In this document: one piece after another, positions 1 through 64,000 of the stretch | How the letters are laid out: each line of letters begins with the position of its first letter | How positions within the stretch are numbered: position 1 is the first letter of the stretch | Origin: Fibrobacter sp. UWT2 | GTDB taxonomy: Bacteria; Fibrobacterota; Fibrobacteria; Fibrobacterales; Fibrobacteraceae | Assembly: GCF_900142545.1 (NCBI RefSeq) | Contig: NZ_FRBF01000007.1 | Span: forward strand, 62,001 to 126,000 | Direction: 5' to 3' | Length of the DNA stretch: 64,000 bases | Made by a program: the position numbers and the translations under genes | The notes under the pieces: generated by a model | What the model saw: only the letters and a program-made list of their open reading frames with translations | Told to the model about the DNA's origin: nothing | Databases searched by the model: none

Positions 1-3000
1 ACCCGGATCCGTATCCCAGCGATAGACCTTCAGAGAACGAATCGACACCGTAGCGTAGCCGTTTTCGAAAGCCACTTCTTCAGGGATAAAGTCAATACCC
101 GGAGAGGTCAAGGAAACGCTGTTATGGACCTTAAAGCCATCGCACTCTGTCAAGCAGGGGGTATAGCTGCCGTCGGAATTGGGCTTCAGGATCACAAGGT
201 AGAAGTCATAAATGGAACCAGACCAGTATTCTTCATAAGATCCATCGGCCTGAGCAGTCATGCCCTTGACAGCCGTGGGATTTTCGCCGGCTTCAGGAAT
301 CTTTTCAACAAAGGAAATCTGCGGCAGGTAGAAGCTAATAGACATGGCCTTGTCACGACCAGTAACACTGATCTTGAATTCCTTGATGGCAGCATTCATT
401 TCTTCCATCGGGACGGTCACGTACACGGTATCGACACCGGTTTCACCAATCTGGAGCTTGTCCGTTTCTCTAATTCTCGTGTAGGTTTCCGTTCCGAGGA
501 GCGGATCCACGTCTCTCTTGTAGACAACCATAGCCTTGTCGTGAGAAAGTGTGTATTCAACACCCTTGGCATCTTCCGGATAAATTTCCACATCCTTGGT
601 AGCGCCTTCGCCAGCAGCCACAGAAGAGATATAGACCGGAACTCTTTCACCAGCCATAGCGGAGGTCTGCAAGGTGTACTTGCCGCCCGGAATATCCACG
701 CCGGTAGTATCCTTGGCAACGCCGTTAGCATAAACAACGTCCACTTCACCACTCATACGGAAGGTTGCCACCTTCTTGGTCTTGCCATCAATGTTGATGA
801 ACAAAGTGTAGCGGCCACCGCCAAGGCAAACCTTGGACTTGTCCACCTTCGGAGAGGTCAGAGAGGTCAAGTCAATACCGCACTTGTACACATCCGGAAC
901 AGAGACATTTTCAAAGCCAGGCACAGCCGGAGAGCTAATGGTGTTACCCTGGACCAAGGTGAAGGAAATGGGCAAGTTTGCATTCTTGATTTCTTCACCG
1001 CAGTACTTTTCTTCCTTTTCGTCACCGGTCATTGCAGAGGCGCAAGAGCCGTCACCCGTCTTGGTGTAGCAAATATCGTAAGACGTTTCAGCCGGATTGT
1101 CCTTGTTCTTGGTACCCTTCACATCGATAGCAGTCTTCTGCTGGATGTACATGTTCGTCTTGATACGAACGTTACTCATGGTCGTACGGCGGTCGCAGAA
1201 GAAGATATCGATATCATACTGGTTACCAACCGTCAGCAATTCACCATCATAGCCCTTGAATTTATCCAAATCCACATAACCCGGAGCGGCCAAGTGGGTA
1301 CCACCAAGGTCCACAGCGAGTTTGTTGTCAATGAACACCCAAATATCGTCGTCGCCGCGGAAGTTGAACTTCAGACCCGGCTTGTGGGTGAACTTAGCAT
1401 GAGATTCAAAGCAGTAATGCTGGTTTCTTTCAGCAGACCAACGATAAGAGGCGCCGGCAGTAGACTGATCCACTTCGGTATCGGTTCCTTCCTTGAAGAA
1501 GTGCCAACCGGTCGGAGCGCTATTAGAGCAAGACCAACCCATCACGCAAGTACCGGATGCACCACCGACAAAATCAATGGCGAAAGCCATTTCTTCATCA
1601 CTACCGGTATTGAACTTGCCTTCACATTCTTCACCACCGTCCCAACCGGGGCCGTTACAAAGAATATCAATCTTCGGCATACCTGTTGCCGGATCGATTT
1701 CGCGGAAGGCCGGGCCGTAGAACACGGGACCTTCGGCAGCACGTTTCGTACGAGCAGCTTTAAGCGGTTTCTGCAACGGGTCTGCAGCCAAGATGATTTC
1801 ATCTGTATTATTTTCAGCCGGATAGAATCCACCAGGGCCCTTGGCTCCCGGGCTGTGGTAGAAGTCAGAGTCGAATTCCCACTTACCGTCGTTAGAACGC
1901 TTGAACGGCATATCATAGCAGCTCTTTTCGTTCACGCCTTCGGCGTAGTTGAACATTTGATCAAAGAACGTGTCATTAATAAAGCAGGACTTACCCAAGG
2001 TGGTAAGTTTCGGCTTTCTCATAGCCTGGGGCTTGGAAGGATCAAGTTTATCTTCCACAAGTCCATGATGAACGCCAAGGCAATTATTCACTGCAGTAAC
2101 GGCTTCCGTCTGGGAAACACCTTGGGCGCCCCTCTGGCAGCCTTCACCACCGGCAGAGTAGCAAGAGAAAGCCGGATGCAAATCAGCATCGGTATCGTAA
2201 ATAATAGCGGCCATGGTGTAAGAGCAGGTACCTTCGATACCTTCCACATCGGCAGCGTGGTAGAAATAGCCATTCGGGCTTTCACCCTTCTGTTCTTCGT
2301 CCGGGACAAAGAAGAGGGAGTCCGTATTTTCAAGAATCTGGCCCAGAGGAATCGGCGTTGCCGTTGCAGCCATCTCCCAGTTACCGTTCAAACCGATCAT
2401 GTCTTCGCGCAACAGGTCGTCGTCGCGGTAAAGGACCACATCGTCGGTGATTTCTTCACCGAAGAACACATAAGAGTACCAGCCGCACAGGTCTTCCACA
2501 GCCGTCATGGGCTTACCGGTCTGGCCACCATCCATACTGATCATGGGCACAGAAGACATCCATTCTTCCATGTCAGGCGGAATCATGACAAAGAAATACT
2601 TGGCATCCGGGGGGTTCGGTCCGAAAGAAGTCTTGTTGGCTTCTGCGGGATTTTCATAAATATAAATGACACCCGAGGTCATATCGGCACAGGTAAACGG
2701 GTCAGTCTGCTGCCAGCCGTCCTGGCCGCCACCGATGTTATAGTCAACTCTCGTAATACCAGGGTCATTCCAGTCAGCCTTCATGAACCAGAACTTTTCA
2801 GCATACTGGCCACCATAGGTCAAGGCATCTAGCACATACCAGCCGTTTTCTTTCAAATCAGCCGATAGCTCGGTCTTGGTACCGTCAACCATGATGTACG
2901 GTGTTGCCCAAGAATCCGGGAGCTGTACATAGATTTTACCTTCGCACTTTAAGGCAAAGGCGTTCTGCACTCCTGCGAAAAGCAGACAGACACCCAAAGC

Positions 3001-3048
3001 CCACTTGCATAGGAGGTTCGTTGTTGTTTTCATCATTTTCGTTTCCAT
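1..3048 (-). CDS. fibro-slime domain surface protein, 3' end outside window
   Basis: The gene runs off the left edge, so the C-terminus is missing; about 1,016 codons are visible. It opens with a charged stretch and a hydrophobic signal peptide ending near VQNAFA, so the product is exported. Around residues 540-620 is the fibro-slime (PA14-like) core, recognisable by FRGDDDIWVFIDNKLAVDLG followed by an FFCDRRTTMSN segment. The middle and visible C-terminal parts align by eye with the next gene (3282-7916), so the two are tandem paralogues. Fibro-slime proteins of Fibrobacter are outer-membrane proteins linked to adhesion to cellulose (family knowledge). Start 3048 (METKMMK) or 3036 (MKTTT) are both possible; neither has a strong Shine-Dalgarno sequence. 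Confidence 0.88.
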   Translation of the reverse strand, partial: METKMMKTTTNLLCKWALGVCLLFAGVQNAFALKCEGKIYVQLPDSWATPYIMVDGTKTELSADLKENGWYVLDALTYGGQYAEKFWFMKADWNDPGITRVDYNIGGGQDGWQQTDPFTCADMTSGVIYIYENPAEANKTSFGPNPPDAKYFFVMIPPDMEEWMSSVPMISMDGGQTGKPMTAVEDLCGWYSYVFFGEEITDDVVLYRDDDLLREDMIGLNGNWEMAATATPIPLGQILENTDSLFFVPDEEQKGESPNGYFYHAADVEGIEGTCSYTMAAIIYDTDADLHPAFSCYSAGGEGCQRGAQGVSQTEAVTAVNNCLGVHHGLVEDKLDPSKPQAMRKPKLTTLGKSCFINDTFFDQMFNYAEGVNEKSCYDMPFKRSNDGKWEFDSDFYHSPGAKGPGGFYPAENNTDEIILAADPLQKPLKAARTKRAAEGPVFYGPAFREIDPATGMPKIDILCNGPGWDGGEECEGKFNTGSDEEMAFAIDFVGGASGTCVMGWSCSNSAPTGWHFFKEGTDTEVDQSTAGASYRWSAERNQHYCFESHAKFTHKPGLKFNFRGDDDIWVFIDNKLAVDLGGTHLAAPGYVDLDKFKGYDGELLTVGNQYDIDIFFCDRRTTMSNVRIKTNMYIQQKTAIDVKGTKNKDNPAETSYDICYTKTGDGSCASAMTGDEKEEKYCGEEIKNANLPISFTLVQGNTISSPAVPGFENVSVPDVYKCGIDLTSLTSPKVDKSKVCLGGGRYTLFINIDGKTKKVATFRMSGEVDVVYANGVAKDTTGVDIPGGKYTLQTSAMAGERVPVYISSVAAGEGATKDVEIYPEDAKGVEYTLSHDKAMVVYKRDVDPLLGTETYTRIRETDKLQIGETGVDTVYVTVPMEEMNAAIKEFKISVTGRDKAMSISFYLPQISFVEKIPEAGENPTAVKGMTAQADGSYEEYWSGSIYDFYLVILKPNSDGSYTPCLTECDGFKVHNSVSLTSPGIDFIPEEVAFENGYATVSIRSLKVYRWDTDPG

Positions 3049-3076
3049 CGATGTTTTTACTTCAAACAGAGCATAA

Positions 3077-3095
3077 CAAAAAGACGGCCTTTTTG
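3077..3095 (-). promoter_or_regulatory. leader palindrome upstream of first fibro-slime gene
   Basis: CAAAAAGACGGCCTTTTTG is a near-perfect inverted repeat 29 bp upstream of codon 3048. A closely related element (7937-7958) occupies the same place before the second fibro-slime gene, and a GCATA box sits on the same side of both. It could be an operator or a 5'-UTR hairpin; the sequence alone does not decide. Confidence 0.45.
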
Positions 3096-3232
3096 AAATG
3101 CAATAGACCGCCCTCAAATTTACCCTTTTTTGCCCAAAAAGCCAAATGATTTTTCTCGTTTTTTTGTGAAAAAAACGTGACTTTTGTGTACAGAAACTTA
3201 TAAAAACGAAACAAAGTGAGTTTCGTCACAAG

Positions 3233-3276
3233 AAAAAAGCCTAGTGTAAAAATTCCTTTTCAACACTAGGCTTTTT
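3233..3276 (-). terminator. intrinsic terminator of 3282-7916 fibro-slime gene
   Basis: Two 14-bp arms (AAAAAGCCTAGTGT and its complement) flank a loop of about 16 nt and end in a T-run on the minus strand, directly after the stop of the gene at 3282. Confidence 0.85.
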
Positions 3277-3281
3277 CAGAC

Positions 3282-6200
3282 TTACTTAGCAGCTTGCTTC
3301 AAGTAATCCGTATTCGGCTTCGGGGAGCGTCTGACACCCCAAACGGATGTACTTTCCTGCTTAGCTTCCTTACCCGAAGAACCGAGTTTTACATACGACT
3401 TAAGCTTCACGATGTAGGCACCGGTGCCCACTTCGCGGCCATTGTCCGCACGCATGTTCCAACCGATAAAGAAGTTGCGGTCCATACCCGCATCAATACA
3501 GGTACCACCATTGAAGTACTGAATCTGCTTGCCCGTTACCGGATCAATTTCGGTATTCTTCTTGTCATCGCAGTAAATCTTCTGTTTCTTGCTGGCTACA
3601 AAGTTACCCAGGTTGGTGAAGTATTCCACTTCGTAGTAGAAGTAGATATCCTGCGGAGCCACAGCGGCACGTTCGGCATCGGAGAGACCGTTGTACAAGG
3701 CATACATGTCAGCCTTGACAATGTGACCGGGCTTGCCATTTTCTGCGGCCAAGATTTCAGCCTTGGTCATTGTCGTGCGGTAGCCATGCACCGTTACAGG
3801 CGGAACCTTTTCGCCAGCAGGAGCGTTCGAAGTCGAAGCAAACTTGTTTTCGTTCACAGCGATTTCGGCGTCACCCGTGACAGCCACCCACGGAGACGGG
3901 ATGCGCTTGGTTTCGTTGTAAGGTGTCGGAGAGTTCCAATAGTAGCTAGCGTCGGCAACAGCACGAAGCGTTTCGGCATCGGTACCCTGCGGAACAATGT
4001 TCGTGGTATCAGACCAGAATACCGTCGTGAGGTCACCACCCATACGCACATAGTCGCCCACGTGCGGAGAAACGCTGCCGCGCTGGTACATATACTTGAT
4101 ACGGCCTTCACCCGTCTTTTCGTCGGAGCCCAAAGCCGGATCGTTCTGAGCCGTTACAACCGCAGCTGCACCACCCAGGGCGGACACATAGCGGCTAGCA
4201 TCAGACAATTCAATTGCAGAATTCAGGTAGAAGTCCAGAGCCGTCTTTCTGTTCGAAGAAGTAACAAGCTTCACAGGTTCAGACATAATCACCACAAGGC
4301 TGTCGTAATCCGTCAGCTGGTCACCGTTCTTAAGAGTACGCACTTCGGCACGCAGCGGAACCGGTGCAATACGGTCAATCACGGCGCCCTTATAGCCTCT
4401 CTTCATCTTCTTACCCTTATCTTCGAATTCAGCGTAAGAGAATACTCTACCCACACCGGCCGTCTTGACACCTTCAGAAAGCGTGAGGCCGCCAATCATA
4501 ATCACGTTGGAGCAGTAGAGAGAGTCTTCACGAGCCATGGAGCAGTCGATGTTGTTCAAGTCAACCGACACCAGTTCGTTACAGAAGATAGACTTGTCGC
4601 TCGGATCGTTAGAATAGCCTTCTTCATAGGGGTTATGTTCCGTAGCCACCGTAGAATCCCACATCACGCAAACGCGAGTCGGCAGGGAGTCGTGGTGAAT
4701 ACGGCGGTCATAGTAAATGGCAACGGAGTCACCAATACCATCCAAGTATTCCGTAGTCATGCTGAAGTACGGATCCGGAATCTTGTGTTCCAGAGTCGGC
4801 ACAGCACCCTTGGTATCGAACACGTCAGCAAACTTCGGGAACGGTACCGGCGGGTTGCGGAAGTACATCGGATAGTAATCGGCAAACACATAGTCATTGT
4901 ATTCAGCAACAATCTTTGCAGGATGGTTGTATGCTGGATCCAAGTCCCAACGGTATTCCACCAAAGCGTTGATCGAAATCGTGGCATAGCCGTTCACGAA
5001 CATCGTTTCTTCAGGAATGAAGGAAATACTCGGAGAGGTCTTGCCATCGCCCACACCCGCATGAATGGTGAGTCCGTTACATTCTTCGATACACGGGCTA
5101 TAGGAACCATCGGGGTTCGGACGCACTATGGCCAGGTACATATCATAGATAGAACCGACCCAGTATTCGTCAAAGGAGCCATCGGCCTTAGCAGTCTGTC
5201 CGCGGACAGACGTAGGCGTTTCACCCGGTTCCGGAATGGATTCGATAAAGGTAATCTGCGGCAAGTAGAAGTAAATGGTCTGTCCATTTTCTCGACCCTG
5301 CACATTGATCTTGAACGGGGTAATCGGCAGCTGCAAATCAGCCATCGGCACCGTTACATAGACAGTATCTACACCAGATGCGCCAATCTTACGCTGGGTA
5401 CCCAGACGGATACGCGTATAAGTTTCTGCACCTGTTGCCGGATCAACAGTTCTTTCATACACCTGCAACAACGGATCATGTTCGAGGGTATAGGTCATGT
5501 CAATGGCGTCATCCGGGAACACTTCCAGTTCTTCGGAAGTAGAACCTTCAGTCGGCGGAGCCACGTTAGAAATATAGACCGGAACCCTTTCGCCGCCCAT
5601 AGCGGATTCCTGCAATTCGTAGTGCCCCCTCTGGGTAATTTCGCCCGTTTCGTCATCCACGGAAATCGCATTACCGTTCTTATAAAGCACGTCCACTTCA
5701 CCAGTCGTCTTGAAGCTCATGACCTTCTGGGTCTTGCCGTCAATCGTCACGAACATGGTGTAGAAACCGCCCGGCAAGCAAGTCTTTTGCTTGTCCACCT
5801 TGGGGAAAGAAAGATCCGTCAAGTCGATACCGCACTTGTAGACACCCGGCTGAGAAACGTTATCAAATCCAAGAACCACGTTTTCGCCGTACTTTCTACC
5901 ACTAACCAGAGTGTAAGAAGGCACATAGCCGGCCTGGAGAATTTCGGCACCGCAATAGGTCTGGGAACCAGAACCGATGCCTGCAGCGGCAGCGGCGCAA
6001 GAACCGTCACCTGTCTTGGTGAAGCAAAGGGTATAGTCAGTTTCGGCCGGATTGCCCGCAGCCTTTTTACCCTTGGCAGAAATAGCGGTCTTCTGCTGGA
6101 TGTACATGTTCGTCTTGATACGCACGTTACTCATATCAGTACGGCGGTCGCAGAAGAAGATGTCGATATCGTAAGTATTACCCGCAACCAGAGCACCGCT

Positions 6201-7916
6201 AGAACCGGTAAACTCATCCAAGTTCACAAAACCCGGGGCTGCCAAATGGGTACCGCCAAGGTCCACAGCGAGCTTGTTATCAATAAACACCCAAATATCG
6301 TCGTCACCGCGGAACATGAACTGCATGCCGGCACGATAGGTGAAGTTTGCATGGGATTCGAAGCAGAACATCTGATTGTTCATGCCTTCAATACGGGCAT
6401 CCCAAGTCGAGTTATCATAAACATTGGGATAAGTACCGCTAGCAAACTCGCCTGCAGTCACAGGGTACAAGTCAATATAGGGCAAGCCAGAATTCGGTTC
6501 AATCGCAGACCAGTCGTACACCTGACCCAATTTGCGAGTTGCAGCGGCAGACACATTATTCTTCGTATTACCGGCACCGGCGCTTTCGCCAACACCATAC
6601 GCCACGTTACCCTTACCTGCTCTAAGCGTAGAAGCCGCCTTACAAGTAGCGTCACCCGGATCGCAAACCACATCATTCAAAATGGTGAACGCACCCGTGG
6701 GCTCGTTATAGGAATCGTATTCCCACATACCGTCCTTCGCCAGGTCAAACTTCACGTTGCGGCAATGGGCTACGTTCACGCCCGGAGTTTCAGTAAACAT
6801 CACATTGAAAGCTTCTTCGCTTGCAAAACATTTACTGTTAACATTGTAAGTCGGTTTCTTGGTTGCCGGATTCAAATCAGCACTGACAATTCCCGGGGTC
6901 ACACCAATACAAGGCACGGTATTGGCTTGTCCGTTTCCAGGGAAATTATATTTCGCCGTAGCCACATAGCAACCATTCGATCCTTCAACCGGATAAGCAT
7001 CGCAAGTAAAAGCGCCATGCAAGCTGGCATCGGTATCGTAAAGGAAGGCTGCCAATTCGTAAGAGCAGTTACCATCCACCTGCGGATCCACTTCAGAAAT
7101 GGAAGACGTCAACAACAGTTCATCCACCTTTTCAGGGTCAGCAATAAAGTAAATCTTGTTAGAAGTATAGGCATCAAAGAAGACATTCATCGGGAACGGC
7201 GTCAGGGGTTCACCCCAGCCATCCACACCGATAGGGTCTTCCAACAGTTCATCGTCATCCTTGAGGATAATGAACTGTTCCGGCATGGGTTCATCCATCC
7301 AAACGGCATAGTACCAGCCACACATATCGGGGTCAACCTTCAACGGCTTGCGACTTTCGTAAGTTCCATCGGGAGACCACATCGGAACGGTTGCCTTCCA
7401 ACCTTCGTCATCCGGAACCAAGACATAGAAGTACTTGATATCGGGTTCGGTGTTAGAAACGATTGTTTTGCCCGGATTCTTGGGATCTTCAAGAACCCAG
7501 ACTTCGTTGCCTGCGCCCGGACACGGAATGTCGGCATCGTTGGTCGGCCAGTTCGCGTCATCTTTACCATTAGAAGGCTGTATACCGAAGCCCTTCGCAG
7601 TGACAATGGTGCTACCAGCAGGCGTCATCCTGTTACCAATAGCAAAAAAGAGCTTGTCTTTTATGCCCAAATTGTCCAGTTCATAGTCATAATACCCCGT
7701 TGCCGCATTAGACGTCATTCTCTTAAGCTGGTTTACATTAAACCCGCCCACATACGGGAACCCCCAGCCACTGGGGGCCTTAAAATGCAAGGTACCCTGA
7801 CACAATTGATTCTGAGACCACGCAGTCTGCACCCCAAAAACAAGCAGACTAGCGGTCAAAGCTAATTTCCAAAACGAAACCTTCCTTAAAGGAATCTCAG
7901 TTCTTCTCATTTTCAT
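3282..7916 (-). CDS. fibro-slime domain surface protein
   Basis: A 1,544-residue exported protein. The N-terminal signal peptide has a basic start (MKMRRTEIPLRK) and a hydrophobic core ending around TAWSQ. Residues 515-600 form the fibro-slime core: FCFESHANFTYRAG, then FRGDDDIWVFIDNKLAVDLG and an FFCDRRTDMSN motif. Many paired cysteines before the core (about residues 280-480) suggest a disulphide-stabilised extracellular region. The C-terminal 600 residues contain beta-rich repeats and end in VWGVRRSPKPNTDYLKQAAK, without the T9SS-like module seen in some neighbours. It is paralogous to the gene at 1-3048 and to the shorter one at 10574-12736. A role in attachment to plant fibre is known for the family and inferred here. 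Confidence 0.92.
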   Translation of the reverse strand: MKMRRTEIPLRKVSFWKLALTASLLVFGVQTAWSQNQLCQGTLHFKAPSGWGFPYVGGFNVNQLKRMTSNAATGYYDYELDNLGIKDKLFFAIGNRMTPAGSTIVTAKGFGIQPSNGKDDANWPTNDADIPCPGAGNEVWVLEDPKNPGKTIVSNTEPDIKYFYVLVPDDEGWKATVPMWSPDGTYESRKPLKVDPDMCGWYYAVWMDEPMPEQFIILKDDDELLEDPIGVDGWGEPLTPFPMNVFFDAYTSNKIYFIADPEKVDELLLTSSISEVDPQVDGNCSYELAAFLYDTDASLHGAFTCDAYPVEGSNGCYVATAKYNFPGNGQANTVPCIGVTPGIVSADLNPATKKPTYNVNSKCFASEEAFNVMFTETPGVNVAHCRNVKFDLAKDGMWEYDSYNEPTGAFTILNDVVCDPGDATCKAASTLRAGKGNVAYGVGESAGAGNTKNNVSAAATRKLGQVYDWSAIEPNSGLPYIDLYPVTAGEFASGTYPNVYDNSTWDARIEGMNNQMFCFESHANFTYRAGMQFMFRGDDDIWVFIDNKLAVDLGGTHLAAPGFVNLDEFTGSSGALVAGNTYDIDIFFCDRRTDMSNVRIKTNMYIQQKTAISAKGKKAAGNPAETDYTLCFTKTGDGSCAAAAAGIGSGSQTYCGAEILQAGYVPSYTLVSGRKYGENVVLGFDNVSQPGVYKCGIDLTDLSFPKVDKQKTCLPGGFYTMFVTIDGKTQKVMSFKTTGEVDVLYKNGNAISVDDETGEITQRGHYELQESAMGGERVPVYISNVAPPTEGSTSEELEVFPDDAIDMTYTLEHDPLLQVYERTVDPATGAETYTRIRLGTQRKIGASGVDTVYVTVPMADLQLPITPFKINVQGRENGQTIYFYLPQITFIESIPEPGETPTSVRGQTAKADGSFDEYWVGSIYDMYLAIVRPNPDGSYSPCIEECNGLTIHAGVGDGKTSPSISFIPEETMFVNGYATISINALVEYRWDLDPAYNHPAKIVAEYNDYVFADYYPMYFRNPPVPFPKFADVFDTKGAVPTLEHKIPDPYFSMTTEYLDGIGDSVAIYYDRRIHHDSLPTRVCVMWDSTVATEHNPYEEGYSNDPSDKSIFCNELVSVDLNNIDCSMAREDSLYCSNVIMIGGLTLSEGVKTAGVGRVFSYAEFEDKGKKMKRGYKGAVIDRIAPVPLRAEVRTLKNGDQLTDYDSLVVIMSEPVKLVTSSNRKTALDFYLNSAIELSDASRYVSALGGAAAVVTAQNDPALGSDEKTGEGRIKYMYQRGSVSPHVGDYVRMGGDLTTVFWSDTTNIVPQGTDAETLRAVADASYYWNSPTPYNETKRIPSPWVAVTGDAEIAVNENKFASTSNAPAGEKVPPVTVHGYRTTMTKAEILAAENGKPGHIVKADMYALYNGLSDAERAAVAPQDIYFYYEVEYFTNLGNFVASKKQKIYCDDKKNTEIDPVTGKQIQYFNGGTCIDAGMDRNFFIGWNMRADNGREVGTGAYIVKLKSYVKLGSSGKEAKQESTSVWGVRRSPKPNTDYLKQAAK

Positions 7917-8231
7917 GACTTCCTTTTATTGGCATACCAAAAAGACCGGTCTTTTTGGGACGCCAATATCCACCCGTAAAAATATCCTTTTCTGTTAAAA
8001 AACGGACATTTTTTTCTGTATTTTTCTTTACACAATTACTTTAGCATATATAAAGCCCCCAAAAACGCCCTTTTTATTCAAATTTCGGCACTTTTTCGCA
8101 ATTCTGTAAATAAAAGTTTGCCGCACAGACGGGATTCTGGGCATATTCGGGAGGTCCTCAAACAACCGAATCCTACCCAGCAGTCTATAGTCTACTTATT
8201 TTACTACATTTCTGAGCAACACGGAGTGCTT
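7917..8231. other. divergent intergenic region with palindromic leader
   Basis: This 315-bp spacer separates the divergent fibro-slime and diguanylate cyclase genes. Its left end holds a perfect 22-bp palindrome (7937-7958) and the rest is A/T-rich with several T-runs. An inverted repeat ATTCGG/CCGAAT lies near 8145-8171. An upstream TTG codon at 8118 would extend the cyclase frame, but the added residues look non-coding. No RNA gene was recognised. Confidence 0.6.
7928..7967 (-). promoter_or_regulatory. palindrome before fibro-slime gene 3282-7916
   Basis: CCAAAAAGACCGGTCTTTTTGG is a perfect 22-bp palindrome, and an outer ATTGGC/GCCAAT pair extends the dyad to 40 bp. It ends 12 bp upstream of the start codon. 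The copy at 3077-3095 shares the A5-GAC-centre-T5 layout, suggesting joint control of the two paralogues or a transcript-stabilising 5' hairpin. Confidence 0.5.
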
Positions 8232-9110
8232 ATGCAAGACATGGACCGAACAATCGCCAGCGGAAACACCATCAAGTTGCCAGTCGCCCCCCTGCGACCG
8301 CACCTGATTGTGCTGTACCCGCAAAACCAGTTCAAGCAGATTCCGCTTGAAAAGGGAACGGTGGTTTTAGGTCGTGGCCAGGATGCCGACATCCGCATGG
8401 ACGACGAACTGGTAAGCCGCAAGCACTGCGCCGTTACCTTCGATGGCATCGACGTAACCGTCAAGGACCTAGGCAGTACCAACGGCACTTTTGTGGACGG
8501 CTCCCCCATCAGCGAAAGCAAGCTGGAGGACCATAACCGCCTGCAAATCGGCAAAATGGTGCTGAAAGTTGACTTCAAGGACGCGAGCGAAGAAGCCTTT
8601 GACCGCGAACTCTACGAAGCGGCCACCATGGATCCGCTTACTAAAATAAGCAACCGCCGCACATTTATGGACCGTAGCTTAGGCGAGCTGGCACTCGCTC
8701 GCCGCAACAACTATTACGTTCACGCCATCATGGTCGACGCAGACCACTTTAAGCGCGTGAACGACACCTGGGGTCACCAGTGTGGAGACATGGTTCTTAA
8801 AGAAATCGCCCGAATCCTCAAAGAAGAAAAGCGCGAATCCGACCTGTTGGCCCGTTACGGCGGTGAAGAATTCGTACTGCTTTTGGGGGGCATTGGCCCC
8901 GAAGACGCCAAAAAGAGCGCCGAACGCCTCCGTTCGGCAGTAGAACGTCATCGTTTTTCGTGGAAGGACACCATTATCCCGGTGACAATTTCTTTAGGGC
9001 TGGCTAGCCGCCAGGGCGAACAAATCGGCAAAATCGAGGAATTGATTGCCGAATGCGACCGACTGCTTTACGTCGCCAAAGAGGGCGGCCGTAATCAGGT
9101 AGCCTTTTAA
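8232..9110 (+). CDS. FHA-GGDEF diguanylate cyclase
   Basis: A soluble 292-residue enzyme predicted to make cyclic di-GMP from two GTP. Residues 45-112 form an FHA phosphothreonine-binding domain (LGRGQDADIRM, SRKHC, LGSTNGTFVDG). Residues 125-292 are a GGDEF domain with the active-site motif GGEEF. An RESD sequence exactly five residues upstream matches the RxxD inhibitory I-site, so product feedback is likely. There is no signal peptide or membrane segment, so input probably comes through FHA binding of a phosphoprotein. ATG 8232 is chosen because GGAG lies just upstream; the longer TTG-started frame adds unconvincing residues. A MATE exporter follows after 33 bp. Confidence 0.93.
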   Translation: MQDMDRTIASGNTIKLPVAPLRPHLIVLYPQNQFKQIPLEKGTVVLGRGQDADIRMDDELVSRKHCAVTFDGIDVTVKDLGSTNGTFVDGSPISESKLEDHNRLQIGKMVLKVDFKDASEEAFDRELYEAATMDPLTKISNRRTFMDRSLGELALARRNNYYVHAIMVDADHFKRVNDTWGHQCGDMVLKEIARILKEEKRESDLLARYGGEEFVLLLGGIGPEDAKKSAERLRSAVERHRFSWKDTIIPVTISLGLASRQGEQIGKIEELIAECDRLLYVAKEGGRNQVAF

Positions 9111-9143
9111 ATTGTAAAGAAAAATTCTATCTTTGGCGCCGAA

Positions 9144-10529
9144 ATGTCAAGTTTGAATTCCGAGCGCCTTAATTCCTTTGGTACCGCAAGTATCCCGAAA
9201 CTGGTTTTGCAGTTCTCGGTCCCGGCCATCATCAGCATGCTGGTGAACGCCCTCTACAACGTGGTCGACCGCTTTTTCGTGGGCCAGGGCGTCGGCAGCC
9301 TCGGCATCGCAGGCATTACGCTCTGTTTTCCGATTTTCCTGTTCATGATGGCCATGTCCATGATGGTGGGCGTAGGCGGCAACACGCTATTCGCGATTCG
9401 CCTCGGGCAAAAGAAGTACATCCAGGCAAGCATCATTCTGAACAATTCCTTTTCGCTCCTGATTTTGATGGCAATTGGAGCGTTCACGCTGGGCGAAATC
9501 TTTATGGAACCGCTCCTGAAGTTGTTTGGCGCGAGCGAGCAGACTTTGCCTGTCGCCAGCAGCTACATGCGCATCATTTTGTGCGGTGCAGCCTTCCAGA
9601 CAATCGCCCCAGGCATGAACCACTTTATCCGTTCGATGGGCCACCCGAAAACGGCCATGTTCCGCGAAATCGCGGGTGCTGTCACGAACATCATTCTCGA
9701 CTACCTCTTTATCATGAAATTCCACTGGGGTATCGAGGGTGCCGCCTGGGCGACCATCGCATCGCAGCTGGTAGCATCGGCTCTCATTACGCAGTTCTTT
9801 GTCAAGAAATCATCGCCGATCAAGATTCGCTGGCGCCACATGAAGTTGCATGCCGCCTATGTCCGCAAAATCTACATTCTCGGTCTTCCACCTTCCGTGA
9901 TGCAGATTTGCAACAGCCTGATGAATGCCATTTTGGCCTGGAGCCTCACCACCTACGGTAACATCAGCGTCAAGACGACGGGTGCGCTTTCCGGAGGCGA
10001 CATGGCGATTTCCGCTTTCGGTATTACCAACAGCATTGTTTGCATTGTCATTCTGCCTCTGCTTGGATTTGTGCACGGAACGCAGCCGATTATCGGCTAC
10101 AATTATGGAGCACGCCTCAATAGCCGCGTCAAGGCCACCCTCAAGTTCACCTTTATTTATGCGGGCAGCTTTATGTTCGCCACTTGGGCAATTCTCATGT
10201 GGCAGGCAGAAACCTTCGTGGCACCGTTTGCGCCGAACGATCCTGAACTCATCAAACTTTCGGCTTGGGCCATGCGCATTTTTGCGGCAGCCTTCTTTAT
10301 GATTCCCTTCGGCATGGTGTCGGGGAACTTTTTCCAGGGTACAGGAAAAGCGTTCAGGGCTATGTTCCTGAACGCTTGTCGTCAAGTGATTTTACTTATA
10401 CCGTTCTTGCTTGTACTCCCCCACTTCTTTGAGCTGAAGGGAGTGTTCATGGCGCAGCCCATTGCAGACACGGGTGCTGCTGTTATTGGGCTTTGCATGC
10501 TGTGGCATGAGCTTAAGAAGCTTAAGTAG
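9144..10529 (+). CDS. MATE family multidrug/Na+ antiporter
   Basis: A 461-residue integral membrane protein with about twelve hydrophobic segments. The N-terminal SIPKLVLQFSVPAIISMLVNALYN region and the following VDRFFVGQGVG are typical of the MATE family (MepA/DinF-like branch). Members export cationic drugs or metabolites using a sodium or proton gradient. The gene starts 33 bp after the diguanylate cyclase and may be cotranscribed. The start has no strong ribosome binding site. Substrate cannot be inferred from sequence. Confidence 0.92.
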   Translation: MSSLNSERLNSFGTASIPKLVLQFSVPAIISMLVNALYNVVDRFFVGQGVGSLGIAGITLCFPIFLFMMAMSMMVGVGGNTLFAIRLGQKKYIQASIILNNSFSLLILMAIGAFTLGEIFMEPLLKLFGASEQTLPVASSYMRIILCGAAFQTIAPGMNHFIRSMGHPKTAMFREIAGAVTNIILDYLFIMKFHWGIEGAAWATIASQLVASALITQFFVKKSSPIKIRWRHMKLHAAYVRKIYILGLPPSVMQICNSLMNAILAWSLTTYGNISVKTTGALSGGDMAISAFGITNSIVCIVILPLLGFVHGTQPIIGYNYGARLNSRVKATLKFTFIYAGSFMFATWAILMWQAETFVAPFAPNDPELIKLSAWAMRIFAAAFFMIPFGMVSGNFFQGTGKAFRAMFLNACRQVILLIPFLLVLPHFFELKGVFMAQPIADTGAAVIGLCMLWHELKKLK

Positions 10530-10537
10530 GAATGCTG

Positions 10538-10558
10538 ATGCTGAACCAAGTTCAGCAT
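10538..10558. repeat. short dispersed hairpin repeat between convergent genes
   Basis: A perfect inverted repeat, ATGCTGAAC-caa-GTTCAGCAT, followed by GACTTCAGGATGACATC. A diverged relative (52639-52659) sits in the same position, between a plus-strand stop and a minus-strand stop. It resembles the small dispersed palindromes found in many bacterial genomes and may act as a bidirectional terminator. Confidence 0.6.
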
Positions 10559-10573
10559 GACTTCAGGATGACA

Positions 10574-12736
10574 TCAGCGGACGGTCACGCGGCGGGTTTC
10601 GCGGGCAACTTTCACGATGTATGAACCCGGCTTGAGGTTCGGCACCACCGTTTCAGCACCAGCGAGTGCGCCCTGACGCACCACGCGTCCCTGCAGATCC
10701 ATCACGGCGAACTTGGCGGAAGCCGCATTCGTCACGGAAATAGTAAGGGCGGAACGCATGTCGTTTCTGACCGCAAAGAGAGACTTAACTGCAGAAGCCA
10801 CGGGCTTGATTGCGTCGGTGCCAACGCGGAAGCTCATCACCTTTGCCGCCTTGCCATCAATATTCACGAACAAGGTGTAATAGCCTTCCGGCAACACAAT
10901 CTTGGATTTATCGACTATGGGCTTGGAAAGATTTGAGAGATCGAAGCCACCCTTGTAAACGCCCGGAGTAGAAATCTTATCAAAGCCTTCTACAACAGAA
11001 TCCGTTACAGAATGACCCTTGACCAACGTATAAGAGATAGTCGACGGAGTGATTGTATCGCAAACAGTCACTGGTTCAGCACCCATTCCGCAAGTACCAG
11101 CAGTCGTCGTTGTGTAGCAAATGCTATAAGATGCTGCAGACTGATGATCAGCCGACTTTGCACCCTTTATGGTAATTGCAGACTTAGGCAGTTGAGCCAG
11201 GAACATATTCGTGCTGATTTCGAAATTGCTCATTGTCGTGCGGCGGTCGCATGCAAAGATATCTACATCGTACTGAGCGCCGACTTCAAGTTTGCCGCTA
11301 GCGCCTTCAAAGGCATCAAGATCTACATAGCCCGGAGCATCCAGGTGGACTCCGCCCAAGTCAATGGCCAGCTTGTTATCGATAAACGCCCAAATGTCAT
11401 CGCTACCGCGAAGAGCCAAGCGAAGACCCGGCTTATAGGTAAACTTGGCATGGGTTTCATAGCAGAAATGATGGTTGCGTCCACCGGTTCCATCGGTTTT
11501 AACCATGGATACCCAGCGGTATTCTGATTGTATCGCCCCTTTCTGCACCTGTTTATCTGTTCCATATTCAAAGAATGGCCAACCTTCAGGAGCTGCGTCG
11601 GGGCAGCTCCAACCAAGCACGCAATTGTCCGGAAATGTTCTCGGCAACTTAAGAGCGGTCTGAATAAACTCTTCAGTGGTTGAGCCATCACGGAAAATGC
11701 CCTCGCAATTATGTCCCTTGCTCCAACCCGGACCATTGCACAACAAGTCCATTACAGGAACGCCTTCCACAGAATCGAGTTTTCTAAGCGACGGGCCATA
11801 GAACACCGGGCCTTCGGCATCGCGTTTGACGCGTGCAGCCGCAAGCGGAGTCTGGTCCGAGTTTGCAAGTTTCACAGAAGCATCATCCGTTTGTTCTACC
11901 GGGAAGAATCCTCCAATAGCGGAAGTTCCTAACGGCATATAGTAATCGGAGCTGAATTCCCACCAACCGCCACGTTCCATGTGCAAAACAGGCATGTCGT
12001 AGCAGCTCATTTCGTTTACGCCTTGCGTGTAATTGAACAGCTGGTCAAAGTACTTTTCTTCAAGAAAGCACTTCTTACCGGCAGTAGTCAGCTTGGGCTT
12101 TTTCGTTGTAGGATCAAGAGTCGTTTCTACAAGTCCCGAAGTCACACCGATACAATCGTTTACCGCTTTGAGAGCCGTTTCAAGGTCAACTCCTTGAGCA
12201 CCGGCCTGGCAACCTTCGCCCCCCTGAGAGTAGCAAGAGAATGCCGGATGCAGCTTGGCATCGGAATCATAGACGATCCATGACATTTCGTACGAACAGA
12301 CGCCTTCTATCGAAGTCACTTCACTTTCATGAAAATACCAACCGTCTTCATTGGTCTTCATCGACTCATCTGGCACAAAATACAGGGAATCACCCCCCAT
12401 ATCAAAAATCATCTTCATCGGTATCGGAGACGCCACCGAACCGGTCTCCCAGTTGCCGTTCATGCCAAGCATATCTTCGCGATCAGCATCGTCATCGCGG
12501 AAAATCACCACGTTATCAGTAACTTCATCGTCGGCAAACGTATACTCGTACCAGCCGCACAGATATGCGTAAGCCGTCATAGGCTTGCCAGTTACACCAC
12601 CATCGGTACTGATCATGGGAGCCGACGCCACCCATTCTTGCATATTGGGCGGAACCACCATAAAGAAATGCTTTTGACCAGCCCATGCCGCAGAACACAC
12701 CAACGCGGCACAAGCCATAACAGACAATTTGTTCAT
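10574..12736 (-). CDS. fibro-slime protein with T9SS-like C-terminal domain
   Basis: A 720-residue exported protein with signal peptide MNKLSVMACAALVCSAAWA. The N-terminal half, with its regularly placed cysteines, matches the two larger fibro-slime proteins upstream in the window. The fibro-slime core is at about 424-500 (LRGSDDIWAFIDNKLAIDLG, then FACDRRTTMSN). Unlike those two, it ends in a module of about 70 residues with VMDLQGRVVRQG and GSYIVKV, resembling a type A type IX secretion sorting domain. It is therefore likely transported across the outer membrane by T9SS. The start is preceded by AGGAGG. Cellulose adhesion is inferred from the family. Confidence 0.92.
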   Translation of the reverse strand: MNKLSVMACAALVCSAAWAGQKHFFMVVPPNMQEWVASAPMISTDGGVTGKPMTAYAYLCGWYEYTFADDEVTDNVVIFRDDDADREDMLGMNGNWETGSVASPIPMKMIFDMGGDSLYFVPDESMKTNEDGWYFHESEVTSIEGVCSYEMSWIVYDSDAKLHPAFSCYSQGGEGCQAGAQGVDLETALKAVNDCIGVTSGLVETTLDPTTKKPKLTTAGKKCFLEEKYFDQLFNYTQGVNEMSCYDMPVLHMERGGWWEFSSDYYMPLGTSAIGGFFPVEQTDDASVKLANSDQTPLAAARVKRDAEGPVFYGPSLRKLDSVEGVPVMDLLCNGPGWSKGHNCEGIFRDGSTTEEFIQTALKLPRTFPDNCVLGWSCPDAAPEGWPFFEYGTDKQVQKGAIQSEYRWVSMVKTDGTGGRNHHFCYETHAKFTYKPGLRLALRGSDDIWAFIDNKLAIDLGGVHLDAPGYVDLDAFEGASGKLEVGAQYDVDIFACDRRTTMSNFEISTNMFLAQLPKSAITIKGAKSADHQSAASYSICYTTTTAGTCGMGAEPVTVCDTITPSTISYTLVKGHSVTDSVVEGFDKISTPGVYKGGFDLSNLSKPIVDKSKIVLPEGYYTLFVNIDGKAAKVMSFRVGTDAIKPVASAVKSLFAVRNDMRSALTISVTNAASAKFAVMDLQGRVVRQGALAGAETVVPNLKPGSYIVKVARETRRVTVR

Positions 12737-12825
12737 ATAGAACCTCCTAATTTTCCATAATGGACAACGTAAATATATACGAAAATCTTACATCAGGCAA
12801 GTATTTTTTTACAAAACGCCCTAAA

Positions 12826-12855
12826 AACAAAAAGATGTAACGTCCGTTACATCTT
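12826..12855 (-). terminator. intrinsic terminator of lipoprotein gene
   Basis: Perfect 11-bp arms AAGATGTAACG/CGTTACATCTT with a 2-nt loop, followed on the minus strand by T-rich sequence. It lies 36 bp past the stop of the gene at 12891. Confidence 0.8.
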
Positions 12856-12890
12856 CGCTGTTTTGAGAGAGCCTTTATGTGCACTGATTT

Positions 12891-13376
12891 CTAGTACAAT
12901 TTCTTCATATCGGTAAGTTCGCCGCCCTTTTCGTGGAAAAGAACCAGCGAGCCCCCCTGCACCTTCTTGAAAATGGCAGTAAGCTTGGCAACCACGTCAG
13001 CTTCTTCGAAGCCGATTTCGTTGTAGGCGGTTTCGCCAATCACAATGCCCACGTTCATCAGATCCGGAGACGAACGACGCAGGTAGTTCAACAGGTCTTC
13101 GTCGCTATTGAGAATATCGGTTGCAGTCGGCTTTTCAAGTTCCGAGGGGTCGCGGGTGCTCACCAGAAGGGGGTACATCGCATCGGAAATGACCTGCTTG
13201 GAGTTCAGATAGAAGGTATTGCCCACGAACAAGCTAATGGAGTCGTTCAGGACCTGGCGAACTTCGAGAATCACGTCGCTCTGGGAAGAGGCTTCCTGGA
13301 TTTCGAGTTTGGAAGGACCGCAAGCCATAAGGGCCAACGAAACGACAGACAGGACCGCGAGGGCAAGTTTCTTCAT
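12891..13376 (-). CDS. small predicted lipoprotein of unknown function
   Basis: A 161-residue product starting MKKLALAVLSVVSLALMAC. The LMAC lipobox predicts lipidation at Cys19 and membrane anchoring. The body is mixed alpha/beta with conserved-looking stretches (DATVILEVRQ-like N-terminal helix, a GNTFYLNSKQ strand), but no recognised domain. The start at 13376 is supported by AGAGG seven bases upstream; a longer frame reaching 13460 lacks any such signal and would bury the signal peptide. It follows the acetyltransferase-like gene by 77 bp and ends in a clear terminator, so it may close the azlCD transcript or be separate. Confidence 0.8.
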   Translation of the reverse strand: MKKLALAVLSVVSLALMACGPSKLEIQEASSQSDVILEVRQVLNDSISLFVGNTFYLNSKQVISDAMYPLLVSTRDPSELEKPTATDILNSDEDLLNYLRRSSPDLMNVGIVIGETAYNEIGFEEADVVAKLTAIFKKVQGGSLVLFHEKGGELTDMKKLY

Positions 13377-13453
13377 AATAAACCTCTTTGATTTGTAGCA
13401 AAAATATAATTTTTTTGAGGTTCGGGGGGAAAAAACCGCTATATCAAGAAAAA

Positions 13454-14263
13454 TTAACACTTTTTCAAGATGACTAGAGCTCGTTCAATGAGTTCGGGCT
13501 TCAAGTCAAAGATGCGACTCAAGGTTTCTACGCGAACGGATTCCTCGATCTTTTCGATGCGGGAACCGTTGGCATCGCGAGTCACGAGGTTGCCCTTTTG
13601 ATAATAGTACTGCACGCCACGTTCGCGGTCCAGGCGGTTCAGCACCGGGTAAGTCATCATTTCACGGTAGAAGCTTTCATTCCAATGTTGCTTGAATTCT
13701 TCAACGGAAACGCCCTCGACCGGATATTCGAAGCGGAGCTTCATCGGAGCTCCCGCACCGCCCGTCCATAAGGCCATGGAATCGACGGTCGGGCGGTCCA
13801 GCCTTACGCAGTTCGGGACCAGCGGAAAGAAGGCTGATCCCTTGCCTTGCGGAGGCGGCAAGGGAATCGGGAGCGGGTCAAAAATCAGGTAACCGGGATC
13901 GAAGAGATATTCAGTAGACGAGAGGGCGCTCGTAAACTCGCTACAGACGAGAGGCGAGAGAGAATCAGGATCCGGCAATATCAATGCGCAGTGGATATTC
14001 TTTTCCTTGCGCTTGTGACCCATCACCAAACGCGGCGAAAGCCCCATATCTTTGAACACTTGATACAAGTGCCATGTCATACTGAAGCAGGTACCGCCGC
14101 CCATCCAGGCGTCTACATCGTTCTGAAAGCTGTCATCGAGCTTTTGCGCGGCTGTGGAACTACCCGTCGATTCCAGACGAATAATTTTCGTCAAGTTCTC
14201 GTAGGTGACTTTGGACAACTTATCGCAGATGTCCTGAATCTTTTTCCATTGTTCGGGGAGCAT
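13454..14263 (-). CDS. arylamine N-acetyltransferase-like protein
   Basis: A cytoplasmic 269-residue protein. The pattern suggests the NAT/transglutaminase cysteine-protease fold: YENLTK near residue 21, GGGTCFSM with candidate nucleophile Cys59, HCAL with His91, and YLFDPGYL with Asp122. Classic NATs use a Cys-His-Asp triad to transfer acetyl groups from acetyl-CoA to arylamines. The His-Asp spacing is larger here than in characterised enzymes and overall similarity is weak, so a different acyl-transfer or thiol-hydrolase activity is possible. It lies 9 bp downstream of azlD and is probably cotranscribed with azlCD. Confidence 0.65.
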   Translation of the reverse strand: MLPEQWKKIQDICDKLSKVTYENLTKIIRLESTGSSTAAQKLDDSFQNDVDAWMGGGTCFSMTWHLYQVFKDMGLSPRLVMGHKRKEKNIHCALILPDPDSLSPLVCSEFTSALSSTEYLFDPGYLIFDPLPIPLPPPQGKGSAFFPLVPNCVRLDRPTVDSMALWTGGAGAPMKLRFEYPVEGVSVEEFKQHWNESFYREMMTYPVLNRLDRERGVQYYYQKGNLVTRDANGSRIEKIEESVRVETLSRIFDLKPELIERALVILKKC

Positions 14264-14272
14264 AAAATAAAT

Positions 14273-14590
14273 TTAGAAAAGCATCAAGATGCCGTCGACG
14301 CCGAGAACAGTCACGCAAGCGACCACGGCAACGCCCACCAAGCCAAGGCCAAGAAGCGAAGCGACGACTGCCGCCACTAGGGCACATGCCCCCGAAAGCT
14401 TACTGTCGGTCGAATAGAGAATCGCAGGCACGGTCATCGCGGCAAGCACCGTGTACGGCACATATGCCAAGAAGGATCGCCAGAAACGGCTCTTAATTTT
14501 ACCCTTCAAGAGAACGAACGGCACCGCACGCAGCAAGTAGGTAACGCCCGCCATCACAAGCAGGAACAAGAAGTAATCTCTTAAGTGCAT
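14273..14590 (-). CDS. azlD: AzlD-like branched-chain amino acid exporter subunit
   Basis: A 105-residue membrane protein with four hydrophobic segments and the family hallmarks TYLLRAVPFVLL and a proline-containing second helix. AzlD proteins are the small partner of AzlC in branched-chain amino acid (and analogue) export. The start overlaps the end of azlC by 10 bp, typical of a translationally coupled two-subunit exporter. A longer alternative frame over the same DNA is not supported. Confidence 0.85.
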   Translation of the reverse strand: MHLRDYFLFLLVMAGVTYLLRAVPFVLLKGKIKSRFWRSFLAYVPYTVLAAMTVPAILYSTDSKLSGACALVAAVVASLLGLGLVGVAVVACVTVLGVDGILMLF

Positions 14591-15285
14591 GCGTCCTCCT
14601 CGTCTTTAACCGGGAAAAAGGCGGCACCCAAGAGCGAGGCAACGAGCGCGCAAATAATGATTGCAAAACCGACCGTGACACCGCTCAGAGCAGGAACATA
14701 CTTGAACGCAAGGCTGCAGGCAATCGCAATCAGCACGGCAACCAAAGTCGGGCGGTGCGCCTTCATTTGCGGCACCACAATGGCCACAAACATTCCATAC
14801 AAGGCAACGCCCAAAGCGTTCGTCACAACAGCAGGCAAAATTTCACCACAAATTGCACCGCACATTGTACCCGAAGACCAGCCGATATACGGGAGCACCA
14901 TAAGGCCTGCAAAATACCGGGCAGTCACAGGTTGAGTTTGACTTACGGCAAGCGCATAAATTTCGTCGGTAATTCCCGTTGCAAGCATCAGGCGCTTGAA
15001 CGTACCGAACGAGGGCGCCACCTTTTGCGACAAAGAAATCGCCATCAAGCTATAACGCAAGTTGATAAAGAACGTGGCGATCGCCATTTCGATAAAAGTG
15101 CCGGCGGCATCGGACATAATCTGGAGCCCGGCAAACTGCCCGGCCGAGGTCAAGTTCGTCATCGAAATAAAGGTGACCAGCGGCCAGCTAATCAGCTTGG
15201 ACCCGGCAATTCCGAACGAAAACGACACGGCGAAATAGCCGAGTCCAATCGGAAGTCCGTCTTTTACACCATTTGAAAATTTCAT
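14581..15285 (-). CDS. azlC: AzlC family amino acid exporter large subunit
   Basis: A 234-residue polytopic membrane protein with the AzlC opening pattern GLPIGLGYFAVSFSFG and the following NLTSAGQFAG segment. AzlC works with AzlD to export branched-chain amino acids. It is the first gene of a minus-strand group azlC-azlD-acetyltransferase-like. No specific operator is visible upstream; the 119-bp gap also contains the terminator of the divergently placed GH5 gene region. Confidence 0.88.
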   Translation of the reverse strand: MKFSNGVKDGLPIGLGYFAVSFSFGIAGSKLISWPLVTFISMTNLTSAGQFAGLQIMSDAAGTFIEMAIATFFINLRYSLMAISLSQKVAPSFGTFKRLMLATGITDEIYALAVSQTQPVTARYFAGLMVLPYIGWSSGTMCGAICGEILPAVVTNALGVALYGMFVAIVVPQMKAHRPTLVAVLIAIACSLAFKYVPALSGVTVGFAIIICALVASLLGAAFFPVKDEEDACT

Positions 15286-15344
15286 GGGCGCAAATATAGA
15301 AAAACTTTATAACAAAACTATGCAGATATATAAATTTATGCATA

Positions 15345-15379
15345 AAAATCCCGTCTCGAATTATCCTTCGAAGCGGGAC
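15345..15379 (-). terminator. probable terminator of GH5 gene
   Basis: Imperfect arms CCCGTCTCGAA and TTCGAAGCGGG around ttatcc, followed on the minus strand by a T-run. It lies 26 bp past the stop of the GH5 gene. Confidence 0.7.
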
Positions 15380-15404
15380 TCATTTCAAACAGTCAGATTG
15401 ACGA

Positions 15405-18008
15405 CTACTTGATCGAAATCCGGCGAGTCAAGCTATTGGAACCCGCACGCACGCGCACAACGTAATTGCCCTGGCGGAGCATGTCGAGAGCGACAGAACC
15501 GCTCACCTGCTTAAAGCCTACAACCGGGCGCCCCTGCATATCGAACACGTCGAGACGGACCATATCGGAACCCGAAACATGGAGCGTACGGTTTTCAACC
15601 GCAAGCAGAATCGGACTTGCCACAGGTGCTGTAGCAAAGGTCGTATGTTCAGTCACGGAAAGCTTGATTTCGTAGGTTTGACCATTGATGGTCAAGGTTT
15701 CTACATAATCGCCAGGCGTAAAGTAATCAGGCACCGTAGTCGCAGAAACGATATATTCACTTCCGGACTGAGTCATGGTCACAAAATGCAAGTTGTAGGT
15801 TTTGCGAACTGCCGTCACCACATTCTGGAATACGATTTCTTCAAACTTGCCGTTTGGCGTTGCAGATTGTTCTATGTGGCCAACCACCAACACTTCGGCA
15901 TAAGCGGAGCTGCTAGATTCCTCAACACTGGAGCTAGATTCAACGCTGCTGCTGGACGATTCCGGTTCTGCGGAACTAGAAGATTCCGATTCAGAACTCG
16001 AAGATTCTACAGAGCTGCTGGATTCTTCACTCGAGCTAGAAACTCCTTCGCTGGAGCTGGATTCAACACTGCTGCTGGACAGTTCCGGTTCTGCGGAGCT
16101 AGAAGATTCCGATTCAGAACTCAAAGATTCTACAGAGCTGCTGGATTCTTCAACACTGGAGCTAGAGGCTTCACTAGAAGAGGATTCTTCACTCGAGCTA
16201 GAAACTTCTTCGCTGGAGCTGGACACTTCTTCGGAACTAGACGATTCTTCGCTGGAGCTAGATTCAGCGGAGCTGCTGGACTTGGGCACCACAACTATCA
16301 CCTTCGCCGTAGCAGAGGCGTTGTTATCCGGTCCAAAAACATCCAATTTCAAAGTATATTCATGATCACGGAGAGTTTCCTTGACAGCACCGGCAAGCGT
16401 AATCGTCTTTGTAGACCTATCCATCTGCAAGTTGATGGTTCCTTCGGGAACGCCGCTCGCCGCAATAGAATCCAAGTACTCATAACGGAATACAATCGGC
16501 AAAATGGAGTCGCCGGCAACAACCGTCTGCGTCGCATTTTCCGTAACGACAATCGTTGTCGCAACAGGCTTGTGCTTGATGGTGATCTTACCCGTTGCGG
16601 TCGTATTCGAGTCGACGCCAGTCACGGTTACCGTATAGGTAAACTCATAATCGCGCAAGGATGCTTCAGAGGCCCCCTTAATAGAATACGTTCTCGCATT
16701 CGTATCAAGTACGCTACCAAAGCCTTTCGGAAGGCCAGACAAGAAAACCTGAGTCACATTGTCATTATAGCGATAGACAATCGGGTTAATGGAATCGCCG
16801 GCAGTCACCGTCTGGTTCGCATTACCGCTAGTGAGTTCAAAGACCGTTTCGCGCTTTGCACTAGAGCTAGAAGATTCGACACTAGAGCTAGACGATGCAG
16901 GCGTTGCAGCACAGGCCGTGTACACCTGATTACGAATCGGAGCAAACACATTTTCATTTACCCATTTACCGCTTTCCGAATAATTCCAAGCGCCACCACT
17001 AAAATAGGAAGCCGTTTCACTCTTATTCGATACAGACCAGTTTGCACCTGACAGCTGATTCTTGGTCATCCACTGATACCAAGTACTGCTATAATCCTTA
17101 TTGAAGCCACCATTGCCGCTCGGCGCAGAATTTCCCCATTCGGTCACGAATACAGAAAGTCCGCCTTCCATCGCCTTTTCGGCTCTAGCACCCTGGTCAG
17201 TCGTCGTGTGGCGATACGGGTCATCACCCGCATAGTAGTGGAACGAATATGCCACATTAGCATCATTGAGCGGTTCGGCAAGAGCCGCATTGGTATACTG
17301 ATCGAAGTAGGGAGTTCCCACCACAATCAGGTTGTCGGAATAAGTACGAATTGTTTTGATAATCGTTTTTGCATACGGAGCAATTTTTTCTTTCCAGTAG
17401 TTTTGGGCTCCGCTCAGGTCAAACCAGCTGTCAGAACAATTGTTCTTGGGCTCATTGTAGATTTCAAAAATCACATTGTCATAGCCGCCCCATTTTTCAG
17501 CCATATAGCTAAAGAACGACTGTGCATCACTCGTAATCTGTTCTGCACAATGACTATGGAAATCGATAATCACGTAGATGTCATTTTTAATGGCGGCCGT
17601 CACCACCGAATCCATTAAATTCCTATGGAAATTCGTATTTGTAAAATAGTTCCCGTTTCCATTTTTCCAATCGCCATCAACACCGACAGGGCCACGAATC
17701 AATTGGATGTTCTGTTTTTCCACAAGTCCAGAAATCGTTTTTCCGTTCCAATAAGCCGGACCTTCGTCACCACTAGCCATGCTCCAGAAAAGGCTCATGC
17801 CCTGCACGGCAACTTCGTTACCGGCGGTCACACCCTTACAACTACCATAAATACGTCCATAGTTCTGAGAATTCTTACCAGCCTGCAGCTGACCATACTG
17901 GCTCACTGGGCCCACGCGGGTCGGGGTAACGGCAGCGGACGAAAGAGAAATAAACCCTGCGGCAAGCACCGTAAGGCCAAAGAGATTTGCAATTCTAGAA
18001 ATTTTCAT
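15405..18008 (-). CDS. secreted multidomain GH5 endoglucanase
   Basis: An 867-residue exported cellulase-type enzyme. After a signal peptide (residues 1-26) comes a GH5 domain to about 365, with acid/base Glu186 in YNEP and nucleophile Glu290 in VFVTEWGNS, as in subfamily-2-like endo-beta-1,4-glucanases. A short serine linker leads to two tandem Ig-like repeats (about 390-480 and 485-575), each containing an N-Q-T-V-x-A-G-D-S-I motif. A serine/glutamate linker of some 120 residues follows, then a small beta module, then a T9SS-like sorting domain (VFDMQGRPV, GNYVVRV). It should hydrolyse cellulose or mixed-linkage glucan outside the cell. The linker DNA (about 15900-16280) is internally repetitive. 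Confidence 0.93.
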   Translation of the reverse strand: MKISRIANLFGLTVLAAGFISLSSAAVTPTRVGPVSQYGQLQAGKNSQNYGRIYGSCKGVTAGNEVAVQGMSLFWSMASGDEGPAYWNGKTISGLVEKQNIQLIRGPVGVDGDWKNGNGNYFTNTNFHRNLMDSVVTAAIKNDIYVIIDFHSHCAEQITSDAQSFFSYMAEKWGGYDNVIFEIYNEPKNNCSDSWFDLSGAQNYWKEKIAPYAKTIIKTIRTYSDNLIVVGTPYFDQYTNAALAEPLNDANVAYSFHYYAGDDPYRHTTTDQGARAEKAMEGGLSVFVTEWGNSAPSGNGGFNKDYSSTWYQWMTKNQLSGANWSVSNKSETASYFSGGAWNYSESGKWVNENVFAPIRNQVYTACAATPASSSSSVESSSSSAKRETVFELTSGNANQTVTAGDSINPIVYRYNDNVTQVFLSGLPKGFGSVLDTNARTYSIKGASEASLRDYEFTYTVTVTGVDSNTTATGKITIKHKPVATTIVVTENATQTVVAGDSILPIVFRYEYLDSIAASGVPEGTINLQMDRSTKTITLAGAVKETLRDHEYTLKLDVFGPDNNASATAKVIVVVPKSSSSAESSSSEESSSSEEVSSSSEEVSSSSEESSSSEASSSSVEESSSSVESLSSESESSSSAEPELSSSSVESSSSEGVSSSSEESSSSVESSSSESESSSSAEPESSSSSVESSSSVEESSSSAYAEVLVVGHIEQSATPNGKFEEIVFQNVVTAVRKTYNLHFVTMTQSGSEYIVSATTVPDYFTPGDYVETLTINGQTYEIKLSVTEHTTFATAPVASPILLAVENRTLHVSGSDMVRLDVFDMQGRPVVGFKQVSGSVALDMLRQGNYVVRVRAGSNSLTRRISIK

Positions 18009-18060
18009 GGGCCCAAATTTAGAATTTTTAGGTCAAATTTCCACGTGATTTAAAACACAT

Positions 18061-18084
18061 AAAAAACCCGGCGGTTAGCCGGGC
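18061..18084 (-). terminator. intrinsic terminator of 18113-18550 gene
   Basis: A GC-rich hairpin (AGCCCGGC-taacc-GCCGGGTT on the minus strand) followed by six T, 29 bp beyond the stop codon. Confidence 0.88.
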
Positions 18085-18112
18085 TACAAAAGACGCAATG
18101 TGATGCAACGAA

Positions 18113-18550
18113 TTAGTTTTCGTTGTTGTGCATTTCCATCTGTTCGCGGTCCATCGTGTGCTGCAAGTATTCCTTGAAGTCACGATCGATGTTCACACCG
18201 TCGAGGTCGAGGTCATCGTTTTCCAACACGAACACGGCACTGGGGTTATCGAGCCAGCCGACCACGTCCACCTGATCGAGTTTCATGGACTTGTCGCCTG
18301 CAGCCTGAGCAACATATTCAACCTTAGACTTCTGAACCCAACCCTGTCCGCAAGGACCCTTCACGAGCACTTCGGTTTCACCATCCTTAAGGATAGTCAG
18401 TTCGTCATTAAAGCCTGCGGTACAAACAACGGAACCACCATCTTTTTCCTTGGTCAGGTCCACGTCACCCAGCTTAGATTTAACCTTCTTGCCAGCAGCG
18501 AAAGAAACGCTAACCATGAGAGCAAGAGCAATTAAGAGCACCTTTTTCAT
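18113..18550 (-). CDS. small exported protein, unknown function
   Basis: A 145-residue product with an N-terminal signal peptide (MKKVLLIALALMVSVSFAAG). The middle part has a CTAGF...GPCGQGWVQKS pattern with two cysteines, reminiscent of SH3-like bacterial domains that end in GWV, followed by an acidic C-terminus (ENDDLDLDGVN, then a Met/Glu/Asn-rich tail). The start at 18550 follows GAGGAAAG; the frame is open further upstream without a signal. It is divergent from mltG, and a periplasmic role linked to the wall would fit but is speculative. Confidence 0.75.
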   Translation of the reverse strand: MKKVLLIALALMVSVSFAAGKKVKSKLGDVDLTKEKDGGSVVCTAGFNDELTILKDGETEVLVKGPCGQGWVQKSKVEYVAQAAGDKSMKLDQVDVVGWLDNPSAVFVLENDDLDLDGVNIDRDFKEYLQHTMDREQMEMHNNEN

Positions 18551-18647
18551 ATCTTTCCTCAGAAACAGGTTAAAAACTTGACAATGCAAGTACGAATATA
18601 CCTTTTATTTTTGACTTTCGTCACGATTTCTTTTAAATTTTTGCGAT

Positions 18648-19655
18648 ATGAAGAAGATTTTACTTATTTTGGCCATCATTTTGGCACTTTTGGGCACTTT
18701 TTTGACCGTAAACCTCAAGTCCAGGATGGGTGAAAAGGCTCAAAACACCCAAACCGTGCTTTTGGAAGTCCCCAAAGGAAGTTCCCCGGCAAAAGTTTTC
18801 CAGATTCTAAAGCAGAACGGAATCTGGAGCGACGACCTCGCCTTCCGGTTGACCATGAAAAGGTTGAACCCGAGCCTCAAGGCCGGGTGGTTTGAAATTC
18901 CCGCAGGGCTCACGCTGCCCCAGGTCCTAGACATTATCGCAAGCGGCAAGGTCGCCGTGCGCCGCGTAACCATCCCTGAAGGTCGAGCCTCCTGGGAGAT
19001 CCCCGACTACCTCAAGAAGGCCTACCCGAACCTAGACGAGAACCGCTGGAACAAGTTGGTCCAAGACCCGAAGTTCGCCCGCAGCCTCGGCGTCGAAGCA
19101 AGCTCCTTGGAAGGCTACCTGCTCCCCGACACCTATCCCTTTCCCATTGATGCAGACGAAGAAACCATTCTGAAGCACATGGTCGCCGCTAACCTCAAGG
19201 TCCGCGACGAAATGGAAAAGCGCCCCGGCTCCATGTGGAAGACGCTCGGCAGCTGGCACAAGGTGCTCACCCTCGCAAGCGTCGTCGAAGAAGAAACAGG
19301 CATCCCCGAAGAACGCCCGCTGATTGCAGGAGTGTTCCACAACCGCCTACGCATTGGCATGCCGCTGGGGGCAGACCCCACGGTGCGGTTCATCTTCAGG
19401 AATCTGACCGGTCCCATCTACAAGAGCCAGCTCAACAGCAACAGTCCCTATAATACCCGCAAGTTCAAGGGACTCATGCCGGGCCCGATTTCTAATCCGG
19501 GACGCAAGGCTATTGAAGCAGCGCTCTTCCCGGCCAAGACCGAAGCCCTATATTTTGTCGCTAAAGACGATGGCTCCATGACGCATTTCTTTAGCTCCAA
19601 CTTGGCAGACCACAACAAGTACAAGGACGTTGCCGCCAAGAACCGCGGCGAGTAA
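18648..19655 (+). CDS. mltG: endolytic murein transglycosylase MltG
   Basis: A 335-residue inner-membrane enzyme with one N-terminal transmembrane segment (about residues 4-24) and a periplasmic YceG/MltG domain. Diagnostic stretches are LEGYLLPDTYPF (with the catalytic glutamate region), ASVVEEETG, and RIGMPLGADPTV followed by SPYNTRKFKGLMPGPI near the C-terminus. MltG cleaves nascent glycan strands and is thought to set glycan length during peptidoglycan synthesis. Length matches the family. Confidence 0.95.
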   Translation: MKKILLILAIILALLGTFLTVNLKSRMGEKAQNTQTVLLEVPKGSSPAKVFQILKQNGIWSDDLAFRLTMKRLNPSLKAGWFEIPAGLTLPQVLDIIASGKVAVRRVTIPEGRASWEIPDYLKKAYPNLDENRWNKLVQDPKFARSLGVEASSLEGYLLPDTYPFPIDADEETILKHMVAANLKVRDEMEKRPGSMWKTLGSWHKVLTLASVVEEETGIPEERPLIAGVFHNRLRIGMPLGADPTVRFIFRNLTGPIYKSQLNSNSPYNTRKFKGLMPGPISNPGRKAIEAALFPAKTEALYFVAKDDGSMTHFFSSNLADHNKYKDVAAKNRGE

Positions 19656-19874
19656 GTTTAAAGTATCCTATCTCATTGATAGTACCTAAATTACGACCTT
19701 TACAAAAAACAAAATCTGTAAATTCGCTCGTTAAGAAAGCAAAATATAGTCCCGAGAACACCTTTGGGCGAATCCCCTTATTTTCTATATTGGAGCTCAA
19801 ACAAAAATCAACAAAAAGAAAGACTCGGCTGTCTGAATTTATGGCGTTGGCCAGCCGAGCAAAGAAGGAAAATC

Positions 19875-22133
19875 ATGAGCGAAGCATGGAAAGGCTTTGA
19901 AGGTGGACGCTGGCAAGAAGAGATCAACGTTCGCGACTTTATTCAACGCAACTACACCGCATACGAAGGCGGCAAGGAATTTTTGGCAGGCCCGACAGAC
20001 GCCACCGAAAAGCTCTGGGGTGAACTCCAGAAGCTGCAGGCCGAAGAACGCAAGAAGGGCGGCGTGCTCGATATGGACACCGACATCGTTTCGACGATTA
20101 CGAGCCATAAGCCGGGCTATATCAGCGAAAGCCTCAAGGACTTGGAAAAGGTCGTGGGTCTCCAGACCGACAAGCCGCTGAAGCGCGCCTTCATGCCGTT
20201 TGGCGGTATCAAGATGGCTGAAGAATCTTGCCTGCAGTACGGCTACCAGCCGAGCGCAGACCTCCACAAGATCTTTACCGACTACCACAAGACTCACAAC
20301 CAGGCTGTGTTCGACTGCTACACTCCGGAAATTCGCGCAGTGCGCAAGGCTCACTTGCTGACCGGTCTTCCGGACACTTACGGTCGTGGCCGTATCGTGG
20401 GTGACTACCGCCGCGTAGCCCTTTACGGTATCGACTACATCATCCAGCAGAAGCAGAACGACCTCGCCCACGTGGGTGACGGTACCATGACCGACGACGT
20501 GATTCGCCTGCGCGAAGAAGTCGCTGAACAGATCAAGGCCCTTAAGGCCATGAAGGTGATGGCTCAGAGCTATGGTTTCGACATTTCGAAGCCGGCAACG
20601 AACGCCCGCGAAGCTTTCCAGTGGCTCTACTTCGGTTACCTCTCTGCCATCAAGACGCAGAACGGTGCCGCCATGAGCGTTGGCCGTATTTCGACCTTCC
20701 TCGACATTTATATCGAACGTGACCTCAAGAACGGCACGCTCACTGAAAGCGAAGCCCAGGAACTCGTGGATCACATGGTCATGAAGTTCCGCATGGTCAA
20801 GTTCGCACGTATCGAATCTTACAACCAGCTCTTCAGCGGTGACCCGGTGTGGGCCACCCTCGAAGTTGGCGGTATGGGCCAGGATGGCCGCCCGATGGTC
20901 ACCAAGAACGACTTCCGTTTCTTGCACACCCTCGAAAACATGGGCCCGTCTCCGGAACCCAACCTCACCGTTCTCTACACCAAGCGCCTCCCTGAAAACT
21001 TCAAGGAATACGCCGCCTTCATTTCTGTAACGACCAGCTCGATTCAGTATGAAAACGACGACGTGATGCGCCCGGTTTGGGGTGACGACTACAGCATTTG
21101 CTGCTGCGTGTCTGCAACGCAGACCGGTAAGGAAATGCAGTTCTTCGGCGCTCGTGCAAACCTCGCCAAGGCTCTTCTCTACGCTATCAACGGCGGCAAG
21201 GATGAAGAAGCCGGTCTCGTGCCCGGCATGCAGATTGGTCCGGAACTCGCTCCGATCACCGGCGACGTGCTGAACTACGACGAAGTGATGCACAAGTACG
21301 ACATCATGCTCGAATGGCTCGCAGGCATCTACGTGAACACGCTGAACCTGATCCACTACATGCACGACAAGTACTACTACGAAGCTGCAGAACTTGCCCT
21401 CATCGATACCGACGTGCGCCGCACGTTTGCAACGGGTATCGCAGGCTTCAGCCACGTGGTCGACAGCCTCTGCGCAATCAAGTACGCCAAGGTTTCTGTC
21501 GTTCGCGGCGAAAACGGCCTCGTGAAGGACTTCAAGATCGAAGGCGACTTCCCGAAGTACGGCAACGACGACGACCGCGCCGACGAAATCGCCGTCTGGC
21601 TCCTCAAGGAATTCATCGCAAAGATCAAGAAGCACCACACCTACCGCGGTGCCGAACCGACCACGTCGATTCTTACCATTACCAGTAACGTTGTTTACGG
21701 CAAGGCTACTGGCGCTCTCCCCGACGGTCGTCCGGCTCACGCCCCGTTCGCTCCCGGTGCAAACCCGAGCTACGGCGCCGAAAAGAACGGCCTCTTGGCC
21801 TCGCTCAACTCTGTCGCCAAGCTCCCGTACGAATACGCGCTCGACGGCATCAGCAACACGCAGACCATCAGCCCGAACGCTCTCGGCCACAGCGACGACG
21901 AACGCGCCCAGAAGCTCGTCACCGTCATGGACGGTTACTTCGCCCAGGGCGCACACCACCTGAACGTGAACGTGTTCGGCGTGGAAAAGTTGCTCGACGC
22001 CCAGGCGCACCCGGAAAAGCCCGAATACGCGAACTTCACCATCCGCGTTTCCGGCTACGCTGTCAAGTTCCTCTCGCTCACGAAGGAACAGCAGGACGAC
22101 GTCATCAGCCGTACCTGCCACGGCGTGTTATAA
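19875..22133 (+). CDS. pflB: pyruvate formate-lyase
   Basis: A 752-residue glycyl radical enzyme that converts pyruvate and CoA to acetyl-CoA and formate in anaerobic fermentation. Active-site cysteines lie in SICCCVS (Cys409-411; the family needs an adjacent Cys pair and here three occur in a row). The C-terminal radical loop is RVSGYAV with Gly727. ATG 19875 is chosen for its AAGGA site and the conserved [11 protein letters not shown] start; an open extension to 19764 is not protein-like. The 219-bp upstream spacer has a TATATT box near 19786. The activase gene pflA lies 1.3 kb downstream, separated by a minus-strand GH16 gene. Codon use is strongly biased, as expected for high expression. 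Confidence 0.97.
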
Positions 22134-22151
22134 TAGTAGACTGTAGAAAGT

Positions 22152-22193
22152 AAAAAACGCCTCGGAAGTAAACTTCCGGGGCGTTTTGCTTTT
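22152..22193 (+). terminator. intrinsic terminator of pflB
   Basis: The stem AAACGCC-CGGAAG/CTTCCGG-GGCGTTT with loop taaa ends in a T-rich tract. The flanking A-run lets it also serve the convergent GH16 gene. Confidence 0.88.
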
Positions 22194-22240
22194 ATGGAGG
22201 AGAACAATAATGAAAATCGTTTGCGGTTCTAGATTCTAGA

Positions 22241-23347
22241 TTACTCCGGTTCGCGGGTCATGAGCATCTTGCAGTAGCCACCTTCGACCACGACGTTTTC
22301 GGTAGAAAGGGAAACCTTTTCCATTTCCCAGTTACCGGCGCCCCAATGTTCTCTGTCGAAGTCATCGCCATCGAAATCGTCTTGCCACAGCTGGGTAAAG
22401 CCCTTCGTTGCTTCGTCATAGGAGTATACGCGGACATAGTCAATCCACTGCACCTGCGGACCGTTAGCGAGTTCGTCACCCGTAAACTTGCCCACCCAGC
22501 CAGAGCTCTTGGAAGCCCAAAGGTTGAAGCGCAAGGACTGATCTTCGGTCAAGAACGCAACCTGGTCAGCATCGGCATGTGTACCGCGAGTGATACCGAT
22601 TGAGTCACGGCGAACTTCGACGCTGTCGATTTCCCAAGCAACGTAATCCGGAGTCCAGATGATTGCATAAAGGTGGAAGCCTTCGGTGGCATCGAAACCA
22701 TATTCGTGAATTGCTTCAGAAGAAGTGTTCTTCTTGATAGATTCATCACCTTCGCGGGTAATGATGTTGGACTGCCAAGAAGTACCGCCCTTACCGAGCA
22801 CTTCGATATCAATTTCGTTCCAAACATACGAGCCATTCCTATAGGAATCATCGTAGTAAAGGAACATGGAGCTCACGGAACCCGGAATCGAAACCATCTT
22901 CATGCAAGCTTCGAAACGGCCATACTTGAACTGGTCCTTACCGGAAAGTTCTGCACCGTAGTAGTTATACTTACCAGTGGCGCTCACTTCGTTCGGAACA
23001 GCCGGAACCGTAAGGTTCGTACGAGCAATAGCGCTACAACCGCTACCTGCCGGCGGAGTCACAGGATCCGGAGTCACCACCGGGTCGGTGGAGGGATCGG
23101 TCTGAGTCGGATCAGTTACAGTCGGGTCCGTCACGGTCGGATCAGTAACGGCGGGATCGGTTGTTGCAGGATCCGTAGCCGGGTCCGTCGGAGTCTGAGC
23201 AGGATCAGTTGCCGGGTCAGTCTGCTGAGCAGGATCTACAACGACAGGCTGGTTCTGGTCAGCCGGTGCGGCCGGGCTGCTGCTATCATCGTTACAAGCG
23301 GCAAACAGGCCAAGAGCGATAATCGGGAGAAGGAATTTCGTTTTCAT
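22241..23347 (-). CDS. circularly permuted GH16 beta-glucanase lipoprotein
   Basis: A 368-residue predicted lipoprotein (lipobox LFAAC, Cys18). A Thr/Asp/Pro-rich linker of about 65 residues (repeats such as TDPTVTDP) leads to a GH16 domain from about 105. The catalytic EIDIE motif is at 178-182, preceded by YVWN and followed by VLGKG. The segment that begins ordinary GH16 enzymes (W..DFDG.DFDREHWG, then the VVEGG strand) is found at the C-terminus (about 317-362). That is the order of the naturally permuted 1,3-1,4-beta-glucanase (lichenase) of Fibrobacter succinogenes, to which this aligns well by eye. It likely cleaves mixed-linkage glucan at the cell surface. It is convergent with pflB and divergent from pflA. 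Confidence 0.92.
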   Translation of the reverse strand: MKTKFLLPIIALGLFAACNDDSSSPAAPADQNQPVVVDPAQQTDPATDPAQTPTDPATDPATTDPAVTDPTVTDPTVTDPTQTDPSTDPVVTPDPVTPPAGSGCSAIARTNLTVPAVPNEVSATGKYNYYGAELSGKDQFKYGRFEACMKMVSIPGSVSSMFLYYDDSYRNGSYVWNEIDIEVLGKGGTSWQSNIITREGDESIKKNTSSEAIHEYGFDATEGFHLYAIIWTPDYVAWEIDSVEVRRDSIGITRGTHADADQVAFLTEDQSLRFNLWASKSSGWVGKFTGDELANGPQVQWIDYVRVYSYDEATKGFTQLWQDDFDGDDFDREHWGAGNWEMEKVSLSTENVVVEGGYCKMLMTREPE

Positions 23348-23469
23348 AAACTACCTCGTTTCTTTGAACATAAATATACCCCCTTTTAAAGGCAACAGGT
23401 AGTGCCCGGAACACAAATCAAACATAACTGTACTAATTGTACTTACCGATATATTTCTACATTTACAAT

Positions 23470-24225
23470 ATGCTCGGACGAATCAATAAATTAGAGACCT
23501 TTGGCTCTGTAGACGGCCCCGGAGTGCGGTTTGTCGTATTCACGCAAGGCTGCCCCATGCGTTGCCAATTCTGCCACAACCCTGAAACCTGGGACTTCGG
23601 CGCACAAAGCGCCAACGGAGTCAACAACGGTTCGTTCGAAATTTCCGCAGAAGATTTGCTCAAGAAAGCCCTACGCTACCAAAGCTACTGGGGCAAAGAC
23701 GGTGGCATCACGGTAAGCGGCGGCGAGCCGCTTGCACAAATGGATTTCCTCATTGAATTCTTCGAAGCAGCCAAGGCCGCAGGCGTACACACCTGCATCG
23801 ACACCTCGGGTGTAAACTTTGTTCGTAACGAGCCCTACTTCGGCAAGTTCAAGCGCCTCATGGACGCAACGGATCTTTTGCTCGTAGACATCAAGAACAT
23901 CGATCCCGTAGAGCACAAGAAACTCACCGGCCACGACAATAAGAACATCCTGGACATGTTCCGTTATCTGGATGAAATCAAGAAACCCATCTGGATCCGC
24001 CATGTACTCGTCCCCGGCATGAGCGACAACGACGAATTGCTAATCAAGACGCGCGAATTCATCGACACGCTCCACAACGTGGAAAAAGTCGAAGTCCTCC
24101 CCTACCACGCGCTCGCACTCGCCAAGTATCAAGAACTCGGCATCGACTACGTCCTGAAAGACGTCAAATCTCCCTCCGCGGAACGAGTCGCAAACGCGAA
24201 GAAAATCTTAGGAATACTTCCATAA
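23470..24225 (+). CDS. pflA: pyruvate formate-lyase activating enzyme
   Basis: A 251-residue radical-SAM enzyme that installs the glycyl radical on PflB. The iron-sulphur motif CxxxCxxC is in GCPMRCQFCH. SGGEPLAQ is the SAM-contacting GGE motif. The conserved opening GRINKLETFGSVDGPGVR supports ATG 23470 rather than an upstream ATG that adds eleven hydrophobic residues. No clear ribosome binding site is present. It lies downstream of pflB but is separated by the GH16 gene, so it has its own promoter in the 122-bp divergent spacer. Confidence 0.95.
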   Translation: MLGRINKLETFGSVDGPGVRFVVFTQGCPMRCQFCHNPETWDFGAQSANGVNNGSFEISAEDLLKKALRYQSYWGKDGGITVSGGEPLAQMDFLIEFFEAAKAAGVHTCIDTSGVNFVRNEPYFGKFKRLMDATDLLLVDIKNIDPVEHKKLTGHDNKNILDMFRYLDEIKKPIWIRHVLVPGMSDNDELLIKTREFIDTLHNVEKVEVLPYHALALAKYQELGIDYVLKDVKSPSAERVANAKKILGILP

Positions 24226-24262
24226 CAGTAGGAAGTAGAAAGTAGACGGTAGGAAGTAAAAG
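24226..24262 (+). repeat. short GTAGAAAGTAG-type repeat after pflA
   Basis: The bases after the pflA stop repeat AGTAG(G/A)AAGTA units, with an AGTAGAC motif. A related stretch (AGTAGACTGTAGAAAGTA) follows the pflB stop at about 22135-22152. The recurrence suggests a small dispersed repeat family or shared processing sequence. Confidence 0.4.
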
Positions 24263-24322
24263 ATTATAGGCGTACGGAAGCCTAGCAGAACATTATTTAC
24301 AACAACATCTATTAACTCAAAT

Positions 24323-24431
24323 AAAATTTCGCTTAAAACCGAGTGAGACAAAGAACGCTTTGGCGTAGCGTATAATAAATACGTGAGCCAAAGCGTGATG
24401 CCGTATCGCGATGTGTTTTTAGCGAAATTTT
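24323..24431. repeat. 109-bp nested inverted-repeat element
   Basis: Outer arms of 16 bp (24323-24338 and 24416-24431, one mismatch, core AAATTTCGCT) enclose a perfect 10-bp pair ACGCTTTGGC/GCCAAAGCGT (24355-24364, 24387-24396). That pair encloses CGTAT-aataa-ATACG (24369-24383). The outer right arm overlaps the stop codon of the gspF-like gene by two bases. It could be a bidirectional terminator, a structured RNA or a MITE-like insertion. Confidence 0.6.
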
Positions 24432-25632
24432 ACCCTTTAATAGCGTCGCCCATGCTGAACATAGGCATATACATAGCGATTAGGAGGCCACCGACAGCGC
24501 CACCGAGGAACACGATGATTAACGGTTCCATCATACCCACGACGCCATCCACTGCAGCATCCACTTCTTCATCGTAGAAGTCCGCTAGTTTCAAAAGCAT
24601 GCCGCCTAAGTTACCGGTTTTTTCACCCACGCCAGTCATCTGGATCACCATGGGCGGGAACAGACCAGTTTCTTGCATCGGATCTGCCATACTCTTACCT
24701 CCGGCAATACCGATAGCAATTTTGTTGATACCTCTTTCCACCACTTTGTTCGTAACGGTAGAGGCCACCACCTTCAAGGAATCCATAATGGACACACCGG
24801 CATTCAACAAGGTACCGAGCGTTCTAGAGAAACCAGCCGTAGTCGATTTAATCTGAAGGTCACCTAGTTTAGGCACCTTCAACATAAAACCGTCAAAGGC
24901 AAATCTGAATTGAGGAACACGCATCGCCAACTTAAAACCTACGCCAACAACAATCGCACCGATAAACAAGAAGGCACCGTTATCGCGGAGGAAGTCAGAA
25001 ATTCCCATCACCGCCAACGTCGGAGCCGGAAGTTCTGCATCAAGGGCTGCGAACTGTTCAGCAAAGGTCGGCACCACGAAAGTCATAAGGGCAATCACCA
25101 CCAAGATACCCACGATAACGAGCATCACCGGGTAAGTCAGAGCCTTTTTCACCTTACGTTTCAGGCGTTCGTTGTTTTCCAAAGTTTCTGCAAGACGAGC
25201 CAAGATGCCATCCAAGATACCACCCGCTTCACCGGCAGCCACCATATTGGTGTACAGGGAACTGAACACCTTGGGGTGCTGAGCCAAGGCATCGGCCAAA
25301 GAAGAACCACCGTTAATGGACTGCGTAATCTTGTGAACGACATTCTTGAGTTCCGGGTTTTCACACTGGTTCTCCAGAATGTTCAAGCACTGCAACATCG
25401 GCAGACCAGCAGAACTCATAGAAGAGAACATACGGGTAAAACGAGCAATTTCTGCAGGCTTGATACCCGAACCGATCTTAATCTTGATTTCTGTAGGTTT
25501 CTTCTTGAGACTTACAATCACCAAGCGGCGACGCATGAGCATGGCTTCGGCTTCGGCCTTGTCCTTTGCCTCAAGCGTTCCTTCAAAGTTATTGCCTTGG
25601 CTATTTGTCGCCTTATAAAGGAATTCAGCCAT
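24430..25632 (-). CDS. type IV pilus / type II secretion inner-membrane protein (PilC/GspF family)
   Basis: A 400-residue polytopic protein with two T2SSF domains. The first (about 65-190) holds ARFTRMFSSMSSAGLPMLQCL and the second (about 265-390) FSRTLGTLLNAGVSIMDSL, each followed by hydrophobic helices. This platform protein links the assembly or retraction ATPase to pilin movement in the inner membrane. It starts 3 bp after pilT, so the two are almost certainly cotranscribed. The pairing with PilT rather than a GspE-type ATPase favours a type IV pilus role. Its stop lies inside a large inverted repeat. Confidence 0.92.
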   Translation of the reverse strand: MAEFLYKATNSQGNNFEGTLEAKDKAEAEAMLMRRRLVIVSLKKKPTEIKIKIGSGIKPAEIARFTRMFSSMSSAGLPMLQCLNILENQCENPELKNVVHKITQSINGGSSLADALAQHPKVFSSLYTNMVAAGEAGGILDGILARLAETLENNERLKRKVKKALTYPVMLVIVGILVVIALMTFVVPTFAEQFAALDAELPAPTLAVMGISDFLRDNGAFLFIGAIVVGVGFKLAMRVPQFRFAFDGFMLKVPKLGDLQIKSTTAGFSRTLGTLLNAGVSIMDSLKVVASTVTNKVVERGINKIAIGIAGGKSMADPMQETGLFPPMVIQMTGVGEKTGNLGGMLLKLADFYDEEVDAAVDGVVGMMEPLIIVFLGGAVGGLLIAMYMPMFSMGDAIKG

Positions 25633-25635
25633 GGA

Positions 25636-26703
25636 TTACACCCCTTCTTTCACGAACAACTGTTCCAGCTGGTCCGGACTCGGAGAACGAGCGAGAGCAT
25701 CGAAACGGTCAACCTTATGGTTCTTCACCAGTTCGCACAAGCACATGTTCATGGTGTTCATGCCAAACTTCTGACCAATTTCAATCATCGATTCAATCTG
25801 GTGCACCTTGTCATCACGGATCAGGGCACGAATACCCGGCGTCACGTTCATGACTTCATAAGCCATCACGCGGCCACCACCGATGCGCGGCATAAGGGTC
25901 TGGCATATCACGCCCTGCAGCACGAACGAAAGCTGCGTACGCACGGTCTGCTGTTCGCCCTTCGGGAACGCGTCAACCACGCGGTTAATGGTCTGCACAC
26001 AAGAGTTGGTATGCAACGTTGCAAAAGCCAAGTGACCGGTTTCTGCAATGGTCAATGCGGCACGGATCGTTTCTAGGTCACGCATTTCGCCAATAAGCAC
26101 CACGTCAGGGTCCTGACGAAGAGCCATCTTAAGAGCCTGAGCAAAGCTGTTGGTATCGCTACCGACTTCACGCTGGTTGATCATACAGCCCTGGTGCTTG
26201 TGCAAGAATTCGATCGGGTCTTCCACCGTCAAAATGTGGTCGTGACGTTCCTTGTTGATCTTGTCGATCATGGCAGCCAAGGTCGTGGACTTACCGGAAC
26301 CGGTAGCACCCGTCACCAGCACAAGGCCCGACGGACGGGTCGTAAATTCGGCCATGATTTTCGGAAGGCCGAGATCCTTAAAGGTCTTAATTTCAAGCGG
26401 AATAATACGCAAGGCCAAAGCCACGCAACCGCGTTGCAAATAGGCGTTCGCACGGAAACGAGCGAGGTTTGCAATACCGAAAGAGAAGTCGCATTCCTTC
26501 TGCTGTTCGAAAGTCTTTTTCTGGCCTTCGTTCATCAAGCTGTAGGTCATGCGCATGGTTTCGTCCGGTTTCAGCTTGTCTTCGCCAATAGGCGTGAGTT
26601 TACCGGAAAGACGAATAAGAGGAGGCGCGCCTGCCGTAATGTGCAAGTCAGAAGCGCCACGCTGGACCATTTCAGAAAGAAGATCTTGAATATTGTATGC
26701 CAT
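25636..26703 (-). CDS. pilT: twitching motility ATPase PilT
   Basis: A 355-residue hexameric secretion ATPase that powers pilus retraction. The N-terminal part begins NIQDLLSEMVQRGASDLHI, typical of PilT. Walker A is GATGSGKST, the Asp box is ILTVEDPIEF, Walker B is VVLIGEMRD, and the His box is HLAFATLHTNS. The C-terminal IRALIRD corresponds to the AIRNLIRE motif needed for retraction. It is first in a two-gene operon with the pilC/gspF-like gene and is divergent from the TlpA-like gene. Confidence 0.95.
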   Translation of the reverse strand: MAYNIQDLLSEMVQRGASDLHITAGAPPLIRLSGKLTPIGEDKLKPDETMRMTYSLMNEGQKKTFEQQKECDFSFGIANLARFRANAYLQRGCVALALRIIPLEIKTFKDLGLPKIMAEFTTRPSGLVLVTGATGSGKSTTLAAMIDKINKERHDHILTVEDPIEFLHKHQGCMINQREVGSDTNSFAQALKMALRQDPDVVLIGEMRDLETIRAALTIAETGHLAFATLHTNSCVQTINRVVDAFPKGEQQTVRTQLSFVLQGVICQTLMPRIGGGRVMAYEVMNVTPGIRALIRDDKVHQIESMIEIGQKFGMNTMNMCLCELVKNHKVDRFDALARSPSPDQLEQLFVKEGV

Positions 26704-26788
26704 GCTTAAGAATATAACTTAAAAAACGGGCATATTTCCATTAAAAATGCACATTTTTTTCAAAAAAACGCTATTTTATTATGGTAGA

Positions 26789-27319
26789 ATGGAACTTGGG
26801 TGTAAAATAACCTCCTCACGAGGTGTTTTTTCTGTGGTTTGCACGCTGCTTTTAGCACTTGCATTCCTGTTTTCCGCATGCGGGCAGGAACACTTCCAAA
26901 CCGCCCCCACAAAAATCGTAGACTTCAAAGGCAAGCTCCTCGACGGAGGCATCTCCACCTACCAAGCCGAAAAGGGAACAGTCACCTTAATCGCACTCAC
27001 CGCCTCATGGTGCCCCGGCTGCCGTGCAGAACTCCCGCTCCTCAAAAAACTTGACGAAGAATTTGCCGACAAGGGTTTCAAGATCTTGATGGTGAATGAA
27101 GATGATTCGCCACGCATCGGATTGAAATACAACAAGGCCGCAGGCATCAAGTGGACAACGTTCCACTGGAATTATGACATGATGAACGTCCTCGGGAATC
27201 CAGGCGTCATTCCTGTGACCTACCTCGTGAACGCACAAGACAGCATCGTGAAAATCAACGTCGGTGAATTCGACGAAAATCAGATGCGAAAATTAATTGA
27301 AAAAGCCCTTAAGCGATAG
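26789..27319 (+). CDS. TlpA/ResA-like thioredoxin-fold lipoprotein
   Basis: A 176-residue predicted lipoprotein (lipobox FSAC followed by GQEH) with a thioredoxin fold. The redox motif WCPGC sits after strand VTLIALTAS, and the cis-proline is in VIPVTYLV. Such proteins act outside the cytoplasmic membrane in disulphide reduction or cytochrome/peroxide metabolism. An alternative start at 26747 adds 14 residues (MHIFFKK...); the ATG at 26789 gives a better signal peptide. The 3' end overlaps the convergent epmA gene by 11 bp. Confidence 0.85.
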   Translation: MELGCKITSSRGVFSVVCTLLLALAFLFSACGQEHFQTAPTKIVDFKGKLLDGGISTYQAEKGTVTLIALTASWCPGCRAELPLLKKLDEEFADKGFKILMVNEDDSPRIGLKYNKAAGIKWTTFHWNYDMMNVLGNPGVIPVTYLVNAQDSIVKINVGEFDENQMRKLIEKALKR

Positions 27320-28259
27320 GGCTCGGGAAAAGGATCACGTCCTTGATTTCGGACTTTCCCATCGCAAGCATAAACAATCGGTCTAGACCTAGTGCCACGC
27401 CAGAACAGGCGGGCATTCCCGATTCAAGCGCCTCCAAAAAGTTTTCATCAATCGGCGGCAAGGGTTTGTTCATGCCGCGACGGATTTCAAGATCAGCAGC
27501 AAAGCGCCTGCGCTGTTCGGCTGCATCGGTGAGTTCCGTGTAGCCGTTGCAAAGTTCCACCTGGTCTACAAACAGTTCGAATCGACGCGCCCAAGTGTAG
27601 CCGTCTTCGCCCACATACGTTTGCGCAAGTGCCGCCTGGGACTGCGGGTAATCCAGAATGAACTCGGGGCCGTTCTTGGCAAGTACCGGTTCCACCGCAA
27701 ACACCATCAGGTAATCCCACCAGTCTTCGCGGGACATGGCCGTGCCATCGGCCGGAAGCGGAATATCGCGGGCCGTACAAGCCGCGGCAAATTCTTCGCC
27801 CGAAGCCGTCAGCGGATTCACGCCCGCATAATTTTTGAATGCATCAATCCAGCGCGTGCGGCGAGCGTTAATCGGCTTGCCGATGATTTCAGAAACGAGT
27901 GCTTCGACTTCGTCCATCAACTTTTCTTGCGGCATGCCGACACGGTACCACTCCACCATGCTGAATTCATTGTTATGGTGGGCACCGAATTCATCTTTGC
28001 GGAAAGACTTTGTAATCTGGAAAATGTCGCCGAAACCTGCCGCAAGCAAGCGCTTCATGTGGAACTCGGGGCTCGTCATCATGAAATGCTTGCCCTCGAC
28101 CTCAAAGTAGTCTAGCTGAGGGTCGGTACCGCCCGCATTTGAAAGCGTCGGCGTTTCCACTTCGAGCACTCCGCGACCTTCAAAGAAGCGACGCACCTTA
28201 TTCATCAAGGCCTGGCGCTTTACCCAAGAATCGCGGTCGCAAGTCGGCTTAAATGACAT
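27309..28259 (-). CDS. epmA: elongation factor P--lysine ligase (EpmA/GenX family)
   Basis: A 316-residue class II aminoacyl-tRNA synthetase-like enzyme lacking the anticodon-binding domain. Class II motif 1 is near VLEVETPTL, motif 2 is ITKSFRKDEFGAHHNNEFSMVEWY, and motif 3 is ACSGVALGLDRLFML at the C-terminus. EpmA attaches (R)-beta-lysine to EF-P, which relieves ribosome stalling at polyproline. The length fits the GenX/PoxA family rather than full LysS. It follows a FISUMP gene by 6 bp on the same strand. The partner genes epmB and efp are not in the window. Confidence 0.9.
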   Translation of the reverse strand: MSFKPTCDRDSWVKRQALMNKVRRFFEGRGVLEVETPTLSNAGGTDPQLDYFEVEGKHFMMTSPEFHMKRLLAAGFGDIFQITKSFRKDEFGAHHNNEFSMVEWYRVGMPQEKLMDEVEALVSEIIGKPINARRTRWIDAFKNYAGVNPLTASGEEFAAACTARDIPLPADGTAMSREDWWDYLMVFAVEPVLAKNGPEFILDYPQSQAALAQTYVGEDGYTWARRFELFVDQVELCNGYTELTDAAEQRRRFAADLEIRRGMNKPLPPIDENFLEALESGMPACSGVALGLDRLFMLAMGKSEIKDVILFPSPIA

Positions 28260-28265
28260 TTCTAA

Positions 28266-29687
28266 TTACTCGGCAGCAGCGGGAGCGGATTCTTCTGCAG
28301 GAGCCGCATTCACGACGCAGCGCACAGAGAGCCAGAACTTTTTGTCAACCGGAATAGCAGACACTTCTTTGTCGGTGTTGAACATGGAGCGTGCAATACC
28401 GCGACCGTCACCCACATCCTTGCTCGTCCAGAAATAAGCACCTTCGCCCTGAATCACCGAGATGCCGTTCTTGTTGGCGTAGCCACCGAACATGGCCGTA
28501 AAGGCATAATCATCAGAGCCATTGCTACGCAGGCGGACTGCCGCTTCATTTGCACCACCGGCATAAATTTCAAGCATTTTCCAATCGTCATCGGTTGCAA
28601 GACGAGTGCCTTCGGGGCAAGCCGTCAAAGCAGCCTCATGCGTATACAGGCGGCCGTAAGTAGCGCAATTTTCTTCTTCGCGGTCATAGCACATGGAGTT
28701 TTCTTCAATCGCAAAGTTCAGATTCTGCACAAACCAGCGCGTGCCATTGATTTCCTTAACCCTGTAAGTCTGGCCATCGCGATTGTCCACGAACGATTCG
28801 AACACCGGGCAACGGGTTTCAAATTCCTTGGCACCCAAGATAGAGTCCACCGCCGGCTGCCAAGACGTGCAGAAACGGAAGAGTTCGCCACCCGGGAGCG
28901 CCGTAGAGTCGGCCTTGTGCTTGTCGGCCCAGCGATTCACGTAAGCCAGGTTAATGATCGCCGTATCCGGAATCGAGAGAGCCTTGGCAGAGGCCTGCAT
29001 AATCTTCGAATACTTTTCAGCAGCGCTCTTCGGAGTCTTCCAGTAACCTTCGAGCAAGCCCTTACGGAGCTTTTCATAAAGCGGAGAAGGAACCTTCACC
29101 TTGATAGTCGTATCGACAAAGTGTTCCGGCTTGGTAGCGCAAGCAGCTTCGCGAATGGTATCGCGCAGGCTGCCGGCCTTTTCATAGCATTCTTCAATGC
29201 ACTTGTCACGGGCTTCGCCCTTCTTCTTGGGGCAAGGCACCCAAATGCTCGTGTCGGCATCAACCTTGACCGGCTTGGAATAGCCCTTCGTCTTCAGGGC
29301 GACCTTGGCCACCGATTCCAAAGTTTCAAGAGCCTTCGTATTGCCCGATTCGCCTTCCAAAAGCAGGTACGAAATCACCTCGGTACATGCATCCATGGCC
29401 TTGGCATTGGCGCAGACCTTGGTGCCGTAACCGTAAGAGAATTGCGATTGGCAATTCGAGAACGATTCGTAAGGCATGGCCTTGAAGATCTTTTCGTAAA
29501 CCTTGACGGCATCGGTAGGCGAAAGCTTGCCGCAATAGATTTCTTCGGCAGCGCCCTTTTTTACGATTTTCTGGGCGGTTGCAATATCGCCATTATCAAT
29601 AGCATCGCGAAGTTCCGGCTGGGCAAAAGCAGTTGTCGCGCCCAAAGCAAGAACCCCTATAAACAATACACCTCTAAAAATTTTCAT
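28266..29687 (-). CDS. exported FISUMP-domain protein
   Basis: A 473-residue exported protein (signal peptide ending about TTAFAQ). The first 290 residues are helical with several cysteine pairs. Residues about 300-460 form the Fibrobacter succinogenes major paralogous (FISUMP) domain: DGQTYRVKEINGTRWFVQNLNF, then CPEGTRLATDDDW, AYFWTSKD, FWLSVRCV. Such domains are abundant in surface and secreted proteins of the genus; their activity is not established. A short Ala/Glu-rich tail ends the protein. It is upstream of epmA (6-bp gap) and divergent from the cysteine desulfurase gene. Confidence 0.9.
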   Translation of the reverse strand: MKIFRGVLFIGVLALGATTAFAQPELRDAIDNGDIATAQKIVKKGAAEEIYCGKLSPTDAVKVYEKIFKAMPYESFSNCQSQFSYGYGTKVCANAKAMDACTEVISYLLLEGESGNTKALETLESVAKVALKTKGYSKPVKVDADTSIWVPCPKKKGEARDKCIEECYEKAGSLRDTIREAACATKPEHFVDTTIKVKVPSPLYEKLRKGLLEGYWKTPKSAAEKYSKIMQASAKALSIPDTAIINLAYVNRWADKHKADSTALPGGELFRFCTSWQPAVDSILGAKEFETRCPVFESFVDNRDGQTYRVKEINGTRWFVQNLNFAIEENSMCYDREEENCATYGRLYTHEAALTACPEGTRLATDDDWKMLEIYAGGANEAAVRLRSNGSDDYAFTAMFGGYANKNGISVIQGEGAYFWTSKDVGDGRGIARSMFNTDKEVSAIPVDKKFWLSVRCVVNAAPAEESAPAAAE

Positions 29688-29815
29688 TTAACCCTCACAT
29701 ATTATTCAAAACAAATATACAAAAGTAGACTACCAGGAGCGAATATAACCAGTCATAAAATAAACGTATAGCTCCGGACAGAAAATTCCTTTTTGCATTT
29801 TCTATATTTGGGCGC

Positions 29816-31042
29816 ATGATTGATGCTGAAAAAATCCGCAACGAATTCCCGATGCTCGTCGCAGGCGATAAGGACGCAAAGCCGCTCGCCTTCTTGGACA
29901 GCACGGCCACCACGCAAAAGCCCGACTGCGTGATCGACGTCATGAACGACTTTTACCGCGAGCACTACAGTTCCGTAAAGCGCGGCGTGTATCGCTTGAG
30001 CGCTCGCACCACCGAAGCATTCGAAGCCACCCGCAAGAACGTGGCCAAGTTCATCAACGCCAAAACCGAAGACGAAATCGTATTCACCCGCGGCACCACC
30101 GAAAGCATCAATCTGGTGGCGTGGAGTTACGGTCGCAAGTTCTTCGAAGCGGGCGATGAAATTCTGATTAGCGGACTCGAGCACCACGCCAACATCGTGA
30201 GCTGGCAAATCGTTGCCGAAATGAAGGGCGCCAAGATCAAGGTGATTCCCGTTTTGGACAACGGCGATTTAGACTTGAGCAAGCTTCCCGAACTTTTGAA
30301 CGCACGCACCAAGATGGTGGCTGTCGCCCACGTGAGCAATTCCGTGGGTACCGTGAACCCGATTGCAGAAATTATCGCGACCGTTCGCAAGCTCGCCCCG
30401 CAGGCAAAAATTTTGATTGACGCCGCCCAGAGTTCAAGCCACATCAAGATTGACGTGCAAAAGCTCGACTGCGATTTTCTCGCCTTCAGCGGTCACAAGA
30501 TGTACGGCCCTACCGGCGTAGGCGTACTCTACGGCAAGTACGAAGTTCTCGACAGCATGCCCCCCTGGCACGGCGGCGGCGAGATGATCAAAAACGTGAC
30601 CTTCGAAAAGACGACTTACGCCGACGTTCCCGCGCGCTTCGAGGCTGGCACGCCCATGATTGCCGAAGTCATCGGCCTCGGCAAGGCCATCGAATGGATT
30701 AATGCGGTTGGCATCGAAAACATCCGCAAGCACGAAGAAGAAATTACGCAGTACGCGCTCACACAACTTGCCCAGATTCCGCAGGTGAAAGTTCTCGGAA
30801 ACCCGAAGGAACGCGGCGCTCTCATCAGTATTACACTCGACGGCATCGCCGTCAGCGACGCCGCCATGATTCTCGACGAAGAAAACGTAGCCGTCCGCAG
30901 CGGGCACCACTGCGCCCAACCTGTGATGGACCGCTTCGGCGTCGATGCCACGCTTCGTTTGAGCTTCGGCGCGTACACCCTGAAGCGCGACATCGACCGC
31001 TTTATCGCAGGCATCAAGCGCGTTCTCCGACTCTTCGGTTAA
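29816..31042 (+). CDS. sufS: cysteine desulfurase (SufS/CsdA family)
   Basis: A 408-residue PLP enzyme of class V aminotransferase fold that takes sulphur from cysteine to a persulphide. The N-terminus IRNEFPMLVAGDKDAKPLAFLDS and an ATTQKP motif are typical. The PLP lysine is in FSGHKMYGPTG and the catalytic cysteine in SGHHCAQP, which marks group II desulfurases. No other suf genes are present. The next gene, 11 bp downstream, is tcdA, recalling the csdA-csdL cluster of enterobacteria, so supply of sulphur for tRNA modification is a possible role. Confidence 0.93.
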   Translation: MIDAEKIRNEFPMLVAGDKDAKPLAFLDSTATTQKPDCVIDVMNDFYREHYSSVKRGVYRLSARTTEAFEATRKNVAKFINAKTEDEIVFTRGTTESINLVAWSYGRKFFEAGDEILISGLEHHANIVSWQIVAEMKGAKIKVIPVLDNGDLDLSKLPELLNARTKMVAVAHVSNSVGTVNPIAEIIATVRKLAPQAKILIDAAQSSSHIKIDVQKLDCDFLAFSGHKMYGPTGVGVLYGKYEVLDSMPPWHGGGEMIKNVTFEKTTYADVPARFEAGTPMIAEVIGLGKAIEWINAVGIENIRKHEEEITQYALTQLAQIPQVKVLGNPKERGALISITLDGIAVSDAAMILDEENVAVRSGHHCAQPVMDRFGVDATLRLSFGAYTLKRDIDRFIAGIKRVLRLFG

Positions 31043-31053
31043 CCGGGATTCGT

Positions 31054-31887
31054 ATGGGAATCGAGAAAGGCATCTTTAACCGCACATCGCTCCTGCTCGG
31101 TGACGACGTAATGGGCAACATCTACCAGAAGCGCGTCATCATCTTCGGTCTCGGCGGAGTCGGCAGCTGGTGCGCCGAAAGCTTGGTGCGTTCCGGCATC
31201 AAGGAACTCGTACTCGTTGATTCAGACCGAGTGTGCGTCACCAACGTGAACCGCCAACTGATGGCCACCACGAAAACCGTGGGGCAAGTCAAGGTGGACG
31301 TGCTGAAAAATCGTCTGCTCGAAATCAACCCGCACGCCAACATTGTAGCACTCCAAGACATCTACGAAGAAGCGAATACGGACAAATTCCAACTGGACAC
31401 CTTCGACTACATTATCGATGCCATCGACAGCCTCGAAAACAAGATGCAGTTATTGTGGCACGCCACGCGCACCAAGGCCACGGTATTTTCTTCAATGGGG
31501 GCAGCCCTCAAGATGGACCCCACACGAATCAAGGTCGCCGAATTCTGGAAAGTCGCCGGTTGCCCGCTCGCCCGCGCGCTCCGCGACAAGTTCAAGAAAA
31601 AGAAAATGGCTCTCAAGAAAAAAGTGCTATGCGTCTACAGCGACGAACTCCTGAAAAACCGTGGCAAGAATTCCTCTTGCGGAACGGACGCCTGCATGTG
31701 CCCCAAGGTGCGCCACGAAAGGAGCGAAGCCGAACTCCAGAATGCAAACCTGGTCGATCACGAATGGTGCAGCAGTAAGGCGCAAATCAACGGCACCATG
31801 GCACACTCCACCGCTATTTTTGGATTCATGATTGCAGGCCTCGTGATGCAGGACATCTACAAGAAGGCCTTAGCAAACGCCGAGTAA
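31054..31887 (+). CDS. tcdA: tRNA threonylcarbamoyladenosine dehydratase (TcdA/CsdL)
   Basis: A 277-residue E1-like ThiF-family enzyme. The nucleotide-binding loop is GLGGVGSW, followed by the acidic strand LVLVDSD and NVNRQL. It cyclises t6A at position 37 of ANN-decoding tRNAs to ct6A in an ATP-dependent step. Insertions of Lys-rich sequence and a cysteine cluster (SSCGTDACMCPK) around residues 205-220 are noteworthy and may bind metal. Closely follows the cysteine desulfurase, whose family is known to act with CsdL in E. coli. Confidence 0.92.
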   Translation: MGIEKGIFNRTSLLLGDDVMGNIYQKRVIIFGLGGVGSWCAESLVRSGIKELVLVDSDRVCVTNVNRQLMATTKTVGQVKVDVLKNRLLEINPHANIVALQDIYEEANTDKFQLDTFDYIIDAIDSLENKMQLLWHATRTKATVFSSMGAALKMDPTRIKVAEFWKVAGCPLARALRDKFKKKKMALKKKVLCVYSDELLKNRGKNSSCGTDACMCPKVRHERSEAELQNANLVDHEWCSSKAQINGTMAHSTAIFGFMIAGLVMQDIYKKALANAE

Positions 31888-31890
31888 GAA

Positions 31891-32844
31891 CTAGAATTCC
31901 GGCATGCTGAAATCGCCGTAAAGTTCACGGCCATCAAACACCCAGACCACCATCTTTTTGCCTTCCAGGAATTCCGAACGGTCCTTGAACAAGGTCGGAC
32001 CAAAGTTTCCGCCACCAATACGGCTACGCGTAAACGTCTCTATCCCTGTCGCCTGCGCAATGTATGCGCCGATATTGGAAGAACTGTTCCAGCCAAAATC
32101 GGCATTGCTGTCGCCAATTACCACAATGGGAGCATCTTTGGATCCGCGGTAGCGTTTACCTTCTGCATCCACGGTCTTTAACACGCGCACATCGTAATCC
32201 GGGTAAGAATTGTACTTCAAGTGATAAAGATTCCCGGTACCGGGAACAACCGTGTCGCGCAGGAACCATTCCTCCCTCGGAACATCCAAGTCCATCTCGT
32301 TGATGGAATCGGCAATCATCTGGGCAAGCAACTGCCGGCCGGCACTTGTATAATGGCTTTCGTACGCCTCGAACATGGGCGTTTCTTCGTTCTTTTCGAG
32401 AAACTCCTCCACCGCATCGACAACGACAACGCCTTCGTCTTGCAATGCATCTACCCATTCTTCATATTGCGGGGCAACGATACCACCCGACAATTCTTCT
32501 GAATAATGTTCCGCCTCGATTTGCAATTTGTCTGGAACTGGCACGACCACCAACTTGATACCGCGCGCTTCCAGCGAATCGTTGAAAGCCACAAATGAAT
32601 TCAAATTTTCTTTCCAGTCCACCACCAGGTTGACAAGACTTTCCTGCAAGAAAATCCAGTCGTCTACGCCACTTACCGCACAGCGAGCCTCTTTCAGTTG
32701 CCCGCCACATTTTTCAATATCGGCTTCGATCTGTTCCTGAACAACCAACGGGATAAGCGGACGAGTAGATAGGTAGACCATGGCAAGCGCAATAACCGCC
32801 ACTCCAAATCCAAAAATAAGCCCCAAATGTTTCCTAAAAAACAT
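31891..32844 (-). CDS. membrane-anchored SGNH acetyltransferase-like protein (AlgJ/AlgX type)
   Basis: A 317-residue protein with one N-terminal transmembrane segment and an extracytoplasmic domain. Family features are WIFLQESL near the N-terminus (as WLFL in AlgJ/AlgX/DltX-like proteins), KLVVVPVPDK, SHYTSAGRQL with a candidate His, and VVIGDSNAD, the GDS block. AlgJ/AlgX proteins take part in O-acetylation of polysaccharide, normally with an MBOAT membrane protein; no MBOAT gene is nearby. The start at 32844 (MFFRKHLG) is preferred over a longer frame to 32901. It is convergent with tcdA, with 3 bp between stops. Confidence 0.75.
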   Translation of the reverse strand: MFFRKHLGLIFGFGVAVIALAMVYLSTRPLIPLVVQEQIEADIEKCGGQLKEARCAVSGVDDWIFLQESLVNLVVDWKENLNSFVAFNDSLEARGIKLVVVPVPDKLQIEAEHYSEELSGGIVAPQYEEWVDALQDEGVVVVDAVEEFLEKNEETPMFEAYESHYTSAGRQLLAQMIADSINEMDLDVPREEWFLRDTVVPGTGNLYHLKYNSYPDYDVRVLKTVDAEGKRYRGSKDAPIVVIGDSNADFGWNSSSNIGAYIAQATGIETFTRSRIGGGNFGPTLFKDRSEFLEGKKMVVWVFDGRELYGDFSMPEF

Positions 32845-32935
32845 GACAGGGCCAAATTTAGAATTTTTCTGATTCCTTGGCAGGGGCCAAGCAGCCTCCA
32901 TGCTTCGGCAGACGAACTACTTTTGCACAAAAAGA

Positions 32936-32967
32936 CGACAATTATTGTCGCCTACATTTTATATATT
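32936..32967 (+). promoter_or_regulatory. operator and -10 box of the WYL regulator gene
   Basis: A perfect 15-bp palindrome CGACAATTATTGTCG (32936-32950) is followed after 11 bp by TATATT (32962-32967), 48 bp before the start of the WYL gene. Similar palindromes with the same 11-bp spacing occur at 36603-36643, 38979-39010 and 49148-49179. This indicates autoregulation plus control of three other units. Confidence 0.75.
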
Positions 32968-33015
32968 AAGAAACACTTCTCACTTTATGAGAATTGCACT
33001 TTTGCAGGAGGCTTT

Positions 33016-34041
33016 ATGGCCAGTCAAGCTCGCGGCGAACGAATGATACGAATTTTCGTCTACATGATGGCGCACTACAACAACCGTTACAGCGTCGCCG
33101 ACATCATGCGGCATTTGGACATTCGCGAAGAAGACCTGCGGAGCGTGCAGCGCGACATGCACGCACTCTCCGAAATCGAGGGCGGTTACATCAAGCGCTC
33201 TGTCGAAAGTGGCAAGACCTATTACCAGGTGGCACTTGAACGTGCAAACAAGCTCATATTCCCGGAATTTGGCGACACGCTACTGCACTTCATGTTCCTG
33301 CAGCGCATCGCGAACATTTATCCGGCAACATCGAATCTCATCGAAGACCTGACCAAGAGAATCACGCAGGACTTGCCCGCTAAGGAACAATCGACTTTAG
33401 CGCATTACGCGAAGGAACTGAACGGACGCATTCTGTTTATGGGAACTCCTCCGAGCGTTGACGATAACGTAGGCAAGAATCTGCCAGTCATTCTCGACGC
33501 CATTCGCAAAAAGCAGAAAGTACAAATCACCTACACCGACAACTGGGGCAATACAACCAACAAGCCTCGCATTCCGCTGATGGTCGCCATCAACCAAGGC
33601 GAAATCTACATCGGTTGCGTATCGCAGCACCACCCCGATCAAACATACGCCCTCAAGCTCCGCCGTATTCAATCCGTAAAACTTTTGCGCGAACAATTCG
33701 TCGAAGATCCGAAAGTCGTTGAGACACTCCGCAAGCGAATCCGCACAGGCACGTTACTTTCGGGCGACCAAGACCAACAAGAAGAAAAAGTTGTCATCTA
33801 TTTCCCGGGATACGCCAAGAACTTTCTGCAAGAGCGCCCTTACCACCCCAGCATGAAAATCAAGGAGCTGGATTGCGGTGACATACACGTGACCATGAAG
33901 GTCGCCGTCAACGGCCTGCTCAAGCAATGGGTCATGTACTACGGCTCCATTGCCGAAGTGCTAAAGCCCGCTAAGCTCCGCCAAATGGTACTTGAAAGTG
34001 CTAAAGATTTGGTGAAACTGTACGAAAGAAAGTCTACTTAA
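33016..34041 (+). CDS. WYL-domain transcriptional regulator
   Basis: A 341-residue DNA-binding regulator. An N-terminal winged helix (about 8-60, RMIRIFVYMMAHYNNRYSVADI) is followed by a helical linker. The WYL domain (about 150-235) has PLMVAINQGEIYIGC where the W-Y-L triad is replaced by I-Y-I, then KLRRIQSVK. A C-terminal WCX-like extension ends in VMYYGSIAEVLKP. This resembles regulators such as BrxR and CapW that control phage-defence operons. The start is set by CAGGAGG seven bases upstream. Its own promoter carries the palindrome shared by three other transcription units in the window, so it is the best candidate to bind it. The ligand is unknown. Confidence 0.9.
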   Translation: MASQARGERMIRIFVYMMAHYNNRYSVADIMRHLDIREEDLRSVQRDMHALSEIEGGYIKRSVESGKTYYQVALERANKLIFPEFGDTLLHFMFLQRIANIYPATSNLIEDLTKRITQDLPAKEQSTLAHYAKELNGRILFMGTPPSVDDNVGKNLPVILDAIRKKQKVQITYTDNWGNTTNKPRIPLMVAINQGEIYIGCVSQHHPDQTYALKLRRIQSVKLLREQFVEDPKVVETLRKRIRTGTLLSGDQDQQEEKVVIYFPGYAKNFLQERPYHPSMKIKELDCGDIHVTMKVAVNGLLKQWVMYYGSIAEVLKPAKLRQMVLESAKDLVKLYERKST

Positions 34042-34555
34042 TCCTATCCCCGCAGAATTCCTGGCGGCCACATTTTTTGCAGTGCGAGCCCATCCATAGC
34101 GTATCGAACTGTTCTATAGCAGGTTCAACAAGTGCAGGGTCGTTCGTGAGAATTCCCGCTTCGAAGTTACGGCGCAGAGAGCTTTTCATGCCGATTCCCG
34201 CACCCGTCAAATTCGCAGAGCCGATGTAAGCGGTTTCGAGATCAAAAATCATCATCTTGAAATGCACACGCGGGCACATCACGCGTTCCAAATCCGTCAC
34301 CAGAATCGGGAACCGGTCAAAGTCCTCACGAAAATTCGGACCAGGTTCCTTTGCGTGAATCAGGCGCACGCCCACCCCTCGCTTCAAAAGTGCGGCCAAC
34401 TGCCCCAGCAACGGAATCGCATCGCCATCCTGTTTCACATACACATCCTTGATATCGGCAGTACCAATCCACAAGTTATTGCGGACCGACATGATTCGTG
34501 AAATCACTTCGGAATAGTGTTCTTCGTTCTGGATGTATTTAGTGAAAATGGACAT
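34034..34555 (-). CDS. phospholipase D-like HKD-family protein
   Basis: A 173-residue soluble protein with a single HKD motif: HFKMMIFDLETAYIGSANLTG (H-x-K-x4-D-x6-GS-N). One-motif PLD proteins usually dimerise and include nucleases such as Nuc as well as lipases. The C-terminus CKKCGRQEFC could bind zinc. No signal peptide is present, so a nucleic-acid substrate is plausible. The gene ends within the 3' end of the convergent WYL gene (8-bp overlap). ATG 34555 (MSIFTKYIQ) is used; a TATATT box lies only 12 bp upstream. Confidence 0.82.
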   Translation of the reverse strand: MSIFTKYIQNEEHYSEVISRIMSVRNNLWIGTADIKDVYVKQDGDAIPLLGQLAALLKRGVGVRLIHAKEPGPNFREDFDRFPILVTDLERVMCPRVHFKMMIFDLETAYIGSANLTGAGIGMKSSLRRNFEAGILTNDPALVEPAIEQFDTLWMGSHCKKCGRQEFCGDRIK

Positions 34556-34583
34556 GGTGGGAAATATAGATTTGTTGACGCTC

Positions 34584-35159
34584 CTATTTTCTCTCCGCTC
34601 TTGCAGCTTTAATTTCCGCTTCAATTTCTTCTTCGCTCATGCCTGCAGAGCCGTTTTTCAATGCATCATCATTCAAGGCTTGTAACGCGGACATAAGAGT
34701 GGATGCGGAATAAGAAACCGAGACATCATTTACAAATATTTGCGATTGAACGGGATTTATCAAATCCAGAAAAATTCGAGCACTTATCGCAAAAGGAACG
34801 TTAGGAAAATGCTTTATATTACCCGTAACGACATAGGCATTTTTATCACGATGAGCAAAAGCTACATCATAAAAGATTCTGTCATCAACATCTGGCAAAG
34901 TAAAGTCCGTCGGCGCGACAGGCTCATTTATAGCGTATTTTAAAATTTCATCCACAAAGCGTTGACCGTATGAAACATTCCACCTGAATTTAGAACGGCT
35001 CATCACTTCACAATATTCTTCAACAATATTTTCATCAACAATCGGCGTAAAAAGGTGTTTCGAGATACCTTGAAAAACCGCATAAGGAACTGATTGCAGA
35101 CGATCTTTCGCAAGGGCTGCAGAAACCAATATGTTTGTATCAACGACTGCGTAATACAC
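34584..35159 (-). CDS. PIN-domain toxin with antitoxin-like C-terminal tail
   Basis: A 191-residue PIN-family RNase-like toxin (PIN_3/COG1569 type). Acidic metal-ligand candidates are in VVDTNILVSA, NIVEEYCEV and the central PDVDDRIFYDVAF, with VTGNIKHFP near the end of the PIN fold. It starts at GTG 35159, inside the last 20 bp of the antitoxin gene, with GGAGA nine bases upstream, so translation is coupled. The last 37 or so residues (SALQALNDDALKNG and MSEEEIEAEIKAARAERK) repeat the antitoxin's C-terminus almost exactly; see the duplicated DNA 34587-34697 and 35164-35274. Toxin activity is inferred from family and context. Confidence 0.85.
   Translation of the reverse strand: MYYAVVDTNILVSAALAKDRLQSVPYAVFQGISKHLFTPIVDENIVEEYCEVMSRSKFRWNVSYGQRFVDEILKYAINEPVAPTDFTLPDVDDRIFYDVAFAHRDKNAYVVTGNIKHFPNVPFAISARIFLDLINPVQSQIFVNDVSVSYSASTLMSALQALNDDALKNGSAGMSEEEIEAEIKAARAERK
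34587..34697 (-). repeat. 111-bp direct repeat, copy in toxin gene
   Basis: About 100 of 111 bases match the copy at 35164-35274, the first ~56 bases being identical. Both encode the MSEEEIEAEIKAARAER tail in frame, one at the end of the PIN toxin and one at the end of the RelB-like antitoxin. Confidence 0.85.
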
Positions 35160-35457
35160 GTTTTTTTCTCTCCGCTCTTGCAGCTTTAATTTCCGCTTCA
35201 ATTTCTTCTTCGCTCATGCCAGCAGAGCCGTTTTTCAAGGCATCTTCATTGAGTGCACGTAATGCCGACATAAGTCCAGAAGATTCACTCATCGTAGGAT
35301 GTTCGGACACCTTAAACGGCAACCCTCTTTCAATTACCGCTCGCCTGAAAAAAATGCGAACAGCCGTAGGAATGTCCATTCCTAGACTTTCAAACAAGTC
35401 GGAGACCTCGTCTTTCAACTTATCATCCACACGTATTTGCAATATTGATGTCGCCAT
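35140..35457 (-). CDS. RelB/DinJ family antitoxin
   Basis: A 105-residue protein with an N-terminal ribbon-helix-helix DNA-binding region: TSILQIRVDDKLKDEV strand, then LFESLGMDIPTAVRIFFRRAV, the RelB/DinJ signature. The C-terminal half would wrap the toxin and contains the repeat tail MSEEEIEAEIKAARAERK also found on the toxin. It precedes and overlaps the PIN toxin gene by 20 bp. RelB family antitoxins repress their own operons through the RHH domain; no operator was clearly identified upstream. Confidence 0.9.
   Translation of the reverse strand: MATSILQIRVDDKLKDEVSDLFESLGMDIPTAVRIFFRRAVIERGLPFKVSEHPTMSESSGLMSALRALNEDALKNGSAGMSEEEIEAEIKAARAERKKRVLRSR
35164..35274 (-). repeat. 111-bp direct repeat, copy in antitoxin gene
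   Basis: Partner of 34587-34697. It codes for the C-terminal tail of the RelB-like antitoxin. The pair lies in tandem about 577 bp apart and would permit recombination that deletes the toxin core. Confidence 0.85.
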
Positions 35458-35544
35458 ACTAACCTCAAACGATATACAACTACTAAATATAGTATAAGCA
35501 CATTACAAAAGCAATATGTTTGCATATTTATTAGAAAAAGCCGT

Positions 35545-36582
35545 TCAGGAAGCATCTTTTTTGCTCGGACTTAAGCTTTTTTTTCTTGTTTTTGGTGGAT
35601 TCGCCAAAGATTCCAATTGTTCCAGAATTATGCCAAGCAAAGCCTCTCTACTATTAAGAGTCTTTTGCAACCCAGCGAGTTCACTTTCTGCAAGGCTGAT
35701 TTCCTGATCAATATCACTTGTTGCTATATCACGAATCGTCATTTTTTCAAAATATCTATTTTGCACCTCGTCAAAACCCATACTAGCGCCGAATTCTTGC
35801 ATACTCTTGAATTTATGCCTTCGTTCCAAATTTGCAGGCAAATCTTTCAAGAACATTTTCTTCGCATCCAACCAATGCATTTTTTCGTTAGCTTCCTTGA
35901 CATCCCTAGCGAATGATCGCTCTAAACAATCAACGCGGTGTTCAACCCATATTCCAAGCATTTGCGCAAACGAAAGTTTTTCAACTTTCTCGCCGGTCCA
36001 AATAGGGAACGTCCTAGATTCGTCCAACAAAGGATGGTTCGATTGCGAAGCACCATTACAATAATCACGTACATAAGCAATAACATCTAAGAAATCATGT
36101 GGAGGAACACTAACATGTTCACCCTCAAATCCATTCACAAGCAGATTAGGAAACATAGATGGCAAGCAACGGGGTTCCTTGAAACGACCATCATAATTAT
36201 CAAACAATTCAACAGCCCCATTTTCAATTCGATCAAACATCGATTTACCCCAAGGACTAAGCATCACCTCTGTGAAGCGCATAGCCGCATACGAGTTTCG
36301 GTCAGCTGGAGAACCAAAATTTCCTTGACCAAAAACAAGAGGCGTTTTCTCCGTAAGCTGTACCATATTGACTAAGGCTTTGTATATACAGTCATCATTA
36401 TATGGATAAAAACGCCCCATCACAGAACCAACAATGCTCGCAGACTTCATGAAACGATTCCATTCTTTTTTGGGGCAAGTTCTAAGAGCCCAAAGAATTC
36501 TTCTCTGCACAGAAGTCAAGCCATCCCGCACATCGGGATATAATTCCATCTGTTTCGTATCGTTCTTATTTATCGAGTTCAT
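35545..36582 (-). CDS. GyrA/ParC-like protein lacking the catalytic tyrosine
   Basis: A 345-residue protein aligned by eye with the N-terminal breakage-reunion region of type IIA topoisomerase A subunits: YPDVRDGLTSVQRRILWAL, KSASIVGSVMGRFYPYNDD, VFGQGNFGSPADRNS, then AAMRFTE. In GyrA/ParC the last motif is AAMRYTE and its tyrosine cleaves DNA; here it is Phe103 (codon TTC). The His-Pro-His of GyrA is also changed (YPYNDD). The tower region is divergent, the C-terminal beta-pinwheel is absent, and residues 300-345 form a coiled coil with a Lys/Ser tail. DNA cleavage is therefore unlikely; DNA binding or interference with gyrase is possible. GGAGG precedes the start. A 33-bp palindromic operator sits just upstream. 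Confidence 0.85.
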   Translation of the reverse strand: MNSINKNDTKQMELYPDVRDGLTSVQRRILWALRTCPKKEWNRFMKSASIVGSVMGRFYPYNDDCIYKALVNMVQLTEKTPLVFGQGNFGSPADRNSYAAMRFTEVMLSPWGKSMFDRIENGAVELFDNYDGRFKEPRCLPSMFPNLLVNGFEGEHVSVPPHDFLDVIAYVRDYCNGASQSNHPLLDESRTFPIWTGEKVEKLSFAQMLGIWVEHRVDCLERSFARDVKEANEKMHWLDAKKMFLKDLPANLERRHKFKSMQEFGASMGFDEVQNRYFEKMTIRDIATSDIDQEISLAESELAGLQKTLNSREALLGIILEQLESLANPPKTRKKSLSPSKKDAS

Positions 36583-36602
36583 AACGGCCTCCTTTTTTCT
36601 TC

Positions 36603-36643
36603 AATATAGATTTAGTAGACGACAATTATTGTCGTCTACTAAA
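36603..36643 (-). promoter_or_regulatory. 33-bp perfect palindromic operator and -10 box
   Basis: A perfect 33-bp palindrome (36611-36643) centred on the CGACAATTATTGTCG core and flanked by TAGTAGA arms. Reading the minus strand, 11 bp separates the core from TATATT (36603-36608), 20 bp before the GyrA-like start. It is the strongest of the four sites of the WYL-linked set. Confidence 0.85.
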
Positions 36644-36650
36644 AGATTTT

Positions 36651-37691
36651 TTAAAATCCCAATCTGCGGCCCTGATGGTCGTCTTTATTGGCGAGTTCTT
36701 CGAGCATGTTCTGCAAGATGAGTTCCTTCGTACGCAACTCATCAGGGACATATTCTAGCTTGCGGCGAACATTCTGAAAGTCGCTAATCGCCACATTATC
36801 GCAGCGAAGGATTTCCTTGGGGCAATGGCTCCCGAAGAACGCAGTCCACGTCCTTGAAATTTGTGGCAGATCCATATAATCAAACGCCAGCTTCAGCTGA
36901 AAACGCCGACGAATCGCCCAATCCAAGACATTCTCGTAGTTTGTCGCAGCAATCAGCATTCCGTTAAAGGAATCCATTTGGCAAATGAACTCATTCACTA
37001 GTGTCACTTCCCAATGGTTTTTCGCATTACCACGATTTTCAAAGAAACTGTCCGCCTCGTCGATAAACAGAATCGCATCACTCCGTTCCGCTTCACGGAA
37101 CATCGCGCTAACGTTATGTTCACTTTCGCCCACATGGCACCCCAGAATATCGCTCGCCCGTTTCACGATAATCTCGCGATCTAGAATGTCATGCGCGACA
37201 TGCTTTGCAAAAGCCGACTTTCCGGTGCCGGGAGGGCCATACAGAAATATATTCAGGTTTTCCCTACGCCCCGTCAATTTCGAATCTTTCCAGCGTGCAT
37301 CAAAATTCTTGAGCATCGGCACGACATAATCAATATTCCGAATATCTCCACTCGAAATACGGACACAATCCAGATTATAATCTGGCCTCGATTCCTGAGG
37401 CAAAGTCGATATACCCAAAAGTTTCGCATGCGACGATGCCACTTCGCGAACCACATTTAAAGGCGACATATCCTGAGACTGCATCCGTTGAGCAAGCCGA
37501 ACCGCCAAAGTGGCGCTCCCTGCCATCACTGGTATTTCCTTGGCCACACATTCAATATCTTCGCCACGCATCATTGATTCCGCCTGTTGCGTTTTCAGCA
37601 CCGATTGCCAAATGGCAATGCGTTCGCTCTTGCTGAACGAGAAAAATTCTAGCGAGTAATCGAAACGGCGACGGGTACTATTTTCAATCAT
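36651..37691 (-). CDS. AAA+ ATPase, C-terminal part (second AAA domain)
   Basis: A 346-residue fragment. It starts with the end of a first AAA domain (sensor-like ENSTRRRFDYSLEFF) and then carries a complete AAA module of the Vps4/SpoVK/ClpX-like kind: Walker A GPPGTGKS, Walker B ILFIDEADSF, sensor 1 IAATNYEN, arginine-finger region AIRRRFQ. The DNA upstream of its ATG, read in this frame, continues as LLNIIFESLKTPVIWITNNIA, which joins it to the preceding gene. One 766-residue protein with two AAA domains was therefore probably ancestral. Whether this part is translated on its own is unknown. ATP-driven remodelling is expected; the substrate is not known. Confidence 0.8.
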   Translation of the reverse strand: MIENSTRRRFDYSLEFFSFSKSERIAIWQSVLKTQQAESMMRGEDIECVAKEIPVMAGSATLAVRLAQRMQSQDMSPLNVVREVASSHAKLLGISTLPQESRPDYNLDCVRISSGDIRNIDYVVPMLKNFDARWKDSKLTGRRENLNIFLYGPPGTGKSAFAKHVAHDILDREIIVKRASDILGCHVGESEHNVSAMFREAERSDAILFIDEADSFFENRGNAKNHWEVTLVNEFICQMDSFNGMLIAATNYENVLDWAIRRRFQLKLAFDYMDLPQISRTWTAFFGSHCPKEILRCDNVAISDFQNVRRKLEYVPDELRTKELILQNMLEELANKDDHQGRRLGF

Positions 37692-37698
37692 CGCGATA

Positions 37699-38952
37699 TT
37701 ATTCGTAATCCAGATGACAGGCGTTTTCAGGCTCTCGAAAATAATATTCAGCAGACCCTTTTTCTGCCTTATTCAAGACCAAGTCCGCCTCATCCATCAA
37801 GATGACGCAGCCACTCCGCTCACATTCCCAATCGGCCAAAAGCATCGAGCGCAAGCGCGTCTGCAAAAGGGATTCCTCGCTCATTGATTCTTCACCGATG
37901 CCCACCGAAAGCAGCGTAACATTCAATTCTTGTGCAATCGCCTTGGCAAGTTCCGTCTTGCCCGTACCCTCGCGACCATAAAAAAGGATGTTCAGTGGAG
38001 TGCCCCTCTGGTGCGATTTCAGCATCTGTAAAACAAAAGACGCCTGCGGATTCGTCTTGACAATCCGCTCATAGGGGACACACGGTTTTGCTGCCGGTCT
38101 GAAATCCATAATCTGCGACATATCTGAGAATCCATACAGATAATTGCTCACGTCGTCCGCTAGGTACAATTCCTTGCGTTTGATTCTCAAATCCGTATTG
38201 CGGAACGATTCTTCCATTTGAATTAACTGAAACTTAAGAAGCGGACTCTCCTTGGAACAAAGTTCCTGAAGCGTTGTGCCATCAAGCCCCGTCAGCAAGG
38301 CAATCCGACTAAAGGCTCCACGCTCATTCGGGTCAAAAGTTTCCCCCTCTTTCACCCGAATGTTTTCTAGCCTCAAATACAGTCGCTGATGGTTCCGAAG
38401 CCACAAATAAAGCACCAGTTCCACTGCCTCATCCGACAAATGGAAAAGACGCTTTAACTCAAAAGCGCGTTGCAAGGCTTCGTCATCGTGCGAGCAACCT
38501 TTTGCCAGCTTTTCTTTCACGCAATTTTCAATCATCTGCACGATAATCGGTCGCAAGCAATCATTCGCGCGCTCCAAATAAGCCATAATTTCAAAAAACT
38601 GCTGAGCAAAGCGAACATTCCTGGTTTCGTGATACGCCTCCAAAAGCTCCCGTACCCCATAATGCTTGTCATCAATCGAAGTCCTGATAGTACTCGAAAA
38701 ATCAACCTGGTCGCGAATCTCGTAAACACGGTTCGCAAATTCGCCATAATAACGGACCGGCAAATAATTCTCGCAAAAACTGCGACAGCAACCATCCGGA
38801 TACGCCCGCATAAAGCGCACCCAGTATTCCATAATCTTCAAGTCGATAAAAGAAGTCCTCGACTCCGCCTTCGCTACAGGCGACTTCCCTTCTAACCGAT
38901 TCAGCGCATTCCCGAAATAATTCTCTGCCGAATTTTGATAATGAAGCTGCAT
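37699..38952 (-). CDS. AAA+ ATPase, N-terminal part (frameshifted)
   Basis: A 417-residue fragment. Residues 1-300 are alpha-helical without recognised domain; residues about 320-415 begin an AAA domain with Walker A GREGTGKT and Walker B VILMDEADLV. It ends abnormally soon after Walker B with a frame change at 37756-37763 (A5G3 tract); the remainder of the domain continues in another frame and leads into 36651-37691. Start 38952 is set by AAGAGG nine bases upstream. The promoter contains a palindrome of the WYL-linked set. Frameshift could be real, phase-variable or a sequencing error. Confidence 0.78.
   Translation of the reverse strand: MQLHYQNSAENYFGNALNRLEGKSPVAKAESRTSFIDLKIMEYWVRFMRAYPDGCCRSFCENYLPVRYYGEFANRVYEIRDQVDFSSTIRTSIDDKHYGVRELLEAYHETRNVRFAQQFFEIMAYLERANDCLRPIIVQMIENCVKEKLAKGCSHDDEALQRAFELKRLFHLSDEAVELVLYLWLRNHQRLYLRLENIRVKEGETFDPNERGAFSRIALLTGLDGTTLQELCSKESPLLKFQLIQMEESFRNTDLRIKRKELYLADDVSNYLYGFSDMSQIMDFRPAAKPCVPYERIVKTNPQASFVLQMLKSHQRGTPLNILFYGREGTGKTELAKAIAQELNVTLLSVGIGEESMSEESLLQTRLRSMLLADWECERSGCVILMDEADLVLNKAEKGSAEYYFREPENACHLDYE
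37756..37763 (-). other. putative frameshift tract in double-AAA ATPase gene
   Basis: On the minus strand the tract reads AAAAAGGG. Removing one base restores one frame through KAEKGLLNIIFESL and links the two AAA parts. One extra base in this run explains the premature stop at 37699. Confidence 0.75.
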
Positions 38953-38978
38953 AGCAAAACCTCTTGATTCTACCATGC

Positions 38979-39010
38979 AATATAAAAGAAACGCACGACA
39001 ATTAATGTCG
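38979..39010 (-). promoter_or_regulatory. operator and -10 box of the AAA+ ATPase gene
   Basis: CGACATTAATTGTCG on the minus strand (38996-39010) is a palindrome with one mismatch, followed after 11 bp by TATATT (38979-38984), 26 bp before the start. Spacing and core equal those of the other three sites. Confidence 0.72.
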
Positions 39011-39031
39011 TTCACTTTTTATTCACAAAAA

Positions 39032-39097
39032 TGTTGATAGTTGCAAACTATAGGCGACATTTTATGATGTAAAATTTTTTTCTGTTGATAGCTGCAA
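39032..39097 (+). repeat. direct repeat upstream of Rpn-family gene
   Basis: TGTTGATAGTTGCAA (39032-39046) and TGTTGATAGCTGCAA (39083-39097) differ by one base and are 51 bp apart, in the divergent spacer between the AAA+ ATPase and Rpn-like genes. They may be regulator sites for the plus-strand gene. Confidence 0.5.
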
Positions 39098-39185
39098 TCA
39101 GTTGTTTGCAAAATGAAGGGGTGTTTCGTTTTTCAGGGCTTTATTAGATAGATTTGCTCTTCCAAACTTGATGGAGACTAAAAAT

Positions 39186-40073
39186 ATGACAGAAAACTTT
39201 CCTCACGACTCCTATGTCCGTTCGGTGCTCAAGGATCCCGTTCGCACGGCGGAACTTTTGCGACTTGCCGCACGCAAGAACACCAATCTTGCACAATTTC
39301 TTGCGACAGTAAATCTCGACACCCTAAAAGAAATTCCGGGAGCATTCAGCGACGTAGTTTCGTTCGGTTACAGTGATCTTGCGTTCACCGTAAAGATTGA
39401 CAGTAACGAGCCCAAGCAGGCCGAACTTTTTGTCGGAATTATAGAAGAACACAAAAGCTACCCCGAATCAGCAATTATTCCCCAGCTTGTAAAGTACTGG
39501 TACGAAATCATGGTTCGCGACCAGAAGAATATCCCGACTGTAGCCATTGTCCTTTACAACGGCAAGGATCCTTGGAAGATTGGCAAAACGACCATGTTCC
39601 CGAACTATCCTGAATATTATCACAAGATCGGTCTTCCGTTCATCCTTGAAGTAGTAGACGTCAGTTACATTTTCAACGATGAGGAAATCCCGCACATTTC
39701 GCCAAAGATTGCTTTGGCTTTAGTTGCTTTGAAGTATGTTTTTTCGGAAGAAAAACTCAAAAAATTCCTGAAACCTGCAATTGCCGGACTTAAGTCTCTC
39801 CCACGTGAAGAAGCGGAAGACCTTTTGTCAAAAACTTATGTATATTTGAAAAAGTGGTTCAAGGGCGAAGCCAAGGAGCAGTTCAAAATGGATTTCAAAA
39901 AATGCAGCGAAGTTTACGGCTACAAGTCCATTGCCGAAGTTGAAGAGGAAGAACAGGCCGAAAAACTTCAAGGAATTGCTAAAGCGATGTTTGATGCGGG
40001 GAAAATAACTCGTGAAGATGCAATTCAATTTTTCAACATACCTAAAGAGAAAACAGATTCCTGGAGCGTCTAA
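39186..40073 (+). CDS. Rpn-family PD-(D/E)XK nuclease-like protein
   Basis: A 295-residue protein of the recombination-promoting nuclease / YhgA-like transposase group (PF04754). The opening [21 protein letters not shown] is diagnostic. The nuclease core has [10 protein letters not shown] and [10 protein letters not shown], giving Asp and Glu-x-Lys ligands, then VKYWYEIMV. The C-terminal half is helical. Rpn proteins are nonspecific DNases implicated in recombination and phage interference. The start is ATG 39186 after GGAG; 39171 is an alternative. It is divergent from the AAA+ ATPase gene and ends in a strong terminator. Confidence 0.9.
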
Positions 40074-40118
40074 ATTAGCATCCTATTCTCCCTGAGTCAT
40101 TTGCAAAATCTGAATTTG

Positions 40119-40148
40119 AAAAGGAGTAGCGGAATGCTACTCCTTTTT
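40119..40148 (+). terminator. intrinsic terminator of Rpn-like gene
   Basis: AAAAGGAGTAGC-ggaat-GCTACTCCTTTTT gives a perfect stem followed by T, 46 bp after the stop. The A-run on the other side may allow it to serve the convergent operon too. Confidence 0.9.
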
Positions 40149-40172
40149 GCAAAATACAACTCTTTATCCAAA

Positions 40173-40874
40173 CTATTTGAGCCAATTTTCTTTAAGCCAA
40201 GCGCAAAAGAAATCCCGCGACGTCATGCCGCGAGCTTTTGTGTAGCCCGTCATCGGCTGATTCCAATGGACGCTTGACGGATGCTTCGTATAGACATATT
40301 CAATGCCGCGCGGTCCCGTCCAATCCCAAAATTCACCGCCAAAATACTTCGGGTAATCAAAGGCCTCCGCCTGCTTGCAGACACGAGAACTCAAGAACAC
40401 AAACATGTCCGGCTTCAGGATTTCAAGAACTTTGATAAAATTGAGAATAGCTTGTTCGCAGTCAATTTCTTTTCCGCCATAAGCATTCCATAAATCCTCG
40501 ATTCCAGTCGTGCAATCCGCCGGACGCAAGAAGTAATTGAGGAAAGCCACCTGATGCCAACCATTGCCGCCGCTCGGCAGCACCAAATTCAAGCAACGAT
40601 CAATCTCTTTACCGAAACGACCACTCTTGCCCTCACGAGTCCCACGAGTGTTGCACCAATCCTGCTCATCACTCGTTAGCACTGGATGTCCGTACCACGA
40701 ATTCGCATCGTGATGCACAGTAGCCCCTTCGGGCAAGTAAAAGCTCTCGCCCACAAGCAAAAGCTTTTTATGCTTTGAGGATTCATAATTGTCACCAACA
40801 AAAGGCATCATGTACGGATGCGATCTGTAGAACGGGATAGAAAGAAAGCGGGAATCGTAAGTAGTATTGGACAT
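40173..40874 (-). CDS. uracil-DNA glycosylase superfamily-like protein
   Basis: A 233-residue soluble protein, last gene of the GTPase operon. Strand-loop LLLVGESFY near residue 38 and HPSSVHWN near residue 205 recall motifs A and B of the UDG fold, and KPDMFVFLSS fits the intervening strand. The family is broad and includes proteins acting on non-DNA substrates; similarity is too weak to assign an activity. GGAGATACT precedes ATG 40874; a longer frame reaching 40985 would overlap the zinc-finger gene. It starts 11 bp after that gene. Confidence 0.65.
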   Translation of the reverse strand: MSNTTYDSRFLSIPFYRSHPYMMPFVGDNYESSKHKKLLLVGESFYLPEGATVHHDANSWYGHPVLTSDEQDWCNTRGTREGKSGRFGKEIDRCLNLVLPSGGNGWHQVAFLNYFLRPADCTTGIEDLWNAYGGKEIDCEQAILNFIKVLEILKPDMFVFLSSRVCKQAEAFDYPKYFGGEFWDWTGPRGIEYVYTKHPSSVHWNQPMTGYTKARGMTSRDFFCAWLKENWLK

Positions 40875-40885
40875 AGTATCTCCAA

Positions 40886-41122
40886 TTACAGAGCCGGTTC
40901 GTGGCCGCCCCTCGAAGGACTCTTTAAACAACGAGCGTTCACCATGGCAAATATCGTAGGGAATTGCAGTCCACAATATTTGCAAGTGTACTTAGACTTT
41001 TCAGAGCCCTCGTACAGCACATGGTTAGCACCACCACCCTGCTTTGCACAGCGTGCATGCACCAATGCAAAAACCGAAGGAAAACCAATTCCGCAATATT
41101 TACAATAGAACTTGGAAGGCAT
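40886..41122 (-). CDS. small protein with two zinc-finger-like units
   Basis: A 78-residue protein made of two copies of about 30 residues. Each has CKYCG, then F-P-x-x-F-A-x-V-x-A-R-C, giving a possible CxxC...HxxxC or CxxC...C metal site (first copy VHARC, second VNARC). Gly-rich stretches link them. No known family is recognised, but the duplication and conserved spacing support a real gene. It lies between the 123-residue protein (15-bp gap) and the glycosylase-like gene (11-bp gap) in the same operon. Confidence 0.65.
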   Translation of the reverse strand: MPSKFYCKYCGIGFPSVFALVHARCAKQGGGANHVLYEGSEKSKYTCKYCGLQFPTIFAMVNARCLKSPSRGGHEPAL

Positions 41123-41137
41123 AAGTTTCAATTAAAA

Positions 41138-41509
41138 TCAATCAGTTCCTAAAATTTCTTCTTTTATATTATGTGCAAATTTTGATACAAAATAAACAAT
41201 AATTGAAACATCAACAGGAGAATCTATGCCATCAAGAATAAATGTATGATTAACATAATAATCTTCTTCACCTTTAACCAGCCCCCCAATAAATTTTTTA
41301 AACAATAAGTCTAGTACATCATTCAACTTTGATTCACAAATACCTCCTACCGGAGATAGTATTCTACAAAAATCTTCATCAATATCAATAAGGCATTCTT
41401 GTCTCTGATTATCATCAAGCTCTACGAAAAAAGAAAACAAAGAGCCATTATCATTTTGCAAATCATACATATTCCGCAAATATTCAACCAATTCTTCTTT
41501 TGTTACCAT
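41138..41509 (-). CDS. hypothetical acidic protein in GTPase operon
   Basis: A 123-residue acidic protein (VTKEELVEYLRNMYDLQ start) without recognised domain, signal peptide or membrane segment. The middle has DVLDLLFKKFIGG and a C-terminal hydrophobic helix (VSIIVYFVSKFAHNI). Its position, 18 bp after the membrane protein and 15 bp before the zinc-finger gene, makes it part of the operon. The low G+C content matches its neighbours. Confidence 0.65.
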   Translation of the reverse strand: MVTKEELVEYLRNMYDLQNDNGSLFSFFVELDDNQRQECLIDIDEDFCRILSPVGGICESKLNDVLDLLFKKFIGGLVKGEEDYYVNHTFILDGIDSPVDVSIIVYFVSKFAHNIKEEILGTD

Positions 41510-41527
41510 ATTTTCATCACCACTTAT

Positions 41528-42058
41528 CTAATTTTTCTTCATTGATTTAACAAAATTTTCAAATTCATTTTGAAATTCTGGAGTAACATTTCTTTCTATT
41601 TCTCGAGCGATTGCTTCACTCATAGAATTTTCATGATACGAAATATGTTTTTCATCAAGCCAAGCCTTTTGCATAGCTTTCAAAGCATCCATATCAGCAC
41701 CTGGGAATGATTCGGCAAATTTCATTTCAAGAAATAAATCTGGAGAAATCCGTTCCACACCATATTTATCCCGCAACGATTTAACTTCATCCATGGATAA
41801 ATTATTTCTCAAACGACTTTGTTCAAGCAAATATGCACAATAATTTTTAGCATAAGCCTGAAGAGTTTTCTCGAACCAAGACACCATGGCTTCAGACACA
41901 ACGCATTCATCACCATTTGACGTTTTATCTGAATCAACAGTTTTTTTCTTTTTTAAGGATTTATAAACAAGCACAGCCGCAGCGAGAAGTCCCATTACGA
42001 CAATAAAAGTCAATATTCCATTTGATTGACCCGACGCTTCTTTCAATGACTCTTCCAT
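41528..42058 (-). CDS. single-pass membrane protein in GTPase operon
   Basis: A 176-residue protein with an N-terminal transmembrane segment (ILTFIVVMGLLAAAVLVY, about 15-32), a basic stretch KSLKKKK and a helical cytoplasmic domain. No family is recognised. AGGAGG just upstream fixes ATG 42058; the frame is open to 42118 but lacks another signal. It follows the coiled-coil gene by 8 bp. It may tether the GTPases to the membrane, which is inference from context. Confidence 0.7.
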   Translation of the reverse strand: MEESLKEASGQSNGILTFIVVMGLLAAAVLVYKSLKKKKTVDSDKTSNGDECVVSEAMVSWFEKTLQAYAKNYCAYLLEQSRLRNNLSMDEVKSLRDKYGVERISPDLFLEMKFAESFPGADMDALKAMQKAWLDEKHISYHENSMSEAIAREIERNVTPEFQNEFENFVKSMKKN

Positions 42059-42066
42059 TTTTCCTC

Positions 42067-42885
42067 CTATGCTGTTTTTTTTACAAGAAGTTTGATGTCT
42101 GCAATTTTCTTTGTACATTTAGCCTCCATATTTTTTTCATTTTGAATTTCCTTCTCTAACAAAGCTTTTTCAGCATTTAAATTTTTCTCTTTATCCAAAA
42201 CTTCCTGAAGAGTTTTTTCTATATAATCCATTTTCTCTGATATCTCATCAAGTGTTTTGGCAATTAACGCAGAAATACGTTGAGAAACAAGCTTCGGAAT
42301 AGAGTCATATTTTTTTTCCACATTAGCCTTTTGTTTATTTACAGCAGCGGTAATCTTAGCCGCAACAACTGATCCTCTTGTAGTTAAATTATCCCAAAAA
42401 CCTGATGGGAGACCCAAATCTTTAAGATTAGAATCAATGTCAACATCCCATTTTTCCTTGGAATAGTCTACAATTATTCCTCTTACATTTTCATGCATTA
42501 CTGCAGAAATTTTCTGTACAATAGAATCCTGCTTTTTCGACACATTTTCTTGGATTTCATGAACACCAGAACGAATGTATTTTTCCAAGCCATTCTTGAT
42601 CTCTCTCATTTTAAGATCCCAAATATCAGGAAATTCACCTTCAACATTGTGATATCCGCCCGATTTGCTTACCAAACGTTCTATCTCCGGCTGAAAATTA
42701 AGATTATTCCACTCAGTCAACAACCGATCCTTTATATTCGATTCAAAGTCTTCAACACTTTTATTTAATTTCTTTTTTATCTTTCCCAATTCGACAATAA
42801 TATCAGCTTCATCATTTCTTATAATTTTCAGTTTATCCTTAATTTCTTCTAAAGGCCTTTCAAATTGGTCAAACTTAAATTTCAA
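42067..42885 (-). CDS. coiled-coil protein in GTPase operon
   Basis: A 272-residue helical protein. Heptad-like Lys/Glu/Leu patterns occur at residues 1-60 and 190-265 (IEKTLQEVLDKEKNLNAEKALLEKEI). No signal peptide or known domain. Its N-terminus overlaps the end of the third GTPase gene by 11 bp, so the two are translationally coupled. Stalk-like coiled coils are characteristic of dynamin-type proteins and it might supply one in trans; this is inference. Confidence 0.72.
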   Translation of the reverse strand: MKFKFDQFERPLEEIKDKLKIIRNDEADIIVELGKIKKKLNKSVEDFESNIKDRLLTEWNNLNFQPEIERLVSKSGGYHNVEGEFPDIWDLKMREIKNGLEKYIRSGVHEIQENVSKKQDSIVQKISAVMHENVRGIIVDYSKEKWDVDIDSNLKDLGLPSGFWDNLTTRGSVVAAKITAAVNKQKANVEKKYDSIPKLVSQRISALIAKTLDEISEKMDYIEKTLQEVLDKEKNLNAEKALLEKEIQNEKNMEAKCTKKIADIKLLVKKTA

Positions 42886-44026
42886 CAGGTTTATAGATTC
42901 CTGAATTTTTTTTCACTTTTCCTGAATAAACAGAACAACAAATATTGCTAAGACTTTCAATACGAGCATAACCACTATTTTTATACAAGCGATCAGAAAC
43001 TTGTTTAGCTAAATTATTTGGATCGGAATTAAAATCAGGGAATCTTCTTAAAATTTTTTCATCTCTGACTGAGGCCTTATTATGTTTCTTCTTCTTCTGA
43101 GCCAAATTAACTTGAGCAGAATACGGACACAAAACTTCCCCAGTAACAAATAATCCAACTGCTTTGTATGCTGGTTCATCAGAGTAACCTGCAGTAGCAT
43201 GCTTATAGTCCTTATTTTCGTCAATTCTATTTTGAACTAGAATTCGAGTATTTAAAGTTTTAGCAGGCATAAACGTTTTAAAGAACTCTAAATCAGAAGA
43301 GCCTAAACCACGAACTGGAAAAACATATATAATAGCATGAGCCTGATTAATCCACTTTGTAGTTTCGTTGGAATTGATTCTATTCGGATCATTCAACCCC
43401 GGAGTATCTACAATTTGTAAATTCTTTAGCTTATCACTTTTTATATAAATTTCAACATTCTTAACAAATGGAGTATATACACCGACATTCGGATTTTGCT
43501 CGCCTTCTTTAGGAACAGAAGTATATTCTGCTAAGCGTCCCAAATCATCAACATCTACAGGACTTTTACCAACGCAATTGAACAAAGTCACATCTTTTGA
43601 AGCTGAATACTCAAGACGTTCATCCAACGCTTTTCGATTTTCCTCAGGCAAGGTACTCTTCATTTCATCCCATTCTGATTTAGAATACCAGTTAACCGTA
43701 AAGTAATTTTTTTCCTTTTTTGACTCACGAACAAAAGTTAACTTTGCCGTTTCAGGCGTAACAAAAGACGGCAAGACTTCATCTTCGAAAATAAGGGAAT
43801 TCAGCAATGTCGATTTACCAGCCTTGACCTCTCCGCATACCGCAATAGTGAACATTTCATTCAAACAATGATCAAATTCTGACCGCAATGATTCTGCTGT
43901 TATAGTCTTATCAGCAGCAGATGTTTGAATATCTACAGGAAGAATATCGCTAGAAATAATCTGTTCTAACTCATCCTCGAAACATTTTTTTGCATTTTCA
44001 AAGTTTTGGTTTACTGTTGTTGACAT
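42875..44026 (-). CDS. dynamin-like GTPase (third of three)
   Basis: A 383-residue GTPase. G1 is GEVKAGKS (residues 65-72), G2 lies in VTPETAKLTFV, G3 is VDTPGLND (about 211-218) and G4 is in LVQNRID. The order and the absence of a long C-terminal stalk indicate a short dynamin-family member; a separate coiled-coil gene follows with an 11-bp overlap. The start lies 2 bp after the stop of the frameshifted continuation of the preceding gene. Likely acts with its two neighbours in membrane binding or remodelling. Confidence 0.85.
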   Translation of the reverse strand: MSTTVNQNFENAKKCFEDELEQIISSDILPVDIQTSAADKTITAESLRSEFDHCLNEMFTIAVCGEVKAGKSTLLNSLIFEDEVLPSFVTPETAKLTFVRESKKEKNYFTVNWYSKSEWDEMKSTLPEENRKALDERLEYSASKDVTLFNCVGKSPVDVDDLGRLAEYTSVPKEGEQNPNVGVYTPFVKNVEIYIKSDKLKNLQIVDTPGLNDPNRINSNETTKWINQAHAIIYVFPVRGLGSSDLEFFKTFMPAKTLNTRILVQNRIDENKDYKHATAGYSDEPAYKAVGLFVTGEVLCPYSAQVNLAQKKKKHNKASVRDEKILRRFPDFNSDPNNLAKQVSDRLYKNSGYARIESLSNICCSVYSGKVKKNSGIYKPVEI

Positions 44027-44081
44027 TTTTATCTCTCCAGTTCAAATTTCATCTGTTCGTATTCAATATTAAACAATTCTT

Positions 44082-45641
44082 CTAGTTGTTTTTTCTTGTC
44101 ATACGCAGAGCTATCAATCCATTCTTCAAATTTTTTTCGTTTAGCATCCAATTTTTTTTTACTAAACTCAACCACATCCTTCTAGTTTGGCTATTAAAGT
44201 CTCTACATTCTTTACAAACTTTTGATTTGTCATTTCCAAAAAAATCATCATTATAATCATCGAGTAATTCAAATTTTGGCATCGAAACAGATTGAGGCAA
44301 TCTCAAATACGGCCTAAATATAGAATCACAACGTTTTACAAAAGCATCAATACTATCCTTACTCTTTTGCCATTCTTCAGCCCAATTTCCAGACCCAATC
44401 CAGCGACCATCTCTTGCATTGACATAATAATTTTTAAACCAAGATCCTTTACATCCGACTTCACAAAAATAAATAGAATTTATTGCCGAACTATACATTT
44501 CGTAAACACTATCAAACATGTCTTTAAATTGGATTTTCAATTCCGTCGGGGAGTAATCCACAATTTTTTCACCAACACCATTAGCGAGCAAATATTCCCG
44601 TAACCAACCACACTTCCGATAAGAGAACTCTCTTAACGATTCCTTCTTTGACTCATTAAAAATTGCATAATTTTTTTCCAAACTTTTTTTTATTCTCTGC
44701 TTAGCTAAGCCACTATGTTTGTCAGCAATTTCTACAATTTTTTTCTTTAAGCGCAGTTTTTCTTGTTCAAAATATACTTTCTCATCTTCATCAAGATCAG
44801 CACAATTGGGGTCGCTGAGATTTGCATAGAAGAAACAATCTTCATACTGAATACCATTCTTTTTCAAGGTTGCAGTTATTGAGATCTTCACAGCCTCTCT
44901 TTCCGCCTGTTCTACTGCAGTATCAGCCATTGTAATGATAACATACAACAATTTCTTCTTATCTTTTCCCGCATAATCAGCATTCAAAATGCCTTCTCTA
45001 CTCTTGGAGCCCTTCAAGAACTCCAAAAGATTTTGCCCAGAGACTCCTTCACTACACTTACAAAGCAAAAATATTATATCAGCATTCCTATCTTCTTTCA
45101 AACTAATTTCATTATCTATTTTCTTTGTTTTATCATCTTGTGTTCCTGGATCAAAGCCAGGCACATCAGATATAACAATCCCCTTTAAAAAATCTGATGG
45201 AACATTAATCGTATATTGAAGTCTGTTAAGCCCCTTATCAACAGCTTTCTTACGATAATCAGCCTCACTAATACAATTTCCTTCACTATCAAAAAATTGC
45301 AACGTTTTTCCATAAGATATTCTAGTAATTGTACGTGTTGTTTCTCCAGTATCTACAGGAGCAACCTTTTTTCCTATTAAATCATTGATAAAGCTTGATT
45401 TTCCACAAGAATATCTTCCAGCAAGAGCTATTCGCAAAAGAGACGATTCATTCGATTCTTTGAAAAGACCTGTTTTTTGCAAACGTAAATAGTTACCTGC
45501 ATAATTTTCCAAATCAATAGACGTTATGGACTCAAATTCTTGGAACGAATCAAGAATTCTTTCTACATCCTTACGAAATGAAGCAACTTCATCAGAAAAG
45601 TTTTTCATTTCATTCGCGGTCATTTCCTTATATTCAATCAT
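44082..45641 (-). CDS. dynamin-like GTPase (second of three), possibly frameshifted
   Basis: A 519-residue GTPase as read. G1 is GRYSCGKS (75-82), followed by GETTRTITRI, G3 is DVPGFD (159-164) and G4 may be TMAD. The C-terminus is helical. At an A9 tract (44152-44160) the other frame continues for about 40 codons as LDAKRKKFEEWIDSSAY and more, ending with TAA at 44029-44031, just 2 bp before the next gene. The tail as read (WMLNEKNLKNGLIAL...) looks spurious. Either one A is missing from the tract or slippage produces the longer product of about 536 residues. It begins in a 4-bp ATGA overlap with the first GTPase. Confidence 0.8.
   Translation of the reverse strand: MIEYKEMTANEMKNFSDEVASFRKDVERILDSFQEFESITSIDLENYAGNYLRLQKTGLFKESNESSLLRIALAGRYSCGKSSFINDLIGKKVAPVDTGETTRTITRISYGKTLQFFDSEGNCISEADYRKKAVDKGLNRLQYTINVPSDFLKGIVISDVPGFDPGTQDDKTKKIDNEISLKEDRNADIIFLLCKCSEGVSGQNLLEFLKGSKSREGILNADYAGKDKKKLLYVIITMADTAVEQAEREAVKISITATLKKNGIQYEDCFFYANLSDPNCADLDEDEKVYFEQEKLRLKKKIVEIADKHSGLAKQRIKKSLEKNYAIFNESKKESLREFSYRKCGWLREYLLANGVGEKIVDYSPTELKIQFKDMFDSVYEMYSSAINSIYFCEVGCKGSWFKNYYVNARDGRWIGSGNWAEEWQKSKDSIDAFVKRCDSIFRPYLRLPQSVSMPKFELLDDYNDDFFGNDKSKVCKECRDFNSQTRRMWLSLVKKNWMLNEKNLKNGLIALRMTRKNN
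44152..44160 (-). other. A9 slippery tract and probable frameshift site
   Basis: Nine consecutive A on the coding strand, positioned so that ten would keep frame into a natural-looking C-terminus. Candidates are indel error, phase variation, transcriptional slippage or -1 ribosomal slippage. Confidence 0.65.
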
Positions 45642-47461
45642 ATATTATCTACCATACGAGAAATTTTTTTAATGTTTTCCTCGAGTTCACTTCTTTCCGT
45701 ATTAAATTTCTGATATCCCTGCACTCTCTTCTTTTCTTCTTCTTCCAACGCAACCTTCTGATCATTCAAATTTTGTTGTAACGGACAAACAATTTCAACT
45801 TCAAAAGCATCAGATAACGAAGAAATGACATTTCTTGCAATAGATGAGGAATAATTTGCAATAAGCCCTTCAAAAGAAGATTCCTTAACCTTACCAGCAA
45901 CAAGTGTACCCACATGTTCCAACGGGTTAATATCTTTAATAACCGTTCCCATTGCACCAAGAAACTTTGCAAATTTTGAAGATTCTTTCACAACTTGTTT
46001 CGAGGCATTTTTTCCAACATTTTCTGCAACTTTCCCAACTTTTTCAGCAACTTTTCCTGCAGATTCACCTGCTTGTTGTGTCGCTCGTTTAGACAACAAG
46101 TCTCCTATTTTCTGAGAAAGATTTTGTTTTGCAGCTTCTTTTCCAATCTTTTCTGCAGCATTACCAGCAGCTTTTACCGCAGCACCACCAGCAGCTTCAG
46201 CAGCATTTGCAGCAGTACTAGCCCCCGGCATAAGCCAAGCAGTCAACACAGCCGTAGACACCATAACAAGAGCGTCTTTTTTCTTATCAATTCCAGCCAT
46301 CGCTGCCATAATTTCAGAGCCTACAGAGCTTTTCACATTATCAGGCACATCAAAATTAGGCAACAAGGTCTTCACCTTATAATCAATACTTTGAACAAGA
46401 GAATCCAGCATAGAATCAACTTGACTCTTTAACTGATTTGAATCAGCAATAGAAACAGCAGTTTTCCAACTACTTAATTGGCTATAAATATCCTTTTGCA
46501 ATTCCTGCTGCAACGAAGACAAGCGACATCTATGAGATTCAATCCTATTTTCCAAATCATAAATACATTTTTCAATTTCTTCCTGTCGCTTATCTATCTC
46601 AGAATCATCTAATTTCATATTCGTCAATAGCGTCTCCAAATGAGATTTTAGCTGAGAAGCAATTTGGCAAAGATTCTGATTCAGCCTTTTTTCGTTTAAA
46701 TGTTCAATATCATTTAAAATATGAGTTTTTACAAATGAATAAACCAAATCAGCATTTCCAACGCCATCTTTTCCATTAACAAAAAAGATTTTATCTTCAA
46801 TATTGTCAATTTTCAATTTATCGCCAATATTACGCAGTTGTCTAACAACCTCAGAGCGAACAGCATCTTCATTCTCCACTTCATCTTGATGCGTCAAAGC
46901 AAATACAATATGGTTTGCCATCGACTGAATTCCAGGACGGCAAAGGAACTCCAAAACGTTATGATTTATAGTTCCATTTAGGCTTTTGATGCAAAATACA
47001 GCAGCATCAACATACTGCAAATAAGCAAAAGTCTGTTCAATTTCGGTTCCAACACTATCAATACCCGGAGTATCAACAAACACCGACCCTTCTGGCAAAA
47101 TAGATGACGGTTTTGTCTTTATAACAGCTAACCCATCCTTACTACCATCCACAATTGAATAAAAATCAGAAATTGAAATTTTTTCCAAACTTTGACCATC
47201 ATCCAAATAGTATTCATTCTTTTCAATACCAGGAGTCGGCACAATCATGCAAATTGACTTTGTAGTCGCACTAATGTCTGTCGGAAGATTCAATCCCAAA
47301 ATGGAATTTATCAAGCTTGTTTTACCAGCACTAAACGCACCAAGAAAACCAATTTTGACACTCTGTTGTTCCACAGCCTTTTGCAAAGACGTTTCTACCG
47401 ATGATACATCATATTTTTTCGCATAAAACTGTATCAAATTTTTTAATTCTTCGTTGTTCAT
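45638..47461 (-). CDS. dynamin-like GTPase (first of three) with membrane-active region
   Basis: A 607-residue GTPase with G1 GAFSAGKTS (41-49), G2 region SATTKSICMIV, G3 VDTPGID and G4-like ALTHQDE. Residues 265-330 are coiled coil. Around residues 390-470 there is an Ala-rich hydrophobic stretch (VSTAVLTAWLMPGAS, then repeated AA/AG helices) resembling the membrane paddle of bacterial dynamin-like proteins. The C-terminus is again coiled coil. It starts 28 bp after the DUF1232 gene. LeoA/BDLP-like proteins bend or stabilise membranes; phage tolerance or vesicle release are precedents, inferred only. Confidence 0.87.
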   Translation of the reverse strand: MNNEELKNLIQFYAKKYDVSSVETSLQKAVEQQSVKIGFLGAFSAGKTSLINSILGLNLPTDISATTKSICMIVPTPGIEKNEYYLDDGQSLEKISISDFYSIVDGSKDGLAVIKTKPSSILPEGSVFVDTPGIDSVGTEIEQTFAYLQYVDAAVFCIKSLNGTINHNVLEFLCRPGIQSMANHIVFALTHQDEVENEDAVRSEVVRQLRNIGDKLKIDNIEDKIFFVNGKDGVGNADLVYSFVKTHILNDIEHLNEKRLNQNLCQIASQLKSHLETLLTNMKLDDSEIDKRQEEIEKCIYDLENRIESHRCRLSSLQQELQKDIYSQLSSWKTAVSIADSNQLKSQVDSMLDSLVQSIDYKVKTLLPNFDVPDNVKSSVGSEIMAAMAGIDKKKDALVMVSTAVLTAWLMPGASTAANAAEAAGGAAVKAAGNAAEKIGKEAAKQNLSQKIGDLLSKRATQQAGESAGKVAEKVGKVAENVGKNASKQVVKESSKFAKFLGAMGTVIKDINPLEHVGTLVAGKVKESSFEGLIANYSSSIARNVISSLSDAFEVEIVCPLQQNLNDQKVALEEEEKKRVQGYQKFNTERSELEENIKKISRMVDNI

Positions 47462-47489
47462 TTTTTACCTCTTTTTTCCATTAAACCTT

Positions 47490-47819
47490 TTACTTCACAA
47501 TCAGCGCCACGATCGCAGCAATCAAACCGCCGAGCAACAGAGCGGCGATTACAACTGCGATGACCATAAACCATTTGGCGTATTTCAGGATTTTCACCAT
47601 GGCGCTATTCTGGTCCTTTGAAAACTGCTGAACCACATTCATGGTTGCTGTCACAAGGAATCCAATGTCATCGAGCCACCCCACAACGGGAATGGCATCG
47701 GGAGCCAAGTCAATGGGCGATGCAGTATACAAAAGCGACATGATCATCAAAAAAACGGCTAGTCCCTTATTCAAAGGGGATGCGCCGTTCATATCCATAA
47801 CTTCGGGTTCTTTATCCAT
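47490..47819 (-). CDS. YkvA/DUF1232 family membrane protein
   Basis: A 109-residue protein with the DUF1232 signature YTASPIDLAPDAIPVVGWLDD after a first hydrophobic helix, and a second C-terminal transmembrane region (VIAVVIAALLLGGLIAAIVALI). Function of the family is unknown. It is the first gene of the minus-strand operon that continues with three GTPases. AGAAGG precedes the start and a TATATT box lies 25 bp upstream. Confidence 0.85.
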   Translation of the reverse strand: MDKEPEVMDMNGASPLNKGLAVFLMIMSLLYTASPIDLAPDAIPVVGWLDDIGFLVTATMNVVQQFSKDQNSAMVKILKYAKWFMVIAVVIAALLLGGLIAAIVALIVK

Positions 47820-47843
47820 ATTTTTCCTTCTTCTTTAAAAAGA

Positions 47844-47897
47844 AATATATCCTATTTTCTACAAAAGAGCACAAATCCCCACAAAAACTATAGTTTT
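47844..47897 (-). promoter_or_regulatory. promoter region of GTPase operon
   Basis: A TATATT box on the minus strand (47844-47849) lies 25 bp before the DUF1232 start. A 14-bp palindrome AAAACTATAGTTTT (47884-47897) is upstream and may be an operator or part of the terminator of the FISUMP gene. The CGACAATTATTGTCG motif is absent here. Confidence 0.45.
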
Positions 47898-47946
47898 CCC
47901 TCAAAAAACGTTATTTTAGGCACTCCAACTTGGAATAAGTACCCAT

Positions 47947-48576
47947 TCAGTAGTCTTTCACGCACCGAATTGAATTCGCGCAGGAAAAATCGTTCCAAAA
48001 GCGGTCGAGAACGGCATCGTCGTAACAATTGTCTAGGCGAACGCGGTATGCCCACTTGTTTTGCCCGACGGAACTCCAGAATCGCGTGTGTCTGCCGCGA
48101 GCTCCGCAAAAGCCGAAGTCTTCCATGCAACCCGCCGGATACGCCGTAAAGTTGAATGCATCAGCACTTTTGCCAACAGGGAACAGTTCGTCTTCTTCCC
48201 AATCGTCTTTGGACTTTAACGCAAGAGCCGCCCCAAGGTAAGTTTCGGCACCATGCTCGCCCATTTCACATTTTGCGCCAACTGCATTAAACAAGTCTCG
48301 CCAATCGTCATTGTTCGGCATGCGCCAACCTTTGGGGACTGCGGCTTCTGCAAATTTCCAGTAGTAGCACAAGCCATATTTCTTCACATTTGGGTCGCAG
48401 TTCCAATCGTAAGGCGGTGTTTCACCATTCAAGCATAGATACCCCTTGCCGCCAGCATACGCCTGCGCGCCTTCGCATTTATGCCGCAGGTTTTCGGCAA
48501 ACCATATCCGATTGCCGATTTTTACGGTGCGGTAGGTTTCACCATCTCGCGGATCTGTAAAGTACGAGTTAGTCAT
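47947..48576 (-). CDS. FISUMP-domain protein without signal peptide
   Basis: A 209-residue protein that is almost entirely one FISUMP domain: DGETYRTVKIGNRIWFAENL, then WKFAEAAVPKGWRMPNNDDW, RFWSS and SIRCV. It contains several cysteines but has no signal peptide or anchor, unlike most family members. It begins 9 bp after the Fic gene and is therefore in an operon with it under the WYL-linked operator. A function with Fic is unproven. The unsignalled form suggests a cytoplasmic location or leaderless export. Confidence 0.88.
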   Translation of the reverse strand: MTNSYFTDPRDGETYRTVKIGNRIWFAENLRHKCEGAQAYAGGKGYLCLNGETPPYDWNCDPNVKKYGLCYYWKFAEAAVPKGWRMPNNDDWRDLFNAVGAKCEMGEHGAETYLGAALALKSKDDWEEDELFPVGKSADAFNFTAYPAGCMEDFGFCGARGRHTRFWSSVGQNKWAYRVRLDNCYDDAVLDRFWNDFSCANSIRCVKDY

Positions 48577-48585
48577 AAGAACCTC

Positions 48586-49119
48586 CTACATAATCAAATT
48601 CACCACGAGCTTGGTCATGGTTTCACGTTCTTCGGGTTTGCTTTCGGCAATGAGCAGCGTGAGTGCGACTAGGGCACCATCGCTTACGATTTTGGAGCAG
48701 TCCACTCGATAAAGGATATCGTTGCGCGACATATACCACAAGAAAATAAACGCAGCAATGCGTTTGTTGCCATCGACAAAGGAGTGGTTCTTGACAAGCA
48801 GATACAGGAGTGTTGCCGCCTTCATCTGCACGGTCGGATAAAGTTCCTTGCCGTCGAAGGTCTGGTAAATTTGTCCGAGTGAACTCTTGAAAGAAGCATC
48901 CTTTTCGACGCCGAAGATTCCGCTGTCTCGGAATTTTTCCTTGAGCACATCAATCGCTTCCATCGCCTGCTCGTAGGTGATGGGGCCACTCATTTCGCTA
49001 TAGTCTACGCCGGTCTTCGGGAATTCCAGCTGCTGGTGGTCGTAGCGGTCCAAAGTTTCTAGAGCCGCACGAAAATCACCGATGACATTCGATATTTCAA
49101 GTTTTTCCAATCTGTTCAT
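48586..49119 (-). CDS. Fic/DOC family protein
   Basis: A 177-residue Fic-domain protein with the catalytic motif HSFVDGNKR (canonical HPFxDGNxR, Pro replaced by Ser), where His starts the nucleotidyl-transfer reaction. The N-terminal 55 residues are helical and could carry an inhibitory segment, but no clear (S/T)xxxE(G/N) motif was identified. AAGGAG precedes the start. Fic enzymes AMPylate or otherwise modify target proteins and Doc-type members are toxins. It is the first gene of a Fic-FISUMP operon with a WYL-type operator. Confidence 0.9.
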   Translation of the reverse strand: MNRLEKLEISNVIGDFRAALETLDRYDHQQLEFPKTGVDYSEMSGPITYEQAMEAIDVLKEKFRDSGIFGVEKDASFKSSLGQIYQTFDGKELYPTVQMKAATLLYLLVKNHSFVDGNKRIAAFIFLWYMSRNDILYRVDCSKIVSDGALVALTLLIAESKPEERETMTKLVVNLIM

Positions 49120-49147
49120 GATGTACTCCTTTTAGGGGGACATCACG

Positions 49148-49179
49148 AATATAGATTGAGCATGCGACAATTAGCGTCG
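49148..49179 (-). promoter_or_regulatory. operator and -10 box of the Fic operon
   Basis: CGACGCTAATTGTCG on the minus strand (49165-49179), a degenerate palindrome with two mismatched pairs, then 11 bp and TATATT (49148-49153), 28 bp before the Fic start. Fourth site of the set. Confidence 0.65.
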
Positions 49180-49190
49180 TTTGCAGATAC

Positions 49191-49224
49191 AAAAAATCCC
49201 CGCCCGAGGGCAGGGAAAATTTTT
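49191..49224 (-). terminator. intrinsic terminator of glnN
   Basis: A GC-rich hairpin (CCCTGCCC-tc-GGGCGGGG type) flanked by A and T runs, 20 bp past the glnN stop. Confidence 0.85.
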
Positions 49225-49243
49225 GACGTATGGCCGATGTTGT

Positions 49244-51364
49244 TTAGTAAATAAACAGCATTTCTCTATACTTCGGCAGAGGCCACATTTCGTCGGGGAC
49301 GACCTTTTCGAGGCCATCGACAACCTTGCGCAAAGCGGCCATTGCATCGAGGATGCCTTCGTGCAGGCCGTTCAGGCTTTCTTCCATGGTCGCAATGGCG
49401 GCACTCAGGTTCTTGACGCCTTCGCCGAGAGACTTCACATAGGCATCGACGCCGGGGAAGCCCTGGTTCAGAGCCATTTCGTTGGTCTTTAATGCGCTGG
49501 AGTAAGCTTCGACGACCTTCGGCAAGATGATGTTCTTGGCCATATCGCGGCAGACTTCGCCTTCGATGTGGATGCGCTTGTGGAAATCTTCGACGTTGAT
49601 TTCGTAGCGGGATTCCATTTCGCGGCGGTTCATGACGCCATACTTTTCGAACAACTGAATATTTTCTTCCTTGGTGAGAGCCTTGAGGGCTTCCACGGAG
49701 GTGCGAATATTCGGAAGGCCGCGGCGTTCGGCTTCGGCGACCCATTCGTCGGTGTAGCCGTTACCGTTGAAGATGACGCGCTTGTGTTCCTTCACGATTT
49801 TCTGCAAAATCTTTTGCAGGCCCGTGTGGAAGTTCTTTTCGTCGAGCTTTTCGAGCTGTTCAGAAATCATGTCGAAAGCTTCGGCCACGATGGTGTTCAA
49901 AACCACGTTCGGTTCGGAGCAACTCTGGCTAGAGCCCGGAGCGCGGAATTCGAACTTGTTGCCGGTGAAGGCGAACGGAGAAGTTCTGTTACGGTCGGTG
50001 GCGTCGCGCGGCAAAGCCGGGAGCATGTCGGCGCCGATGCGGAGTGCGCCAGCTTGCTTAGAGGACTTGGGCACGCCTTGTTCGATTTGTTCGATGACGT
50101 CCATGAGCTGGTCGCCGAGGAACATGGAGACAATGGCCGGAGGAGCTTCGTTTGCACCGAGGCGGTGATCGTTGCCGGCACCAGCAGTCGTCATGCGGAG
50201 CAAATCAGCGTGCGTGTCGACAGCGTAAATGATAGCGCAAAGCGTGGTGAGGAACACGGCGTTCTGGTGCGGGTCCTTACCCGGATTGAGCAAGTTACCC
50301 TTACCATAAGACACGGACCAGTTGTTGTGTTTGCCGGAACCGTTCACGCCAGCGAAAGGCTTTTCGTGGAGCAAGCAAACGAGGCCATTCTTGTCGGCCA
50401 CGTTGCGGAGCACTTCCATGATTTGCATGTTGTGGTCGCAAGCGAGGTTCACTTCTTCGAACATCGGAGCGAGTTCGAACTGGGCAGGCGCAACTTCGTT
50501 GTGGCGGGTCTTGGCCGGAATGCCGAGCTTCCAGAGTTCGATTTCCACTTCGTTCATGAAGTTCAAAATGCGAGCCGGGATGCTACCGAAGTAGTGGTCA
50601 TCCATCTGTTGGTGCTTTGCCGGAGCGGCACCGAACAGCGTGCGGCCAGCTTGGTACAGGTCGGGGCGTTGCAGGTAAAAGCGCTTGTCGATGAGGAAGT
50701 ATTCCTGTTCGGCGCCGAGCGTGACCGTCGTCTTCTTGGGGCCCGCCTTGAAGCAGGTCATGAGGCGGCGGGTAGATTTAGAAAGAGCTTGCAAACTGCG
50801 CAGAAGCGGAGTCTTCTTGTCGAGCGCTTCTCCGGTGTAGCTGCAGAACGCCGTCGGAATGCAGAGCGTAGCCCCGTTGCCGTGACGCTTGAGGAATGCC
50901 GGGCTGGTCGGATCCCAGGCGGTATAGCCGCGGGCTTCGAACGTGGAACGGAGTCCGCCGCTCGGGAAAGACGATGCATCCGGTTCGCCGACAATCAGGT
51001 TCTTGCCGCTAAAGGCCATGATGGCGCGGCAACCGTCAGGTTCAAGGAAGGAGTCATGCTTTTCGGCAGTGGAACCGGTGAGCGGCTGGAACCAGTGCGT
51101 AAAGTGCGTGGCACCGCGGTCCATGGCCCACTTCTTCATGGCGTGTGCCACATCGCCCGCGATACTCGGATCGAGGGCTGCGCCTTCGTTAATGGTTGCA
51201 ATCAGCTTTTCGCAGACATCCTTGGGCAAGTATTCGCGCATGGCGTCGATGTTGAACACGTCCTCGCCGTAGAAATCCACATTGACAGGTCCGGCCGGCT
51301 TAACAGGCGCGGTAGGGGCCTTTGCGATTTCGTTGATGGTCTTTTTGCGGTAGCTTACGCTCAT
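49244..51364 (-). CDS. glnN: glutamine synthetase type III
   Basis: A 706-residue GSIII enzyme that forms glutamine from glutamate, ammonia and ATP. GSIII features include the long chain (about 700 residues), [19 protein letters not shown], the ATP-site region [11 protein letters not shown] and [18 protein letters not shown]. GlnN proteins are typical of Bacteroidetes and related anaerobes and form dodecamers of opposite orientation to GSI. Start 51364 (MSVSYRKK) is supported by AGAGG eight bases upstream; a longer frame to 51403 is not. Divergent from an NtrC-type regulator; the intervening region contains paired TTACA/TGTAA palindromes, so nitrogen control is likely. Confidence 0.96.
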
Positions 51365-51471
51365 TTTGAACCTCTTATTTGCCGTTTTACAGCTGTTTTT
51401 CAATTTATGGAAGGAAATTAGGAATAAAAACGTGGGTTGGCACCCAAAATTTACAGGTTTTGAAACAAAAT

Positions 51472-51520
51472 GCTTTACAATATTGTAAAATTAATGTATA
51501 TTATTACATTATTGTAAAGC
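51472..51520. promoter_or_regulatory. paired palindromes between glnN and NtrC-type regulator
   Basis: TTTACAATATTGTAAA (51474-51489) is a perfect 16-bp palindrome; ATTACATTATTGTAAA (51503-51518) is an imperfect copy. Centres are 29 bp apart, about three helical turns. GCTTTACAAT and ATTGTAAAGC enclose the pair. Probably binding sites for the adjacent regulator or a nitrogen regulator. Confidence 0.55.
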
Positions 51521-51534
51521 AAAAAGGCTCGGAC

Positions 51535-51588
51535 ATGAAAAAGCAGATGCTGGATCTGGTCCGGCATGACTTAATGGTCAAGGAATGA
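51535..51588 (+). CDS. 17-residue leader peptide (MKKQMLDLVRHDLMVKE)
   Basis: A short frame whose ATG follows AAGG and whose stop overlaps the ATG of the NtrC-type regulator (ATGA). It may be a translational-coupling leader; it could also be chance. Confidence 0.35.
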   Translation: MKKQMLDLVRHDLMVKE

Positions 51589-52631
51589 CAACGGAAGCAG
51601 AAGAAATAGAGAGACTGAAAGCGGAGATCCGCGAGCTGCGCAATATCATCGACGAGAAGCCGGGCAAAATGGTCGGCAACAGCGGTGAAATGCGCGAGGT
51701 CTATAAGCAAATCAAGAAGTGCGCCAAGAACGACGCACAGGTGCTTATCTATGGCAATGACGGCACGGGCAAGGAACTCACCGCCCACACCATCGCAGAA
51801 CTTTCTGCACGCAAAGAACAGCCCTTTGTCGTCATGGGTTGTGCGAACTTGAGCGAGGGTTTCGGCAACCCGGCGAACACCTTTGAAAGCGAACTTTTCG
51901 GCTACGAACGCGGCGCCTTCATTGGCGCAAACAGCCGCCACTTGGGCAAGGCCGAAATCGCAAACGGTGGCACGCTATTCCTGGATGATGTCTCGGCACT
52001 GAGCCCGAAGAACCAGGAGATTCTACTGCGATTCATGCAAGACCAAAGCTTTTACCGCCAAGGGGGCAACATCCACCTACATAGCGACGTGCGCCTGATT
52101 GCGGCGTCAAGCAAGAATCTTGAAAGCCTGATGCAGCAAAAGCTTTTCCGCGAAGACTTGTTCTATCGCTTGAACATCGTGCAGATTTCGCTGCCCGACT
52201 TGGCGCAACGCAAGAGCGACATCTTGCTTTTGGCGGAGCATTTTATTTCGCAAGTGAACCTGAAGTACGGCACGCATGTGGTGCGCCTCTCGACGCCCGC
52301 GATTGACATGCTCATGAGCTACCACTGGCCCGGCAACGTGCAGGAACTTGAAAACTGCATCGAGCGCGCAGCCCTCGCCACGAGCGACGACTGCATCCAT
52401 TCGCACAATTTGCCGCCCACCTTGCAGACCGACGAATCGGCCCGCAAGCCCATGCTCCCGAACAAGATTGCGCCGCTCTCGACTCTCATGGACACCTACG
52501 AAAAAGAAATCCTGAGCGAAGCGCTAAAAAGAAACGGCGGCAACATGTCTGCCGCCGCACGCGATTTAAGTATTTCGCCAAGAGTCATGCACTACAAAGT
52601 GCATCGATTGAACATTAATATATCGGAGTAG
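51585..52631 (+). CDS. NtrC-like AAA+ regulator with altered GAFTGA loop
   Basis: A 348-residue protein with no long N-terminal receiver domain. A short coiled coil (about 4-25) precedes an AAA+ sigma-54 activator-like domain (about 28-270): Walker A GNDGTGKE, FESELFGYERGAF, Walker B GGTLFLDDV, REDLFYRLN and WPGNVQELEN. The loop that contacts sigma-54, normally GAFTGA, reads GAFIGA. The C-terminal helix-turn-helix is Fis-like (MSAAARDLSISPRVMHYKVH). The divergent position next to glnN suggests nitrogen regulation, but the altered loop makes classical sigma-54 activation uncertain. The start overlaps a 17-codon frame by 4 bp. Confidence 0.85.
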   Translation: MTTEAEEIERLKAEIRELRNIIDEKPGKMVGNSGEMREVYKQIKKCAKNDAQVLIYGNDGTGKELTAHTIAELSARKEQPFVVMGCANLSEGFGNPANTFESELFGYERGAFIGANSRHLGKAEIANGGTLFLDDVSALSPKNQEILLRFMQDQSFYRQGGNIHLHSDVRLIAASSKNLESLMQQKLFREDLFYRLNIVQISLPDLAQRKSDILLLAEHFISQVNLKYGTHVVRLSTPAIDMLMSYHWPGNVQELENCIERAALATSDDCIHSHNLPPTLQTDESARKPMLPNKIAPLSTLMDTYEKEILSEALKRNGGNMSAAARDLSISPRVMHYKVHRLNINISE

Positions 52632-52638
52632 AATGCCG

Positions 52639-52659
52639 ACCCTGAAACGAGTTCAGGGT
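52639..52659. repeat. hairpin repeat, diverged copy
   Basis: ACCCTGAA-acgag-TTCAGGGT, followed by GACATTCTAC and preceded by GAATGCCG. It is related to 10538-10558 and again sits between converging stop codons. Confidence 0.6.
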
Positions 52660-52665
52660 GACATT

Positions 52666-55600
52666 CTACTTAACGTTCACCTGGACGGCGTCCTTGCCGA
52701 CACGCACCATGTAACTGCCCGACTTCGGGATTTCCACACGCTGCGAGCCATTGGATACCGTACCGCGCTTCACGACGCGACCATCCATGTCAAACACTGC
52801 GTAGCGGGAACCCATCTGAGCCTCTTCGATATTGAGAGCGCGAGCGTCAACAGCCACGTTGAAGCGTACTGCAAGCGATTTCAAAACAGCCTTATAGACG
52901 CCATCTTCAAGTTTCCACTTGACAAAGGCATACCTCACGCCATTCTTCGAAATTTCGTCAGGAATCACGCTCTTCAGTGCACGGGCAATCGTCGTATCGG
53001 CACGGTCCGTGTAGATCACCACCACTTCGCCAGTCTTTCCAGCGATCTCATAACGGAGCGTCTTCTGGAACAGCGGATACAAGCTCTTGTTGCCGGCATC
53101 GGTTTCGCGCATTGCCTTCACGCGATCGCCGCGGCCCTTGGTCTTTGTATACCAACCATTGAAGACCCATGTCGTGTCAGACTTCATGACGGCATCGGGC
53201 AAAAGAGTCACCTCGCCATAATTGTAGCCGTTGAACTTCGACGTCAACACAGCGCCTTCGGGCAGGTGGAAGTTAATCACGTAGACAACATCACCCTTCG
53301 CAAAGACAGGCACGTAATATCCCGTCGCTTCATCTTTTTCCCAACCGGCAAGAGTATAGGTATCATCCTTTCCTTTCACCTTGATGGGCGGCAAATGATT
53401 GTTCAAGGCGTCGTTGATCTTTTGTTCGATCTGCGACTTGGAATCCTGCGCACGGATGTCTACATAGATTGTATCCGTAGCACCATCACCATACTTGACG
53501 ATAATCTGTTCCACGCGCAAAACGCCCTTGAAGTCAGGTTCGTAAACACCAGTTTCGGGATTCTGCTTCCAGTCAAGAACATAGGTAGAATCGCCATTGT
53601 CAGGTTTGCTCGGGAGAGCAATGCCGTTCTGTTCAAGAGCAGCGTTAATCTTTTCAACGATATCCTTGTGAACATCGGTCACGTGAATTTCCACATCGAT
53701 GTGCTTTTCAGGATCATCCTGATATTTCACATCAATCGTATCCTTCTTGACCGTTGCATCAAAGACAGGTTCATACTGACCCGATGTAGGATTCTTTTCC
53801 CAGCCGTCAAAGGCATAAGTAGAATCCTTGTCTTCATCCTTGGTCGGGAGCGCAATGGGCGGCACATGACCCGCAAGAGCATCATTAATCTTTTCGTTAA
53901 TCACGGAATCAGAATCATCGTCACCCACAATCACATGGAGCGTATCGCCGGCATCATTGTAAGCAACAACAATTTCCGGAGGTGTAATCGTCAAGGATCC
54001 ATCAGTCACGTCAAAGGTCACGTCGAAGTTATTGTTCTTGTTCGTGAACATTGCACTCGTGAGACCCATAGCGTAAGTACCGCTCTTGGTCTTTTGGATC
54101 ACAGATTCGCCACCGAAGACGATGTCGCTCGCTGAATACATTGCGTTGTTAATAGAGGCATCGTAGCCAGACACAACTTGCTGAGAACCGTTATAGGCAT
54201 AAGTACCCGTGCGGCCCACAATAGAAACCGTCACCGGAGACTTCGTAACAGTAAGATCACCCTTGACCTCAGCAAGCGTGTAGTTCGTGCTTACATCGGT
54301 TCCTTCTTTCAGTTCATAAGTGAACGTATTTGCGCTTGTTCCAGCAACCGTCTGGGAGCCCGTTACCGTAAAGTAGGCACCTTCATTAGGAGCAAAGCCG
54401 TCGCCACCCACCGTCACCGTCGGGGCGGTAAGAGCCGTACCATCGTACACCTTACTTGCGTCTGCAGACGTCAATGTCACATTACGCTTTTTAACCGTAA
54501 GATTGCCCTTGGTTACATTCACTTCGTAATTCATGTTCGCAGTATAACTTGCCGAAATCGCTTTCGGATAAGAGCCGGCATTCTTTACATTCGCATTCGA
54601 ACGGTAATACTTGATGACGCCCAAGTCATCCGGATTGACAAGGCCCGTAACCTCGCCGGTAAACTCAGGATCCGCATCACCATAAAGTTTCTCAGCAGCA
54701 CTTACCTTAATGGTAACGGCAGCCTTTGTCACGGTCAGAATTCCAAGATTTTCTACAATCTGGTAGTTTCCTTGCTTGGCAGTTGCATCCCATTGAATAT
54801 CGTATGTATTCTTAGAAGAACCGACCATCTTCTGGCTACCCGTCGCCACCACTGTCGCCGTTTCACCATTGACAAAAACTGCTGTTACACCAGCTGTGAG
54901 CGGATTTCCATCATAAGCCTTTGAATCAGAAGCCGTCGTAATCGTCAGCGGAGCCTTAGTCACAGACAAGAAACAGTCAACCTTATTTACCTTGTACAAA
55001 TCCGTGACATTTGTCGTCCCATTCATGATCTTATAAGATTTTACTGAGCTGGTCACAGTACCAACATCTGTAATGGAGTTTGTAAATTCGACATCAACAA
55101 CCTGGTCGTCAGCACCCAAATTTCCTGACGTTGTAAAAGTCGCCGACAACGGAGTACCATCATACACCTTCGAGTCACCGACAGCAACAATCGTCACAAC
55201 AGGCGATGCAGTAATCATCAGCTTTGCCGTTTTTTCTTGAGTCTTTTTATAGTTCGGGTTGGTCGCAACAACTTTAATCGTATGGTCCCCCACTCCCGAA
55301 GCAACGAGAGAACTCAACTTATCCGTCCATTCGCCACCATCCATCTGATACATGAAAGTCGTTCCCGGAGCATCACTAGAAGCCCCATGCGTCATAGAAT
55401 GCGGAGCTCCATCATCCGTCACATATTCGTCAGCAAAAACGACCTCAAAATTACCATTACTCTTTTCTACAACAAATTTCTTGGCAGGCGGAGCAATACT
55501 GCCTATGGTATAGTTCGCCGTCACGCCATTGCCGTCAGCATCCAAGATTTTCACTTCTGCAGGATCCGTCATAACCGGGTCATAATTATCGCCCGCATCA

Positions 55601-58600
55601 AGCACATCTACGGTATAGCCTACATTGTGCGTATGACCCTTAGTCAAGTCACTAGTCTTGGACTTGCCTTCAACATGGATAGAGTCTCCCGTATATGTTT
55701 TCGACGGAATGTTATCCGTAGTAAAGTTGACCAATTTCGGGCTTACACTGATAGATCCACCATCAACAAAAGTAACATCGAACGCACTGGTTACAGTATC
55801 TCCCGTCGTCTTGTTCACAATCGCAAAGCTTACGATATTCGCATCAATCGGACCGTCAAAGACATTCTTGATAGAATCCGTCACAACAACAGTCTTATAA
55901 TCGCTACCAAGACTACCATTCGTCACCGATACAGTATATTTAGCGCCGCAGTTCTTGCCGTTGTACTCGCAAGAATTGTCTTGGAGCGTAACAGTAACCT
56001 TAGTCTGACTCCATTTGGCATACAGCTTCACGTCTCCATAAGGAGCCTTGATTTCCACTTTGGTAACCTTTTTGCCACCCACTTCAGCATCATACCAACC
56101 TTCGAACTTATAGCCAACCTTTGTCGGGTTCTTCAAGACAACATCTGAAGAATCCATCGTGTACGTGGTATCGTTATCCACATGATTCACGCCACCATCC
56201 AATTCATAGATAATCTTATAAACAGTCTTTTCCCAATGCGGGAAAAGAGTCACGTTCTTATTTTCTGTATAAAGTGCATTCAGTTCATAGGCCTTATCTC
56301 CGTTATCAACAGTAGACCAGCCATCTTGTTCATAACCAGCTCTCTTATACACAGCTCCCAACAAGGCAATATCTTCGCCATATTTCTTTACCACAGGAGC
56401 AACGTTATTCGCGCCTTCTTCACCAGCCTGATAATTGATGGTATATTCCTTGGTTCTCCAATAAGCATAAAGCGTTACATCGCCGAAAGATCCCTTCGTA
56501 ATCTGAAGAGCCTGATTCGTAAAGGCACCATCATAGAACCAGCCCTTGAATTCAAGTGTATCGTTAGCGATTGTCGGAGTTTTCAGCAGAACCGTTTCCG
56601 ATTCTATGGTATAGTTAATGGGATTTGCCCCATTATCCGTTCCACCATTCAAGTTATAAGTAAGGGAATAAAGAACAGGGACCCATTTCGCAAACAAGGT
56701 AATTTCTGAAGTAACAGGAGTCTGGAAATTATACGAATTCGTGCACGCCGCCTCGACAAACCAACCTTTAAACTGATAACCATTTGCAACAGGTTCCTCG
56801 GGAGCCGTCGCACGTTCTTCTTCGTATATGACTTGATCGGCAGGAGCAGTACCATGTCCCTGCACATCGAACTTCACCTTAAACTGCGGAGCAGGGCTCC
56901 AGCGAGCATAGAACGTCGCATCCTTTGTTGCCACACCCAAGTTTTCAAGGGCAAGGCCATTTTCAGAATCGGACCACCCTGCAAAATAATATTTATTGTT
57001 TCCCACTTTATAAACAGACGGCAGCTGTTCTGCGGTAAAGCCAGCAGTCGTAATGGTGCTATCCTTTACAACCTTCTTGGTATATTTTGCCGCACCATCA
57101 CCATTGTTAAGATCAAACGTAATCGTATAAAGAACAACATCTTTCCATACAGCATACACCTTCTTTACGCCATAAACAACACCCAGATTCTCAGGGGCGC
57201 TGGCAGTCGGGCTTAATGCCCAACCAACAAAAGACTTAGTACTGTCATAAGTCGGTGTTGAGATTTCATCGGCCGTCAACGGAGTATTGAATTTAAGTTC
57301 TTTAGTAGTCTTGGAACCAGGAGCGAAAGAGCCTCCATTGGCATCGAAGGTTATCAAGAATACCGTTTCAGCATTCGAGTTATCTTCTTTTTTAGAAACA
57401 CCGGTGATAGCAATATTTTCCTGATTAGTCCAAAGGCCCGTAGAATCGGAGCATGTTTTTGTCGTAGCGTCCCACGTATGTTTATTCAGCAAGCATGCAT
57501 TTTCTTCTGTATTGACGTTGTTAAATCCCTTGGGGTCGCCAACAACATTCACATACACATCGAGAGACCCAACCCAAATATCATTGTTCAAAGCATCGGT
57601 ATCGTAATAGCAATTCGACAGAGTAATCGTAATCGATTGCGCTTTTGACGTATCCCTGTTGTTTACGATTCGGCCTGCTATAGCCCCTTGCGCACCAATT
57701 TCATCCGGATGAGCTTCCAAGTTGTCGCCATCATAGACGCTACTCGATATCGTCACGCCACCACGAATCACACCCGAAATACCACCGACATAAACATCTC
57801 GGCCGGACGCTTCAATTGAAGCCGTGCTCAAGGCATTGCTTACCGTCTTGCCATCGGTCATGGCACCCAAAATACCGCCAGCACCAACATCTCGACCATT
57901 CGTGACGATTTTTCCCGAAGTATAGCAGGTATCAATGGTTCCGCCGGTCATCCAACCGACAATGGGACCCACGCTAACCTGGTGCGGGTTTGCCCAGTAA
58001 TCATTTTTACCGGTCGCATAAATAGTCACCCCATCAAGAATCAGATTCCTTACTGTACCGCTACCGATCACGCCGAACAAGCCCACATTCTGACAATAGG
58101 AAGGATTGCCATGCACTACATCGAAAACCTGCATGACAAATTCTTTACTGTCGACCTTTAGATTCTTAATGGTAATACCATTTCCCAAGAACGTGCCCGT
58201 ATACTTCGCGGTACCATTACCGGCTGCAATCGGAGTAAACGGCTTATTGTTCATATCCAAGTATTCCGCCGTTATCTTGGCATTCAATTCTACATTGACC
58301 GTAAAGTCCCACGCAGATCTCAAATACCCTGTATAAGGTCCCTTATTCCACAAGGCTTTTTTAGCAGGATCCAGATAGTAAGATTCCGGATCCTGTCGAA
58401 TTGCCTTCATCAAGTTGATAGCCGAATCCTTGAACGCACGAGTTCTATATTCTGCTTTGGAGGTGTCGGCCTCAATGAGGCTTATCAACCTCTGCCATTT
58501 TGCTTCAAGCACATAATTATTCACCGTATCGGAAAACCACGCCAGATTTGCCGCAGAATCGATCAAGAAATATTCCTTGCCATCAATCGTCTGCTTCTTT

Positions 58601-58710
58601 GCCGGAGTCTTGGTCGTACCATCCCAGACATCTGCCCACGCAGATTGAATACCCACCATAAAAATAAGCAGGGCGAGCAACTTTCCAAGAGAAATCTTAC
58701 CTGTATCCAT
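52666..58710 (-). CDS. very large InlB/MBG repeat surface protein
   Basis: A 2,014-residue exported protein. The signal peptide ends around QSAWAD. Residues about 140-400 carry GLUG-like beta-helix repeats (GPIVGWMTGG, AGGILGAMTD, VGGISGVIRG). Around 440-900 are seven or more Listeria-Bacteroides (InlB B) repeats, with motif tails such as FKGWF. Around 1080-1560 are MBG-type repeats with SKVYDGTAL. About 1590-1840 is a module of roughly 75 residues present three times (TYxFxxWExNxxTGxYEPxF). The C-terminus has a T9SS-like sorting domain (VFDMDGRVV, GSYMVRV). The start at 58710 has AGAGG six bases upstream. A surface or adhesion role is likely; the precise function is unknown. Confidence 0.9.
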   Translation of the reverse strand: MDTGKISLGKLLALLIFMVGIQSAWADVWDGTTKTPAKKQTIDGKEYFLIDSAANLAWFSDTVNNYVLEAKWQRLISLIEADTSKAEYRTRAFKDSAINLMKAIRQDPESYYLDPAKKALWNKGPYTGYLRSAWDFTVNVELNAKITAEYLDMNNKPFTPIAAGNGTAKYTGTFLGNGITIKNLKVDSKEFVMQVFDVVHGNPSYCQNVGLFGVIGSGTVRNLILDGVTIYATGKNDYWANPHQVSVGPIVGWMTGGTIDTCYTSGKIVTNGRDVGAGGILGAMTDGKTVSNALSTASIEASGRDVYVGGISGVIRGGVTISSSVYDGDNLEAHPDEIGAQGAIAGRIVNNRDTSKAQSITITLSNCYYDTDALNNDIWVGSLDVYVNVVGDPKGFNNVNTEENACLLNKHTWDATTKTCSDSTGLWTNQENIAITGVSKKEDNSNAETVFLITFDANGGSFAPGSKTTKELKFNTPLTADEISTPTYDSTKSFVGWALSPTASAPENLGVVYGVKKVYAVWKDVVLYTITFDLNNGDGAAKYTKKVVKDSTITTAGFTAEQLPSVYKVGNNKYYFAGWSDSENGLALENLGVATKDATFYARWSPAPQFKVKFDVQGHGTAPADQVIYEEERATAPEEPVANGYQFKGWFVEAACTNSYNFQTPVTSEITLFAKWVPVLYSLTYNLNGGTDNGANPINYTIESETVLLKTPTIANDTLEFKGWFYDGAFTNQALQITKGSFGDVTLYAYWRTKEYTINYQAGEEGANNVAPVVKKYGEDIALLGAVYKRAGYEQDGWSTVDNGDKAYELNALYTENKNVTLFPHWEKTVYKIIYELDGGVNHVDNDTTYTMDSSDVVLKNPTKVGYKFEGWYDAEVGGKKVTKVEIKAPYGDVKLYAKWSQTKVTVTLQDNSCEYNGKNCGAKYTVSVTNGSLGSDYKTVVVTDSIKNVFDGPIDANIVSFAIVNKTTGDTVTSAFDVTFVDGGSISVSPKLVNFTTDNIPSKTYTGDSIHVEGKSKTSDLTKGHTHNVGYTVDVLDAGDNYDPVMTDPAEVKILDADGNGVTANYTIGSIAPPAKKFVVEKSNGNFEVVFADEYVTDDGAPHSMTHGASSDAPGTTFMYQMDGGEWTDKLSSLVASGVGDHTIKVVATNPNYKKTQEKTAKLMITASPVVTIVAVGDSKVYDGTPLSATFTTSGNLGADDQVVDVEFTNSITDVGTVTSSVKSYKIMNGTTNVTDLYKVNKVDCFLSVTKAPLTITTASDSKAYDGNPLTAGVTAVFVNGETATVVATGSQKMVGSSKNTYDIQWDATAKQGNYQIVENLGILTVTKAAVTIKVSAAEKLYGDADPEFTGEVTGLVNPDDLGVIKYYRSNANVKNAGSYPKAISASYTANMNYEVNVTKGNLTVKKRNVTLTSADASKVYDGTALTAPTVTVGGDGFAPNEGAYFTVTGSQTVAGTSANTFTYELKEGTDVSTNYTLAEVKGDLTVTKSPVTVSIVGRTGTYAYNGSQQVVSGYDASINNAMYSASDIVFGGESVIQKTKSGTYAMGLTSAMFTNKNNNFDVTFDVTDGSLTITPPEIVVAYNDAGDTLHVIVGDDDSDSVINEKINDALAGHVPPIALPTKDEDKDSTYAFDGWEKNPTSGQYEPVFDATVKKDTIDVKYQDDPEKHIDVEIHVTDVHKDIVEKINAALEQNGIALPSKPDNGDSTYVLDWKQNPETGVYEPDFKGVLRVEQIIVKYGDGATDTIYVDIRAQDSKSQIEQKINDALNNHLPPIKVKGKDDTYTLAGWEKDEATGYYVPVFAKGDVVYVINFHLPEGAVLTSKFNGYNYGEVTLLPDAVMKSDTTWVFNGWYTKTKGRGDRVKAMRETDAGNKSLYPLFQKTLRYEIAGKTGEVVVIYTDRADTTIARALKSVIPDEISKNGVRYAFVKWKLEDGVYKAVLKSLAVRFNVAVDARALNIEEAQMGSRYAVFDMDGRVVKRGTVSNGSQRVEIPKSGSYMVRVGKDAVQVNVK

Positions 58711-58897
58711 AGACATCCTCTTATACGATCATCTTTCCGTTCCACAAAAACAAGGAAAACCCTTGAGATTCCTTCTTGCTGTAAAACTAATTATTTTTTT
58801 TTACAAATTCCATTTTTTTAATATTTTTTTGCACAATGGCTATTTTTTACTTATTTTATGTATCTGAAACCCCATTTATGGGAGCTAAAGCATTATT

Positions 58898-59950
58898 ATG
58901 ACCATTATTCGCAAAATTTTGACTATTAGCAGTGTTCTTGCTGTTCTCGGGTTTGCCCAGGGATCTCCTGAACCGCCCCCTGACGATTGGGACACCACCA
59001 CCGATTCTACCGCTACGGCCAACCAGCCGCAGACCGCCGCCGTGCAAGATTCTACGGTCAAAGCAGCAGACACATCTGCAGCCGTCGTTGCTGACAGCAC
59101 AAAGCCAGCCGACACCGCCAAGGTAGCCGCCGCTCCGGCTGATTCTGCCAAGGCAGACACGACTGCCGCCGATAGTGCCGCACCGAAGAAGCCTCGCAAC
59201 AAGATTACCTATGCCGATTACCAGAAAAGAGTCATCAAAGCCGCCAAAAAGCGTTCTAGGACTTTGCATCATGGCCTAAGCCTTGTCAGCGCCAACTACC
59301 ACGACAAGAACTACTGGCACACGAACCACGATGCCGACTGGGGCATGGGTATGGGCATGTACTACTTCTACAGACGCTATATCGGCAACTACCTAGGATT
59401 CCAGGGCAGATTGGGCGCCCTCTACCGCTACTCCCGCTGGAGCTTCGATGTAGGCGAAGAGGACGGACAGCTTTCTTCTGGCGAAGAGTACACGCTGGTT
59501 CATAGCCTGGACCGCAAATACTACAACTTCTCGGCAGACATGCCTCTCACCGGAAAAGTGGGTTACCACGTCAAGGGTACAACCACCTTCCTTTTCGCAA
59601 GCTTGACTTTTGGACTGACCAAGCCCATTTACGAAATGACCGATACCGAGAACTGGCTCGACATCAAAACCAATGACAAGAAGCTCAAGGCCGACCTGGA
59701 CTTGATCGACAAAGCCGGTCAGAGCCCGTTCCCCCTTTACGAAAGCCACCAGACCAACAAGTTCTTCTATATGGACGACTGGGAAACCAGTGGCTGGATT
59801 GGTCTGGGCATCGAAAGCAGACTGGTCTCGTTTGAAGTCCAGATGTTTGCCTTCGGTGGCGCATCGCAGAATGCAAACCACAGATATTATCACATCGGAC
59901 ACGACAGCAATCCTACCTGGCGTATGTTCCTGGACTTTAGCATAAAGTAA
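58898..59950 (+). CDS. predicted outer-membrane protein with acidic/Ala-rich linker
   Basis: A 350-residue exported protein. Signal peptide residues 1-21; residues 22-98 are Ala/Asp/Thr/Pro-rich low complexity (repeated DSTKPADTAK-like units). The C-terminal 240 residues show alternating aromatic and charged residues consistent with an outer-membrane beta-barrel, ending in Phe-Ser-Ile-Lys. No named family is recognised. It starts 12 bp before a lipoprotein gene, with which it likely forms a transcript. Confidence 0.72.
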   Translation: MTIIRKILTISSVLAVLGFAQGSPEPPPDDWDTTTDSTATANQPQTAAVQDSTVKAADTSAAVVADSTKPADTAKVAAAPADSAKADTTAADSAAPKKPRNKITYADYQKRVIKAAKKRSRTLHHGLSLVSANYHDKNYWHTNHDADWGMGMGMYYFYRRYIGNYLGFQGRLGALYRYSRWSFDVGEEDGQLSSGEEYTLVHSLDRKYYNFSADMPLTGKVGYHVKGTTTFLFASLTFGLTKPIYEMTDTENWLDIKTNDKKLKADLDLIDKAGQSPFPLYESHQTNKFFYMDDWETSGWIGLGIESRLVSFEVQMFAFGGASQNANHRYYHIGHDSNPTWRMFLDFSIK

Positions 59951-59962
59951 TGAGGTAAGATT

Positions 59963-60775
59963 ATGAATCAGAAAAGCTTTATGTTGAAACTCGTTTCTAT
60001 TCCGCTGATTTCTTTGACCGCGTTCTGCTTTACGGCATGCGGAGACAATTCTATTGAAGTCGAAAACGAAAAACAGGCAAACTTCTCGATCGACTTCGAT
60101 GCAGCATTGGACACTCTTGAAAGCCGTCGCGACAACATGGACTATTACAATTGCTACGAGAAGACCAAGCGCGTCGTCTACAATTATAAGGTACGTTGCG
60201 ACAACTTTATCGACAAGTTCCGTGACAGCGACACCGACTCCGTCTTGAGCCTCGAAACCGTCATCAGAATGGTGAAGGACAACGAGAGCTACAACGACAA
60301 GGGCAGCTTCATCGGCACCAACAACGACCCGGCAATCAATTACCTGCAGGTCACGAAAATGCTGAGCATCACGCTTACCAGCTATAAGCAGACCGCAGAT
60401 TCCATCAGTAAAACCGAAAAAATTGGCGACCCGCAAGTCAGGTTCCTGGTGAAGTCCTATATCGATTCCGAACCCTCGGAATACGATCCGCTTTCGGCTA
60501 CCGCCTTGGATACGCTGAACCTCAAGAGTTGGAAGGGCGAAAAGAAAGTCGCCATCCAGATTCCTCGCGGCATAGACGCCATCGACATTTGCCCCGTACT
60601 CAGGGACAAGAACGAACATGACGCCTACTACGACGACGAAGACCTACTGAACGATTCGGACTGCATTTCTGTCACGAACCTGGGATTCTTCAAGGAAAAC
60701 AACGTCAAGCCCCAGACGACAAAGGGCGAAAAAGCCACTATCACCTGGGAATGGTTCATGTACTCGATAAAATAG
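59963..60775 (+). CDS. predicted lipoprotein paired with outer-membrane protein
   Basis: A 270-residue protein with signal peptide and lipobox FTAC (Cys26). The rest is mixed alpha/beta with pairs of cysteines (YYNCYEK, VRCDNF, DICPVL, SDCISV). No family is recognised. It is 12 bp downstream of the putative beta-barrel gene; the two may form an envelope pair. The stop is 1 bp from the end of the convergent rhlE gene. Confidence 0.78.
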   Translation: MNQKSFMLKLVSIPLISLTAFCFTACGDNSIEVENEKQANFSIDFDAALDTLESRRDNMDYYNCYEKTKRVVYNYKVRCDNFIDKFRDSDTDSVLSLETVIRMVKDNESYNDKGSFIGTNNDPAINYLQVTKMLSITLTSYKQTADSISKTEKIGDPQVRFLVKSYIDSEPSEYDPLSATALDTLNLKSWKGEKKVAIQIPRGIDAIDICPVLRDKNEHDAYYDDEDLLNDSDCISVTNLGFFKENNVKPQTTKGEKATITWEWFMYSIK

Positions 60776-60776
60776 T

Positions 60777-62261
60777 CTAGTTGCCCTGAGCCGGCTGGCG
60801 TGCGGCTTCACGCATACGCTTGCGGGCGCGGGACCCAGGACGGTTACGGCCGATGGTTCGGCGCCCTTCCTGCGGATTCGCTTGTTGAACGCCTTCGCTC
60901 TTTGGAGCGGGGCGTTTTTCGTTTTGCGGATTATTCTGCGGGCGGTTTTGCTGCGGGCGATTCTTTCCGTGACCGTGCTTGGCCTGATTATTGTTTTCTG
61001 CCTTCTGGCCGCCCTGACGGTTATTATCATGGCGATTACCGCGGTTATTGTCGCGGCGCGGGAATCCACGGCCGCGGGCGTTGCGCATTTCGCTTTCGGG
61101 AGTTTCCTTTTGCTGGGGCGGGAGCTTTTCGTAAATTGCCTTGTCACCTTCGGGAATGCTGATGCGAGTCAGCTTCTCGATGGCGCGCAAATCTTGTTCT
61201 TCATCAGGGGCGCAGAACGAAATGGCGATACCGTCTTTGCCGGCGCGGGCGGTACGGCCGATGCGGTGCACGAATGTTTCCGGGACATCGGGCAAGTCGT
61301 AATTGAATACGTGCGACACGTCATCCACATCGATACCGCGGGCGGCAATGTCGGTTGCCACGAGTACGCGAATCTGTTCGCACTTAAAATTGCCTAAAGC
61401 TTGTTGTCTGCGGTTCTGGCTCTTGTTACCGTGAATAGCGGCGCACTTGATGCCCGCCTTTTCGAGCACGCGCGTAATCTTGTCGGCGCCGTGCTTGGTG
61501 CGGCTAAAGACCAGCACCTTTTTCATTTCGGGGTGAGCGAGCAGCAGTTCCTTGAGGAGCGCGCCTTTGCGGCGCTTGTCGATGCGGTAGAGTTCCTGAT
61601 GAATGCGCTCGATCGGAGTGCTCTGCGGCGCCACCTCCACCCTCACCGGGTTCGGGCGCAGGATTGTCGCGGCAAGCTTTGTAATGTCTTCGGGCATGGT
61701 CGCGCTGAAGAACAGATTCTGGCGATTCTGCGGCAGCAGCGCCACCACCTTGCGGATATCGTGAATGAATCCCATGTCGAGCATGCGATCGGCTTCATCA
61801 AGTACGAAGAATTCAAGCGCCTTCAGAGACACTGCTTTCTGGTTGATCAAATCGAGCAGGCGCCCCGGAGTTGCAACAAGAACATCTACGCCGCGAATCA
61901 GGTTACGCTTCTGACTCACGTCACTCACACCGCCAAAAATGCAGGCGGTCGAAATGGCCGTAAATTGGGCGTACTGCTTAAAGCATTCTTCCACCTGAAT
62001 GGCAAGCTCACGCGTAGGCAAAAGAATCAACGCGCGGCAAGTCTTAGGCGCACGGAACTTTCCGGAATCCAGCAACAGCTGTAGAATCGGAAGTGCAAAA
62101 GCCGCCGTCTTCCCCGTACCCGTCTGTGCGATTCCCAGCAGATCACGCCCCTCCAAGAGACTCGGAATCGACTGTTCCTGAATCGGAGTGGGTTGTTCGT
62201 AACCGACAGCGCGAATAGCACGCTGCAAGGGATTTGCTAGGGGAAGTTCTGAAAAAAGCAT
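60777..62261 (-). CDS. rhlE: DEAD-box RNA helicase (RhlE-like)
   Basis: A 494-residue ATP-dependent RNA helicase. Q motif TPIQEQSIPSLL; motif I AQTGTGKT; Ia PTRELAIQ; II VLDEAD; III SAT; V ATDIAARGIDV; VI HRIGRTARAGKDG. The C-terminal 110 residues are Arg/Asn/Gln-rich and basic, as in RhlE-like proteins, probably binding RNA nonspecifically. It lies between the convergent lipoprotein gene and the deacetylase gene, whose terminator precedes it. Typical roles are ribosome assembly and RNA decay, especially in cold. Confidence 0.94.
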   Translation of the reverse strand: MLFSELPLANPLQRAIRAVGYEQPTPIQEQSIPSLLEGRDLLGIAQTGTGKTAAFALPILQLLLDSGKFRAPKTCRALILLPTRELAIQVEECFKQYAQFTAISTACIFGGVSDVSQKRNLIRGVDVLVATPGRLLDLINQKAVSLKALEFFVLDEADRMLDMGFIHDIRKVVALLPQNRQNLFFSATMPEDITKLAATILRPNPVRVEVAPQSTPIERIHQELYRIDKRRKGALLKELLLAHPEMKKVLVFSRTKHGADKITRVLEKAGIKCAAIHGNKSQNRRQQALGNFKCEQIRVLVATDIAARGIDVDDVSHVFNYDLPDVPETFVHRIGRTARAGKDGIAISFCAPDEEQDLRAIEKLTRISIPEGDKAIYEKLPPQQKETPESEMRNARGRGFPRRDNNRGNRHDNNRQGGQKAENNNQAKHGHGKNRPQQNRPQNNPQNEKRPAPKSEGVQQANPQEGRRTIGRNRPGSRARKRMREAARQPAQGN

Positions 62262-62280
62262 ATTAGTGCCAAATGTAGAA

Positions 62281-62315
62281 AAAGGGAATCCCTTTTTATA
62301 AGGATTCCCTTTTTT
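62281..62315 (-). terminator. intrinsic terminator of deacetylase gene
   Basis: Arms AAGGGAATCC and GGATTCCCTT with a loop of about 10 nt and A/T flanks on both sides, 25 bp past the deacetylase stop. Confidence 0.85.
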
Positions 62316-62339
62316 CGAGAGAGGTTTTGGTAAAATGGA

Positions 62340-63716
62340 TTAAAGCTTAACCTTGAAGGACTTGCCGCCCACCTTGACGATGTACACGCCCTTGGCGCCG
62401 GTATAGACCTTCTGCACGGCACCGAGACCGCGAGTGGTACGCACCTGATGGCCGAGGCTGTTGAACACGGTAATGTTCATGCCCTTAGCGCCACCGACCA
62501 CGATGTAGTTGTCAGAGGATCTGTAGACGGAGAGACCGAAGTCATTCTGAAGTTCGTTAGCAATAGCCATGCCATGGCAAGAAGCATCAAACGGATTGAC
62601 ATTGCAATCCACTTCGCCCTTGCTAGAAGAGGACTTCGGACCCCACGGATTCGTAGAAGAAGAGCTCTTGGCTTCGCTAGAAGAAGACTGCGGCGGTTCT
62701 GCGCTAGAAGAAGATTCCGGAGAAGGACCAGAGCCTTCACCAGCGATAACAATGTCGCCTGCATTCGGGACTGCGTCGAAGTATACGTAGCCACCCTCAA
62801 CCTTGGCTTCGAGCTTGGCACCAGCCTGCGTCACATTGGCAGTGGAGCCGCTGTACTTGACTTTCAGGGTGAGCGGGTAGTCGTAATCGGAAACGTTGTC
62901 CTTAATGCTGTGAGTCAGCTTAACCGTTGTGGAACTGCCGCTGTTAGAAACTTCAACCTTGGAGGCCTTGCGTTCCTTGATATACATGGCGACATGGCCC
63001 ATCGGAGCCACCCAAATGTCCTTGTCATTCTGCTGGGCCCACTTGAGACCGTCTTCAATGGCGCTGAGCGGCGTGGGCGAGTAGGTGGCGGAACCGTTGT
63101 TCTTGTTCTCGAAACCGTGGGTAAGGAACGAAATCCAGCCGCCCTGCTGTACGGCCTTCTGCATGTTGCCCTTGAAATCGTTCGTGCCGGTGGATCCAGT
63201 CATGATGGCGGATGCCATTGCCCAGTCGCTAGGACCGTCCTTGCCCATCATGTCGGGCTGGCTCTGCCAGGAACCGTTACAGATACGGCCAATGACGTAG
63301 TTCTGCAGCACGGCGCTCTTGTTCGGCACATTGCAGTTCGGATAGGCGACCGTGATGATGCCGTACTTCTGCTGGATCTTGCCTGCGATAGCCTGCTTCG
63401 AAGAAGCTTCTTCGCCGCTCATGTTCTGGCCGTGGGTGTTGCTGTGGCTTGCGATTTCATGACCGTTCTTGGCCATGTTGCCGAAACCGCTCCAGTCGGG
63501 GTTCCAGTTCACCACCACGTTGAATGTGGCTTTGTAGCCGTACTTGTCGAACAACGGACCGCCGTCGCTCACGTGGCTCGGAGCGCCATCGTCAAACGTG
63601 AAAGACGCTGCGCCCTTGCGGAAGCCTGCCCAAGTGGCAATTTCAGCATCCTGAGCAAAAACCATGGAAGAACCCATGGCAATCAGCGCAGCAATAGAAA
63701 TCTTTTTGTAATTCAT
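62340..63716 (-). CDS. secreted polysaccharide deacetylase (CE4/NodB)
   Basis: A 458-residue exported enzyme. After a signal peptide (1-21) comes a NodB-type domain: FTFDDG (motif 1, metal Asp), HSNTHG (motif 2, His ligands) and FLTHGF toward the C-terminal side. A beta module follows (about 235-325), then a serine-rich linker with PSSSS units, and a T9SS-like C-terminal domain (VFNSLGHQVR, GVYIVKVGG). CE4 enzymes remove acetyl groups from xylan, chitin or peptidoglycan; in a cellulolytic organism acetyl-xylan is a plausible substrate. No specific substrate can be deduced. Confidence 0.88.
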   Translation of the reverse strand: MNYKKISIAALIAMGSSMVFAQDAEIATWAGFRKGAASFTFDDGAPSHVSDGGPLFDKYGYKATFNVVVNWNPDWSGFGNMAKNGHEIASHSNTHGQNMSGEEASSKQAIAGKIQQKYGIITVAYPNCNVPNKSAVLQNYVIGRICNGSWQSQPDMMGKDGPSDWAMASAIMTGSTGTNDFKGNMQKAVQQGGWISFLTHGFENKNNGSATYSPTPLSAIEDGLKWAQQNDKDIWVAPMGHVAMYIKERKASKVEVSNSGSSTTVKLTHSIKDNVSDYDYPLTLKVKYSGSTANVTQAGAKLEAKVEGGYVYFDAVPNAGDIVIAGEGSGPSPESSSSAEPPQSSSSEAKSSSSTNPWGPKSSSSKGEVDCNVNPFDASCHGMAIANELQNDFGLSVYRSSDNYIVVGGAKGMNITVFNSLGHQVRTTRGLGAVQKVYTGAKGVYIVKVGGKSFKVKL

Positions 63717-63859
63717 ACACTCACACCCTTTTTAGTGATTGATTTTAATGTTTTACCCCGTTATAATATATATATGGGCTAAATCAATCGCAATAATAGG
63801 GCGAGAGTATCCGTTGTTAGCAAAAACAACGAATGTAAACGTTCGGAAACATTTTTTTG

Positions 63860-64000
63860 CTAGCCGAGTTTCTGGAGGAAATCCATGAACAGGTAGAGGG
63901 CGGGGGCTGCGAGGTAGAAGGAATCGCAGCGGTCGAGCACGCCTCCGTGGCCGACAAACAGGTTGCCGGAATCCTTGGTACCGCTCCAGCGCTTCAGGGC
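63860..64000 (-). CDS. cdsA: phosphatidate cytidylyltransferase, C-terminal end
   Basis: Only the last 46 codons are in the window. They contain the family signature: [19 protein letters not shown] followed by VLDRCDS. CdsA makes CDP-diacylglycerol from phosphatidate and CTP in the membrane. A hairpin CGTTGTT/AACAACG (63812-63831) lies downstream but has no T-run. Confidence 0.92.

Follow-up and report, generated by a model that had tools for sequence, protein, structure and literature searches.

A non-catalytic, tower-less GyrA/ParC relative in a putative WYL-type regulon of Fibrobacter

The 64,000-nucleotide stretch analysed here (the window), from the genome of the rumen-type Fibrobacter sp. 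UWT2, encodes a GyrA-like protein that is a dead derivative of the A subunit of type IIA topoisomerases. Its gene is not a pseudogene; it has been conserved in the dead state under purifying selection, and together with its operator it forms a cassette that was recently transferred between Fibrobacter species. Judged by this operator, the gene appears to belong to a WYL-type regulon that also comprises a WYL regulator gene and a neighbouring AAA+ ATPase gene. As cargo of a probably WYL-controlled defence island, the protein may serve as a bait for, or a sensor of, factors that target gyrase, a mechanism that we infer and favour only tentatively.

A dead derivative of the type IIA topoisomerase A subunit

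The reading frame and the parts of its product are the following.

35545–36582, reverse strand: GyrA/ParC-like ORF, tower-less and non-catalytic, 345 aa
36272–36280, reverse strand: codons Arg102-Phe103-Thr104; Phe103 (TTC, 36274–36276) stands where E. coli GyrA has its catalytic Tyr122
Amino acids 15–180 of the product: winged-helix DNA-gate domain
Amino acids ~190–197: vestige of the tower start
Amino acids ~203–327: coiled coil and C-gate

Pfam DNA_topoisoIV (PF00521) matches the protein in two stretches (E=6.5e-53), GyrA chains of the PDB match at E of about 1e-37, and NCBIfam GyrA matches too, so the homology to GyrA/ParC is not due to chance. The original prediction, made from the sequence alone, had called the frame GyrA/ParC-like and had pointed to Phe103 with its TTC codon, and both are borne out. 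AAMRFTE stands in place of AAMRYTE, and the HPH motif reads YPY (Tyr59-Pro60-Tyr61). Aligned with the host GyrA, and numbered after the corresponding E. coli GyrA residues, the active-site losses are Arg32->Glu13, His78->Tyr59, His80->Tyr61 and Tyr122->Phe103, accompanied by His45->Gln26, Ser83->Asp64 and Asp87->Lys68. Ile174->Glu155 plus a four-residue deletion shortens the loop of the intercalating, DNA-bending Ile. The predicted loss of HPH and absence of the C-terminal pinwheel were both confirmed by this alignment, which also revealed an overlooked deletion of the whole tower domain that leaves only a vestige (FPIWTG versus FPTGG). Furthermore, the first ~24 residues, those of the GyrB-facing N-arm, are missing. 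The earlier statement that the DNA-gate motifs are kept is right for GQGNFGS, AAMR and NLLVNG, and Arg47 and Arg121 are retained as well, but it does not hold for Arg32, His45, His78, His80, the Ile174 loop, the N-arm and the tower.

No GyrB/ParE partner gene was found at the locus, as had been predicted. In the host genome (3.49 Mb), a normal 900-aa GyrA and a ParC-type subunit of 850 aa, each of which carries Tyr, are accompanied by two GyrB/ParE genes and no more. Since these two serve the two full-length A subunits, the GyrA-like protein, as the third of the A type, is left with no B partner. Of the features that characterize a functional type IIA A subunit, the breakage-reunion core is present in both sequence and fold, whereas the catalytic Tyr, Arg32/His78/His80, the tower with the DNA-bending Ile and a cognate GyrB/ParE are all lacking. 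Because these defining features fail, the protein is not a topoisomerase as an enzyme, and normal topoisomerase action by it is impossible.

The fold was modelled with AlphaFold2. With the three family members alone, the C-gate coiled coil was predicted at a pLDDT of ~80 and the winged-helix part was unreliable. After addition of 38 viral GyrA sequences, the core reached a pLDDT of 84.5 and a pTM of 0.83; as this second alignment contained GyrA sequences, the result is support for the fold and not a fully independent proof. A Foldseek search with the model returned solely GyrA, ParC or gyrase-core structures among the 50 matches listed (TM-score up to 0.81, E 1e-17). The predicted fold is therefore that of the GyrA/ParC breakage-reunion core minus the tower, and not an unrelated structure. 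In terms of fold, the protein represents an architecture new to the GyrA family. No description of a tower-less, non-cleaving GyrA under selection was found in the literature searched, most subscription journals lying outside that search.

The two halves of the protein differ in their likeness to the host subunits. The winged-helix domain is ~41% identical to that of the host GyrA and ~40% to that of the ParC-type subunit, versus ~17% and 22%, respectively, for the coiled-coil/C-gate part; the charge of the winged-helix domain does not separate the protein from GyrA. With GyrA/ParC (PF00521) it shares a winged-helix domain of ~40–45% identity, the three motifs named above, the coiled coil, the C-gate and the overall fold. 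In contrast to them, it has no catalytic Tyr, HPH, Arg32, N-arm, intercalating Ile, tower, pinwheel or GyrB partner. The medium subunit gp52 of T4-type topoisomerases is likewise GyrA-like and without a pinwheel, but gp52 retains both Tyr and the tower and is accompanied by GyrB-type partners, and the protein described here is not phage-borne.

Conservation and transfer among Fibrobacter

Among 168 genomes of the phylum, the GyrA-like gene is present in two others, G061 (MAG Fibro_02, 99% identity) and G132 (MAG RUG11387, 66%), and a third (G117) holds a C-terminal remnant. Both homologues carry Phe at the position in question; Phe103 and YPY occur in 3/3 intact members, two of which are nearly identical. 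Since dN/dS between the 66%-identical copies is 0.26–0.27, we conclude that the dead state is kept by selection. An origin of Phe103 from a lost enzyme or a sequencing error is out, Phe and YPY being fixed in the 66%-identical homologue. The C-terminus of the protein is altered in the window genome.

A comparison of the window with G061 separates the cassette from its surroundings. Over the roughly 1,070 bp of operator and GyrA-like gene, four substitutions separate the two genomes (99.6% identity), whereas the flanks are about 90% identical (WYL gene 89.7%, PLD gene 93.7%, halves of the AAA+ gene 89–91%), and the break in identity falls abruptly at the AAA+ stop codon. The GC content is 40.7% in the GyrA-like gene, 48% in the window and 55% in the host gyrA.

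An origin from phages was rejected. No relatives with AAMRFTE were found among 2.9 million viral contigs, and at 80 viral GyrA loci the motif residue was Tyr at all 62 matching places. Candidates for tower-less phage relatives were rejected too, as the long tblastn matches (Enterococcus and Serratia phages) proved to be normal 661-aa or gp52-type subunits, the 661-aa subunit adjoining a GyrB gene. Likewise, a plasmid match (H31, 72% coverage) was a Tyr-bearing gyrA from Phocaeicola whose neighbours are chromosome-type genes. A scan of genome contigs with the pattern [NPM]xxAAMRFTE returned solely the G061 and G132 copies; it was confined to that pattern, and relatives outside Fibrobacter may exist. 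The alignment from which the pattern was built had been padded with artificially scrambled rows, used for the search pattern alone.

Operator, putative WYL regulon and island cargo

The genes and operators around the GyrA-like gene are arranged as follows.

32935–32951: operator of the WYL gene, one mismatch to the consensus
33016–34041, forward strand: WYL/WCX-domain transcriptional regulator, proposed repressor (Pfam WCX, WYL)
34034–34555, reverse strand: PLD-family protein bounding the variable slot (Pfam PLDc_2; PADLOC DrmC, resembling a DrmC-type PLD)
36613–36641: operator of the GyrA-like gene, core ACGACA-N5-TGTCGT at 36619–36635, 37 bp before the ATG
36651–37691, reverse strand: 3' half of the AAA+ ATPase, which contains the second AAA domain and is not in the frame of the 5' half (Pfam AAA)
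37699–39015, reverse strand: 5' half of the AAA+ ATPase with the first AAA domain, its conserved start MQLHYQN downstream of the operator
38995–39011: operator of the AAA+ gene, ACGACATTAATTGTCGT

The strong operator ascribed to the GyrA-like gene is indeed there, as a perfect palindrome of 33 bp whose core ACGACA-N5-TGTCGT is common to the AAA+ and WYL promoters. The perfect core occurs three times in the 3.49 Mb genome, two of these copies being at the GyrA-like and AAA+ genes, and a tighter motif, ACGACANTNATTGTCGT, was found in 25 of the 80 genomes of the genus versus 0 for the reversed control. The sites lie about 37–44 bp before start codons (about 42 bp before MQLHYQN at most loci orthologous to the AAA+ gene), for the most part within the WYL/AAA+ island or among genes typical of its cargo. 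Before the 66%-identical homologue in G132 the palindrome is degenerate, CGACGTTTATTGTCA. Outside the island, a near-match, ACGACAATCGTTGTCGC, was noted at window positions 16546–16562. The palindrome was also considered as a terminator of the AAA+ gene: its RNA folds well (z=-4.4), yet there is no U-tract and the WYL and AAA+ promoters have the core as well, and we therefore prefer an operator.

Repressors of the BrxR family, which are WYL proteins, recognise inverted repeats whose halves are 5 bp apart, and have defence islands under their control (PMC9122601); related work on WYL regulators is available (PMC9122588, PMC9122589). As with BrxR and CapW (PMC9122601, PMC9122588), a WYL/WCX gene here stands beside variable defence-type cargo, and inverted-repeat operators with a 5-bp spacer precede both the regulator's own gene and cargo genes. 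By this analogy, the Fibrobacter WYL protein probably binds the operator and represses the regulon. Unlike BrxR, the regulator lies outside the mainly proteobacterial BrxR family, and many separate cargo genes are each tagged with an operator.

The regulator gene, inverted-repeat operators and defence-type cargo expected of a WYL (BrxR-like) defence island were all found. Across the 25 Fibrobacter genomes, the island marked by the operator motif holds nucleases, GmrSD, McrBC, dynamin-like GTPases, Fic and PLD proteins, and operator-tagged cargo elsewhere includes an McrBC component, PDDEXK_4, Fic, DUF1232 and a GTPase. From this company of restriction and abortive-infection types, the island looks anti-phage. 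Within the window, positions 42067–49119 encode three dynamin-like GTPases, a DUF1232 protein, a FISUMP-like protein and a Fic protein, with an operator of two mismatches at 49164–49180 before the Fic gene. A RelB-type antitoxin and a PIN-domain protein (34584–35457) share the near-identical C-terminal tail SALxALNxDALKNGSAGMSEEEIEAEIKAARAERK, an internal duplication of about 111 bp. At 40173–40985, and at many related loci, a recurrent family with the motifs LLLVGESHY/ESFYLP and no Pfam match is encoded, which often adjoins an AAA+ gene or operators.

The original prediction placed the GyrA-like gene beside a AAA+ ATPase. This gene is indeed directly upstream on the same strand and shares the operator, but it had gone unnoticed that the two ORFs are a single tandem-AAA gene broken by a 1-base insertion. 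The extra A (five A instead of four at 37690–37700) may reflect a genuine mutation, slippage or a fault in the assembly. The orthologues in G061 (804 aa) and G132 (767 aa) are intact. AAA+ orthologues are common in the genus, between the WYL regulator gene and the PLD gene, and upstream of them there is usually a nuclease-type gene (GmrSD, PDDEXK_4 or the LLLVGESHY-motif family). The GyrA-like gene is absent at most of these loci and other neighbours stand beside most orthologues, so that an exclusive two-gene system of AAA+ and GyrA-like protein is out. The AAA+ gene is a co-regulated neighbour; since it mostly occurs without the GyrA-like gene and is frameshifted here while the GyrA-like gene is intact, it is not proven, nor clearly, an obligate partner. 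Its best PADLOC match is IetA of IetAS (E=5e-41 over one AAA domain), compared with which it has two AAA domains and a long N-terminal region. No IetS subtilisin-like protease was found beside it in the loci read.

In a sister genome (G097, L074:6456-7289), the same 3' slot beside the AAA+ gene is filled by a gene for a 277-aa FtsZ-related protein, 23 bp after the orthologous AAA+ gene. Its PDB matches are FtsZ chains alone (best E=0.0014), its other matches are the FtsZ genes of the genomes, a Fibrobacter FtsZ profile gives it 40.6 bits, and the GTP-binding GGGTGTG reads GGLYPYN. A WYL regulator gene and an operator adjoin it too. A more diverged relative in G095 (L150:7029-7760), 27% identical to the G097 protein and without the GTP-binding signature, is encoded beside the same WYL type with an operator between them and no AAA+ gene in the stretch read. 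By their sequences, two dead derivatives of multimeric essential proteins, GyrA and FtsZ, seem to occupy the regulon; the sample is small, the FtsZ parallel consisting of one clear and one diverged example, and most other cargo is ordinary nucleases or GTPases.

Possible functions of the GyrA-like protein

A non-cleaving type IIA relative with its own operator and a link to a AAA+ gene, as originally proposed, is supported by these results; the WYL regulon and the defence-island context were not part of that proposal. Because cleavage, G-segment holding and the GyrB-facing arm are lost and the winged-helix surface is kept, the protein appears suited to protein recognition rather than DNA work. 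A decoy or sensor, which had been among the suggested functions, is still the most probable of them. The WYL protein would repress the island and release it on phage attack, as BrxR-type repressors do. The GyrA-like protein might then homodimerise through its C-gate and display the GyrA winged-helix surface as bait, which is the least certain step. Gyrase-targeting phage or toxin factors would bind this bait instead of, or besides, gyrase, and binding would either neutralise them or trigger the AAA+ partner or another island effector. It is conceivable, if doubtful, that this extends to a bait-and-guard principle, with Fibrobacter defence islands carrying dead mimics of phage-attacked machines (GyrA, FtsZ) as operator-tagged cassettes beside AAA+ genes.

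Ranked after the bait or sensor, and unlikely in our view, is a dominant-negative effector: the derepressed dead subunit would co-assemble with host or phage GyrA/ParC, poison gyrase, halt replication and abort infection, and a dead FtsZ would likewise poison division. The origin of both mimics from obligate multimers, the retained dimer regions of C-gate and winged-helix domain, and a tight repression that befits a toxic product would all agree with this. However, the C-gate part is far less similar to the host subunits than the winged-helix domain, and this low identity disfavours mixed dimers with the host GyrA; the GyrB-facing arm is missing, and gyrase heterodimers with a single tyrosine can still function. 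We consider it less likely again that the protein reads DNA topology, its dimer binding duplex DNA uncut and presenting the DNA or itself to the tandem AAA+ protein as a clamp or adaptor. The two genes are adjacent, on the same strand and under the same operator, the winged-helix fold is retained, and the AAA+ protein resembles IetA-type defence ATPases. Nevertheless, the parts that hold and bend the G-segment, namely Arg32, His78, His80, the Ile loop and the tower, have been lost, which weakens the clamp of the original prediction, and the AAA+ gene is broken in the window genome and usually lacks a GyrA-like gene elsewhere.

With just three intact copies and one truncated remnant, a frameshifted AAA+ gene and an altered C-terminus in the window genome, the GyrA-like gene could also be a selfish or decaying relic, a gyrA fragment captured by a mobile island as a functionless passenger. 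We regard this as improbable in view of the dN/dS of the diverged copies, the fixed Phe and YPY, the intact frame and the recent transfer together with the operator. More improbable still is an antidote unrelated to phages, which would neutralise a gyrase-targeting toxin of the CcdB, ParE or Fic type belonging to the same or to a competing element. A mimic of the gyrase surface could act in this way, and Fic and RelB/PIN genes are present in the same island, but neither a CcdB nor a ParE gene was observed next to the GyrA-like gene, which recurs without the RelB/PIN pair in G061 and G132.

If the GyrA-like protein is a decoy, bacteria would protect gyrase, and perhaps also FtsZ, by putting dead copies of them on display, comparable to the integrated decoys of plant immune receptors, and the bait could be used directly to fish for phage-encoded gyrase inhibitors that are not yet known. 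Should it be no decoy, the WYL operator still provides a sequence tag that locates island cargo across Fibrobacter and makes the regulon testable.
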